This document shows, piece by piece, positions 1 to 64,000 of a DNA stretch of 64,000 bases. This DNA is from Antedon bifida (lineage: Eukaryota; Echinodermata; Crinoidea; Comatulida; Antedonidae). Within the stretch, counting starts at the first letter, position 1. Every line of letters begins with the position of its first letter. The notes under the pieces are model-generated. The model was not told the DNA's origin. It saw nothing but the letters and a program-made list of their open reading frames with translations, and did not search any database. The translations under genes and the position numbers were made by a program. Location of the stretch: the NCBI GenBank assembly GCA_963402885.1, contig OY727097.1:15686001-15750000 (forward strand), written 5' to 3'.

Positions 1-3000
1 TTTCATAAGCATAGAAGTTACGGTAATAATATTTATTATCATTTTAGATACTTGTGATACAGAATAGATCAACAACGTTGTCTCCTTCTGAAATGGTTTC
101 GGAATTGTATATAAACGTAAAGCATAGATGATGTAAGAGAAAAAATGACGCTCAAAACGGCCACCACTATACGACGACAATATTTCTATTTATTGTGCGC
201 AATACTCGTATGGACACCACATTTACTGTTGTATGTTTGATTTATGAACTTTTTTTTTTTAATTTAAATATTATACATTTGTAATATAAATTCTTAATAT
301 AAATCATTCTAAATTTGAATATACGAAACTGATTTATTTTTACAGATACATAGGAAATGCTCGTTAAGATAAATATCTGTAACTTGTATATAAAGCAACA
401 TTTGTAGTAGCTAACAAAACTAAAGTACAACTGTAAAATGCATAATGTGCAAACATTTTACATTAAACTTAACCATACACTCACGTATAGTTAAGTATCT
501 TACTTATCAAACTCACCTGACTTTGCTGAAATATATGTTTCCTCAATCAACAGTTGACTGTTTTTGTACAGAACACCAGACACTATACATTATCATTTGT
601 ATAAGCGATAACAAGTACATTCTAAAAAGTTGCTGCAACAAGCGTGATTTGTTATTTATTGTTTGCTTTGATCTTATCATAAGGTGATTGGAGCTACACC
701 GATGTGAATTGCCATTTTAGGTGAGCAAAGTAAACCATTTTACCGAATTTGTTAACGAGGTCGAAGTACAATTCATAAATGTATAGACATTACATTCCTC
801 AACCACTAATTTAAAGAACAATGGGGTTTTTTTTAAATATAATTATAATTCATCGTGCTTATAAACTAAGTCTCATTTGAGGCTTGGGTAGTGGAGTTAA
901 AAGAGTTACAACCCTGGCACTAGGTCAGGATTGCACCCTGCCACCAAGCTACAACTCCATTTCTATCTAAAGTTGATGCGTAATTGTAATATTTATTCTA
1001 TTTTTAGACATTATGTAATACATTTTTAATTCACATAATTATTTAGGCCAACAGTATGTGTAATATTAGCTCAGCCGTTCCAATTTTCCTGCCGGGCTGT
1101 ATACCGTTAGCAGTGTGACGGATATAGATTGGTAAGACGAACTAGAAAATCCATTTTGTTATCTACCAATGATAACATGTTTCAGTTGTTGTACACAGAA
1201 GATCAAACACTTTGATATCATTATTTGTAATATGATAAAAGATGACAGTTTGTATGGATAATAAAAAGTGGCGTGATTTACTGTTTGCTTTGATCCATGT
1301 CATAAAGCTAATTGGAGCTAAAGACTGATATCAATGTTCTATTTAGGTAAACCAAATTTCAAGTACCGGACCCCAAGTAACCCCTAACTTAATGCGATAT
1401 TTGGACTTCAAGTAGAAATAAGTCCAAGCATATACAGTATATTTAAGGGATTATTTAAATGACGCCAGCCGGCATCGATCGGCGCTTTACCCTTCGCTTT
1501 ACCTGTGAAACGGATTGTGTCATATTTAAGCATTCCTTTAGTTTCACATTGCCACCTTTTATCTGGGGAGTCTGTGAGGTGGTCGTTTGCATGTTTTTTT
1601 TATTCCATTTGTAACATATCCAAAGTGATATAGGCCTATATGATTATAGCAATTAATGTAGGTATCCTTAGGAAGCAAGGTTTGACTGTGACTGCTTTAA
1701 CAAAATAATGATGCTCCTGAGATATATAGCTATATAATAAGTTATACGTTTTGTTTTTACCAGGTTCTCTATTTCAATAATTGATGACAACACTTCCTTC
1801 CTTTAATTCTAAAATGTACCAAGAACTGTCTATCGGTGACACATTTGTTAATGTAATGGGTTGTGAGTGAAGCACATTTGCAAAACGTGAAATATTCTGA
1901 TTTTACCAGGTGACATAGACCATTTAATGGTTCTGATGTCTTTTAGTTTGGCTAAAGTATTATGTTTTACATTAATAATACCACTAATACAGTATATTAT
2001 TATTATTATTATTGAAGACCAAAATGTAGGTTTTGGTCATACTTTGGTTTACAATTCACAGTAGAGATAGACGATATTTTAACTACAAAATGCGTACGTG
2101 CATTTGAACAAAATAGCTAACAATATCAAAGTACATGTGTATTTATCGCACCGTGAGTCAACAGTCTTCTTATTTGTTAAACGCGTTATCAGGTTAAGTT
2201 CAGTTGAGGTATAGTACTGTATTATTATTATTATATAACAGTAGTCCAATTTACGTATGTGAACTTATTAGATAATTGTGCATCAATAACATTCGAAAAA
2301 AATATGAACAACAGGTATGCACAATAAACAAACTTGGATCATTTATTCACCAGTCAACGTTTCGATTTTGTCTGGAAATGTTAGCTAAATTTTTAAAAAT
2401 ATACAACGCAACATGTGCCAAAAAGATTTATCTTTTTACTAATATTATTTCGAAACATGATCTCGTGACTAGCTTACAACGTGTGTAAGATATTTTTGGG
2501 AGGGAGTGAATTTTAAATGATTGAACCATTGGTACGTTTCTGATATTATTTGGCATACGAATACATTTCCGTGAATGTAATCAGTGGGTAATCGAATAGA
2601 ATGAGGTATTTTAAAACCGCGAGACTGAGGTGGTACAGACTTAACCTCCTACTGCAAAATGAATAGTGAATCTAGAGAATCCTTGAAATCTTATTCTATT
2701 TGATGTAATGTAGGTACATGTGGCCAAATGCGCAGTAAGACATTTTTATCAATCAATACATGCCGCACTACAAGTAGATAGCGATATAATCGTATTTATT
2801 CGTGTCATATAATTAATATGTAGGCATACACAAATATAAAAGGAGGCGAATTGATATAAGTAGACCATTGCTCTACCGCTAAGCGGTCTTTAAATTGTAA
2901 AGCCTACTCGAAAAGAACAGTATAAACCTATAAAAACATATTGGACGAGTTTTCCTTGTTAGATCATATAATATCGATGATGTTATATAGAAATGGATTT

Positions 3001-3690
3001 TCTTGCGCAGAAATGTACGTACTGTTATGATTGTTGATTGAACAAACATGACGAACATTACCTTATTTGGTATTCTAAGCATAAAGTACGCCCTCAATGT
3101 GTTACTGTTCACGGTCTTAACTAAATGTGGGCTTATGTCAACACGGAACTAATATTTATTTTGTATTATTAAAAAAAACAATAGTTTCTTAATTATATAG
3201 TAAACTACACAACCAATGTAAATGTTTTGTTTTTTGTTTTCCCCTAATCAATTTGAATGTTTTAAAATGGCCCAAAAAAAGTTCGTATTCAAATATTTTG
3301 AAGTGTAACTTTTATCATCAGTAATAGTGTCCCTGTATCAAGCATTTTGAAAAAAAAAATAAGAATTGATTATATTCTGCTCAAGTTATACTAAGATAGT
3401 GTTTGTGCTTTGTTCTAATAGGAATTGGGGAGATACTATCGTTGTACGTCATCATTTCCATATTTAAACCACAGATAGATATGTGGTCATGAGCAACTCC
3501 ATTAAATTGTGTAGGCAATCTGGACCAAGACTCCAATTCTGGGACACTTCTTGTTATTTTTACTAACGTTAGGTCATACGTCAAAACTACAAGACGGATC
3601 TTTATCACAATTCTTAATCATTTTTTCTCGTTTTACTCCTGATGGAGGTTGCAGCTCTCTGATTGCTCTTGTCTAATATAATAATGCAGC
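1..3690. other. Non-coding flank downstream of the GPCR gene
   Basis: No exon or recognisable protein is seen on either strand. The short open frames here are AT-rich and match nothing I know. Visible items are a degenerate tRNA-like repeat (893-960), ATT microsatellite runs near 1997-2012 and 2220-2234, and one TAGGCCTA-type palindrome near 1630. The 3' UTR of the minus-strand GPCR should lie in the upper part of this stretch; no poly(A) site could be chosen with confidence. Confidence 0.5.
893..960 (-). repeat. Degenerate tRNA-derived SINE head
   Basis: On the minus strand a TAGCTTGGTGGC stretch resembles a Pol III box A and a GGTTGTAACTC stretch resembles box B at tRNA-like spacing. The ends (GGAGTTG and the opposing AACTCC) can pair roughly like an acceptor stem. 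The cloverleaf is poor, so this is a tRNA-derived repeat rather than a working tRNA. Confidence 0.35.
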
Positions 3691-4981
3691 TTAAACGTTC
3701 GTGTCATTTTCTTGAATATTTCGATTGTTGAGTCCATCTTTTAACGACTTCATAAATAAGTTCAGTTGTTCAAAGTCTCTAGAAATAAGATGTTGTTTCT
3801 TATCTTGTTCGTAAACTGCATCGCGTGTTAATAGAAGGCAAGTACGAATATTGTCCTGCAGAAATATAAAAAAAATGTATTAAGGTAAATATTATATTTA
3901 TTAGAGGGGTATGTTAAGGTAGGGTAGTTGTACAGTAGTGGTAGTGATGGTGAAGTATTAAGTTTCAAATGTATATGCTGGAGAGTTTATTCATTCACAA
4001 TTACGAAGTTCAATAGTACAGAAAGAAGCGTGCGTCAATTTTGATACCACTTACCATGTACAGAACATGAATTATAGAAATAATCCTAATAGTGATATGG
4101 AAATATATTAGAAATGCCTACTAGAGTCGGCTGTAGAGTAAACTGTAGAGTTGTGGTATTCATTGGTAACGGTGGTAGATTCAGTGAATCGTAGATATTG
4201 GTGGTTAAAATAGTTAGTAGAGTAATTTGTAACTACCGATATGAATACTGGTATAGGACTACTTCAAAAAAGAAGCTTTAACTATAAAAGTGATATTTTT
4301 GTAGTGGTAGAGTAAATGGTGTCGACAGGTGAAATTGTAACCCAGTAGGTAGGTGATTTGAATATTTTATTTAATAACACGTGTACAATTCCCATGAATG
4401 TATCCCACAATGTATCCTCAGGAACCTTCAATAATTTTTCAAAAAAAATATTAAGAAAGATAATTTATTAAAAAATAAAAAAAACCAATAAGACTGCCAT
4501 TGCTGTATATAATAAATATATCGGTGTTCAACAAATTCTGGATTAGTATACCTCTCCAATTGGAACACGTGACAACACCAACCACAATAACGAAAGTATA
4601 TATAAAATGAAGAATTAACCCTTTATAGACACATTTTAAAATACTCCTAAAACATATCATATTACATTACATGTTATCTGACCATGTAAAGCGTTTTGAT
4701 CCTTAAAAATATACGTTCAATGAGTTGTGTTGTTTTAAGAAAAGGTGAGAAAACGTTATTTTCTTGTTTTTATAAACTTACATTTTCTTTGTATATCACA
4801 ACATTATCAAGGACTACGTGACCGTGGTATATATGTCTACCGTGCATGAACTGAAGCGTTCTTTTCAATTCAAGTTCCACATCAGTTATCTGTGCAGAGG
4901 ATAGTTTGTTTTGTTTCGTATTGCAAGCATTATAACTGTCATGAACAACCTTAAATGAAGATGTCGCCTTATCGTTGTTTA
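3691..4981 (-). CDS. Cytoplasmic tail exons with kinase-C-lobe-like sequence
   Basis: Exon 4782-4981 joins the 7TM exon in phase 1, and exon 3691-3855 follows in phase 0 and ends at TAA. The tail has a helix ending LQFMHGRHIYHGHVVLDNVV, which lines up with kinase helix E and the catalytic loop (HRDxxxxN, here HGHVVLDN, with the Asp replaced by His). LLLTRD sits where DFG would be, and RDFEQLNLFMKSL matches the helix-F region. No P-loop or VAIK lysine exists in the roughly 40 residues between TM7 and this block, so it would be a partial, inactive pseudokinase. The exon calls rest on splice sites and frame; the kinase resemblance is my reading and was not tested by profile search. Confidence 0.6.
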
Positions 4982-7900
4982 CTGAAAAATAGTAGAGAAT
5001 AACTGAAAGTATAAATTGAAATGAAATAAATACTGAAATTAAATAATAAATCATAATACCAAGAGACCATGCATATTAATTCAAATAAATCGTCACAAGA
5101 GGCTGATGAATCTCGAGTTATCTTTATGTATCGGAATGTTAAATAGTGCGCTTGCTGTTGCCCGCAAAGGCTCTGTATTTGATATGTGTGCCACGTTTTA
5201 GGCATAGAAGGCCATTACATATTTTTACATCATGGCTTCATCATTTCCGATAGATAATGAAAATGGCGTGAACCATTCATTTACTAACCTGAACGTGTAG
5301 TTGAGTGAGCAGTCAATTGTAATGAACTTAACTTCCTCATTTTACGTTTCTTTGCATCGTTTATCCATAATATTGTATACAGATATGGATTGAGAGACGC
5401 ATTGATCGGCAGTATCAGTGTTGCACTCCAAACGTAAACATCCACTGGTATTTCCCATGAACCTGTCTGAGCAATTATATTCCAATTAAAATTATCGGGA
5501 ACCAGCAGCAGAAATCAGTAAATATAATCATCGCCATCTTGGTCGCCATTTTGACGTCTGTTCGATTTGAAACGCTTTTCTTGGCGGAGGCAGCTGTTTT
5601 CTTTACGATTACGAATATGTAAATATAACTAATGGCTATAACTAAAAAACTTAGCAAATTTAAACCCAACACGATTGCTACAGAGTATTCCCATCCAGAT
5701 AATCGTGTGCTTGTTAATGGTAACGACAAACATACACTTGGGCGGCCGTAGAAATCATCGCCGAAGTAAGAAATGCCTAAGACTGGCAAAAATCCTAAAA
5801 TCACAGCAATCAACCAACCACAAGTTACAATGACATAACTCTTTTTGCGGGTTAACTTTAGTCTACTGAAAGGAAATCCTATCGATATTGCTCTGTCAAT
5901 ACTTATGATAACCAGCGTGAATACTGAGAACTCGCTGGATGTCATAGACAACGCACCTGCGAAATGACACAGGAAACTTGATGTCCATATGCTGGCATAT
6001 ACGGCATATTCTCCACGATAATGAACATCGGCACTGGCAATTATGACCATGTAGACACCCATTAAAAAATCTGATATTGCAAGGTTTGTTATAAGAAATG
6101 ATTGCACGTTAGTGTAACTGTTGTTTCGTACACGCCAGACAACCACGAAAGCGTTTCCTATAAGGGCACTAACACCTAATATCCACATCATCACTCGGAG
6201 GAACGATATTCTCATCAAGTCTTCGCATGACGAAAATATATCAGAAGGTGGTTCACAGTGTGTGGCTTCTGACACCATGCAACAGAATTGGTTGTCATCA
6301 GTATACCTGCAACAGAATATTGAAAGATAAACAAAGACAGTTCCATTATTGCCGTGATGTTGTTTTAAAAAGATTTTGTAATTTTTTTAAAGAATTTTAG
6401 GAATTCACTCAATTTTAATATCAAAACCTCGTGCTATGTGCCAATAAAGCATACGTGTTGAGACCGTAAAAATGGAGAGGTTTTGATAGTATAGCGATAC
6501 AACGTAAATAACTAGTTAATATACTTACAGATGAGTTAATGATAAACCATTAAACATATCTGGGTCTATATCTTCTAAAAGATTATTTTCCATATGTCTG
6601 TAATAATTCAATGCAAAAAAAGACCTTTTGTAATAAATTCTTAATGAACTACTGTATAAAACTATTTGCTATAATACAGATGTTATGATCTAGGAATAGG
6701 AATTTGTTGTGTAGGAAGAGATTAAATGTATGTACACAGAACGCAGTGTTTTGGTGGTGTATATAATAACAAATAAAATGTGTGTTAACGTGAAACAATC
6801 TCGGAACCTTTGCTTCACATTTATAGACAGAAATACAGAGCTAACAAGTATTCACGTTCTTGACTTTTGTTTAATACAATATTCCTCTATTACATGTATC
6901 ATAAAACAATAATCTTAATAACCAATAAAAAATCAATTTTAAACGGACTTAATATAATAAGATAAGATAACATAATAAGAATAATTAATAAATAAACAGC
7001 AATAAGAATTTGTTGAAAAAACATGCTGTTTTTTTCTTTCTTTAAACCCTAATTATATTGACATGATGTTAGTGTGTTTACTTACATGACAGCAACCGAT
7101 GGCGCATTTTTAAGAACATTTGGTCCATTTGTTACTAGTCCATTGTTGTCAATAAATCTATTTAAAAAGTCAAGTTTCATTGTCAATAAAGGAACAGCAA
7201 AGCCATACATGCCATTTAAGCATACAGTAAATGGTTTTTATAATAAAATAATTAATAATACATTTACACACAACACAAATAAGTAATGCTTTCCCAGTTT
7301 ATTAAGAGTATACATTTAACAATACATAATATTTATTTCTACTGATACTGTACAAGCAATGCTAAATACTACTAAAGCTTAATAATAAACTACATTTGGC
7401 CTCTTGGGGGCTACCACTCATATGACATCGCTGTATTAAAGGTCCAGTGTGTTGTCACAGGAGCCAGTAAATCAAATTGTTGTTATTAAGTATATCGGTA
7501 AGGATGTAAGTGACATCCGTTAGGTATATTGTGGAATTTGGGGGCAAAATAATTCCCCAGAATTATACCAGCCAAATGAGCAAATAGCATGAGTAACATA
7601 TGAGTAGCGCCTGTGTTGAAGTTAGGTGTTGGATGATGCCGGGGGATGGCCGGGTGGGAAGATTGAAAAGTTTGTACAACTATTGAACGGCTAATTTAAC
7701 AATGAGGTGTTAAGAGCAGGAGCCCAGAGGGGTCAACCTAGCTGGAAAGTTAACCAATTTCTATGTGGCAATTATCTACGTACATATCAATGTATGGAAA
7801 TGACAGTCTGGCGCGTTTCTTTTGGTGGGTGTGGCTAGGAGGGACATTGTAAAGGGTAAAAAAAATGAGCTAGATCAGCTGAAAAGTTAACCCCATGAAA

Positions 7901-10900
7901 TATTTTGCAAATTGTTTGACATAGAGTGAAATATAAGGAATGGCCATTGCCAGACGATTTTAGTGGTGGGGGGTGCCTGCCAGACCCCCATTTCTGGGGG
8001 GCCAAAAATGAGCTAGATCAGCTTAAAAGTTAACCCTCTGAAACTGGTGGGAAAATGTTCAATAAACTCATAATTATCATGAATGACCATTGCCAGACAT
8101 TTTCAGTGGTGGATTGTGCCCGCCAGACCCCGTCAAACACCCAACCCCCCAAAAATTGAACTAGATCAGCTGAAAAGTTAACCCCATGAAATATTTTGCA
8201 AATTGTTTGACAAAGAGTGAAATATAATGAATGAACATTGCCAGATGATTTTAGTGGTGGGGGGTGCCTGCCAGACCCCCATTTCTGGGGGGGCCAAAAA
8301 TGAGCTAGATCAGCTTAAAAGTTAACCCTCTGAAACTGGTGGGAAAATGTTCAATAAACTCATAACTATCATGAATGACCATTGCCAGACATTTTCAGTG
8401 GTGGATTGTGCCCGCCAGACCCCGTCAAACACCCCACCCCCAAAAAATTGAGCTAGATCAGCTGAAAAGTTAACCCCGTGAAATATTTTGCAAATTGTTT
8501 AACATAGAGTGAAATATAATGAATGGACATTACCATACGATTTTAGTGGTGGGGGATGCCTGCCAGACCCCCATTTCTGGAGGGCCAAAAATGAGCTAGA
8601 TCAGCTTAAAAGTTAACCCTCTAAAACTGGTGGGAAAATGTTCAATGTACTCATAACTATTATGAATGACCATTGCCAGACATTTTCAGTGGTGGATTGT
8701 GCCTGCCAGACCCCGTCAAACACCCCCACTCCCAAAAATGAGCTAGATCAGCTGAAAAGCTAACCTTTTAAAACATGCTGTAAAATGTTCAGCATGATCC
8801 CTAGTATAATAAATGACCATTGCTAGACATTTAAAGTGGTGGGTTGTGTTCGCCAGACACCCATTAAACACCCCCCCCCCCCCCCAAAAAAAAACATCAA
8901 CTAGATCAACTCAAAACCTAAACTTATAAAACAAAATATATGGAGCAATTAAGTACACTAAAAAACAGCATAAATGACTAAAATGAGAACTACATCATCA
9001 TCCCAACACCCGACATTTTAGCATATGATACTTTATATAGTACCTTATTCTATCTACAGTAGTTTTCACTAGTTACAACAAAAAAACAGTCTTATTTAAT
9101 AAGCTATGACTTTTCTGCACAAATTATTTTAAATTAATCCATATATTCCTCTTCTGAATCAGAGTCTTCACTCCATGCATCGCCATAAGAATCACTTGAT
9201 TCTCCGATCTCTGTTTCTTCCGTTTCACTGTCAATTTGTCCTTTTTTATTCTTGATAGACGGCATTGAGCTGTTGCAGTTTCCCCCAATTCAAGACCAGC
9301 AAATGTTCTCAGCTCCGTGACTGCCATGGCTCGTTGAGTCATAGTCAATGACCACCGGCGCATTGCATTTTCCGAATTAGGAAAGGCAACAATCCTTCTC
9401 ATACTTGAAGAAGAATCACGATTGACCGTCTGTTCTAAGGAAAGGTCAACAGCTGATCTACTGTAGTGCTTATTTGTACGTCTGATGGAAAATGCTCCTT
9501 TCTCCAGTACTTCAAGCAACTTTGGGTCAGCGTTTTTCAGTTTCTGTATGAATAGAGTTCCCCATCTGGCGTAGTTAGGTCGGTTCAGGGCAAAGTAAAC
9601 AGATAATATGGTTGGAAATACATTAATGTAGCCAGTGATGTCATTTGTTTTCACAAATCTCTGAAGTTCTCTATGGAGTCGATTAATAAGAAAAATGTAA
9701 ATAGCCCAGAATTGTGCTGTTGAACCTATATTTCCAGTAAGCACTGACTGGAAGTAATTCTCGTACTTCTGCAGGTGATTAATTACAACAGGATCCGATA
9801 TATGTTCTTCAACCAATGATGGGTCCAAAGGTGCAGTTGAAATTATTTCTTGAAATGTGTGATGATCTTCTGTTTTGCTCCAAGACATTGGCAAGCAATT
9901 GGTGAATTCTAGTGCACCTGTTGTAAAACTTTCCTTTGATGAAACCCATCATTGACCCCTCAGCAAAGATATCTGCTTCTTGGAGAATATATTCGATACC
10001 GCTGTCGTTAATGTACGTTCCAACTGCTCCGTAGAACGCCAACTCTAGAAGAAACTGAACTCGGCAGATCAACGCCACACAGAATTAGACTATTGATACG
10101 TTGGTTTTTTGAAAATTTTACCCGCTGGATAAGTGACTTGCACCCAGAAACAGTTGCTATTTTAAGCCTTTTCTTTTCTTTCCCATTTTTTCGGCCTTTT
10201 CCACAAAATATGCAAGTTCCCTTTAACATGCCACATTCATCTGATTTCTGAAGAACACTACTTTTTCTTGTTTCACGGCAGTGTAATACCTATGACATAA
10301 AGGGTGATAGCTGATTGAATTTTCAGGTTGTTTCATAAGAAAAACCTTGTTTGTTGTATCAGCATATTTGTCAGACTTCATTTTCTTACGTAATGCAGCA
10401 GCATTCTTTACAGTTGACCATTTCATTTCACTGAACGCTCTTAATTTACAATCGTTGTCCGCCGTTACCGTTTGGCAGATGTAGCACTTTGAAACATGGT
10501 CAGTGTTCTGAAAGAAATGTAATGTCCCAAGTCAAGCATATTTAAATTTAAACCTCAAACTTTAAATTAAACTACAAATAAAAGTAATATGGAATGTAGA
10601 ATACATTTTCAAAGAGAAAAAACATTTATTTAAAATTAATGATCACATTATACCTCTTTACTAACAGATACAGGTAAAATACTTGTTGCTGCTGGTCCAA
10701 CTGCTTCACTTATATCCTGTTCTTCTGTAGTTTCAGAGGTTTTTTCTTGAGTTTTACTATGTTGTAATTCTTTATCTCCTTGCTCTTCTATAGTTGTACT
10801 GTACATGGATGCATTTTTTCTGCACAACTTTGTGACTTTTCCAAGGTTATTGATGTTTCTTCTGAATGTGTTTCCTCTTGGTTTATCCTTACAGATACTT

Positions 10901-13900
10901 TGTCTCGCTCTTTTGGTACTGTTTGCTTTTCGTTTAGATTCATTATGGCTGTCATAAACATTGAACAAAACACAACTCTACAATTAGTGAATTAATATAT
11001 TATTGCACTACTTTAATTAACTGTAACTATATAAACACCATACCCCTTACTAGTGCTTACAACCTAATAAAGCATTGTCCAGGTCTTTCTTAATTACACT
11101 GTATCCTAATCTCAAACAATATAATTAAACCAATACATATACATAATACTTAGACTTGCCTAAAGCTTAATTAATGACATGGCACTGACTTCCTAACCAC
11201 AATATTAGAAATTAGGAAACAACATTCCTAATGGTAATCAATCGTATACTTCTAACAAGTAAAACATGAATATTAACATAAATGTGTCAACGCCTGGGTT
11301 CATAGTTGCATTAGGCTGTTTACTGGGCCCCTTATATTAAGCAATAGGCCAGTGAGCGCTCATGCTGTTACGCCACTGAACGCTGTGGAATATCTATCAA
11401 TGAGCCATAAATAGCCTAGGCCTAATTGTATTTGTTTAGTATTACTACACAATTAAAAAAAATCATAGCTGGACACTTACCTTGATTTAAAGATGTGCCA
11501 CTCTCTATCATAATCAAAATGCATTTAATAAAATCAGCCTTTGTTTTGAAATGTTGATGATAATCAACAACATTATTCTCTAGGGAACCATTATAGAAGA
11601 TAAGTCAGTTTCTAAATATGTCCTTTAACTGCATAAACCAATTGACTAATTGATTTACTTTTTTCCACACCACAAAAAGACAAAGAAGTCCTGTTCTGAA
11701 TACCTATTTTACACTATGTTGAACTTATATACTGTACCATAGTGGCACATTTGTGAATTAGGTAAGGGGTTGGATGGATGGGGTGGTTCTATAATGAGCA
11801 AATAAAAATGTCTGGTAATGACAATTCATATCCTTGACAGTATACTACACATTTTCCCACCAGTTTTACAGTGGTTAACCCATGGCCTAATCTGGGTCAT
11901 TTTTGGGGGTGGGGTGTTTGAGGGGGGGCCTGGTGGACACAACCCACCACTTAAAATGTCTGGCAATGGTCATTTATTATACTAGGAATCATGCTGAACA
12001 TTCTACAGCATGTTTTAAAAGGTTAGCTTCTCAGCTGATCTAGCTAATTTTTGGGAGTGGGGGTGTTTGACGGGGTCTGGCGGGCACAATCCACCACTGA
12101 AAATGTCTGGCAATGGTCATTCATAATAGTTATGAGTACATTGAACATTTTCCCACCAGTTTTAGAGGGTTAACTTTTAAGCTGATCTAGCTCATTTTTG
12201 GCCCTCCAGAAATGGGGGTCTGGCAGGCACCCCCACCACTAAAATCGTCTGGCAATGTCTATTCATTATATTTCACTCTATGTCAAACAATTTGCAAAAT
12301 ATTTCATGGGGTTAACTTTTCAGCTGATCTAGCTCAATTTTTTGCGGGTTGGGTGTTTGACGGGGTCTGGCGGGCACAATCCACCACTGAAAATGTCTGG
12401 CAATGGTCATTCATGATAGTTATGAGTTTATTGAACATTTTCCCACCAGTTTTAGAGGGTTAACTTTTAAGCTGATCTAGCTCATTTTTGGCCCTCCAGA
12501 AATGGGGGTCTGGCAGGTACCCCCCACCACTAAAATTGTCTGGCAATAGCCATTCCTTATATTTCACTCTATGTCAAACAATTTGCAAAATATTTCATGG
12601 GGTTAACTTTTCAGCTGATCTAGCTAATTTTTTTGACCCTTTACAATGTCCCTCCTAGCCACACCCACCAAAAGAAACGCGCCAGACTGTCATTTCCATA
12701 CATTGATATGTACGTAGATAATTGCCACATGCATAGAAATTGGTTAACTTTCCAGCTAGGTTGACCCCTCTGGGCTCCTGGTCTATGTGCTAGTATGCAT
12801 CTTAGTAACCAACTAAAACACTCTGAATTCCTATTGGTTGCCAATTAGAAATTAGCCTATCCTACATTTTTGTGGTTCCACTATTAGATATACCCGTTGG
12901 TCTATAGAAATACATTGTCAATTACTGTGGTTGGAACTTTGATAAATTGTCTCCCTTGACTAACATTCACTTTTAATTACCTGTAGAAACAATATACCAT
13001 TCATCCTAACACTTCTGTTACTCTGAAATCTACCCACATCTATATACCACATCCTTAGTTAAAAGTACTTGTGCTGTGTATAAACTATAATTTATTACTT
13101 TAAATTTCCTTAAATCTTACAATGATTTTAGCTTATTAAGTCCATCAAAGCATCCAGCCTGTATATGTTTGATTTTGTTTCCAAATAGAACCCTTCAAGA
13201 TATAAAGTGACAATTAGACCATCTCTTCCAAAGTTAAACACTGACTGACTGTATTAAGTTTGTCAAAAAGCAGAAAGTGGTTATTCATTAACAACGTATT
13301 GAACATAAAACATACATAGACTGTAAATTGGATGGGTAAGAACCCGACTGCAATGATGGGGGTTGGTAAGCAAAATACATACAAGTTTGTTTCAGCACTT
13401 TGTTTACTAAAATCCCATCCCAATTATGCTGATAGTTTTTTTAATACTCACAGAGTTTCTAGATTAATTTGGTACGAAAAAGAGGACGTTGCTATTGACT
13501 CAATTCCATTCCACGATATATTACTGTAACATAAAAATAATATCAACATATTAGAATAGTTCAAGCCTATTAATATAGGATAAGTATTCTTCTTATCCAT
13601 CCAAGTAATTTGGAATAATTTTATTATTTTCACAATTTATACTATTGATTAATATTGCTTGGTATCTTGATTTTAGCTTTAGAATGGTCCTTATAATCTA
13701 AGAATCAGTATTACACTTGTTAACTCTTATTACATACAGTGAAATTAACATTTGGAAGCGTGTAAAATTCATTTTCAATACATCATCAACTGTTAATAAC
13801 GATGATGACCTTCTGACCCGAGCATGATAAGATTCCATATGTGAAAGAGAGCTACAAAAAGACAAAAATAACACGTTAAATAACAATCGTTTTTAAATTT

Positions 13901-16900
13901 TGTATTATACAGATATAATCAATATTGAACATCGAATTGCACAAAATACTACCATCCATGCGTAACATAATTTTAACAATAGTAATGCGATTGTGTACAA
14001 CTAATTGTAGTTCTACACAATTAAATGTCAATATTTGAATATAATTTTTTTCGAAATATATTCCTCAGCTGCTACATTTTACTACATTTAATGAAATAAT
14101 TATAGACCAGTGAACCCATGCATATTGGTGAAACCCTGATTCAAAATGATAAAATAGGCCTATGCCTACTGTATTTTATTCGAATTATAGTGATTCTGTA
14201 TTGCTGTTCTGAGAACAATGTAGGTATGAGATAATAACGTATATTTACATGTATCTTGTTGATTCTGAGAGCATTTGAGCTTTTGAAACATTCCATCCTG
14301 TACGTTGGCACTTGACTGTTAAGCCGACACATACGCACCCCGTTGGACATTCGAAGCCTATAGAAAAAGTCACAAAATGCTAAAATCCGTTATGTGTAAT
14401 GTACACGTTGAAATGCGACAGTAGGCTAATCAAAAGTATGTTAAAACTTATTTCAACATTAAACAAAGAAAATAATTAGCACAATTAATAATATGATAAA
14501 CAAAGAAAACAATGTTTGTAACGCGAAGAATTTAATTAATTTAAAAATACATACTGCAGTACAATTCATCATCGGCATGTGAACACTCGGCAACACCATT
14601 GCACTTCTGAGATGGTGAAATGCATACAGAACTATGACACCTGAACATACCGGGGCATTCATAGGATTCTACAACACAAAATGAACATACTACTACTTTT
14701 TAATAATAGACTGTTGGGAAAAATGTAATTTCACTCTTTTGTGGGGAAACATAAATGGAATTAAAATACAAGCATACAACATAATCAATTACAAAACGTA
14801 ACTCGTTTCAGAATAATTCCATTCTGTTGCTGTTTGCGGTCCTTGCTAGCGTGATGTCACTTACCACAATTAGTTTCATCCTCTCCGTTTGGGCAATCCC
14901 AAATCGTGTTACATTGCAAATGCTTAGCTATGCAGTATGATCCAGGACATTTGACAGTTTCACGTGGGCATTGGATGTGTGCTGAAGTAAAAAATATCAT
15001 TTAGGCCTAATTAATTGTTTAATCATGCTATTTCCTTTTTGTCTTGTGTGAGTTCTTCTCACGTTTATTTAAATTTTCATTGATGAATATATTATATACA
15101 TATAAATACATTTGTGATAATTAAAAGTAAGTGTTTAAAGTAGTTAAAATACAGGTATATTTACATAATAAGATGCCAGAATTCAGTATTAACCATATTT
15201 TTTCTCATTTAAAATTTTAGATACGATGTTAATTAAAATGTAGAAAAAAAAAATGGCGGTAAAATACATGATTAAAATTTTCTTGTTAAACTATCTTATT
15301 TGTGTTCTTATTTGTGTTCGAGTAGAGAGGCTATAAACTCAGGGGAGGAAAATGTAGTATCCTCCCTCACCAAGATAAGATGGATGGAATGAAAAAAGAG
15401 GAATGTAATAGATTGAAAGTTAGTTATTTAGAATGATAGCATGAAATGGTATATTTAATGAAAACCGTAAGGTTAGAGTCCATACACTGTGCAAGTCCAA
15501 GATGTGAGTTTGGCTCTGTGTGTATGTGAGACGCTTCATACCCGATGTCATCTTAATACAACTACTACTTACAATTTGTATTTACGGTATAACATATTGC
15601 AAATATATAAAAATATATAGAAGTATATATATTGAACAAATACACATACCTATAGATTACATTGACATGTATACGATCATGCTATTTCCATTAAGTTTGT
15701 TTGTTTGGGTGTTTCAATTGTGTTCTGATTTACTTTAGCTTTTATTTAGTGGTTTTGCATTAAACAGGCCTACTCATAAATTATTGATCATTTCTTTTAA
15801 TGTTTAGGCTTGTAAACAATACACAAATTAGGCCTACAACAATTGTCCAGATGTGTTGCATCCCTACATCCCATTGGTAGTAATTGTGAGTCAATATCAT
15901 GCACACACATCAAATCCTTTGAAATACATTCTCCGTTTTTACAGCGCATCTGATCATCCTCGCACTGGTTCTGGTTCCAGTATACTAAAATTGATTGAAT
16001 TAAGATAATTATTATTAAAACAATTTTAATACATTTATTTACAGTATTAAATACATAATGTAATTAAAAGAAAATAGACATTTTTTTTTTAATAAATCGT
16101 AACAATATAAACTTTGATTATATCGCCGTATTGTCTAGCAACGATTAACAATCGCAAGTCAGGGTCCTCGTGTATTTCCGTAGGATTTTAATGCCCAAAG
16201 TGAGATTTCACTTGATTTCACTTTATTATGGTGCTAGGATACCAAAAATGCTAGGTAACAAATTTTCACGATCCCATAACCATGGTAACAGCCCCAATTT
16301 CAAAATGGCGACCAAATGGCCATATCTCCATAACCCTTTGGTCTATTGACAAGATATTGGTATCAAAATACTCGGAATATATATATTTATATTCGTTGTA
16401 ATAGAACATTTTTACTAAATGCAACCGGAAATGCTATTTTTCTGTACTATTGACCCTTGACCTTGACTTGTACTGTATCTTAAAAACGGCTGGTCATATA
16501 AATTTAAAAATGGTCTCAAATTGCTCAGACCTTATATATTTATATTTATTGTAATGCAATATTTTGTTAAAAAATGTCCGGAAGCAAAGTTATTGACCTT
16601 TGACATAAAGAATAGCTTGCAAGTATTTTTATTCAGTAGTCTCTGGTCATATCTCCATAACCCTTTGGTCTATTGACAATATATTGGTATCAAAATACTC
16701 GGAATAAATATATTTATATTCGTTATAATAGAACATTTTTACTAAATATAACCGGAAATGCTATTTTTCTGCACTATTGACCCTTGACCTTGACTCGCAC
16801 TGTATCTAAAAAACGGCTGATTATAGAAATTTAAAAATGGTCTCAAATTGCTCTGACCATACATATTTATATTTATTTTGATGCAACATTTTGTTAGAAA

Positions 16901-19653
16901 ATGACCGGAAGTAAAGTTATTGACCTTTGACCTAATAAACATGAACTTTATGTATAAGCATTTATCTATTTGAGCATGTATCGGCAATGTGGTAGGAGAT
17001 TAAAAATGAGTTTATACATTATTATTATCATTCGAATATTTAATTTCTAATTCACATATTTAGTTTTTATATATATTAGTATATACTTTATAGTGTAAGT
17101 AAACACATTTATCTATGTAAACAACTTTGGACAATAGTTAAAATTTAAGCAGAAATTCATTGCACTGTAGTAATTTTTCTTCCATCCACTTCACTAAAAT
17201 GACGTAGTCAAATTGATGCTTCCTGCACTTTTCCTGAAATGTTAATTGCTATACTTTTTACATTTTTCCTGATAAGAAACTGGAGCTCCAAAATTGGATT
17301 AAAACATCTTTAATTACATCAATACCATGCATTTATTGTGTCAGCAATCACTCAATGAGTGAGAGTGGTTGATCTTCAACTTTTGTACCTTTAATGCATT
17401 TTCATATATGGAGGTTTCTTATACATTGAACAGCTGCCGGCCATACATTATTACGTAGTTATAGACGTTCCTTGGTTTTCTTCCTAGATGTTTCGAGATA
17501 TGAGAAGCAATCTTTCAATGCTAACGTTGACTGCCATTTTGTGATTCATATCGCCAAGCCAAGGAATCTATTTAATGAGTGAGATTGTTAGAAGTGACCA
17601 AGAGGTTTTTGATGTTTACAGCATTTTATGATTTTATCTCCCTCCTTTAAGCTACTAAATGTTTTCAGAGAGTCCACAACCAGACTTTACTCACAAATTT
17701 CAAAAAGCTTCAACTCCTATTTTTTTTATTATCTCTGTTTAAGATATATTTCTTGACTTCTTTTGAAATTATTACTAAGACAATGTTAAAAAAAGTGTTA
17801 TTATTTGTTATGAATGTATTTTGATGAAATCTTGATGGATTTGTGTGTTTTGTGTTGAAGAGTGAGTTCGATGGGATATCTAGTTCGATTTCCTCATCTT
17901 ACGTAGTGCCAACAAGACCACCAACCCATTTTAACTGTTTTCCTTCTGTTCTAGAGCCTGATCCGGGAAAAAGAGCACTATTTAAATACATTTTTTTTCT
18001 TTACATTCAAATGAATTACAATCTTTTATTCACTGTTATTGGGTCATCTACATCAAGCTAAGCTGTTTCATTTGTGTTAGATGACAATGTGTCAGAGACG
18101 AGCATATAAATGAAAACCAGTTATGGGCAAAACAAATCTGCAAGATACCTTCCTAATAAAATAGGTTATAATTACCATCAAATCTCATTCTGACATTTAC
18201 TACTTTTAGCCAAATCAGAAATCTTCAATTAATACGTTTATAGAGGTTCAAAGTGGCAATTGAAAACAATATTTGAAAATGCGAGTTTAGAAAAGAACTG
18301 AATAATAATAATAATTATCCTAAGTGAACACCAGGCTAGTGATCTGGAGGTTGTTGGAGTCCCACCTTACTTAAGTATTAATTATTATTCTTAGTAAAAG
18401 TGAAAATTACGTCAGAGTAGGGCAAAAAAATCTGACCAATGTTATCCATCCTTGTAATGTAAAAGCTATTCTCTATGTCAATGGTGAATAACTTTACTTC
18501 CGGTCATTTTCTTACAAAATATTGCATTACAATAAATATAAATATGTATGGTCTGAGCAATTTGAGACCATTTTTAAATTTCCATGACCAGCCGTTTTTT
18601 AGATACAGTGCGAGTCAAGGTCAAGGGTCACTAGTAAAGAAAAATAGCATTTCCGGTTACATTTAGTCAAAATGGTCTATTAGAACAAATATAAATATAT
18701 TTATTCCGAGTATTTTGATACCAATATCTTGTCAATAGATCAAAGGGTTATGGAGATATGACCAGAGACTACTGAATAAAAATCCTTGTAAGCTATATAT
18801 ATGTCAAAGGTCAATAACTTTGCTTCCGGACATTTTTTAACAAAATATTGCATTACAATAAATATAAATATATAAGGTCTGAGCAATTTGAGACCATTTT
18901 AAAATTTTTATGACCAGCAGTTTTTAAGATACAGTACAAGTCAAGGTCAAGGGTCAATAGTACAGAAAAATAGCATTTCCGGTTGCATTTAGTAAAAATG
19001 TTCTATTACAACGAATATAAATATATATATTCCGAGTATTTTGATACCAATATTTTGTCGAAAGACCAAAGGGTTATGGAGATATGGCCATTTGGTCGCC
19101 ATTTTGAAATTTTGACTGTTACCATGGTTACGGGATCGTGAAAATTTGTTACCTAACATTTTTGGTATCCTAGCACCATAATAAAGTGAAATCAAGTGAA
19201 ATCTCACTTTGGGCATTAAAATCCTACGGAACCCCTATTTTCATACATGAGGAACCTGACTACAAGTGGAACGTCCTTTAACCTATGTTTATAACTTACA
19301 GCAATCCTTCTCATCTTCAGTGATACTTCCAGGGCAATCATTGGTACCATTACAGTTTATCCGAAGAAGAATACAGGTTCCATCGTAACACTGAAACCCA
19401 AATTCGCATCTAGCTATAAAAATGATAGTTGGCAAAAAAAACCCAAAAATAATCAAAATAATGTATATGCAGTATAAACACAAGGGCCACGAACTATTAT
19501 AATATCTACTGTATATCAGAATACACATATTCCTGTAATGCTTTTGTTTTCACAAAATTTGAACACAAGTTGTAAACTTACTGCAGAAAAGTTCATCAGT
19601 TTCATCTGTGCATTGTGTAACAAAGTCACAGCGCATGTCTTGATGTATACACT
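3691..19653 (-). CDS. GRL101/relaxin-receptor-like GPCR (LDLa-LRR-7TM-kinase-like tail), 5' end not found
   Basis: Rhodopsin-family receptor of the type C LGR group; family members are plasma-membrane G-protein-coupled receptors, ligand here unknown. Exons in coding order: 19582-19653, 19300-19413, 15838-15984, 14865-14981, 14555-14668 (LDLa modules); 14249-14357 (LRR N-cap); 13738-13851, 13452-13523, 7086-7157, 6529-6597 (LRRs); 5289-6306 (hinge and 7TM); 4782-4981 and 3691-3855 (tail, stop TAA). Every junction keeps frame with GT-AG ends. Missing: start codon, signal peptide and first half of the first LDLa, which must lie above 19.65 kb. Odd: a 2-bp frameshift in the 7TM exon and a tail resembling a kinase C-lobe. 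The family call is firm; whether this copy works is open. The gene runs opposite to the integrin gene upstream. Confidence 0.85.
5289..6306 (-). CDS. 7TM exon of the GRL101-like GPCR, with a 2-bp frameshift before TM7
   Basis: Starts with the LGR hinge (YTDDNQFCC, then CEPPSDIFSSCEDLM) that joins LRRs to TM1. Visible landmarks are TM1 (GNAFVVVWR), TM2 (NLAISDFLMGVYM), the DRA(I) variant of DRY (SIDRAISI), TM5 and TM6 (FTDFCCWFPIILIG). After that the frame hits a stop at about 5475. Moving to the other frame near 5473-5478 restores TM7 with LPINASLNPYLYT, the expected NPxxY site, and a basic tail down to a good donor at 5289. The shift is explained by an extra TA in an AATATAATT run. This is either a real null allele or pseudogene mutation, or a sequencing error; the rest looks well conserved. 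Confidence 0.85.
6529..14357 (-). CDS. Leucine-rich repeat exons of the GPCR
   Basis: Exon 14249-14357 is an LRR N-terminal cap with the CPTGCVCVGLTVKC cysteine pattern. Exons 13738-13851, 13452-13523 (NISWNGIESI), 7086-7157 (FIDNNGLVTNGP) and 6529-6597 (ENNLLEDIDPDMFNGL) carry LRRs; the last three are 72, 72 and 69 bp, one repeat per exon, all phase 2-2. Exons 13452-13523 and 7086-7157 join in frame and keep the LRR register although a 5-kb transposon lies between them. Four to five LRRs is fewer than many LGRs; an exon lost in the 6.3-kb intron cannot be excluded. Confidence 0.8.
7867..8890 (+). repeat. Left subterminal tandem array of the transposon
   Basis: Units of about 145 bp, each starting with GAGCTAGATCAGCT(T/G)AAAAG and containing CATTGCCAGAC and GCCAGACCCC, alternate between two subtypes to give a ~290-bp period, with about seven half-units. 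The array ends in a C14 run followed by an A run. The regular spacing of the same short motifs is what one expects of transposase-binding subterminal repeats; that role is inferred. Confidence 0.7.
9124..10968 (-). pseudogene. Degraded transposon protein (zinc-finger N-terminus and YARW/LEQT-type C-terminus)
   Basis: Pieces in order on the minus strand: a Lys/Glu-rich exon (donor near 10654), a Cys/His segment from 10515 (CYICQTVT, then YHPLCHRYY), a second Cys segment (CIFCGKG), a GFIKGKFYNRCTRIHQLL block and a C-terminal block (9124-9894) with RPNYARWGTL, DLSLEQTVNRD and AMRRWSLT. Frames change at about 10223, 10050 and 9880, so no intact protein is made. I recognise the overall pattern as one often seen in large transposon-linked hypothetical proteins of invertebrates, but I cannot give it a superfamily name. 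Confidence 0.6.
11846..12640 (-). repeat. Right subterminal tandem array of the transposon
   Basis: Inverted counterpart of the left array, with the same alternating ~145-bp units but about five copies instead of seven. The difference in copy number between the two arms suggests unequal exchange or replication slippage after the element formed. Confidence 0.7.
12781..13451. other. Intron of the GPCR right of the transposon
   Basis: Plain AT-rich intron sequence. Short open frames on both strands show no family resemblance and no LRR pattern. Confidence 0.45.
14555..19653 (-). CDS. LDL-receptor class A exons of the GPCR (five modules, first one partial)
   Basis: Exons 19582-19653, 19300-19413, 15838-15984, 14865-14981 and 14555-14668 each carry a Cys-rich LDLa unit. 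The acidic calcium cage is seen as CTDETDELFC in the first, CPNGEDETNC in the fourth and CSHADDELYC in the fifth; the second reads CPGSITEDEKDC. The third module ends in GCRDATHLDNC, a variant I associate with GRL101-like receptors. All these exons begin and end in phase 1, which suits duplication or loss of whole modules. Only the second half of the first module was found. The intron from 15984 to 19300 holds a 3.1-kb foldback element. Confidence 0.85.
16157..19261. mobile_element. 3.1-kb foldback element with ~0.8-kb inverted arms, in a GPCR intron
   Basis: The left arm (16157 to about 16940) and right arm (about 18457-19261) are inverted copies; the ends read AGTCAGG and CCTGACT. Each arm contains the segment TAGGATTTTAATGCCCAAAG and two copies of a module with TGGTCTCAAATTGCTCAGAC, ACCGGAAGT and TTGACC-type motifs. 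The ~1.5-kb centre (16941-18456) shows no coding potential that I recognise. The right end lies 39 bp from LDLa exon 19300-19413, so the element nearly touches a splice donor. It is probably non-autonomous. Confidence 0.75.
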
Positions 19654-20559
19654 CTACATTGTATGTATATCATAATTGAAAAACTGTTGACGTTTTTTTA
19701 TACTATGTATATGAATTACGATGAGATAACTGTTATTTGAATTTGAGATACGTTCTAATAATTACATTTGTTAGTAAAAAAGAGTAAAGATATAAGGAAG
19801 AAAGGCAAAGAGATTATGGAGCAGCTGTACCAGACAAAGAACTGGTCACTGAAAGCCGAGTGTGTTCTTTCACTTGTGAATGTACCATTTGTGTTTCACA
19901 ATGACATTTTCTTCAGATTTTCACCATCACCTACCTCCTAACAATTCAATGTCTCATGCAATCATATGTAATCAAACATTTACCTAGATTTTCCAAATAC
20001 TTATGAAAATTTCCAATAAAAACAAAAGCTGTACAATTTGACAACCATTTTTTCAAACTTACCATTGTTTACATTTTGCTAGACCGATCGATCGATCGAT
20101 TTCAAAACTTCGGGGTGTAAATAATTTCGTAAACTCTATGTTATGCTTAAGTACTTTCTATTTCAAAACAATCGGTAATTAACAAACTTATATTCTAACA
20201 ATTAGTATAAATATGGTTTTATAATATTCATGACGAAATTGATTAAACTAATTTTAAAGTGTACTAAATAAAAGTTACAAACGTCGTGAAAGTTGAACGA
20301 GATTCAACCACTCGCGTGGCTTCACACTCAGGCACATATCACAGTCTAACAATATTGAGGGCGCTTGAATGTTTTTATTTATTTTACATTGCTTGAGACA
20401 GCTGAGTGTTGTGTCAATGCACTAGGTATAAACACTTAAATTACCGTTGTATAAAATCCACTGTGGCAGACCGGCAGCCAAGCTCATTTCGATCAAGCGA
20501 ACAAGGTACCAATATCCGAGTACAGGAATATTTATTACGTAACACAATATATCAATATA

Positions 20560-21360
20560 TGGACGTCTGCCGGCGTCCCCCTGCTGGGTGTCCCCCTGCT
20601 GGGTGTTCCCCCTGGAGCACCAAATAAGGGTCAGAAAAATGGGCTAGATCATGTTTTGGAGATACCACATAAAAGCAACTAATTAGAATTAACAAACATA
20701 CTCTACTAAGTATAAAAAGTGCATTGCCAGACAAATTATCCACTGTATTAGCCCCGCCAGACACGCCCAAAAGGGTCACTAAATTTGGGCTAGATCATGT
20801 TTTGGAGATACCAAATAAAATCAACTTAGAATTAACAAACATACTCTACTAAGTATAAAAAGTACATTGCCAGACAAATTATCCGCCGTATATGTCCCGC
20901 CAGACACCCCGAAAGTTTCCCCCTGTTAACACCGTGATATAATTGGGCCAAAATAAATATGGAAAGTACCACATGAAACCACGTTTAAATGACTAGGTAC
21001 ATTTAACAGAGTACAGAATGACCCCTGCCAGACAAATTATCCACTATATTAGCCCCGCCATACACGCCCTAAGGAGTCCTAAATTTGGGCTAGATCAAGT
21101 TTTGGAGATACCAAATAAAATCAACTTAGAATTAACAAACATACTCTACTAACTATAAAAAGTGCATTGCCAGACAAATTATCCGCCGTATATGTCCCGC
21201 CAGACACCCCGAAAGTTTCCCCCTGTTACACTGTAATATAATTGGGCAAAAATAAATATGGAAAATACCACATAAAACTAAGTTTAAATGACTAGGTACA
21301 TTTAACAGAGTACATAATGACCCATGCCAGACAAATTATCCACTGTATTAGCCCCGTCAA
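20560..21360. repeat. Tandem array of ~145-bp units related to the transposon's subterminal repeats
   Basis: Units start GGGCTAGATCATGTTTTGG and contain CATTGCCAGACAAATTATCC and CCCGCCAGACAC; starts fall near 20641, 20786 and 21088, alternating with a second subtype (TTGGGC(C/A)AAAATAAATATGG) near 20942 and 21240. Architecture and motif order (GCTAGATCA, then TGCCAGAC, then CGCCAGAC) match the arrays at 7.9-8.9 kb and 11.8-12.6 kb although the sequences between differ. No coding part accompanies it, so it is likely a solo end or deletion derivative of a sister element. Confidence 0.6.
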
Positions 21361-21565
21361 TGATGCCAGGTTCATAAAACTGTGTCAGATGACAGGGAGA
21401 ATGGATCAGGTACTATATCATCACATTTCATAAAAATGAAAATAATGAATCCATAACAGCAACCTAAACTACAATACTGTATTTCATTATAAGTGTTCTT
21501 GTCTGTGGATGATTAACACAAAGTAGCATTAATTAAAAATATTATTACCAAGATTTAAAATGAAT

Positions 21566-22632
21566 TTAAGTGTTATCCATTTGAAACAGGGTGCTATCAA
21601 TTTGAAACAGGGTGCTATCCATTTGAAACAGGGTGCTATCCATTTGAAACAGAGTGCTATCTATTTGAAACAGGGTGTTATCCAATTGAAACAGAGTGAT
21701 ATCCATTTGAAACAGAGTGCTATTCATTTGAAACAGGGTGTTATCCAATTGAAACAGAGTGATATTCATTTGAAACAGAGTGCTATCCATTTGAAACAGG
21801 GTGTTATCCAATTGAAACATAGTTATCCATTTGAAACAGAGTGCTATTCATTTGAAACAGAGTGCTATCCATTTGAAACAGGGTGCTATCCATTTGAAAC
21901 AGGGTGCTATCCATTTGAAACAGGGAGCTATCCATTTGAAACAGGGTGCTATACATTTGAAACAGAGTGCTCTCCATTTGAAACAGGGTGCTATCAATTT
22001 GAAACAGGGTGCTATCCATTTGAAACAGGGTGCTATCCATTTGAAACAGGGTGCTATCCATTTGAAACAGAGTGCTATCTATTTGAAACAGGGTGTTATC
22101 CAATTGAAACAGAGTGATATCCATTTGAAACAGAGTGCTATCCATTTGAAACAGGGTGTTATCCAATTGAAACAGAGTGATATCCATTTGAAACAGAGTG
22201 CTATCCATTTGAAACAGGGTGTTATCCAATTGAAACAGAGTGATATCCATTTGAAACAGAGTGCTATCCATTTGAAACAGGGTGTTATCCAATTGAAACA
22301 GAGTTATCCATTTGAAACAGAGTGCTATCCATTTGAAACAGAGTGCTATCCATTTGAAACAGGGTGCTATCCATTTGAAACAGGGTGCTATCCATTTGAA
22401 ACAGGGAGCTATCCATTTGAAACAGGGTGCTATACATTTGAAACAGAGTGCTCTCCATTTGAAACAGGGTGCTATTCATTTGATAACACTCTGTTTCAAA
22501 TGGATAGCACCCTGTTTCAAATGGATATCACTCTGTTCCAATTGGATAGCACTCTGTTTTAATTAGATAGCACCCTGTTTCAAATGGATAGCACTCTGTT
22601 TCAAATGGATAGCACTCTGTTTCAAATGGATA
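21566..22632. repeat. 21-bp minisatellite with a higher-order repeat and an inverted tail
   Basis: About 50 copies of GGTGCTATCCATTTGAAACAG, with variants. A block of ~480 bp is repeated (starts near 21831 and 22312), giving a higher-order period. From about 22485 the units run in reverse orientation to 22632. Because the unit is 21 bp and has no stop in several frames, long open frames appear on both strands; these are artefacts of the period. Confidence 0.9.
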
Positions 22633-23069
22633 GTACATCCTTTAATAATTAAATAATTAGCAATTCATCCAATTAAATTGAAAAACATTTTTTTTTTGTT
22701 AAGCTTTTTTATTGGACATTTGAATCTTTACTGAAAATAAGTCTTGTAAGATGCTAAATGTATGCCAATTATGATTATGTCCCCTGTCAGAAATGATGTA
22801 CAGTATGGACACTTGACAGCATTTGGTGATCATAAGAACGTGAAGGTAAAAAGATACTCAATATAGAATTGATTTGTGAACGAAATGTATTATATATTTG
22901 GTTACTCCTGTAATGATGTAAACACTTTACAACAATTGGTACTACTAATCATGTATAAGAACGTAAGATGCAAATAATATATAATTGTTAAAGTACATTA
23001 TACTGTACATGAAACTTATAATATACATTATATATGTTATATAAATATTAGAACGTTATATCTACGAAT

Positions 23070-23345
23070 TTCTAATGTATCTCTAAGTGATATTGCTAGG
23101 ATTTCTACAGTCAAAATGAAAAGAAGGACTGACAGGGGGCATCCCTGTCTAATAACATTTTTCATTTCAAAAGCTTCTGAGATCCAGCCGTTGTTCATTA
23201 CATAATTAATATTCAATTAATAAAATGAAGGCTTCAAGGGTCTTAATCGTAACATTTCTATAAATTGAATCAAAAGCTTTACAGAAGTCTAATGAAATCA
23301 GAGCACCATAACTATTTTCATTTCTACATAATACGTAATAGTCAG
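23070..23345 (-). pseudogene. Non-LTR retrotransposon reverse-transcriptase remnant
   Basis: The minus strand encodes ALISLDFCKAFDSIYRN (RT motif with the first catalytic Asp) and, after frame breaks, VIRQGCPLSVLLFILTVEI, the RxGCPLSxxLF motif. Upstream and downstream parts of the polymerase are missing. A LINE-type RT is clear; the clade cannot be set from this fragment. Confidence 0.75.
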
Positions 23346-23399
23346 GCAGCATTTGTAATTTACTTTACGCGATTTGGCCAAGTTTGATTTTTCACTTTC

Positions 23400-23765
23400 A
23401 TGTGGTCAATAGCATCATAAGAAACAAATTTCAACTTAGTGCCCAACTTTTAGATGCGTTTTTCACCGTGTGGGGGCGCTTTTTCAAAATGGCCGCCTAT
23501 ATATCATATATCTCGACAACCGCTTACTCTAAAAACTCAATTATGGTCTCAAATTGTTCGTAATACACATATTTATTATCTTAATGACAAGTTTCATTAA
23601 ATAATTACCACTAAGCCATAAGTACCACTTTTGACCTTTTAACCTTGACCTTGATCATATCTCGTCTTATGATTTTCATTTTGGTCTCAAAGTGTTCATA
23701 ATGTGAATTTTTATATTTGTCCTAATAGAACATTTTCTTCTAAAATGACTAGAAAATATATTTCT
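23400..23765 (+). repeat. Two diverged copies of the dispersed GGTCTCAAA/TTGACCTT module
   Basis: Contains ATGGTCTCAAATTGTTCG, TTGACCTTTTAACCTTGACC, then TTGGTCTCAAAGTGTTCA and CTAATAGAACATTTTCTTC. The same motifs in the same order recur in the arms of the foldback elements at 16-19 kb and 31.7-34 kb. Here the module stands alone without inverted partners. Confidence 0.55.
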
Positions 23766-26023
23766 GACGCATAACATATATATTTACATTGCGGTTGTTT
23801 GCCGTTAAAGACTTTATTTTGTTACACATTTGAACAAATTTGAACATATAATCCAAATTGTTAAATTGTAAACTGTTTGAATATTTTAAATAATCAATCA
23901 ATTGGATCGGATTTTGTTTATTTTAGGACCACGTGTGTCAAGGGATCAGTAGGTAATTAGCAAAAAAAAAAATTATAATGCAAATTAATAAAGATTAAAT
24001 TAAATATATTCATAAAGCATCAAAGTATATTGTGGGGAATAGTATATAAAATTACATCGGGAGAACTGGCTGGTGATAAGACCTTTTGTTTTAAATCCAG
24101 TGATACCCCGATAGCCGAGTTGTTGAGTAATCTCTCTGTGGACTCCATCAGTCCCGTTCGGACCCTGGGATACTTCTGCCAATGTTGCAAGTGCTTCTTT
24201 GGCAAACGCCCCACTGTTTCGCGGTTTCAAAAGTTGTTTAAACTAAATAGTGTATTAATTATACCAAATAGGATGGTATTTATTGAAATAAACGCCCAAC
24301 AGGCTCCCCAATAAAACATCACTTAGAATAATAATCGCCCATCCACATTACACATAATATAATGTATTGTATTTATAACACAATTATAATTGTAGCCGAA
24401 TTCATCGACTACAATTTACCAATCAATTTTGTTACCACTTTTCATATCTATTAGAGGATTTTATTTGATTATAACTATTACCATATTAAAACTAAAACAT
24501 TAATCGTATCCCTCGAATAAGCACCTACCTCAATGAAATCCGCCCCCATTCCCCAAAAGGCCAATCCCCCCCCCCCCCCTTCCTAGAGGGGGAGGAAGCG
24601 AGCTCACCCTCTAGTGTTAACATTTTTTGTATTTTTATTAAATGTGTACATGCTTTTAAAAATGTACACTTATTTAGAATAAAAACGTAATGATCTGTAG
24701 TTTCAAGACTTTTTGTTAATGCCACCAACTCGACTCTTTATTATTTTGTGTTTGTCGCCCTCTAATTGGAAAATGTTGTCAAGTGAAAATTAATAAGGAT
24801 GCGCCCATGCAAGCATGTTGAAATGTTGGCTAAACCATACGTAATTGTTTGCATAATAAAAGACACGACATACGTATATTCTTATTATATAATATATTAA
24901 TTACAGTACATATAGAGGAATTATTATATGCCTAATATAATATTTAAACGTGTTTAGAAATGGCCATTTTGAAAAGACACAGTCCTTCTCCGAGACCTGT
25001 GAAATACAAAAAAAAAATAATTTAATGATTGATAATAAATACTTTAATATTAACCAAGTAAAAAATATCCACATAAATAATCTAGTTCCTAAAAAATATC
25101 AATTAAATCTATATAAACGAAAAATGTATATCCCGCTCTAGCATGCATCCCGCTCGATCCATACAAAATAGCGCGACCGATTTCAAATGCGACCGATATC
25201 ATCAAAAGTATAGCTCTAGCGGCGCGCCATACAAAATACCGGAAGTTGATTTTATCGCGACCGATTTCAAGCGCGACCGATTTCATCTGACACCGAATAT
25301 TTGCAGTATAAAACAATCACATAGAAGCTATTAAACATTAATGAATACGCAATGTAGTTGTCTATCAGGGACATTCAACTGTACGGTAAATATCTGTACC
25401 CCTTTGATTGAGTTTACATGTTACAGTTTTATTTGCTATGTTTGTGTTTATATTTAATATATTATAAATTATGCCCCTACCTCTAGGCCTAGGCTAGGCC
25501 TAGAAGCTAGGAGGGCCTAGGCCTGGCCATAGCTAGGCCTAGTTCTGGTCTAGCCCCTTTATCTTATGTATGTTTGATTACTATTGCAGTTAATCGTTGA
25601 AGATCATATGAGGTCAACGCATTTTAAATTAACAGTAACCAAGTTGTTGCTGTGTTTGTATTGCGGCATCTAGGGCCTACATTGTCACTAATTTAATGAG
25701 GATCATTCACAATTAAGAAAGTTTACAACCAGTTGATTTGTATGCATGTTACCAGTTTTTGTTATTTTAATCAAATGTGTACATTCTTATAAATGTACAC
25801 TTATTTATAATAAAAACAACATAACAATCTTGAGTTTCAAACAAGATTGAATTCATGCTTGTTGAGAAACAAATTATGGGATCTTTATAGAGGGCGGTAT
25901 ATACTATAAATTACTCATCAGTCATATTAATTTAAACTGTTGAAATACACTGGCGTACTCATTTTTTATTTGCTTGAATTTGTAGTTACTACATTTTTCA
26001 ACCATTGTCTGTTTCTTTTTTAG
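23766..26023. other. Non-coding stretch upstream of the first integrin exon found
   Basis: I searched both strands for integrin PSI and MIDAS (DxSxS) exons and found none. A minus-strand frame at about 24000-24230 looks less AT-biased but matches no family I know. There is a C14 run near 24567, an imperfect ~90-bp duplication at 25140-25290 built on GCGACCGATTTCA, and a cluster of overlapping AGGCCT/CCTAGG palindromes at 25484-25545. Confidence 0.4.
25140..25290. repeat. Imperfect tandem duplication with GCGACCGATTTCA motifs
   Basis: Four copies of GCGACCGATTTCA or close variants and two copies of CCATACAAAATA lie in two ~90-bp half-units. It is far richer in CpG than its surroundings. No function can be given. 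Confidence 0.5.
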
Positions 26024-26120
26024 ACGTGACAATCCATGTTTTCTAGAGGGAGATTTTTGTGAACAACCTTATGGTTTTAGAAATGTCATTCCACTGGTTG
26101 ATGATATTAATTTATTTGAG
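26024..26120 (+). CDS. Integrin beta exon: specificity-loop part of the betaI domain
   Basis: Encodes a segment with RDNPC, EQPYGFRNVIPLVDD and LFE, matching the family pattern R-NPC....C..P..Y.NVL.LT.....F. Acceptor TTTTTTAG and donor GTAAAA are good; phase is 1 in and 0 out. It is the first integrin exon that could be found. Confidence 0.8.
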
Positions 26121-29100
26121 GTAAAATACACTCTGTTGAGTCCCTAGACTTTGTTTGTATTGGCATGATGGCTATATTAAAGGCTACTGACATGGCTGAG
26201 GATTTAATGCTCTAAGCGCACATTAAAGATGTATTGTCCCTTTATCAAATTCCAAAAAAATAAAAAATAAAAGATTTCGAAAAAAAGTGGGTCATTTTGA
26301 AGTACCATAATAGTTACTAACTTTCACCAAAAATTAGTCCAAAAAAAAATCATTTAACTGAAATACAGACGTTTTTTGGTTCAAAAAATAACTTTGACTT
26401 CCAGTCAGAGTTTTCGATCAAAACATATCTCATAATGCAACGCGCTTATTTGACTACTCTGTATGCATAATCATAAAACTTCCTCGCGATCTGTGTGAAA
26501 ACACCTTCTCAACCGTGACGAGTTGTAAACAATACAAATTAGCATCATGCATAATGTATAATCATGGTTTGAAATCTTTGTTTACTTTCGCTCGCGACAA
26601 TTTTCCATACGAAATGTAATCAAATTAATTTAGCTGTTAATTACGTAAAATTGTTGTTTTTGGCTCGAATTTTCGACTTAAAGTGAATAACTTTAATATT
26701 ACTTTGATATGGCCAATTTAAATTTAGAATATTCTGACCTTCATTTTTTTGTGTTTCAAGGGACAATACATCTTTAAACACATCACTTGCTCACACAAAA
26801 CAACCCATTCATCAAATTGAAGACTTTTACTTACCAAATTTACTATTTTGTATCATGTGACATTAGTGATTTTGTTGCATTCAGTGATAACAGTGACATT
26901 CAATGGTCCCATTCAACATGCAAGTGAAAATGATGATGTCATGCGATAAGCCAAAAAATGTGAAAACCAACCAATATAGACTAAAATCTGAGCCTTGCTT
27001 TTCATAATGGACTTTGTTTAAATACCAAATTATCTTTTTTATAATTGCACATATTCTTTTTTTTTTCAGAGAACACTTAAAGATCAAACCGTTTCGATGA
27101 GTTTATATGCTAAATTAACCTGCATAATATTGATGGATCAAAAGTAGTTTATTATTTTATGTTTATATTGATTTAACTATCAATCAAAGGATGTGTCAAT
27201 ACTATTAATTTAATTTTAATGTATTAACAATTTATAATTGATTTCACTGACATACAATAGTGGGCCTACTGTGATCATACTGTTTACAATGTTTTGTTTG
27301 ATTTGTGTTTAATTTAACTGTTTCTTTTGACTAAGTTTTATAAGTTAAAAAACCTTTTTTTTTTATAGAGAAGTGATTAACTTTATCAGAACTACAAAAT
27401 TGCCTATTTAAAGTCTGTTTTTATTAAGACTTAAGTTCAATTTTCATGTTTTTTTTTTCATCTTTAACATGAATTCAAAATGAAACCCAACCAAGAGAAG
27501 GCCTTCCACACTTTTAATGATCATTTGATGTCATTGATTTTTAGGAGCAAATAGGTTGGCGTAAATATTCAAGACATTTTATTATTTATATGAGTGATGC
27601 AGGATTTCACTTCGCACTTGATGGCAAGGTTTGTAGAAAAGATATCAGGGGTAGCTGGCTCATTTGAGAGATAGCTGGCTCATTTGAGAGATAGCTGGCT
27701 CATTTGAGGGGTAGCTGGCTCATTTGAGAGATAGCTGGCTCATTTGAGGGGTAGCTGGCTCATTTGAGAGATAGCTGGCTCATTTGAGAGATATCTGGCT
27801 CATTTGAGGGGTAGCTGGCTCATTTAAGAGATAGCTGGCTCATTTGAGGGGTAGGTGGTTCATTTGAGGGGTAACTATATTATTTGAGGGGTAGCTGGCT
27901 CATTTGAGGGGTAGCTGGCTCATTTGAGAGATAGCTGGCTCATTTGAGGTGTAGCTGGCTCATTTGAGGTGTAACTATATCATTTGAGGGGTAGCTGGCT
28001 CATTTGAGGGGTAACTATAATTATTATTTGAGGGGTAGCTGGCTCATTTGAGGGGTAGCTGGCTCATTTGAGGTGTAGCTGGCTCATTTGAGGTGTAACT
28101 ATATCATTTGAGGGGAGCTGTCTCATTTGAGAGATAGCTGGCTTATTTGAGAGATAGCTGGCTCATTTGAGGTGTAGCTGGCTCATTTGAGGGTTAGCTG
28201 TACCATTTGAGGTTTTCTGGATTATTTGAGGAGTAACTGTATCATTTCAGGTTTGCTAGATTATTTGAGGGGTAGCTGTATCATTTGAGGTTTGCTGGAT
28301 TATTTGAGGGGTAGCTGGCTCATTTGAGGTGTAACTATATCATTTGAGGGGAGCTGTCTCATTTGAGGGGTAGCTGTCTCATTTGAGGGGTAACTGTATC
28401 ATTTGAGGGGTACTGTCTCATTTGAGGGGTAGCTATCTCATTTGAGGGGTAACTTTATCATTTGAGGGGTAGCTGTCTCATTTGAGGGGTAGCTGTCTCA
28501 TTTGAGGGATAGCTGGCTCATTTGAGGGGTAGCTATATTATTTGAGGGGTAGCTGGCTCATTTGAGGGGTAGCTGGCTCATTTGAGAGATAGCTGGCTCA
28601 TTTGAGGTGTAGCTGGCTCATTTGAGGTGTAACTATATCATTTGAGGGGTAGCTGGCTCATTTGAGGGGTAACTATATTATTTGAGGGGTAGCTGGCTCA
28701 TTTGAGGGGTAGCTGGCTCATTTGAGGTGTAGCTGGCTCATTTGAGGTGTAACTATATCATTTGAGGGGAGCTGTCTCATTTGAGAGATAGCTGGCTTAT
28801 TTGAGAGATAGCTGGCTCATTTGAGGTGTAGCTGGCTCATTTGAGGGTTAGCTGTACCATTTGAGGTTTTCTGGATTATTTGAGGAGTAACTGTATCATT
28901 TCAGGTTTGCTAGATTATTTGAGGGGTAGCTGTATCATTTGAGGTTTGCTGGATTATTTGAGGGGTAGCTGGCTCATTTGAGGTGTAACTATATCATTTG
29001 AGGGGAGCTGTCTCATTTGAGGGGTAGCTGTCTCATTTGAGGGGTAACTGTATCATTTGAGGGGTACTGTCTCATTTGAGGGGTAGCTATCTCATTTGAG

Positions 29101-32100
29101 GGGTAACTTTATCATTTGAGGGGTAGCTGTCTCATTTGAGGGGTAGCTGTCTCATTTGAGGGATAGCTGGCTCATTTGAGGGGTAGCTATATTATTTGAG
29201 GGGTAGCTGGCTCATTTGAGGGTTAGCTGTACCATTTGAGGTTTTCTGGATTATTTGAGGAGTAACTGTATCATTTCAGGTTTGCTAGATTATTTGAGGG
29301 GTAACTGTACCATTTGAGGAGTAGCTGTCTCATTTGAGGTTTGCTGGATTATTTGAGGGGTAGCTGACGCATTTGAAGGGTAGCTGGCTAAAATATTTAG
29401 TCATAATTTAATTATTGTAAATAATTCACTCACATTATGAGTGTGAGTTCATAACTGGAAGAAAAACAAATTGCAACCAAATGTTTTTAATTTTTCTTTT
29501 AGGTTGGCGGGCTGACCTTACCCAATGATGGTGAATGTCATTTAGATGATCAAGAATATTATACTCATTCTGTAAAAAATGTAACTAATTTTCTGATTTA
29601 CTTTTCTGATTTCATTTTTCATTGTTGTGTTACTTATGTAAATACGGACAATAGTCCAAATATGAGATTAAATTAAAACTAAGTAAAATAATAAAAACAC
29701 AATTAATTAAATTACAATAATAATAATAATACGATCAACCCTACCAACTGAACTCTCTGAAAACTGGAAACTTTCCCAAAATCAGACGTAAAAATTAATT
29801 TTACCATTAAAAACAAATTGTGAATACCAGAATTACCAGACAATTAGCCCAGCCCAAAGATTTCTGATATTGGGAGAGTTGACTGTATTATCTATTAAAA
29901 ATCCACATAATTCTATCAGAGGGGAAACAAGACAAAATGGCGCATACACTATCTGAACCCACGCTTTCTCAAATGCATATCAATTTCTTGTTATGCATTC
30001 CACTCCCTCTCTCAATACAAAGTATGATTGATATACATATTTTACATTTACTTTGTTTATTTTCAGGATTTTCCATCTTTAGGACAGCTTCATGAAAAAT
30101 TATTAGAAAGAAATGTAATTCCAATTTTTGCAGTAGCAAAATCAAAACAGCGTGATGATCCAGCTCTTTATCAGGTACTTGAATATGTTAAATCATAAAG
30201 ATAGAATACATTCTAGTATCTTGTGTTAGTTCTTTAAAATTCTTCACATGCTAGTCCTATTAGTGCATGGGTTTAGTATATCTGCTGCTGCTACTTATAT
30301 ATATTGTTCCCTGAAAAATTATGGTTGAATAGGCCATTATAATGTCATGTAATAGTTATTCCATTCCAAAAATTGGCTCGGAAAAAAATGATTTACCTAC
30401 CTGCCAACAGTACAGCATCTACCCAGATCAGCACGCCAAGAGATCAACCCTGCTCTTTTTTGAATAATGTACCAAGTTCTTTAACATGCATTGTACAAGG
30501 GGCCAGCAGGAGTATGAGGTATATTTTAATTTGTATTTCTTCATTTCAACAGGAAGTTGTAAATGAGTTTTTCCCAGGGGATCTGTGGGAACACTAGCTA
30601 GTGATTCAAGAAACATTATTGAACTTGTTCGTAGTAGTTATGATGTAAGTTTGGAGTTTTTCATAGCACCTTTATTAGGTTATATGCATGATATGCATAT
30701 AACCTCTTGATTCTGTCAGGATCTTTATTTATTTATTTATTTATTTATTCTTTCCTTAGCACTATTTTGTCCGTGAATTATCTTGGCATCAGTTTCATCT
30801 AGCTAAGTCAATTTTTCAGAGTATATTCCTTATGGCCAGGAATCGATGTGGTTATGTTTTCACGGTGCGCAATCATAAATTACGCAGTCTACGCGCGATT
30901 TAATGAAATCACGTTTGTAATCATATCTTCACAAGCATGAATCACTTTTAAACAAAATTTGGTACTCATAAATTTCAGGTCATATTTCATCATATGGCAA
31001 TATAATTACGTGCGTAGCGCATATAACGCATGCGTACGCGTGCTTAAAAGTTTTAAAATTGTCAAAATTTATTTTCGATGAAATTAGAGTACGTTTCAGG
31101 CAATTTTAAGCGTTTAAAAAATTGCCACGAGTACGCAGAAATTTGCACGCGCACTGCGCGTTAAACGTTAATGCGCACTCTTTTTGCCCGATTTCTGTTT
31201 TACAACCTTTCTTTAATAATATCATCATATTTGATTCACTTTTCAACTCGAAATTGCGTTATACAAGCACGTCAAAAGTGACAGGCTACGCACGTATAAG
31301 TTAACAAAATAGTGAAAATATGCTAAATTTTAAAATTAATATATATCGTCAGAATGCTGGGAAACACCTATTTTTTATTTCATTTTCTTGAAGTGTATGT
31401 ATCATATGTATGATTTATTATCAAATTAAGAGAACAAAAGTTGATTAAGTCATCATTAATTGCATATTGAATTAAACAAAATTAATTTCGACAATCAAAC
31501 AAATTTTGACATTTTCTTAGGCCGAAATAACAAACTTAACATTAACTTTCTTTCTTAAGAAGTTCATATATTAAAGTTAAAAGTATATAGTTTGACAGTG
31601 CATCATTTTTTTAAATTTTTAAAGATGTCATCATAGTAATAAATTATAATTCATTGCGGTATTAGTCCAGATCCCTATGTCAAAAAAAGTGCCTTCGTGT
31701 GCAGATCATGGGGAAAGTGTAAACATTGTGTTTTATGAATATTTGAATCATGCTGGTTATAAAAACCCATGTTGTCAAATTTCTAAAATTCATCTTTGAC
31801 CTCTGACCTCAATTTGAATGTTTTGACCCATTGAAAACAAAATGATCATATCTTTGCAACGCTTAGATTAAATGAAATCATTTTAGTGTCAAATTATTTG
31901 GGAGATGCATATTAATATTCGTTCTAATAGAAAAGTTTGTCCAAAAATGGCTGGAAGTATGATTTTTGGCATATTTGACCTTTGACCTACATATCATATA
32001 ACTCCGTAACTAATAGTTGGACAAACTTTAAATAGGGCTCAAATTAATCTGAAGGTATATGTTTCTATTCAGTCTAATAAGAACTTTTACAAGAAAATGA

Positions 32101-35100
32101 CCAGAAATATTTTTATTGACCTTTGACCTGTACTGGTAGTACATATTTCTATAATCTCAAAAACTATTGGCCGTAAAATGGTTGTTTTTGTGAAATGGTT
32201 CGAACAATTTACATTTATATTTTGTATAATAACAACATTTTATAGAAATGTAAAAGAATTCTATTTATGATCACTAACTTTATAATTTATTAACATCACT
32301 AGCATTTGTTATAATATTAAAATGTGTTATATTTGCTGATTTTAAGCACTTCACATGAATTTATCAGAATTATGTGTATTTAATATAAAGTTTATTTTTT
32401 TTTTATATAAAGAAAATTTAATTGTCTATCAAATAAGACTATTTTCAAATTATTATGGCTAAAACTTAATTAGATACAGGCAAAAAAGTGTATTTTTACT
32501 TGTGTGAACAGCGCCCTCAATCTTCATTTTTTCCCAAAAAAATACCACATTTTTATGTGTTTTCCTGAACTAAACAGGTTATAACTTTGTTTTAATAACT
32601 TTTTACAGTAACCTGTAATTTACATACCTCTTTTATAACGTACTAGGTAAGTTTCTGAAAAAATTGAGAAAAATATTCCGATAGCTTGATATTTTTGTTG
32701 AGGTTATTACATGATACACACAAACAAACATTTTTAATTTTGAGCTAAAAGTCCATCTTTTTGGTTTAATAAAAGCTATCTAGCAGATATTAATACACAA
32801 AATTCATATTTTATTGGATAGATATTATGGTTATCTTTCCAATAAAATATGCTGTTTGTGTAAGAATGGCTGTACAAGGTTGTTTGTACTGGACCAAAAA
32901 GATGGATTTTTAGCACAAAATCAAAATATTTTTAGCATGCACCATGTAATAACCTCAGGAAAAATATCAAGCTATAAAATATTGTTTTCATTTTATCTCA
33001 GAAACTTACTTAGTATATGGTAGAAGGTGTATGTAAGTTACACGTCACTGACAACAAATCTTTTAAAAAGTTACAACCAGCTAAGTTTATGAAACCACAT
33101 AAAAATGTGGTATTTTTTGGGAAAAAATGAAGATTGAGGGCGCTGTGCACATAAGTAAAAATACACTTTTTTGCCTGTATCTAATTAAGTTTTAGCCATA
33201 ATATTTTGAAAATAGTCTTATTTTATAGATAATTAAATTGTCTTTATATAAAAAAAAACAACTTTATATTAAATACACATATTTTCTGATAAATTCATGT
33301 GAAGTGCTTAAAATCAGCAAATATGACACATTTTAATATTATAACAAATGCTAGTGATGTTAATAAATTACAAAGTTAGTGATCATAAATAAAATTCTTT
33401 TACATTTCTATAAAATGTTGTTATTATAAAACATATAAATGTAAATTGTTCGAACCATTTCACAAAAACAACCATTTTACGGCCAATAGTTTTTGAGATT
33501 ATAGAAATGTGTACTACCAGTACAGGTCAAAGGTCAATAAAAATATTTCGGGTCATTTTCTTGTAAAAGTTCTTATTAGACTGAATAGAAACATATACCT
33601 TCAGATTAATTTGAGCCCTATTTAAAGTTTGTCCAACTATTAGTTACGGAGTTATATGATATGTAGGTCAAAGGTCAAATATGCCAAAAATCATACTTCC
33701 AGCCATTTTTGGACAAACTTTTTCATTAGAACGAATATTAATATGCATCTCCCAAATAATTTGACACTAAAATTATTTCATTTAATGTAAGCGTTGCAAA
33801 GATATGATCATTTTGTTTTCAATGGGTCAAAACATTTAAATTGAGGTCAGAGGTCAAAGATGAATTTTAGAAATTTGACAACATGGGTTTTTATAACCAG
33901 CATGATTCAAATATTCATAAAACACAATGTTTACACTTTCCCCATGATCTGCACACGAAAATACATAGGGATCTGGACTATATGTAATAATCTATCTGCA
34001 CCAAAGTGGCTACTGAATAGTAAATACACGGAGGAATCTTTCTACATATTTTAGTAAGTTGTGTATGGCTCGGTGGTCTGTGCTCGTGTCTATGGCATTC
34101 AAGGTACCGAGATCGAGCCTCACCTTGGGTAACGAAACGAAATAAGATTTTTTTTTATTATTTGTATTGTTTGTTCAATTTTATTTCTTAGTGTATAGAT
34201 TATACACATGATTTATAATGAAATCTAGATAAAAAGAAACTTATGTCTTTATTATTATGTAACAAATGTGGTTTATGACATTATGCGCAGAGGGATCTTT
34301 GATCGGATTGCAATACCGGCTATTGTATTTGCGTTAGCAAGATCCTAGCATATATTATAAATAATTAAAGATTCTGAGAAAATCAATCAATCAATATATC
34401 TTTTACAAATCAATTATCTTTATTTTAATCAATGCATATAACCTATAATTCGTCATAGTGACGAATTAAATCTAGTTTTTATTTGCGATTTTTTCCCAGT
34501 AGTAAACATTTATGCTGTTTGTGGAATAATGTTTTGGTTTATAGGCCTTTATCGAGTGTAAATAAAATTAGGCCTATACATGCCATTAGAACTTCTTGAA
34601 AAATTGCTTTTTCTACAGACTTCGATGAATAAAGTATTAATGATTTTTAATGATATTGCAATATATTTTAATTTTTTTTTGATATAGTATTTATATGCAT
34701 GTTTAATGTTTATACAAATTATATTCTAAATGTTTTTTATACAGTCAGTGCAATAGGAGACCTACTAGATAGTGATTAAGTTTGCTTTTTAGGAATCCTG
34801 TCTATGCCTGGTTTTGTGTGATGTTTTCTTTTCTTTGTCCATGTTTTTCTAATTGTATTTTTATGGAGACAAAAATAAATGAAATAAAGTTTGATGTAAA
34901 TTTAATTTAAATTAAACATTTAACTACATAAAAAGACTTAACCTCAATTAAAGTAACTTTTTTCTTGTTCAAAATTATTTTAATTCTTTAAAAAAAATCT
35001 TTCACACAGATGTGGTGTTATAATATTATTATTATTAGTTATTAATGCACACATTTTGTTTATTGCACAGGTTTTATTAGTTATTAGTATCATAATTAAT

Positions 35101-38100
35101 TAAAATAATTGTTTTTATAGAAAATTACATCTGAGATTCAACTTGTAGACACGGTGACAGCTCCTATTCATGTAACCTACTCTGCCTATTGCGATGGCGA
35201 GACATTGACGCCTAATTCGCAGAACTGTAGTAACATTCGCTTAGGAAATGTCATTAAATTTAAACTAAATGTTAGCGTTGATGAGTGTACAGCAAATCCT
35301 ATCTCGTAAGACATGTTTACATTGTTTATTACCAATCACAAGTGGAGCATTAACCTTGGTGCATGCGTTGGAAAGCTTAAAACAAATGTTTCTGCTGCCC
35401 AAGCCTGACTGACCCAATATTTGGTCAGCTTCTTTTTTTATTTGTTTAATTGTAGGAGCATTTAATGAAAAAGCACAATTAAAATTAAAAGGCAATATTA
35501 TTTTCCCAAAAATTAATCATTTTTAAATCAACACTAAGGATTGAAGTAACAAGTAAATTGAAATTGCATTTTCTCAAGAACTACTTGTCCAAAAAACTTC
35601 ATTTTTGTACAAGAGGCAAGAGTTATAATTTGTGATTTGTAATTTTAAAACATAATTTGATTTAATGTGCACCTTTTTTATGCGAGTAGTTTAAAAAACC
35701 TATTTCTTTAAAAATTCACTCGTTTGATGTTCTTGTTGCTGTTCTATTGTTAGTCAACTGAAGCTATTGTTAATTTAAAGACTTACATAGCCATTCACCA
35801 AACTCGCATACACATGCTTGTAGTGAAATTAGCCTAAATCACAAACAGCATTAAGACACACACAAATATATATACAGTATATATATTTTTCCCGGAATAA
35901 TCTTATGTAGGAGAATTTTACAGTAGGAGGAGGTATGCACTCTCGGAGTGGCTTTCTAGCTGTTATTATTATTTGAAAAATGTCCATTTACTGGATAAAT
36001 GGTATGATACAAAGTTGATTAATTTCGATTATGCAGTGGTTGAAAAAATAAGAGCTTTCTTTTAATATTAATAAGTTACAGGGTACATGATGTGCTTGAA
36101 TTTTTATCAAAATGTTTAGTTTTTCAGTTAAACCTCTCGGATTTGAAGAGAACCTAGAAGTTGTCATAATAACAAATTGTGAATGTGAATGTACCAAGTC
36201 TGTGACACCAGACAGTGAGCTATGTAGCAATGGTAATGGTTCACTGGTCTGTGGTATTTGTGAGTGTAATGAAGGCCGGTATGGAGAGGTCTGTGAATGT
36301 GATGACACTGGCTCAGACGAAACTGAAACACTTGCAGATAGTTTACCATGTCAAACGTAAGTTTTTCTAAGGTGCCATCTTTGATACTGATATTCAACTT
36401 CTTTACTTAATTCCTTTTTGGAAATGCATGATATACTGCTAACCTAGTTTACTAGTGTTTATTCGTCATACAAACATTAAAAAAATATTGCTGTTGAGTA
36501 TTTTACAATTGTTTGTTACTGTAAACTATAGAGGGCAGAAATCATAATTTTGATTTCTTATTTTCAATAACCAATCAATAAAACTTGTATGTTTAAAAAA
36601 TATTGGTCAAATCCTATTTTTATTTATTTCAATAGAAGATAAGATAAGATAAGATAAGATAACTTTTATTGATCCTCAAAAAGGAAATTCATTGCTCGTC
36701 ATATTAACAAAGAAAACACGAAGTAACTCATCTTTGGTTTGTTCAGGTCAAGGGTCATGCATATGTGGGAAATGTGTGTGTAACAAGCGACAAGTAGGTG
36801 AAATATATGATTTTATAGTTTTCTTATTGGGGCATATCAGTAGGTCAACTATTACAGTACTGTGAGTATACTATAGTGGGTCAATTAGAGGAAAAAAGAA
36901 GTTTTTTAAAATCTGTTCCTGATGATAATTGACAATTAGTAAGTGCGAAAGATTAAAAATAATGTAACCCTATAAATAGAGAATGTCACTCTCTTATATA
37001 GGGTTTGAGAGGCGGAGGCGAGACTGAAGGAGTCAATTTGTTATTTATAACTATTGTACATGTTAAGTTTCTCTATTTCTAATAATGGTCAACCACTATA
37101 CGATCACAGACACTGGTGTCGTGACCAGTTAGTTTAAAAAAATATATACAATCAATATAAATATATATTACAGTTCAATAAAAATGTTATTACCATATTA
37201 ACGTGTTTTATAATGCCAAGCTAGATTATAATCCAACCCACTAATTTTTTGCCAAATGTTGTAACCCGGATCCTGATTATATACTGGTCATATATTTTCT
37301 TGAATACGATTAATATAATATAAAATGTATTATAAATAGAGCTTTTTTTGTTATGATTAATATTGTTTTCTTTTTCAAGAATCCTTTAGAAAAAATCACA
37401 GGAAAGTTTTGCAACTGTGATAACTTCTCTTGTCGCAGAGATTCTGCTGACCTCATTTGTGGTGGTATGTTCAATTTTGTTTATATTATTTTCTTTGGAC
37501 TTGGTTGGTTAATTTAAGCTCTGCTGACAATATTAAGGATCATATCAGCATTTTTCTACTACAGTAACTAAATATCTTAAATATGATTTTAGTCTGTTTC
37601 AAATGTAGAAGCTATGAGAGTCACTGCAATAAACAGTTTGTATTATTACCCAAAAAAGATTATTAGATTATTGCATTGCATAAACAGGTTAAACAGAACA
37701 AATTAGTTTAGTTACTGCAATAAGATAATCAATCTCTGTAGAAAATTTATTATATTATTTCTCTGTGATTTTTTTTTATTGTAAATTGCCTTTGAACATC
37801 ATGAAAATGGTAGTATACAAATGGGGTATTTAATTATTATTAATTATTATGAAAATGGTTTTGAGCGTCTTGTGTATAATATACAGTATGCTCTGTGCTA
37901 TATAACATGGACTTGATAGAAATAATTTATGACTAAGCTCTGTCTACACTATCACACTTTCTGTGCCTAAATTGATGTGCCCATGGACATGATAACATCA
38001 TATCAATACCCTTTTTTTGTCAAACTAGTGTGATACTGTAGACAGAGCTTATAGGTATTTATTAACTTTGATAGGTCCATCAAAAGGAACATGCGTTTGT

Positions 38101-41100
38101 GGTCAGTGTGAATGCAAGCCAGGCTATAGTGGTCCTGATTGCAGTTGTCCAACCAGCATTGAAAACTGCCTAGCATCTACTGGAAAAGAGTGCAATGACG
38201 CTGGACACTGTGAATGTGGTGTTTGCATGTGTAATGCAACACTGGTCTACGATGGCCCAACTTGTGAGGATTGTGATGTAAGTTCATTTATGTTAAAATC
38301 TTTAGTGCATCCTCAAATTCAAATGTATGATGTCATCATCATCAGGATTGATCAAATGCCCTATTCATAGAAATATTAATAAATTATTATCCATTAGTTC
38401 AATTTTAATTATTTTCTTTCATGTAATCTGGGATCTCTTTTATACAAAGCTTCTGGTTTCTTGAGACCCGATTTCATCATTTTAACATTGTACAGTACCA
38501 TAATAATTTATACAGTACCATACTTTTTCCAATGATTTTTCTGATGATGAATAAATGTATTTGTATTATAATATACTTCTATTTTCTATGTAAAACTGTC
38601 TTAAGTTAAAGTCATGTGACACACATCTCCGAATTGTTCTATAGACGATCCGTCCCACCTATTTTGTACTTACTATAGGACAGAACCCCAATTGAACATA
38701 ATCATTTTACTGATATTTGTAGACATGTCCAGCTAAATGTGATCGCAATCGTGACTGTGTGCAATGTCTAGCTTACGGTACAGGTATATCTGAGGAAAAA
38801 TGCCAAGAGTGTCCTCAAAAAATTATACTTGTCGAGGAAGAAGAATTAATAGGTAAGAAATGTGGAAACATTTTAATTGAAAAGTAATAAACTCATTTAT
38901 TTTATTTGATTTGTCTTCAAGATTCTGTAAACCTTCTTGTTTCATTTCTTTTATTGTATTCATCCGATAAAAAAACTTTAAAAAGGATAAAACACAGATT
39001 AAAATACATTAGTACAATCCAATGTCTTGAGTTGCCACGTTGTAATTGGTGGTTCACAGTTTTTATAAACTATAAAGTATAGTAGGAGAAGCATATGACA
39101 ATTTAGGAAATGTTTCAGGTTCGTTCAGAGAAGAGTACCTTATGCATATGTTGCTTTCGCGACACATGCGTTGCGTACTACACTTCCTGTCAAAGCAAAA
39201 TCAAAATGAACAAGTATTTTAACGAAACTTTTCTCTGAAAACTACGCTGTTATGCAAATGAGCAGAAAGGAAAGCTCTTTATTAGCTATCTGTTCATGAT
39301 GTTATAAAAGTACAGTATAATCTATACTGAGTTTTAGCGGGTACTGTATAATTTATGGCATTGTAAAATATTATTATAAGGATTTTCTTAAGCACTTAAA
39401 GGAAATCTTCTGTGATCTAATCGTTTTATATACCAGCTGTTTATTATCTTGAATTATAAACAATTTGTAAAAAATAAAGATTATTTATAAGGGAAGAAGA
39501 AGGTTTATTTGGTAAGAAGTCGAAAAGTTGAAAAGTAATAAACTAATTTATTATATTTGTTTTTTATTTAATTTCATTTATATATTCATCCGTTGATTAA
39601 ATTGATTAAATAAATCCCCTATGAAGAAAACTATGCATTGCTTTCTATAAAAACCTTGTATCTCCACATAGTTTTACAGGTAGATGCTTTATATTTTGTG
39701 CTAGGTAGGTGTGTAATGAATTGGAGAATGCCAGAGATTCCAGTAAAATATAAAACTTACTAATAAATATATAAATTTCTGGTTTTATTTTTATTTTGGT
39801 AAAATGACACACAGATTCCAGTAATAATTTAACAATAGAATTCTGGTTTTAAATAATTATTTGGAATTATTTCACAATTTTTAAGAATATAATACAAGGG
39901 TTAGCCATGGCTTTGTAATAAATTTCTAGGAATCATTTACCTTAAAATAATAGTGATAAAACACACATTTTACATGGTATTTAGCCATTTTAAAAGTTGG
40001 ATGTACACCATCGTAGATTACCATACCATTATGTTTTACAAGGGTAATTATGTTTTACATTATGTAATACAAGGGTTAGCCATGATTTTGTAATAAATTT
40101 CTAGGAATCACTCTGATGTTGGTATGGAAACCAAGGAATTCACTCTGATATTGGTATAAAAACAAGGAATTCACTTTGATATTGGTACGAAAACAAGGAA
40201 TTCACTTTGATATTGGTATAAAAACAAGGAATTCACTTTGATATTGGTATAAAAACAAGGAATTCACTTTGATATTGGTATAAAAACAAGGAATTCACTT
40301 TGATATTGGTATAAAAACAAGGAATTCACTTTGATATTGGTACGAAAACCGCATATTGTACAGTACAAATCAAAACTTTGTATGAGCCACTAAATATATG
40401 TGTTCCGACAAAAAACACAACATTTTCTGCTTTCTGATTGGCTGTTGTTCTGACAACATATTGGGTTAAAAAATATGGTATATATTAAAAATATTTTATT
40501 GATGTTAATAAAATAATCTGATGGCAATCCGATTCAATTTAGAAATGATAATACTAATATTGCTGGTACAATCAATGAAACATATGTAGATTACATTAAC
40601 ATCATAAAAAATAACTATTTGAAGCATTAAAAACGTATGGTGTACATTATTGACAACGCAATGAATTATCCGAACTGTCAATTATGATTGTTCAACTCAC
40701 TAGCGTTGCGCTTTTGTAGCGATTTCTGTTTTTTAAATCATTTTTTTCTGTTAAGATTTTAATTATTTTTTTAAATTTTTTTATTTATAAATTTTATTTT
40801 TAAGTGTTATATTTTTATGTTACTTGTCTTATCAAATTATATTGTACTAAGGGTCCCTATTATGATCAGCTTTGGCTGGATGTACTACCCTTGTTAAATA
40901 TTGTTGTGAAATAAAATAAATATGGGAACCACACCTTTTGGTTAAAAAAATGTCTCTAAAGTATTCAGATTTTATGAATATTGCTTAATTTTATTTTATA
41001 TAGAACATAACCATGACTTTATGTTTGTTTAATGAAACGCATCATCATTGTACTCTACATTGTCTTAACCTTTTATTGACATATCTGGTATCTTTATAAA

Positions 41101-42547
41101 GTTAAAATTATAAAAGTATATAAAAATAAAATAATAGTATGGAGGTTATGAATTTATTTATGCCAAATTGGTGGTTTTTTTTCACAGTAAATGGAACTGA
41201 TCCTTGTACATACAAAGATGAACTTGGTTGTCTCTTCTCTTTTAACTTTGTTATGAATGGAACAATGCAGGTGATTCTGGTACAGAAAATAACATGTAAG
41301 TAATGTAAAAAGAAAACCCAAGCAAAATGAAATTTAATACATTGTTTAAAGCTCTGTCTACACTATCAAACTTTATGTGACAAAAACATGTAATGTGCCC
41401 ATATATGGACACAATGATGAAAACTGATGTATTTAGGTACATCAAACTTTTTTGTCAAACTATTTTGATAGTGTGGACAGAGCTATATATTGAGATCTCT
41501 GTGCACTGCACACACACACCTACATATAATTATACAGTATACATCCCCTCATTTGACAGGGACAATTTAATGGACATCAAAAGGCATACTGCACTTTTTT
41601 TTCGAACAATTATGAAAGAGTACCATCAGTATCCTTTAATTTAATCTGTATTCTTTGTATATTAAACATCTTTTTTTCAATTTGAGACATGCCCTTCATT
41701 ATAATACTAGAAGTTGGTACAAAGTATGTGAAATGTATGATAGAAGTAGAGTGAAAAAATGATTGTAATGGCTTTTTTCAGGAAATATTTGCAGAAAAAT
41801 AAATGTCAGTCAAGTGCAGCAAACACAGCTTGTCTTGATTCAACATGTGCAACACTTCATGTTAATGATTTATATGAATGTTTACTTTATTTTCAGCGTG
41901 CCCAGAAGGAATAGATGCCTTATGGCTGGCTATTGGCATCATTATTGGTATATTACTAGTTGGTCTAGCCCTTCTGCTGGCCTGGAAGATAGCTACATAT
42001 ATATATGACAAACGAGAATATGCTAAATTTTTGAAAGAGTTAGAAAATGCACGAACAGATGCGGTAAGGAATGATTATTTTTCTTATCTTGTAGTTAATA
42101 ATGTTTATTTATTTATTATTTATGGTTTCCCTTTAAAGACCAGACCATTTTTATGTAGAGTCACCACTACATAGCATCCAAGTTCACTGTAGCTGATGTT
42201 CCAAGAAAACATTATTTATTTTAAACATTTCTATTTGCATTTGAACTCTCTATCTATCTCTATATCTATTTCTAGTATGATTATGATGTATCCTAGTATT
42301 GTAATTGAAAATTTTAAATCTAACAGTACTAATAAATACCTTTAATTAAAAGTATAAGTATATATTTATATCAATTTTTGTGATTAACATGCATTGCATT
42401 GGAACATTAGCATTGAAAATACTAATTGAAATTTAATTATATGTTAATGAAAATATTACCTAGACATACTTGCCTTTCTTTCAGAATATAAATCCCCTTT
42501 TTAAATCTTCTACGACAACCTACAAGAATCCAACATATGGTAAATAG
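26024..42547 (+). CDS. Integrin beta subunit, 5'-incomplete, damaged; possible pseudogene
   Basis: Type I membrane cell-adhesion receptor; in the family it pairs with an alpha subunit and links matrix to actin. Exons: 26024-26120, 27070-about 27144 (degenerate), 27545-27628, 29503-29580, 30067-30174, 30553-30644 (frameshifted), 35121-35305, 36120-36356, 36724-36793, 37380-37464, 38075-38277, 38723-38852, 41188-41295, 41897-42063, 42485-42547. They run from mid-betaI domain through hybrid, four I-EGF modules, beta-tail, transmembrane helix and cytoplasmic NPxF/NPxY motifs to TAG. Apart from the second and sixth exons all junctions keep phase. No exon for the signal peptide, PSI domain or MIDAS half of betaI was found between the opposing GPCR gene and 26.0 kb. 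A truncated duplicate gene is the simplest reading; very distant 5' exons or assembly errors are alternatives. Confidence 0.8.
27070..27144 (+). pseudogene. Degenerate integrin betaI exon lacking the DxPEGG metal-site segment
   Basis: After a good TTTTTTCAG acceptor the frame reads RTLKDQTVSMSL, which aligns with the family segment before NLDxPEGGxDAIxQ. The following residues (YAKLTC...) do not match, the conserved PEGG stretch is absent, and a stop (TAG, 27145-27147) follows with no in-phase donor. In intact integrins this segment supplies ligands of the LIMBS/SyMBS metal site. Confidence 0.5.
27545..30644 (+). CDS. Integrin betaI exons, the last with a 1-base frameshift
   Basis: Exon 27545-27628 encodes IGWRKYSRHF and DAGFHFALDGK; 29503-29580 encodes GGLTLPNDGECHL; 30067-30174 encodes DFPSLGQLHEKL and NVIPIFAVA. 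All are classic betaI strands and helices in phase 0. Exon 30553-30644 reads EVVNEFF in frame, then must shift by one base inside the TTTTT run at about 30569-30573 to continue RGSVGTLASDSRNIIELV. Its length, 92 bp, is one short of a multiple of three, so one T has been lost or missed in sequencing. Confidence 0.8.
27646..29386 (+). repeat. 20-bp minisatellite in an integrin intron
   Basis: About 85 copies of GGTAGCTGGCTCATTTGAGG and variants (GAGATAGCTGGCTC, GTAACTATATCATTTGAGG). A long block is repeated with a period near 655 bp: the marker GGTTTTCTGGATTATTTGAG occurs near 28211, 28864 and 29239. It begins 18 bp after the donor of exon 27545-27628 and ends about 115 bp before exon 29503-29580, so it makes up nearly all of that intron. 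Confidence 0.9.
31664..33979. mobile_element. 2.3-kb near-perfect palindrome (foldback element) in an integrin intron
   Basis: The left arm 31664-32818 and right arm 32838-33979 are inverted copies with a spacer of about 19 bp. The ends read AGTCCAGATCCCTATGT and its complement; the centre CATATTTTATTGGA and its complement. The arms are close to identical in the outer half and more diverged near the centre. Each arm carries TTGACCTTTGACCT and TTGACCTCTGACCTC, i.e. tandem AGGTCA half-sites one base apart. No coding sequence is seen. Confidence 0.85.
34065..34130 (+). repeat. tRNA-derived SINE head next to the palindrome
   Basis: TGGCTCGGTGG resembles box A and GAGATCGAGCCTC resembles box B, about 30 bp apart, followed by TAACGAAACGAAATAAG and a T run. 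Cloverleaf folding is imperfect, so a SINE or tRNA pseudogene is more likely than a tRNA. Confidence 0.5.
35121..36356 (+). CDS. Integrin exons: hybrid domain C-half and first I-EGF module
   Basis: Exon 35121-35305 encodes the hybrid-domain stretch (VTYSAYCDGE, then NCSNIRLGNVIKFKLNVSV). Exon 36120-36356 continues FSVKPLGFEENLEVV, the family 'I.PLGF.E.V' strand, then NCECEC and the first I-EGF Cys pattern (CSNGNGSLVCGICEC). The junction completes a Ser codon across the intron. Confidence 0.85.
36635..36690 (-). repeat. LINE 3' tail with AGATA microsatellite
   Basis: Read on the minus strand this is GAATTTCCTTTTTGAGGATC, then AATAAAAGTTATCTTATC and repeats of ATCTT. GATCAATAAA followed by a short tandem repeat is a common 3' terminus of CR1/L2/Rex-like LINEs. 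Only the tail is present; it ends 33 bp before integrin exon 36724-36793. Confidence 0.55.
36724..38277 (+). CDS. Integrin I-EGF exons
   Basis: Exon 36724-36793 encodes VCSGQGSCICGKCVC; 37380-37464 encodes CNCDNFSCRRD and ends LICGG; 38075-38277 encodes CVCGQCECKPGYSGPDC and CECGVCMCN with the last module. The CxCGxCxC signature is repeated as expected. The acceptor of the first exon is weak (ACGAAG with little pyrimidine tract) but gives the only in-phase join. Confidence 0.8.
37934..38051. mobile_element. MITE copy 1 with AAGCTCTGTCTACA ends
   Basis: The terminal inverted repeats TAAGCTCTGTCTACACTATC and its imperfect complement (GATACTGTAGACAGAGCTTA) bound ~118 bp. It sits in an integrin intron and ends 23 bp before the acceptor of exon 38075-38277, so it supplies most of the 3' intron end. 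Confidence 0.75.
38723..41295 (+). CDS. Integrin beta-tail domain exons
   Basis: Exon 38723-38852 (TCPAKCDRNRDCVQC, then KCQECP) and exon 41188-41295 (DPCTYKDELGCLFSF) match the membrane-proximal beta-tail, with the 'C.......CWFYF'-like strand changed to CLFSF. Phase 1 between them joins as Val. Confidence 0.8.
40100..40350 (+). repeat. 31-bp tandem array in an integrin intron
   Basis: About eight copies of GGAATTCACTTTGATATTGG followed by TATAAAAACAA. It is preceded by a direct duplication of the segment GGGTTAGCCATG...TTTCTAGGAATCA (near 39900 and 40074). Non-coding. Confidence 0.85.
41348..41485. mobile_element. MITE copy 2 with AAGCTCTGTCTACA ends
   Basis: Same terminal repeats as the copy at 37934 (AAAGCTCTGTCTACACTATC and TTGATAGTGTGGACAGAGCT), with an internal part sharing GTGCCCAT. 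It lies 52 bp after integrin exon 41188-41295. Confidence 0.75.
41897..42547 (+). CDS. Integrin transmembrane and cytoplasmic exons
   Basis: Exon 41897-42063 encodes CPEGIDALW, a transmembrane helix with IIIGILLVGLALLLAWK and the membrane-proximal KREYAKFLKE. Exon 42485-42547 encodes NPLF and, 12 residues further, NPTY, then GK and TAG. These are the two NPxY/F sites that bind talin and kindlin in the family. The tail is fully conserved, in contrast to the damaged betaI part. Confidence 0.9.
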
Positions 42548-42559
42548 AAGGTTTTATGC

Positions 42560-43135
42560 AAGATGTTGATACCTGTTGCCAAACAAGACCTCATTCAGAA
42601 CCATCCAACAAGGCCTGATCAATTTGATAACTAATACACAGTGATACTAGACTAAACGATATCAGAATAATAATTTATGGCAAAGTTGAGACAGTAACTG
42701 ACAGATCCATCAAGCCTGTTATCAGAAAAAGAATTGCCCACTAGGCCACAACTGACATCAGATCAAACTTACTTGTCCTGATCCACAAGGAATGTTATCA
42801 GACCAGGAGATGCCCTCCGCTTGGCCACAAAGTCTGATATCAGATTAAACTGACTTGTCCTGATCCAAAATCAGACCATGCGCTGCTCTCCACTAGGCCA
42901 CAAAGTCTGATATCAGATCAAAGTGACTTGTCCAGATCCACATTGCATGTTAACATACCATGAGATACTCTCCACTAGGCCACACAGTAGGATATCAGAT
43001 CAAAGTGACTTGTCCTGATCCACAAGGCATGTTATCAGACCATGAGATGCCCTCCACTAGGCCACAACTGACATCAGATCAAATTGACTTGTCCAGATCC
43101 ACAAGGCATGTTCAGATCATTCCAAGAGGCCTAAC
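42560..43135 (+). repeat. ~80-bp tandem array just after the integrin stop codon
   Basis: Five to six copies of a unit containing CTTGTCCTGATCCACAAGGC, then TGTTATCAGACCATGAGATG and CCCTCCACTAGGCCACA. It starts within about 200 bp of the stop codon and so probably lies in the 3' UTR. Repeats are imperfect (roughly 80-90% by eye). Confidence 0.75.
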
Positions 43136-43819
43136 ATCACTTCAACATAACATAAACCGAGGCAAGCTGACTTATTATCAGACAACATTCGTTATTAGAG
43201 TAACTAGTTAAGTTGCTACACAACTACAAGAAAAGTTTATAAATTGTTTTGTAATAGTAAACCTTTCATAGATGACTGTGATGACAATGCCACAACCTTT
43301 TATGACAATTAAATAAGTTTAATAGATTAAAAGAAATACAATTGTAATAAGTGACAATCAAACATGCCTTGTGAATGATGGCTCCTCTGTTAGTAAGACA
43401 TATTACTCATCAATACCGGCGTTTTGTATGGTATTTGTAAACCCGGGTGTGTTTTACTTATAATGGTTTAGCTGGTATCCAGATAAAAATCCAAGAAAAA
43501 CCTTCAAATAATGTTTAATAATACCAGATGATGTAGGCCAACACAAAATATATCACATAATTATATAAAATGGTCTGATACCTGAAACTAACAACCAGAG
43601 CATCTTGTCAAACAGAATTCACAACAGGTATCTGACCTGAAGTTTCTGTACTATAACTTGAAGTATTAATTGATTGGCTAGAGAGCTAACTCCATATTTA
43701 ACAATAAATTGTTATATTCATTACCATAAAAAAATAAGTAATTTATAAAAACTGGACTGTACGTTTATGTATGTTTATATTTTAAAATATATATATATAA
43801 ACACATTAGGCAATGAACA

Positions 43820-44045
43820 TTAATTCGAAACCGCCCGGTGATATACTGAAATTTAATTAATTAATTTGAAACGATAAAGATGAGGAAATCTGTGAGAATG
43901 AGAAAAAGTCGCCCCAACCGAGACTCGAACTCGGACCGCCTGCTTGATATGCAGATGTCCTAACCATTAGACCACTGGGGCTTTCATGGTATTGTTTTCT
44001 CATTCTCACAGATTTCCTCATCTTTATCGTTTCAAATTAATTAAT
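43820..44045 (-). repeat. tRNA-headed repeat flanked by inverted tails
   Basis: A tRNA-like core (43911-43981, minus) is flanked on both sides, in inverted orientation, by TTTCTCATTCTCACAGATTT, CCTCATCTTTATCGTTTC and AAATTAATTAATTAA. On the outer left it continues to CAGTATATCACCGGGCGGTT in complement. The whole can fold into one hairpin with the tRNA as loop. The same parts recur at 52.5-53.1 and 58.4 kb. Confidence 0.7.
43911..43981 (-). tRNA. tRNA-like gene, anticodon AUC by position (SINE head or tRNA pseudogene)
   Basis: It folds as a 71-nt cloverleaf: 7-bp acceptor stem (GCCCCAG/TTGGGGC), D arm from GTCTAATGGTTAGGAC, anticodon stem TCTGC/GCAGG with loop ATATCAA, T arm CCGAG/CTCGG with loop TTCGAGT. 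Boxes A and B are good. The anticodon would be AUC, which is not normal in animal tRNAs, while the body resembles Asp/Glu tRNAs. With several copies in shared flanks a repeat origin is likely. Confidence 0.5.
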
Positions 44046-44142
44046 TAAAATATATATATATATATATATATATTCTGACTCATGTATTCTTCATAATATT
44101 GTAAGTTATTGTTTTATATTACTAAATAATATTTTTGAACAG

Positions 44143-44198
44143 ATACAGCGGATAATTTTAAAGCACCAGCACTGTCTCATCATTTTGCTGTAACATAG
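44143..44198 (+). other. Candidate alternative last exon of the integrin gene
   Basis: A GGTAAAT donor lies inside the last codons of exon 42485-42547 (after NPTY). Splicing from it to the TTTTTGAACAG acceptor at 44142 gives an in-phase tail DTADNFKAPALSHHFAVT and a stop. Alternative cytoplasmic tails are known in integrin beta genes. Support here is only frame and splice sites. Confidence 0.25.
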
Positions 44199-44589
44199 TT
44201 AGCACTCTAGTCAATCTATTAATACCTCAATGGTACTAGATCATGCTGAATTTGGTGCTAAGTTGCAATATGTGATAAAATTAGAGGTTGATTTGAAAAA
44301 AAAAAATTACGATTTAAGAATAAATTAGAGTAGCGTAGGCCTATAGTGGTGTGGCCATGTCTGCCTTTAAACAAGTGCTTTATTTTATTTAAGATAAATA
44401 TTTTATATAAAACATGTGAAAATGTTGTTATTTGTCCACATATTTTTAAAATTATAATAATATCTTATATTTTGACAGTATAGTGAGCTTACCAAAAGTA
44501 CTGTAATTGGTTACTCTATAGTAAACCTTAAAACACAGTACTGACTGTATAAATAAGAACTCCCAGCCAGTGTTCAAGGGAAACTCTAT

Positions 44590-44709
44590 TAAGCTTGGTT
44601 CCCACTAGGACGCAGGCCTACAAGGACGTAAGCCGCAAGGCATGTTCGAATAATCTTTTGCGTTGTGGCTTACGTCATTGCATTGTGTCATATTGGGAAC
44701 AAGGCTTTA
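44590..44709. mobile_element. MITE with TAAGC-TGGTTCCCACTAGGACG ends
   Basis: ~120 bp bounded by TAAGCTTGGTTCCCACTAGG and, in complement, TAAAGCCTTGTTCCCAATAT, with further inverted match inside (GACGTAAGCC and GGCTTACGTC). A short non-autonomous DNA element. Confidence 0.6.
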
Positions 44710-46657
44710 AGGGGACACTGGTCCCAAAGGTGTCCCCATAATACAGTTTCCACTGTAATATTTATGCAGGTACATAACAAAGATGGAGGAATTTTCCCTC
44801 TTCTATAAAAATATCCTAAATATCTAGTTTTCTGATTTGATGATAATTCTCCAATTTATACATGTTTCAAAAGTTTAATTGTTAAATTAATACATAAAAA
44901 GTAATATAAAGCTAAAAAGAATATTTATAATGTTTAAAGTATTGAAAACGTCAAAAATCTTTTTAAAAAATGTTCATATTTTCTGAATAGATCTCTTATA
45001 TTTATCCTTCCTTAAATTCACGATATACACTTACTACTGTTTTTTTTTACTTGGGCCATTCGGCAATGTAAATTTGACTCCATTTAGGCCTACATTAGTT
45101 TCAAAACTGTACAAAGGTCATATAAAAGGCAAACTGTTCCATACTGTTGGGTACTATAAACATTAATAAGCAATACTGGTTGTAAAATCATATTGTAATA
45201 TTACTACTTACTACTGTTTTAAGTTTGTATTTATTATTACTTTATTATTTATGTGTATATTATTACTTATTTAAGACATAAAAGACGTTTACTATATAAT
45301 TTCAATATAAAATGTAATAACAAAAACAGATAACAATGTTTATGAACCATCGTGGAACCACTTTCAAGATCAAACAATAATATACATAGTATACCGTAAA
45401 ACATCGAAAAGAAGGCCATCTCGATGTCAAGCACATGACTTCTTTTCAAGATACTATGGGCTTCTTTTTCGAAATACTCTGTATTATAATGTCAAAGGAA
45501 TAGAAATTTATGATCGTGTTATTATTTTAGTATCGATATATTAATGACCTGCAACCATTTTTAACCTTGGACTCGTATATTTATTCTACAATTTATTGTT
45601 TTCCAAATGCTACTTTTATTTCATCTTGCATCTTCTTGTCTGCTTCCTTGGCAAATATATAAAATTGGCAGAGAATGTTTTAAAAATCATATATGAAACG
45701 TCATTAATTTAATCTTTTTGCCATTAGATTTTGTATTAGAATTATTTAATTCAAGTTTAATGTCAATCTTTAAATAGACATGTTTGATGAAATAACCGTC
45801 TTAAAAAAAACTGTTTACCGGTATATTATTGATTTTTTTTTTAGTATCAATGTGGTAGTGGTAGTGGTAGTCAAAACATTGAGTATTTAGTAAATTTAAT
45901 ATAAACCAATTCTTATTGTATTTTAGGCCTATGTAAGAGCACAAGCTCGTCCAGGGATGTCGGGTCGTTCGGTTCAAAATAATTCTAATCCTAAGGTGCC
46001 CTTTTCAAGTTAGAAACCAGCAGCGAAAGTGGTAAATAGGCCTCATGACAATTATTTGGCAAATCATTCATCTACTACTATACTAGGCCTATAGCTATAT
46101 TTTATTTTAAAAATCTTGGCTATGGACTAGGAACAGCGAAGAGTAAGACTCGTTCATCTTTAAACATTACAGTACAAAGCTCCCGGCCCTTAAAAAAAAC
46201 ATCAACAATAACAAAGTTGATATTGCTTTTTATTTTATTGTGAATTACTATAAAATAGTGTATTTATGTAATTATTAAATAATATACTAAACACAATCAC
46301 ATCTAACCCAATTCTGTGACAATAAAAAAAAGGTTTATCTGATTTTCCAACAGCATTTTTTATATAATCTTGTAATATATTTAGGCCTATAACTTAGTTT
46401 ACACAATTTTATTTTTATTTATTTTTGTAAATAATTGTATCTGATCTTAATGTTGTACTAGCAGAAAGAGATCGGCAATAATAAATAGCTATGTGTGGCC
46501 ATGAAGGCACCAACTTCAATTTGTATACCAGGTATAATATAGATCGCGTTTACTTATTATGAGTGTTGACATTAACTCTACGTGTATTTTGCCATATACT
46601 TTTCATTAAATCAATTGACTTTAGTACAACCTTTACGTAACGTTATATTTTAGAATT
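44710..46657. other. Intergenic stretch before the SLC22 gene
   Basis: No convincing exon. One frame at 45932-46012 (after a TTTTAG) is open for 28 codons to a stop but has no family match. Several TAGGCCTA palindromes occur (45085, 45924, 46085, 46384). An SLC22 exon for the usual N-terminal helix was looked for here and not found. Confidence 0.4.
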
Positions 46658-49600
46658 ATGAATGCTGCTTTATTAGTAGTATGGCCTGTGTGGTATATTA
46701 CGGCGTTGTATCGTCTTCTCGTCTTTAAAATCGACAGCGTAGGACACTGCGATGTTTCGCAATGTCCAACAGATGAAGTAGTGCGCGCGGTGAGTGTCTT
46801 TAGAACCTTATGAATTTAGTGTATGTATATAATGTTTGAAACATTAAATTAGTTAAATGTAATCCGTAAGTGCCTTGAAAAAAAAGCTTGTAATATTTTG
46901 TATAGATATTTATAGTATTAACCGTACACAAATGTTTTTATAATAGCTATATTATTATAGGATAATATCAAATAAAACACTTTATCACATCATTTTTTCC
47001 ATTTGTGTTACGTCATTGTTTAGAAGGATCAATAGACGAATATAGGCTATATTCAATATATATATATATATATATATATAAGAATTATACGCGTTTGTTT
47101 CTTTTTGTAATACAAGTTCCTAGAGACACCGTGTCAAACCAGGGACATACCTCTCCAAACAATGGTTAGAGAGCACATTATCTAGTACAAACCCATCCTT
47201 TAACTACAAAATTATCACAGAATTGGCGTTTTGTTGAGAAAAATATTCCAGTGAGGGTTAAATGTCGACATTTTTGTAGGAGAGAATTTTAAGAGATATT
47301 GTACGCGTTGATGTTATAGCTGAATAGCATACGGTGGTAGAAATTCACACTTTTCTGATTGTTGATCAATATGACAGTTTGTCTTTCTGTGTGGTACTGC
47401 AAGGACTGTATTATGGGGCTGGGAACAGGATTGCTGGGACAGAATCTCCACTCACGCTCACGGAGGTTCAACTGTATTAACCATTTAAAAAAAGAAATGA
47501 TTAGAAGGTCACTTTATCATGCACGATTGAGTGTGATGCTTTCCGTGTACACTTTGTAGTATATGATAAGTATAAATTGCAACGTTATATTGTCAGTATT
47601 ATACAATAACATCTTTCATGAAATGTTTATTAATATGAATGAGTCCATGACTCTAATTGTTATGATGGTAGGCCAAATGGTATGAAATTTATAGGAATTA
47701 AAATTAGGCCAAGAAAATGTCAATAATGTGTCAATATATTTGTTAAAATATCGAATAATAGTCATAACTGTGTTACTTACAAAACAAGACATTTCAATTT
47801 CTTATAAATGCTTTGTGAGTATAAATAATGCCGGCGCCATCCATTGAACTTAAATTACAACAACTCCAAACATTTCGTTTTAAATTCAAATGACACAAAA
47901 AAAGACCCGAACGTATATATTAAAATGATGCTGTATCAACCCTTTTTAATCAGGTAACCTTTAAAATTGTTAGATAGTACATCAAATTTAATTTAGGTTT
48001 ACCGAAAACCAAACTAAGTGGGTCAGGGTTATCAAATCTACGGTGGCCTGTAAGTGTCACGGCAACTTTTAAAAAATATCACGGCAATTTACAAAAAAAC
48101 CACAGCAATTTAAAAAAAGCCACAGCAATTTTTTTTAAAAAGCCACGGCAACTTTAATATAAAACATCACGGCAACTTAAAAATAAAACACATCAATTCA
48201 ACAAAAATACCACGGCAACTTAAAAATGAAACACCCTGGCTTTTAAAAAAATTGCCGTGGTTTATTTTGTAAATTGCCGTATATTTTTTTAAAGTTGCCG
48301 TGACGCTTAAAGTCCACCCTACACGCCACGATCGAAAGTATGTTCGCTCTACTTATAATGACGTCCTAATGATTGTGGTGGTGATTTTTCCCCATTTGTT
48401 TGTTATTACGTTGGTAGGTGACATTGTTAGAGCTCATGAAGACACTGAATAAAATTTTAAAGTAGCCTACTGCACATAATAATATAATCGTAAAGAGCAA
48501 ACAAATAGGTATCTTGGCAAATGATGCATGTGATACGATTATAACGAGTCACACAAATCAAAGTTAACTAAACGAATACCATGCACAATTGTAGAATCAC
48601 TAGTCCATAAGAAATTCGGCGAATCTCGGTTCGCCTGAGAAGCTGTTCATCCTGAATCTGGACGTTGACTAGATGTTGTTGTGCACGTTATAAAGTTAAA
48701 TTTAACAAAGAATTGCTTTTTGTTGTGGATAGGAAAGACGACGATCGGCACAAAATAAGTAGAATACTAATGCCTTATTCAGAATGTTTGAATAAATAAA
48801 ATACGAATGTTGAAAGATAGTTACAAGAAAGAGATAATAAACATATATAAGGATCATTTATTATTAATATTTTGTTTGTATATGCTGTACAGCTTACTGC
48901 ATGTTTATTAAATCATTAACAGTATCAAATTTTGTAATGAAAATGTATAAACAAGAAGGTTATCATATTATTACCAAACAGTGTTTAACGACGTCGATAT
49001 TACGCTGGCCTGTAATTGCCGTGGCTTTTTTTGTAAATTGCCCTGACATTTTTCCGTGACACGTACTATTAACATTTTCTTTAGTTTATTATTTGTAAAC
49101 CATTATCTTGATTTTACCAGTTTTTGTTTTATAATTTCAGTTTGATCTTGTCTGTGAAAAGGCCGCAAAGCCATCGCTTTCACAGTCAATTTTTTTTGTT
49201 GGAACACTAGTTGGTTCACTTGTTTTTGGAGCTTTAGCGGACAAGTAAGTATTTTGGCATTTCCTAACTGAACAGACGACCGGCGACGTTTGTTTTTAAA
49301 TGTAGAGGTATATGTAGTTAGTAGATTGTGATGAATGGTCTTACTTATATATTATCATTGCGAAATTCATATGTCAAATGTATTTGCAACTAAACGCTTA
49401 ATTAATAGAACATTCCAATTATTTATTGTTTTGTGTTGTTATATCAAATGAAACATCCTTGTTGGTGCTATGAGCTAAACAGCGAATATTGTAACCGTAC
49501 ACATAATTTCCATTGAATTGCTCTATAATCTAAATCACAGTTCGCATATGTACCGACTCAAATTATCTTTCATATACTAAACCACTCTTCCGTGACTTAA

Positions 49601-52600
49601 AAACCTCAAATATCTTTGACATAAACAAATTACAGACATCCCTTTTCACATATCGACTTACCAATAAATAATTCTTTCAATGACACTGTATTTGGGATTA
49701 TGATTTATTACATGATACAAATATGCATTTTTGTTTTAATTTTCTTCATAGGTTTGGTAGGAAACTTGTTTTGTTTTTAGCTGTAGGCTTACAGTGTGGC
49801 TCTGGAATATTAACTTCCTTTGTGAAATCGTTTGCCGCTTACACGGCGTTGCGATTCATCACGGCGGCAGCAAACATTGCTGTTTTCATCACTGCCTTTG
49901 TTATAGGTAGGGTATTTTAATCTATAACTTGAGTTATAATGCATTATGCTCAAGGGCGGTTTCTAGATGTTTCTAATTGAACCCAGCTCCATATATACAT
50001 ATAAAGCAACCGATATTCCCAGATTCTTATCAAAGCTCTAACCTTTGTTTAACTTCGGTGACCTGACGAGAACCGGTGCACAGTGGGCCAGAATTGGTTC
50101 AAAGTGTGCCAAAAGTCTATACGCATAAATAAATACTGATTACCCTAATTTTTAAAGGATCAAATGGGTTTTCAGACCCGTAGAATTTAATGGAAGTATT
50201 TTTAAATAGGTATGACGTAATACAAATGGTGTTTTCATTCTGATTGGTTGAGGCGAATGTGCTTGTAATTCTTATGTCGATTGATATTACATTCATTATT
50301 GAAAGTGTAAGGATTTCTATTACCCAGGGAAGTGTGAAATTAAAATGTTCCTCTTCCTTGCTACACCCAATAAATCCAACTGGAACATTTTCTTAATATA
50401 TTATACGTCATAAAATAATAATTTTTGATGAGTTAAATTCTCATTGCAATATCATGTGTGATTAAATTGCATCCATGATTGAAACGTACTTAAATTATTT
50501 AAAGATCCACAGAGTTCAATGAAACAATCTTTTTAATGTACAGTATGATGTCATTACAAATACTGTTTTCTGATTGTTGTGTGAATAATATTAATATTGA
50601 AAATAGGTTTTTATTGCATGTTACAAATAAGGGTTATAAATGACTGAAATACATCACTTATGTTGTCGTTTGTTTTCATTGTATGTTTTCGTCGATAGAC
50701 TCTTCGCTCACCATACCTATCAGTAATACAGAACTCGAAATAATTGATGAACCATGAACTAGGAGAACATGTACACTCACTGGCATTTTACCATGTATAG
50801 AGTTGTATATATAACTCTGCTGTTTTTCGGCAGTAGTTCCCAAATTGTAAAGGGTCTAAACACGTACTAGATTTACATCCAATTTCAGCGGAAGTCTCCT
50901 TTTCCTGGAAAGCTAGCTCTGCAAGCTATGTTGCCATTGTTTTCCTGAACCTTGTTTAGGTTCATCTACTTTCATTTCTATATCTTCTTTAAACCGATCG
51001 TGTATTTCTTTTCTTCATATCGGCAACGATGGCTTTTTCACTATCAGACGAAATACGCCACTTTTTTTACTGGCATTCTGTACCAATATGAATTAGCATT
51101 TCGAAGCACCTACTCCATTTGTGTAGTGGCGAGAGCCCATAGCTGTAGGCTTCTTCACTTGACAATGGGAGTTTATCCAAATCATTAAACTGTTTTGGAG
51201 TAGCTCCACATATATATAACATCGCATTGAATACTTGGTTTCAGTCAAAGCATTCACGACCTTTTGGTCAACTATGGTGAATTGTAAATTGTAGTGTATT
51301 TAGATGTTGTCTTTTCTGTTTTCATCTGCAGCCAGTTCATAGTTAATTAATATCAAATAATATATTGAATTGCAGGTGTAAAGGTCGGCAAAATCACGAG
51401 GAAGTATCTTTATGTTACTACTTCTGTAATTTCTTCTTTTTTTTACTGAGCAATTCGAAGTGCAGTTTGGTCCAGCAAGCTTTAAAGGGGTACTCTTGCC
51501 GAATCTTCTTTAACCGTTATATTATTTGGGTAGCATCTATGCTTAGCTTCCCTTACGTTCCAAAAACCTGTTTGTTATGACTGTTTTGTCATATCAGTTT
51601 AAACTAGCTAAAAGTGACAAAGCTTTTTCACTTGTAAACTTGATCGATTATTTTTTTTTCGGATATTAACTTTCTTATTTTAGCTGGTCTTTATGGTGTT
51701 AGCATTGCAAACTTCAGCATATATTTTAAATGTGAATTTTGCTTATAGACGCCTTGTGAAGCAGCATAGAGAAGTTCTTCTGGTTCTCTGACTAATAATA
51801 TCTGATGAAATGAACCTTGTGACGGCCATACTTGTACCATCTTCTTCGTAAATAATAAAGAAATGGTTTGATAGTTTTAGTAGTATACTCCAAAAGGTCT
51901 TTCGCAGCCAAATTTGGTATTAACGTAAAACTCAAGCTTTGCTCGAAATATTATTGTCAAAATTAGCGTGCGAATCGACGCGAATCCAAACTATTTTAGT
52001 GGTTTTACTTTAAAAATACGATTTTTTGGTATTTTTGGGTTATATTTTGTGACTTTTAGCCCTAAAATAGAGCAATAATCGAAAATGTTATTTTACTGCC
52101 TAATATAATTAATAACAGACAACAATTTCATGCAGTATCAAATCCATTGCTTTTTTCTAGAAAAAATAACAGCGAATTTATCAAAACTGTTGTTTTTGCT
52201 CATTTTAAGTGAAATGTCATGGTTTCTTCAAGTTTCCATGGTTACAAGACACTATTAAAATTTACAAAAAATTAAATTATTAGTGGATTTATATAATTTA
52301 AGATGTCTTCTTCCTAATCCAATATTAAAAAGTTCGGAATGCCACATTTACCATTTTGGACTTTTGGCACACTTTGAATTGATTCTGGCCCACTGTGCGG
52401 TGTTTCAACGTGGATAGGCCGTATGCCTACATACATTATGCTTTATATATATATATATATAAACAATATGAAACGATAAAGATGAGGAAATCTGTGAGAA
52501 TGAGAAAAAGTCGCCCAACCGAGACTCGAACTCGGACCGCCTGCTTGATATGCAGATGTCCTAACCATTAGACCACTGGGGCTTTCATGGTATTGTTCGA

Positions 52601-55600
52601 ACTCGATTGGATAACGACTCTTTAACATTCTCGGCGTGGTACGGCGGAACAGCACTAGTCCTCAGTTGTACGCACGCGCAACAGAGATCAAATTGATACG
52701 CCCTCATCTTTCAGGATGAAAGATGAGGGCGGGCGGTTTAGAATTAATGTTCTTTGCCTCTTGTGTTTATATATATAAAAGTATCTCTTCGGAGATCCCG
52801 CCTCGTGAATAAAAATACTGAAAGATGAGGGCGTATCAATTTGATCTCTGTTGCGCGTGCGTACAACTGAGGACTAGTGCTGTTCCGCCGTACCACGCCG
52901 AGAATGTTAAAGAGTCGTTATCCAATCGAGTTCGAACAATACCATGAAAGCCCCAGTGGTCTAATGGTTAGGACATCTGCATATCAAGCAGGCGGTCCGA
53001 GTTCGAGTCTCGGTTGGGGCGACTTTTTCTCATTCTCACAGATTTCCTCATCTTTATCGTTTCAAATTAATTAATTAAATTTCAGTATATCACCGGGCGG
53101 TTTAGAATTAATGTTCTTTGCCTCTTGTGTTTATATATAAACAATAGTTACTTTATTGCCGGAGCAAACCTTTAAAACTTTAATGTTAGTATACTAAATG
53201 CCAATTTACAAGAACGAACGTTAACGGTAAGCGGAAAACAAAATTAGCATATTATATTATTAGCATATATATAGAATCTATGTTATTTCGTATGACATTT
53301 ACAAAACAAGGAGCGATTGAGTGGAAACCCGCTCATGATAGATACAAATTCTACGTGGTACGGTTTTCCACCTACCATTATCCGCTCGGATCGTCTGTAT
53401 AAATTGGCCTTAACCTGTAATGATACACTATTATGGTATTTATTTTTGTTCATATTGAATCTCTTTAGGTACTGAGACTGTCGGTGTTTCCAAACGAACA
53501 TATGCTGGACTTGTTATCGAATTCTTCTTTGCATTTGGTCTAATAATCATGGCAGGACTTGCATACTTTATCCGTGAATGGCGAACTTTACAGCTTGTGG
53601 CTAGTGTACCTGGGCTATTATATTTTCTTTATATACCGTAAGAGAAAGTTCCAACACTGTATAAATACCGTAACACTTTTTGCATATTTTATTTTATTGT
53701 TTTATTGTCAAATATTAAAGTCCATAACAGGAGGTTTGCCTTTCCTTTTGTAATTATTATAAAGAATACAACACAAAGAGCGAAAATAAATTGAAGTGAT
53801 TAACATTTTTGTTTTCATTCATTTATTTGGCATAAACGATAAACAGTGTGACCAGTGTAATGGTAAAACCTGTATGAAAATGTTAAAAGCTATCAAATAC
53901 GATACATTAACAAATACATCATTGTTTTGTTAAACTAAAATAATTTTCTATATAATGTTTTAACATTATAGTCCTAATAGAAAATTATTTTAGTTTTTTT
54001 AACAAAACAATAATTAATGCATTCGCTTAAATTCTTGACCGAAATTACTCTCTTTAAATACAAATAATCTCTCTTTTTCAAGATTTTTCCCAGAATCAGC
54101 ACGGTGGCTGATTTCTCAAAAAAGATATGATGAAGCAAAGAAGATAACTCAGAAGGCAGCAACTGTAAACAACGTTAATTTGCCAACAGATTTTCACTTT
54201 TCTGAACACATGGTACGTATAATAGTTATTACATATAATCAGGTATATGAAACGTTATCGAATATTTCTTAATTTTAAAACAATGATTGTTTATAATATT
54301 GAACATTTCCAGTAATAATAATATTCATTCACATACAAGATACAAAATGTTTTTTATTGGTTTTTCCTGATGGTAAAACAATTACAATATATACAGAGGT
54401 TTCAACAACGAACGGATTTAAAGAGGCATAGAGAAATTACAAACCACCAGAGTTGAATACTGGATTTAATTTATAAACGGTGAAGATGTATATGTATCTT
54501 ATCCCGTATCTTTTTAAAAGTCAACATGGGCACATTTATCCTATTTCTTGGTTCTGGTATTCCTCGATAGACAAATGATAAAAATATGAAGATAATAAAA
54601 ATGTATACACCTACACACGAAACAAGGGTATTTCATTAAGTTATCAACAGCAAAAGAAATGTATGTTTCCTTAAATGAAAACGCACTTTTCTATTTTGAG
54701 GTAAGCTTCTTAGATATTTTGACTAGGATGTAATTATTTTTAAGTTATAACATTTCTTCTATTCACTTGCTGAACTTTTATATTTTCAGGGTAAACCATC
54801 TTCACTCATGTCGTTTCTTGATTTATTTAGACCATGGCCAGTTTGTAAGCGAACATTTAATGTTATGTTATGCTGGTAAGTTATGCTTATAGTATGTTTT
54901 ACCTGATGTGTACGGCTTTTTTTTTTAGGAAACACTAAACGTCTACACAAGCAAACTTTTCATTTTGTTTACTGAATGGTGACAAAAACTTAAGGAACCT
55001 CAGGAAACTTCTGAAAAATAAAAGTTTGTCTCCACTTCCCTAAAGCATATTCTACACTAGCATAATTTGTAGATGTTTTTGTGCCTGTTGGACACTAGTT
55101 ACTGGAGGCTTTTGGCGACCTAACTTCTGCAAACTAAATAGTTTTTTCAGAACAGACATTGGAAAACTTCCTTTGTCAAATTCGAAATTGGCAAACTAAA
55201 GCTGTCTAATACCTTAGCATCTACCATTGTTTGGAGAAGTTTGTTTGCCTGCTGTTACTGGAGTCTGTCATTTTGCAGGCCTTCTTCAAACTTCTTCAAA
55301 CGATGGTAGATCAATACCGTGACTATTTTTAATAATAATAATAATTGAATAAATATTTAAATATTGTTTTTTTAAAGGATTGCTGTTAATATCTCCTACT
55401 TTGGCCTCTCTCTGAGTACTTCTGATTTTGGCGTTAATCATTACATATCTTTTCTTGTATCTGGTGCTACCGAGATACCAGCCTATGCATTGAGTATTGT
55501 AGCTCTGGACTATTTTGGACGCAGACGATCTTTATCAGCAACATTGTTACTCGGTGGCGTTGCTTGTTTGCTGACTATTTTTATTCGTAAGTAAACAACA

Positions 55601-57841
55601 ACATCGATAATAATGATAATAATAAAAGAATTTATAATGCCCACAGCTGCAGCAGTACATACATGTATAAAACCATTTATATTAAAAATGAATAAAACAA
55701 GTTATCATTTCATAAAGGTGTACGACAACTAGTGATACTGCAGTAATTAAAACTGTTTGTTTAAAGGATTTGGTATTTTTATTTTTCAAGTAAGTCAAGT
55801 ATCATTTATTATCATTTGTTTTAAGAAAAAACATAGAAATTCTGTTTGCTCTGTTGGCGGATTGCTCCCATAGTCTAGGAAAGGAAACAAATACAGAAGT
55901 ATGAAAAGTATTACCTTTCGAATTCCAACGTAAAAGCTTACCTGGACACCTTTCACTAGTTTTAATATACTACATTATTATTATACTACATTATTATAAG
56001 AATGAGGACAGTAACATTTCAACACATTAAGTCCTAATAAATGTCTATGTAATTTAAACAAGTCATCAATAGATAATAATTATAGCACTTTCAATCTATA
56101 AGAATAAGATGTGTCCCAGGAACCTTCCTTTCTAAACATCATTATCCTTGTTGCTTTCCTTTGTATACTTTCTATTCTATTAATATGAGACTTCTCAAAT
56201 TATGCCTACAGTGAACAACAAGATCTTGTTGTACTGTACGCGGTAAACTGTTCCATATAACATTCTCCAGCTGTCTAAAGTCTGTCTGATGGAACTCTAA
56301 GCAGTATAGTATCATCTCATGATTTAAGTGAGCAAGCTGGTTGATACGATATAAGATTTTACTCAAATAGTAATTTTGAGCAATATTCTGTCGTGCTTTA
56401 AATGTGGTTATGGGTAATTCATATTTAATCCTGCGATGAACTGGTAGCCAATGAAGAAGATCCATGAATTAAAAGTTCGTCTTAATTATTGGTGATTCGT
56501 ACTAGAATCACCTATTGATTTGTTATGAATAAATATAGTAAGACATCACTTATTTTGTTTATACCAATAATTGACTTTGTAATATATTTTTTATTTTGTT
56601 GAAAAGCAATGGGAATAGGACGACTGACAGTAGCGATGGTAGGAAAGTTTGGAGTAACCGCTGCATTCGGTATTATATTTTTCTATACTGCAGAGCTGTA
56701 TCCAACAAACATACGGTTAGAAATATAATATTCTCCTATTTAGTGGTTATAGCTAGTCTAGTTCAATTGATAAAAGTTAATTACTGTGTTACACGAGCAA
56801 CTGTAATATTATAATAATTATAATTGTATATTCGACGTCATGAGGTGGTGAGGACTTAAAGCACATCATCTTTTTACTCCCCTATTCACTATCATCAAAC
56901 TCATACAGAATAAAACAATGATTCGCGCCATCATTTATTTTGACATTGTTATAATCTTATTAGGTCTTTTTTATTGTAATGTTGATGTGTTCTTCTTTCC
57001 ATTATGTTGATGGCGTTTTTTTAAAATTCTTAAATCTAGTTGTCAAACTAACAGACTGCATTATTCATTTGGCAATAGGTCAGTTGCTGTTGGTATTTGT
57101 TCAACATCTGGTCGGATTGGAGCCATCCTATCACCATATATCCTCCACCTGTCAAGGTATTGGGCACCACTTGCAATGTTAACATTCAGTGTATTAGCCA
57201 TTTCATCTGGAGTACTTGTTTTACTTTTACCCGAAACTGCCAATAGAAAGTTACCAGATACAATGGATGAAGTCACACAACTTAGAATGTAAGGGTTTGT
57301 TTGCAAATGTTTCAAACTTGTCATTCAGAATGTACAAATATACCGCAGTCATTGAACATAATGGGTTCAGTAAGATGTCTAATCTATCAGGGCACGAATT
57401 ATGATTATTATGTGTAATTTTTTGTTTTTTGTAATTATAAAGTTAATATTTGCATCATTTGTTGTCAGCGCTATTAACAGCATGTTGCTTTGGTAGGTCT
57501 CTCTGTGTGTGTGGTTTATCTTCTTTCTAAGTTTACAGCTTCGTTTCGATCAGGGAAGACGTGTAGACGTATGCCTATGTTACTGGAATACGATCACTTT
57601 TGAATATCATGGTCTGAACAAACATGTTAAAACGTAAAATAGCTATTTTAGTTTAAACTAACCAGCCGTACCTTGGGTGTATTTGTATAATTTCTTTCAC
57701 TTCATTTTCTACACTTTTTAATGTCCATTAATATTAATTAATATTAACGTTTTATAATTTATTTTCAGATCTGTGACAAAATTAACGTCAGCAGAATTAG
57801 GAGAAAAAGAAGCTATGACAAAAACAACATATATATCATGA
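46658..57841 (+). CDS. SLC22-family organic ion transporter
   Basis: Major-facilitator membrane transporter; family members move organic cations, anions or carnitine across the plasma membrane; the substrate here cannot be told. Exons: 46658-46789, 49141-49244, 49752-49906, 53469-53637, 54083-54212, 54790-54875, 55378-55586, 56607-56715, 57079-57288, 57769-57841. All phases match; total 458 codons plus TGA. Motifs: [18 protein letters not shown] (loop 2-3 MFS signature), [19 protein letters not shown] (second MFS signature) and [13 protein letters not shown]. The usual family length is about 550; the first ~90 residues with helix 1 and its large loop are short or missing. Exon 1 could start at its ATG, where a hydrophobic stretch follows at once, or be an internal exon after the TTTTAG at 46654. 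Confidence 0.88.
48040..48310. repeat. CACGGCAA tandem array with inverted end
   Basis: About seven copies of a ~25-30 bp unit CACGGCAACTTTAAAAA (variants CCACAGCAATTT) are followed by two to three inverted copies (AAATTGCCGTGG), in intron 1 of the SLC22 gene. A separate inverted fragment lies at 49012-49066 (GGCCTGTAATTGCCGTGGC), sharing the GGCCTGTAA edge with the array. Confidence 0.75.
50089..52397 (-). mobile_element. 2.3-kb TIR element with 5-bp target duplication, in an SLC22 intron
   Basis: The ends CACAGTGGGCCAGAAT and the complement of ATTCTGGCCCACTGTG, with a further inverted match to GTTCAAAGTGTGCCAAAAGT, are flanked on both sides by CGGTG (50084-50088 and 52398-52402). Minus-strand remnants near 50.95-51.2 kb read [20 protein letters not shown] followed by KKW, then stops; I recognise the GLSPLHxWIRxFE pattern from transposon-linked proteins of animals but cannot name the superfamily. 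Defective copy. Confidence 0.7.
52513..52582 (-). tRNA. tRNA-like core, one base deleted in the acceptor stem
   Basis: Identical to the copy at 52950-53020 except for one missing C in the acceptor stem (GCCCAACC instead of GCCCCAACC). D, anticodon (loop ATATCAA) and T arms are intact. Probably a pseudogene within a repeat. Confidence 0.45.
52950..53020 (+). tRNA. tRNA-like gene, anticodon AUC by position, with T5 terminator
   Basis: Complete cloverleaf with a 7-bp acceptor stem, good box A (TGGTCTAATGG) and box B (GAGTTCGAGTC), followed at once by GACTTTTTC, a usable Pol III stop. The anticodon loop ATATCAA gives AUC. It is part of a larger repeat, so it may be a SINE promoter rather than a decoding tRNA. 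Confidence 0.5.
53921..54011. repeat. AT-rich hairpin before SLC22 exon 5
   Basis: ATTGTTTTGTTAAACTAAAA continuing TAATTTTCTAT is repeated in inverted orientation to 54011, with ~26 bp between. The ~31-bp arms and short loop suggest a small MITE. It ends about 70 bp before exon 54083-54212. Confidence 0.6.
55219..55310. repeat. Short inverted repeat in an SLC22 intron
   Basis: ATCTACCATTGTTTGGAGAA and its imperfect complement (TTCTTCAAACGATGGTAGAT) flank a ~50-bp centre. It may be one end of a longer GCAAACTT/AAGTTTG-rich repeat covering 54930-55310. Confidence 0.45.
56172..56470 (-). pseudogene. CR1-like LINE ORF2 C-terminal fragment
   Basis: The minus strand encodes [16 protein letters not shown], the LHWLPVxxRIxYK signature after the RT of CR1/L2-type elements, and later [11 protein letters not shown], matching the LWNxLPxxIR motif. 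The copy is 5'-truncated: upstream RT is absent. It lies in an SLC22 intron. Confidence 0.75.
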
Positions 57842-59259
57842 GAAAGGTTACACCGACGTACCATGATTGATTTCCGTAAAAACGTGAAAAAACAGCAGTT
57901 CCCCAAACGTTATTACACAACAGGCATAGAAATAAATATATATATATATTAAATAGCCTATATAAATGCGTGAACGTGATTGGTTGAGTATGATGATATT
58001 GACTGAGTAATTTTCGAGTAATTATCGTGTCCCTGTCATTAAACATATAAAATCCAGCAAATTCTCAAGTACGATGATATTGACTGTGTAATTTTCGTGT
58101 GGCTACACTCGCGTTTGGCGATAAATAAGTTAATAAAAGTAATAAAAGTCATCTACTGGGACTTGAACTCGCGATGAATTGTCACTCCATCACACGCAAC
58201 TTGCTTGAAGAAATTAATCAACTAAACTATTAACTATTCATACATAGCGCCCTCGCTTAGTTATTAGTCCTCCCTAGATGTGACCTGATAATAATATTAT
58301 TATGTATGCTTATTGATGGAAATTATTCTGTTAATTTAAACGGCCTAGGCCTAAGTGAATATTTTATTGCCAAGGAATCATTAATTAGTAATTATCTGTA
58401 TATTATTCTCCAGTGGTCTATTGGTTAGGACATCTGCATTTTAAGCAGAAGGTTCCGGGTTCGAATCTCGGTTGGGACAGATTTCCTCATCTTCAAATTA
58501 ATTAATTAATTAAATTTCAGTATACCACGGTATAGTATTTATTCTGTGCCTGTGATGTTTATAATATATATATACTATATATCCCTGTTCATACTGTACA
58601 TGTTGACTTTATATTTGCAGTAGAATAAATTAAATTGTATATTAGTTTGTAAAGTGAAAATGTTATTGAATTTATATGGTCATTTTTCGCCAAGGTAAGG
58701 TAAACTAGGCAGTCTTATTACTTAGGCTAGCCGACACATACACTTTGCTACATATTTTAATATAGCAGATGTAATATATAGTTCCTCGAGAAAAATATCA
58801 TTCCCTCGGGGATGTCAATTGTTATATTTCACCTCTAAAAAGTAGGCAATATCTGTATAATATAAACATTTGCAGTAGAGCAGAATCGTGAAATAAACCT
58901 TTATTTTTAAAAGTAATGCTACAGGAATATTTTGTAGTATAAGATAGGAAATTCATCAAAATTGACTATACATAATTATGTAAAATTGAGGCATTTTTGT
59001 TTAAAAAAAAAATATATAAATATAAATTAAAAGAACAATCAATTTAACACAATTTAAAAATACCATTTTATTAAAAATTATTACCCAGTTAAATATGTGT
59101 AAGTCATTGAATCAAAATCAGTAAAATTCCAATCTTATAACATTATGAAAAAGGTGTAGCATCAAATTATAATACTTTGTTTTTAGATTGTCAGTGTAAA
59201 AAAGTAAGTAAGAATCTGCATCATTGTATATTTATTATATTCCGTTATTTTTCATTTAG
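57842..59259. other. Intergenic stretch between SLC22 and the IQ-motif gene
   Basis: Holds the SLC22 3' UTR (a GAAATAAATATATAT run near 57928 could be the poly(A) signal), a box-B-like GAGTTCAAGTCCC at 58147-58160 on the minus strand, and the tRNA-headed repeat at 58408. No exon was recognised, so the 5' part of the next gene is unexplained. Confidence 0.4.
58408..58560 (+). repeat. Diverged tRNA-headed repeat with UUU anticodon
   Basis: The tRNA-like core 58408-58478 (box A TGGTCTATTGG, box B GGGTTCGAATCTC) has anticodon loop ATTTTAA, i.e. UUU by position. It continues directly into AGATTTCCTCATCTTCAAAT, TTAATTAATTAA and CAGTATACCACGG, the same tail as at 44 and 53 kb but lacking the CTCATTCTCAC part. 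The acceptor stem is mismatched. Confidence 0.6.
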
Positions 59260-60602
59260 TTAGATAAACTTGAACTTGCAAGATTGAAGGAATTCAATTT
59301 AAGTGCTGATGTAATACAAATATGGTGGAGGAAAATCCTGGCAACCAAAAGTAAACAAGAGGTCAAACAGGTATTGATTGTAATAGTGTTTTGCCAAATA
59401 TCTTGCAGGCATCATGCTGTTACCAAACCAAGCCACAGAAGGCTATTTAAACATTAAATTACATCTTAACTTTTAATTTATTCATTTTAACATTTTTAAA
59501 ATTAAACTAAATGTGTTTATGTACTGTAAGATGCTCAGTTACTGATTGATATGTTGTAGGTTTTAGAGGCTGAAAGGTGAGAGAAGATGTAAAGAGACGA
59601 CATGAGGCAGCAGTGTCATACAGTATGCTATGATGCTGAGTCACTAATTAGAATTGATATTTTGTAGGTTTTAGAGGCTGGAAGGTGAGAGAAGATGTAA
59701 AGAGACGACCTGAGGCAGCACGTGTCATACAGTATGCTATGATGCATGAGGGGTTGACTAATTATAATTGATGTGTTGTAGGGTTTAGAGGCTGGAAGGT
59801 GAGGGAAGATGTAAAGAGACGACATGAGGCAGCAGTGTCATACAGTATGCTATGATGCTGAGTCACTAATTAGAATTGATATTTTGTAGGTTTTAGAGGC
59901 TGGAAGGTGAGAGAAGATGTAAAGAGACGACCTGAGGCAGCACGTGTCATACAGTATGCTATGATGCATGAGGGGTTGACTAATTATAATTGATGTGTTG
60001 TAGGGTTTAGAGGCTGGAAGGTGAGGGAAGATGTAAAGAGACGACATGAGGCAGCACGTATCATACAGTATGCTATGATTGGATATTCAATTCGTTTACA
60101 TCAACGCAAGTTAGAGGAACAACTAAATGAAGTAGATTCAGACGAGGTAGGCCTTTACTTAAAACTCTCAATTCTCAATCTACGCTGCACAAACATACTT
60201 TACCATGTGAAGTATGTTCCTTCATCCTCATGTACTTTAATGATGTTGAATTAACACATCATCATTGATATGTATTGAGTTATAAAACTAACAAGGCCAA
60301 CAGCCATTAAGTCGCGTGCTACAATGCATAGTGATACCGGACCGAAAGACAGACAGACCGACAGACAGAACGACCAACCGACCGACATAGTGAACTATAG
60401 AGTCGTGTACACGCGACTAAAAATGTTGAATAGAGAATATTTAATTTACTGAGAGATCAGTTAATTTTTAACTCATGAAATATTCTCACTATTCAAATCA
60501 TAAACATTTAGTTTATGATGTTTATACCAATCTAATACTTTTTTTTTCTTGATACAATTTAACATTTATTTTTAGCAGTTTGCTGATTTGCTGAGCACCT
60601 GA
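59260..60602 (+). CDS. IQ-motif protein, 3' end of gene
   Basis: Exon 59260-59350 encodes LARLKEFNLSADVIQIWWRK. With the GTAAAC donor at 59351 it joins in phase to exon 60004-60146, which reads FRGWKVREDVKRRHEAARII and ends at a good donor; exon 60576-60602 finishes QFADLLST and a stop. VIQIWWRKILA and ARIIQYAMIGYSIRLHQRK are IQ-type (calmodulin/light-chain-binding) motifs. The 5' exons were not found between the SLC22 stop and here, so this may be a small gene, a fragment or a partial duplicate. I cannot name the orthologue. The first donor is chosen by phase; the stronger-looking CAG/GTATTG donor at 59371 would not keep frame. Confidence 0.5.
59555..60035 (+). repeat. Five tandem copies of a splice acceptor plus part of the IQ exon
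   Basis: Starts of the exon text TTTAGAGGCTG lie near 59562, 59670, 59784, 59892 and 60007, i.e. ~108/114 bp alternating, a 222-bp dimer. Each copy has a TTGTAG acceptor, the FRGWKVRED coding text and ~30 further codons before diverging into intron. Only the last copy continues into the full exon; the first has TGA in place of Trp. Confidence 0.8.
60308..60422. mobile_element. Short MITE-like element with AGTCGCGTG ends
   Basis: Ends TTAAGTCGCGTGCTAC and GTACACGCGACTAAA are inverted; the inside holds imperfect GACAGACAGACC/GACCGACC repeats. About 115 bp. Confidence 0.5.
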
Positions 60603-61039
60603 ATATAAAAAGTGTTACAGAAGAGACATGAGGAAACTTTCCCTCTTACCAAATTTCCAACTTTTGAACCAGGTTTTGCCTGTCCTTGATAGTGACAGCC
60701 TTAATGACTTTACTCAGCATGTGACCCCATTAAGTGCTAAATGGATTAAAGCATGTAACTATCTAAGGTATTTCCTGTGATCTTTTTTACTGAACATTAA
60801 AAAAAGGCAGCAACCAAAACACTCAACAAAATAGAACTGAAACCAATATAAAGTAACAAAATCCAAATATTTATTCATTATAACAACATATTTTTACAAA
60901 TGAAATGCATCATCTAATAGAAATATTTGAGTAGCTTTCACCAATTACTACTGTAAATACCATGCAAATTATTTTTTTTAGAAACAAATCTAAAATTCAC
61001 TATTTTATGTTTGTATTTATTTTATCAGTTAACAAGTAA

Positions 61040-61585
61040 ATAGGATGCATAAAACTCACTGTACTGTCAAATTAAAAAAAAGAAAATTCTTTTTACACCC
61101 TATTACACAATAGCTGTACAAAAACATGATAAAAACCTGTAAAAACATTAAAATCACTGGAAAATAATCAATCATAACAATTTAAAGGCATTATCCATTA
61201 ACATGGTACAAAAGCTTCATACTGTAAATTTACTTTATAACTGTTACATACAAAAAACAAAACAATATTTATCAGCTTGCCTTTAAAGAAATTCATTACC
61301 ACTATGATGAACTGTGTACCCCATTATTGGGTAAAGTCATTGATATAATAACATTTGATTTATTATATTAGAAATCAGTATTATAGGATTTATGGGATGC
61401 ATAAAACTGTACTGTCAAATTTAAAAAAATGAAATTCTGTTTATTTACACATTACACAATAGCTGTACAACAAAATGATAAAAAAAACCTGTACTACTGT
61501 ATAATATTGAAATCAATGAAAAATAATCAACCATCATAACCATTATTCCAGTTTAAAGGCATTATCTATTAACATGGTACAAAAA
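61040..61585 (+). repeat. Direct duplication, spacing ~350 bp
   Basis: Segment 61040-61215 (GGATGCATAAAACTCACTGT, CACAATAGCTGTACA, AACATGGTACAAAAGC) recurs at 61392-61585 with small differences. Non-coding; downstream of the IQ-motif gene. Confidence 0.65.
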
Positions 61586-62772
61586 GCAAGTACAGCCTGT
61601 AAATCAAGGAACCATCATTAACAAGTTTGTGCAAGTTGCAACCACTCCTGCAGTTGATATAGCTTTTGGTATTGTGTTACTTGGGTTGTTGTATCATGGT
61701 CCAGTTAGGCTATAATGCAGTTCATGTCAGGATTAAGTATGTTAATCCAGGAACTACCACCAGTATCAAGGTTGTGTCAAATGCCGCAAATTGTCTACTA
61801 TATAAATGTTGAAAGAAAAATGAATATTGACACAATTTTTTACATGCGTGTGCTGTCGTACCAATTTTTATTCACAATACAAACAATAATACAGTTGTTG
61901 TACAATAAAGCTTCAGATCCATTACACTGTAAGAATGCAGAGTCTTTGTGAAGCTCTTTCAGCTTTGATTTGGTTTTCACGCATGAGTAAACTTTATGAA
62001 AATGAAATTATCCTAATATTAAATTTTATTATAAACAAATCATGTAAAACTAACAATGTAAAACTAACAATGTAATTTAAGTAAATAACAATAATTCTCA
62101 GGAATATGATAACATTTTGTGATTTTTATGTCCTATGCATTTAAGATCAAATGAAGAATTCAATGTTGTGTTGTTTTTCTATTAAATTCTTTTTGACCCT
62201 ATTGTTCGCGTTGAGATTTTAAAAATGCAATACAAAAAAGTTAACAATACTGTATATCATTTATTAAAATAGAATATGAAATATGTATTTATGTAGTAAC
62301 TCTACTAATAAATGTATATTTTTTAAGTTTCAATCAACAGCATGCATACACCACAACATTGTACTTTATCTTTACAAGACTTATCTTGTAAATATAAGTT
62401 TACAATTTTAGTCAGGTCAATAATAAAAAAGATTGAAAAAAAGCTATACCAATGAAATATATTAAATTATGAATGTTAATGTTCAAGTATTGCTAATAAA
62501 TATACAGTGGGTTTACAAATATTTCTCATGTGAAATTTTGGGTAAGCCACAAACACTAGCTATAGCCACCATACTCATCGTAGACATTAACAATATATAT
62601 ACAAAAAATCCAGTGACAGAAAGTCCTACAACAGTAAATTACTTATTGCACAGTTCATCATAATATAACATATTTTTATACCAATAGGACAGGTTGTATG
62701 TAAATGAGGAAGTAAATTATTAATGTCATTTCCATTCCTTAAACCATTTTAAGTAAGAACTGTTCCCCTCAG
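61586..62772. other. Non-coding AT-rich stretch
   Basis: Nothing recognisable on either strand apart from short open frames without family features and a short direct repeat (GTAAAACTAACAAT at 62044-62071). Confidence 0.4.
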
Positions 62773-63331
62773 TTGAGTCGATTATTGAACAAAATCAGGT
62801 TTTTTATTTTAAATTACCCTACTTACAGTTTGCCAAATGCGCACAAAAAAGAATCGAGTACACGTAAATATTGGAAAATAGTTAATATTAAATTAGCATT
62901 CAAATCATTTAAAATGTCAAACTTTTTTAGTCTTAAGGACCCTGTCCCCGATATGTTCCGCTCTCGTGTTGTATATAAATTCAAATGTATGGGATGTAAT
63001 TCCATGTATATTGGTGAAACCAATAGACAGTTATCAATGCGGGTGCGTGAACATTTCAGGGACAAGGCTTCTAAACATTTTTCAACATATGCAGGAATCA
63101 GAACGGTGTAAGGCCCTCGCTAATGCGGAATGCTTCACCGTTCTGGATTCTGCAGATTCCGCTTTCAAACTTAAGGTCAAGGAAGCCCTCCACATCATGT
63201 GGAGTAAACCTTCCTTTAACAAACAAATATATAACTTGGGCGTCACGCTTGCCATGATTGTTTGTTGCCGGCGTTCCTTGTTGTTTTATCATGCTAATTA
63301 TTTACATACAACCTGTCCTATTGGTATATAA
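62773..63331 (+). pseudogene. Penelope-like element fragment with GIY-YIG endonuclease domain
   Basis: The first frame encodes FSLKDPVPDMFRSRVVYKFK followed by CMGCNSMYIGETNRQLSMRV, the GIY-YIG pattern with the Cys pair typical of Penelope-like retroelements, where this endonuclease follows the RT. The frame shifts near 63080; the second frame continues ESERCKALANAECFTVLDSA and LKVKEALHIMWSKPSFNKQI to the usual C-terminus. The RT part is missing upstream, so the copy is 5'-truncated and dead. Confidence 0.8.
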
Positions 63332-64000
63332 GTACTCTAGGCGTTTTTTCTGTTCTGATGATGAAAATAGTTTCTCAAAAAATGTCAAGACATTTTAAGG
63401 CAGTTTGCCTATTTATCAAATGCCTCAGTCGTTATTTTAACTCAAAAGTTCGGTGGAATCATTCATGATTTATCTAACATATTTTTCCTAGAAAACACAA
63501 GTCAAGCCATATCACGCTAATATTGGATGTGATTGACTGATTGGAGGCATCTGTATGGCCAGTAAAAATATCTTGTTTTGGTGATGAATGGGGAGAAAGA
63601 ACCATTCTGTTTTAGGTTTTCAGAAGCCTTTTGGTCGTCACACACACTAGACAGCAGCTGATTAGAATTCTGATTAAAAATTATTTCAAATCATTTTATT
63701 TCATAATCCCAATTGTTATACCAAGTCAGATGTCAGGTACGTGACCTAGGTTAAGGTACTTGTATTATTTTGGTCTATTAAAACATAGTTTTATCCTGCA
63801 CTTTTAAAAACATTATTTTAATAGGTCTTCTTTATTGTCCTTTATTAAATATGTATCTCCTTTTGTTCATACAAATTTTTTATTTGTTGAACTGAGTTAC
63901 CATATAACTGCAGTTCATATGGTCTATTGTAGGTTTTCAATAGACACTTTAGACTGTTTCTAGTAATTCTACAATATCCATTCTCTCAACTGCTCTCAAG
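63332..64000. other. Probable element 3' flank and AT-rich sequence
   Basis: Starts with CTGTTCTGATGATGAAAATAG, which resembles the 3' non-coding end of Penelope-like elements; beyond about 63420 I see no feature. Confidence 0.35.

Follow-up and report, generated by a model that had tools for sequence, protein, structure and literature searches.

The window analysed here, a stretch of 64,000 nucleotides from the crinoid Antedon bifida (contig OY727097.1, positions 15,686,001 to 15,750,000), probably contains a copy of a GRL101-like LRR GPCR whose predicted cytoplasmic tail is the degenerate remnant of a protein kinase and most likely a non-catalytic appendage. In the fullest paralogs of the same genome, this remnant would extend from about the αC-β4 loop as far as β8, with a short αF-like helix in addition, and in the clade of the window copy it would comprise αE onward. 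The gene is built from the following features:

3855-3691, minus strand: tail exon 2, with a β7/β8-like strand, a linker, the short helix RDFEQLNLFMKSL and a stop (from translation and splice sites)
4981-4782, minus strand: tail exon 1, putatively derived from a kinase by degeneration and comprising αE and the catalytic loop, in which HGHVVLDNV replaces HRDxxxxN
5289..6308, minus strand: exon for a rhodopsin-type 7TM (TM1 to TM7) similar to GRL101/LGR (limits from splice sites, approximate at the upstream end)
5475..5477, minus strand: premature TAA resulting from a 2-base frameshift after TM6, absent in paralogs L057-L060
6531..6599, minus strand: LRR exon (limits by eye; LRR_8 E=0.0073, under the curated cut-off)
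13120..13194, minus strand: LRR exon (open-frame limits; LRR_8 E=0.00059, under the curated cut-off)
14248..14355, minus strand: LRR N-terminal cap exon (approximate limits; LRRNT E=0.00057, under the curated cut-off)
14544..14666, minus strand: LDLa exon (approximate limits; Ldl_recept_a E=4.6e-8)
14860..14982, minus strand: LDLa exon (approximate limits; Ldl_recept_a E=1.1e-9)
15830..15985, minus strand: LDLa exon (approximate limits; Ldl_recept_a E=0.00032, under the curated cut-off)
19292..19417, minus strand: LDLa exon (approximate limits; Ldl_recept_a E=4.5e-7)
19577..19669, minus strand: LDLa exon (approximate limits; Ldl_recept_a E=1.7e-5)

The preliminary description had labelled the receptor an LGR, which is borne out by the five LDLa exons (four of them above the curated cut-off), the LRRNT exon and the two LRR exons upstream of the 7TM exon. 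The TM1 to TM6 part matches the Pfam family 7tm_1 with E=1.5e-27, and a guessed further LRR-like exon at 7085-7156 gave no Pfam match. Hence, the window copy combines the features of a GRL101-like LGR (type C2), i. e. a rhodopsin-type 7TM, LDLa repeats and LRRs located between the LDLa repeats and the 7TM. An intact coding frame is lacking in the window copy and is found, for the 7TM and tail exons, in L057-L060. Elsewhere in the window, integrin beta-like exons are encoded on the plus strand (38029-38367 and 41878-42171) with EGF-like repeats (EGF_2 E=5.6e-9) and a match to Integrin_b_cyt (E=1.3e-6). A plus-strand ORF at 62743-63108 includes a GIY-YIG-like stretch (E=0.0017, below cut-off) and is perhaps the end of a Penelope-like element, and a minisatellite at 21500-22560 has open frames with HLKQGAI-type repeats on one strand and LFQMDST-type repeats on the other.

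Both tail exons lie where the preliminary description had placed them on the minus strand, and their splice frame proved to be as proposed. The 7TM exon is followed by the canonical donor CAG/GTTAGT, the acceptor TTTTTCAG, the donor AAT/GTAAGT and the acceptor CTGCAG, and the frame of the tail is continuous, first with phase 1 and then with phase 0, until a TAA at 3693-3691 ends it. The translation contains HGRHIYHGHVVLDNVV as well as RDFEQL, and the helix RDFEQLNLFMKSL takes, by eye, a place comparable to αF. The splice joins between 7TM exon and tail as well as the resulting protein are predictions from the genomic sequence. Searching the window's own assembly (315 Mb, 27 contigs) afforded 24 tail-exon matches including the two of the window, all of them on the minus strand of contig C10 at 11.56-16.09 Mb. 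Tail exon 1 was matched at ten further places on this contig, and a total of 11 copies, window included, was read exon by exon. The tail is not a chance ORF, because eight of the other ten copies (L055-L060, L062 and L063) contain both exons together with their splice signals. At two further loci (L065, L066), tail exon 2 occurs without a complete gene. A 96% match to tail exon 2 at C10:13596692 was considered as an intronless, i. e. retrotransposed copy and rejected, as it sits in a window-like genomic stretch with the intron included; the extra part of this match is read-through into the intron, because the surrounding stretch follows the genomic sequence of the window.

That the receptor continues in phase into the tail, as had been claimed, applies to TM7, but not to TM1 to TM6. 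The latter are readable at 6305-5478 and run, through the 2-base frameshift, into the TAA at 5477-5475, before TM7 resumes in a different frame at 5475-5290, in phase with the tail. Judged from the predicted exons, the fusion layout is real for the family, because L057, L058, L059 and L060 are open through TM6, TM7 and both tail exons, and it is broken in the window copy. The latter is most likely a pseudogene, because the frameshift with its stop falls between TM6 and TM7. The break is either a real frameshift or an assembly error. In the second case, which appears somewhat unlikely, the window copy would be a working gene like L057-L060, and indeed only a single 2-base difference is involved, with TM7 and tail otherwise intact. 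Yet a stop or frame break is also present in six of the ten other copies read, so that decay is common among the C10 copies: L055 has lost four residues in TM2 and ends its 7TM exon on a TGA codon; L056 and L061 both have a frameshift in the 7TM exon, and tail exon 2 of L061 is changed as well; tail exon 2 of L062 contains a stop close to its end; L063 and L064 each carry a 7TM-exon stop, and in L064 tail exon 1 is also frameshifted, with exon 2 missing from the piece that was read. In addition, the window copy holds a block of approximately 5.8 kb (7264-13110) between homologous segments that is missing from nine paralogs, which also speaks against a working gene. This block includes imperfect direct repeats around 7860-8750 (by eye) and long minus-strand ORFs (9124-9948 and 10223-10531) with no convincing Pfam match, and is perhaps a mobile element. 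Three truncated copies of the 7TM exon (C10:13095811, 15932886 and 16384614) comprise residues 1-123 only and are 91-92% identical; all three break off at one and the same point, suggestive of a single event that was copied on.

Relatives of the tail are found beyond the C10 array. The 7TM query gave 122 matches in the assembly, 80 of which were counted as related exons after split or stop-riddled pieces and weak rows from the end of the table (42 in total) had been dropped. Queries with the tail and with related tails located kinase-like tails behind receptors at C9:19.47 Mb, C9:19.56 Mb, C8:12.76 Mb and C12:15.6 Mb; two further tails, at C15:0.2 Mb and C10:29.36 Mb, diverge more strongly. 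For all seven tail loci tested, with the window as the sole member of the C10 array, a 7TM match precedes the tail on the same strand at a distance of 493-1311 bases. The intron before the tail has phase 1 in C10, C9, C8 and C15, and the intron between the tail exons has phase 0 in C10, C9, C8 and C12 (both partly by eye). The C15 and C10:29.36 Mb tails are placed in the same family by their position and a weak alignment without significant match, and the C15 tail also by its intron phase. The C9 tail is 49% identical to the C8 tail and 32% to the C12 tail in the alignment (42% to the latter in the search match), and the 7TMs are 49-64% identical to the window 7TM. In a tree of 21 7TM rows, from which C12:15.6 Mb and C10:29.36 Mb were left out, a branch with full support separates the six tail-bearing rows from the rest, with a long branch for L047 (C15). 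In the 15 rows without a tail match, the open frame ends soon after TM7, with PLNTL-stop in 14 of them and KHQR-stop in L044. In the latter receptor, a donor-like GTAAGC immediately precedes the stop, and a further exon may exist. On contig C12 (23.33-23.88 Mb), seven LGR 7TM exons with near-equal scores lie on one strand at a spacing of 67-104 kb, and the proteins of three of them (L051-L053) are identical.

These stops soon after TM7 raise the question of whether the tail exons are part of the mature receptor at all. The transcript could pass the 7TM donor and stop at once (TTRSG-stop), since in the window an in-frame stop indeed directly follows the skipped donor; the related receptors of the tree end in a comparable manner, and the near-neutral change of the C10 tail (see below) would fit as well. 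Against such a read-through, which we regard as quite improbable, stand the canonical splice signals with the same phases across several subfamilies and the frames of the C9, C8 and C12 tail exons, which are open where read in spite of much divergence.

As to its origin, a kinase ancestry of the tail is most likely, as far as sequence comparison can tell. The homology that the preliminary description had proposed holds for αE and the catalytic loop and is supported through the relatives, but is weak from the window alone. Profile matches to kinases do exist, contrary to the outcome that the preliminary description had named as refuting its proposal. The only Pfam rows of the window tail are Pkinase (E=0.091) and Kdo (E=0.1). 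Against the PDB, 19 of its 23 phmmer rows to E=10 are named kinases, the best with E=0.14, and the remainder consists of three protein A rows and one with an uninformative name. In L059, an intact C10 tail, the Pkinase row is lost and Kdo stays at 0.031. The C9 tail, with HGD in place of the HGH of the window, matches Pkinase with E=0.0016 and Pkinase_fungal with 0.0021, followed by DUF494 (0.0082), PK_Tyr_Ser-Thr (0.054) and Kdo (0.09). For the C8 tail, DUF7824 is the best match (0.021), ahead of PK_Tyr_Ser-Thr (0.039) and Pkinase (0.043). No Pfam match was obtained for the C12 tail, and the sole row of the L047 tail is the unrelated Phage_Mu_Gp36 at 0.1. All Pfam kinase matches of the tails remain under the curated cut-off, for instance with Pkinase scores of 12.6 bits for the window and 18.3 bits for C9 vs 31.7.

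Combining six tails into a profile provided a clearer picture. Its search of the PDB gave 267 rows to E=10, with VRK3 at the top (E=0.00091). The best 60 of these rows comprise 57 named kinases and three named titin, which we take to be the titin kinase domain, and the matched PDB stretches lie over the αE/catalytic-loop columns. The reversed six-tail alignment retrieved two rows, a capsid protein and a xylanase, and no kinase. Analogously, hhalign returned P=1.1e-4 and a probability of 57% for the tail profile and P=0.49 for the reversed one. L069, a kinase exon from elsewhere in the genome (Pkinase E=3.8e-22), shows the side matches Kdo and Pkinase_fungal that also accompany the C9 tail. BLASTP against L069 aligned the C9 (E=9.6e-7), C8 (7.3e-6) and window (0.001) tails in the same register, with E-values that are optimistic given the one-sequence target, the lack of composition correction and the choice of L069 among 139 kinase matches for its position in a tandem array. 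The C12 tail was not aligned in register. Moreover, the C9 tail and L069 share FLHRNK as well as H.D at the catalytic loop. AlphaFold modelled tail exon 1 alone with low confidence (mean pLDDT 52.7), which is uninformative on the fold.

Conceivably, the likeness could be due to chance, with an HG-containing loop that happens to follow an amphipathic helix. Taken by itself, the window tail falls short of significance (E about 0.1), and some tails match other families first, or none. We nevertheless consider this very unlikely, as the best 60 of the 267 PDB rows of the profile are all kinases and none appears in the reversed control, the register is the same in window, C9 and C8, and the catalytic-loop residues FLHRNK and H.D are common to C9 and L069.

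Given a kinase origin, it can be assigned which parts were probably kept. The C9, C8 and C12 tails begin with (V/I)LP(L/M)(L/I)S and then RP(Y/F).LS, which, by eye and from general kinase anatomy, fits the αC-β4 loop, β4 and β5/hinge. In agreement with the absence of the N-lobe noted in the preliminary description, no Pkinase alignment of a tail begins before profile position 57, the start found for C8. The hinge-like part is followed by αE, the catalytic loop and β7/β8 in this order. Where αF would follow a shortened activation segment, C9, C12 and C10 have a short helix (by eye), i. e. QEFDQLKNLMNSL and NDQLKSLIAKL in the C9 and C12 tails at the same place as RDFEQLNLFMKSL in the window. The β4-hinge part is not recognisable in the alignment for the window or the other C10 tails. 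Inspection by eye of the intron frames revealed no glycine loop, VAIK Lys or αC Glu, and no Pkinase match lies between 7TM and tail among the listed genome matches. The catalytic Asp is missing in the window as previously described, with H at the HRD Asp place; T is found there in C8, L in C12, and D only in C9. Variation among the subfamilies also affects the Asn of the catalytic loop and the position of DFG. By eye, neither DFG nor APE is recognisable in the window tail, which has LLLTRDA at the DFG place. The tail as predicted cannot be a canonical kinase, because N-lobe, DFG and APE are absent and the HRD Asp varies. VRK3, the best PDB match, which we take to be a pseudokinase, resembles the tail in having αE and a catalytic loop with HGN/HGx replacing HRD. 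Yet VRK3 possesses a whole bilobed kinase fold, whereas the tail lacks the N-lobe and retains at most part of the C-lobe.

A full kinase on another LGR of the genome was also sought and rejected, as none lies close behind an LGR 7TM exon among the matches listed. The Pkinase search of the assembly gave at least 139 matches (126 of 897 candidates scored). None of 96 listed kinase rows is located up to 30 kb downstream of any of the 80 7TM exons on the same strand, and for the other 43 listed rows, compared with 43 of the 80 exons on both strands, the nearest distance is 118,745 bases. A side result of this search is an array of 16 tandem kinase exon matches with near-equal scores at C8:17.73-18.56 Mb, 15 of which cover Pkinase positions 6-143. 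It includes L069 with the catalytic motif HND and is likely a lineage-specific kinase expansion.

The selective constraint on the tail appears to differ between the subfamilies. Within the C10 array, pN/pS amounts to 0.90 for the tail (nine copies, 36 pairs; without L061 and L064) and to 0.17 for the 7TM (seven copies, 21 pairs; without L055, L056, L061 and L064), the exclusions being due to indels or frame breaks. In the same seven copies, two synonymous and 11 nonsynonymous changes (one of them a stop) in the tail compare with 34 and 27 in the 7TM (Fisher p=0.013), a test that is based on few changes. The difference has p=0.005 without the window copy and p=0.07 for the four intact copies only. 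The broken-frame copies that were included (window, L062, L063) raise the nonsynonymous share in both parts. The C10-array tail thus looks nearly free to change, with the receptor part kept. For C9, C8 and C12, the predicted exons suggest constraint on the tail, because it is open where read and alignable at a divergence not much above that of the 7TM.

These data also bear on the possibility that the tail is a kept pseudokinase module for signalling, for example a scaffold for substrates or a binding site for effectors upon movement of the 7TM. Such a role could explain the retention of tails in several diverged subfamilies, the conserved gene structure and the HGD at the HRD place in C9. It appears unlikely overall in view of the absent N-lobe, the differences among subfamilies at three sites (HRD Asp, Asn of the catalytic loop and position of DFG), the relaxed constraint in C10, and the fact that 15 of the 19 non-C10 receptors in the tree have no tail match and a frame that ends soon after TM7. 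The favored alternative is the non-catalytic appendage. The simplest history would be a single acquisition of kinase exons by an ancestral receptor. The tail may then have lost its N-lobe, unless it never had one, and the catalytic residues would have drifted separately in each subfamily. In the LGR family, LDLa and LRR modules serve for ligand sensing and the 7TM for G-protein coupling. In intact members of the present family, the LDLa/LRR ectodomain would hence sense a ligand and the 7TM would presumably couple to G proteins as in other LGRs, while the tail would be a non-catalytic appendage that at best offers a docking surface for a partner protein. Docking is conceivable in the better-kept subfamilies; in the C10 clade of the window, the tail would be nearly dispensable and in the process of being lost.

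Among known systems, the closest are the GRL101 or type C2 LGRs (Lymnaea GRL101, arthropod LGR5 and ambulacrarian GRL101), which, according to the portions of PMC8286064, PMC6267866 and PMC12297450 used here, have LDLa, LRRs and a rhodopsin-type 7TM in common with the window gene. The clustered multi-copy expansion of GRL101-like receptors described for a snail in the sections of PMC12297450 drawn upon resembles the multi-copy array on C10. In contrast, the corresponding part of PMC8286064 lists one GRL101 ortholog per ambulacrarian species, compared with some 80 related 7TM exons in A. bifida. A kinase-like tail also sets the present family apart: the word "kinase" does not occur in the main texts of PMC12297450 and PMC6267866, and the kinase passages of PMC8286064 concern receptor tyrosine kinases only, so that no such tail is mentioned there for GRL101-like receptors. 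Likewise, no kinase-like LGR tail appeared in the titles and abstract openings of the open-access papers listed for the terms used.

Fusions of GPCRs and kinases as such have been reported. The passages of PMC12716839 on this subject describe GPCR-TKL/K and GPCR-TK fusions from choanoflagellates and sponges as well as GPCR-kinase fusions from oomycetes and amoebozoans, none of them characterised in function. As in the GPCR-TKL/K and GPCR-TK proteins presented there, a C-terminal region of probable kinase origin follows the 7TM in the A. bifida receptors. The two differ, however: by the same account (PMC12716839), the kinase domain of these fusions is a recognised one and the GPCR-TKL/K 7TMs cluster with no other GPCRs, whereas the A. 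bifida family combines a rhodopsin-type 7TM with a fragment devoid of catalytic residues. The full kinase domain typical of GPCR-TK and GPCR-TKL proteins is absent behind the window 7TM, where two tail exons are followed by a stop.

Taken together, the window illustrates that any one copy may represent the broken end of its family, which calls for caution when such a copy is interpreted in isolation. A more far-reaching proposal, which we put forward as a tentative and rather doubtful one, is that a class A LGR lineage in an animal outside the sponges captured kinase exons once and that the crippled C-lobe still functions as a pseudokinase module for docking or gating at the inner face of the receptor in the less decayed subfamilies C9, C8 and C12. 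If true, this would constitute a GPCR-kinase fusion outside the groups with reported fusions, with several stages of decay in one genome. Such an LGR family would open the way to dating the fusion, to asking if the kinase was once complete, and to learning if a dead C-lobe fragment can be useful to a GPCR.
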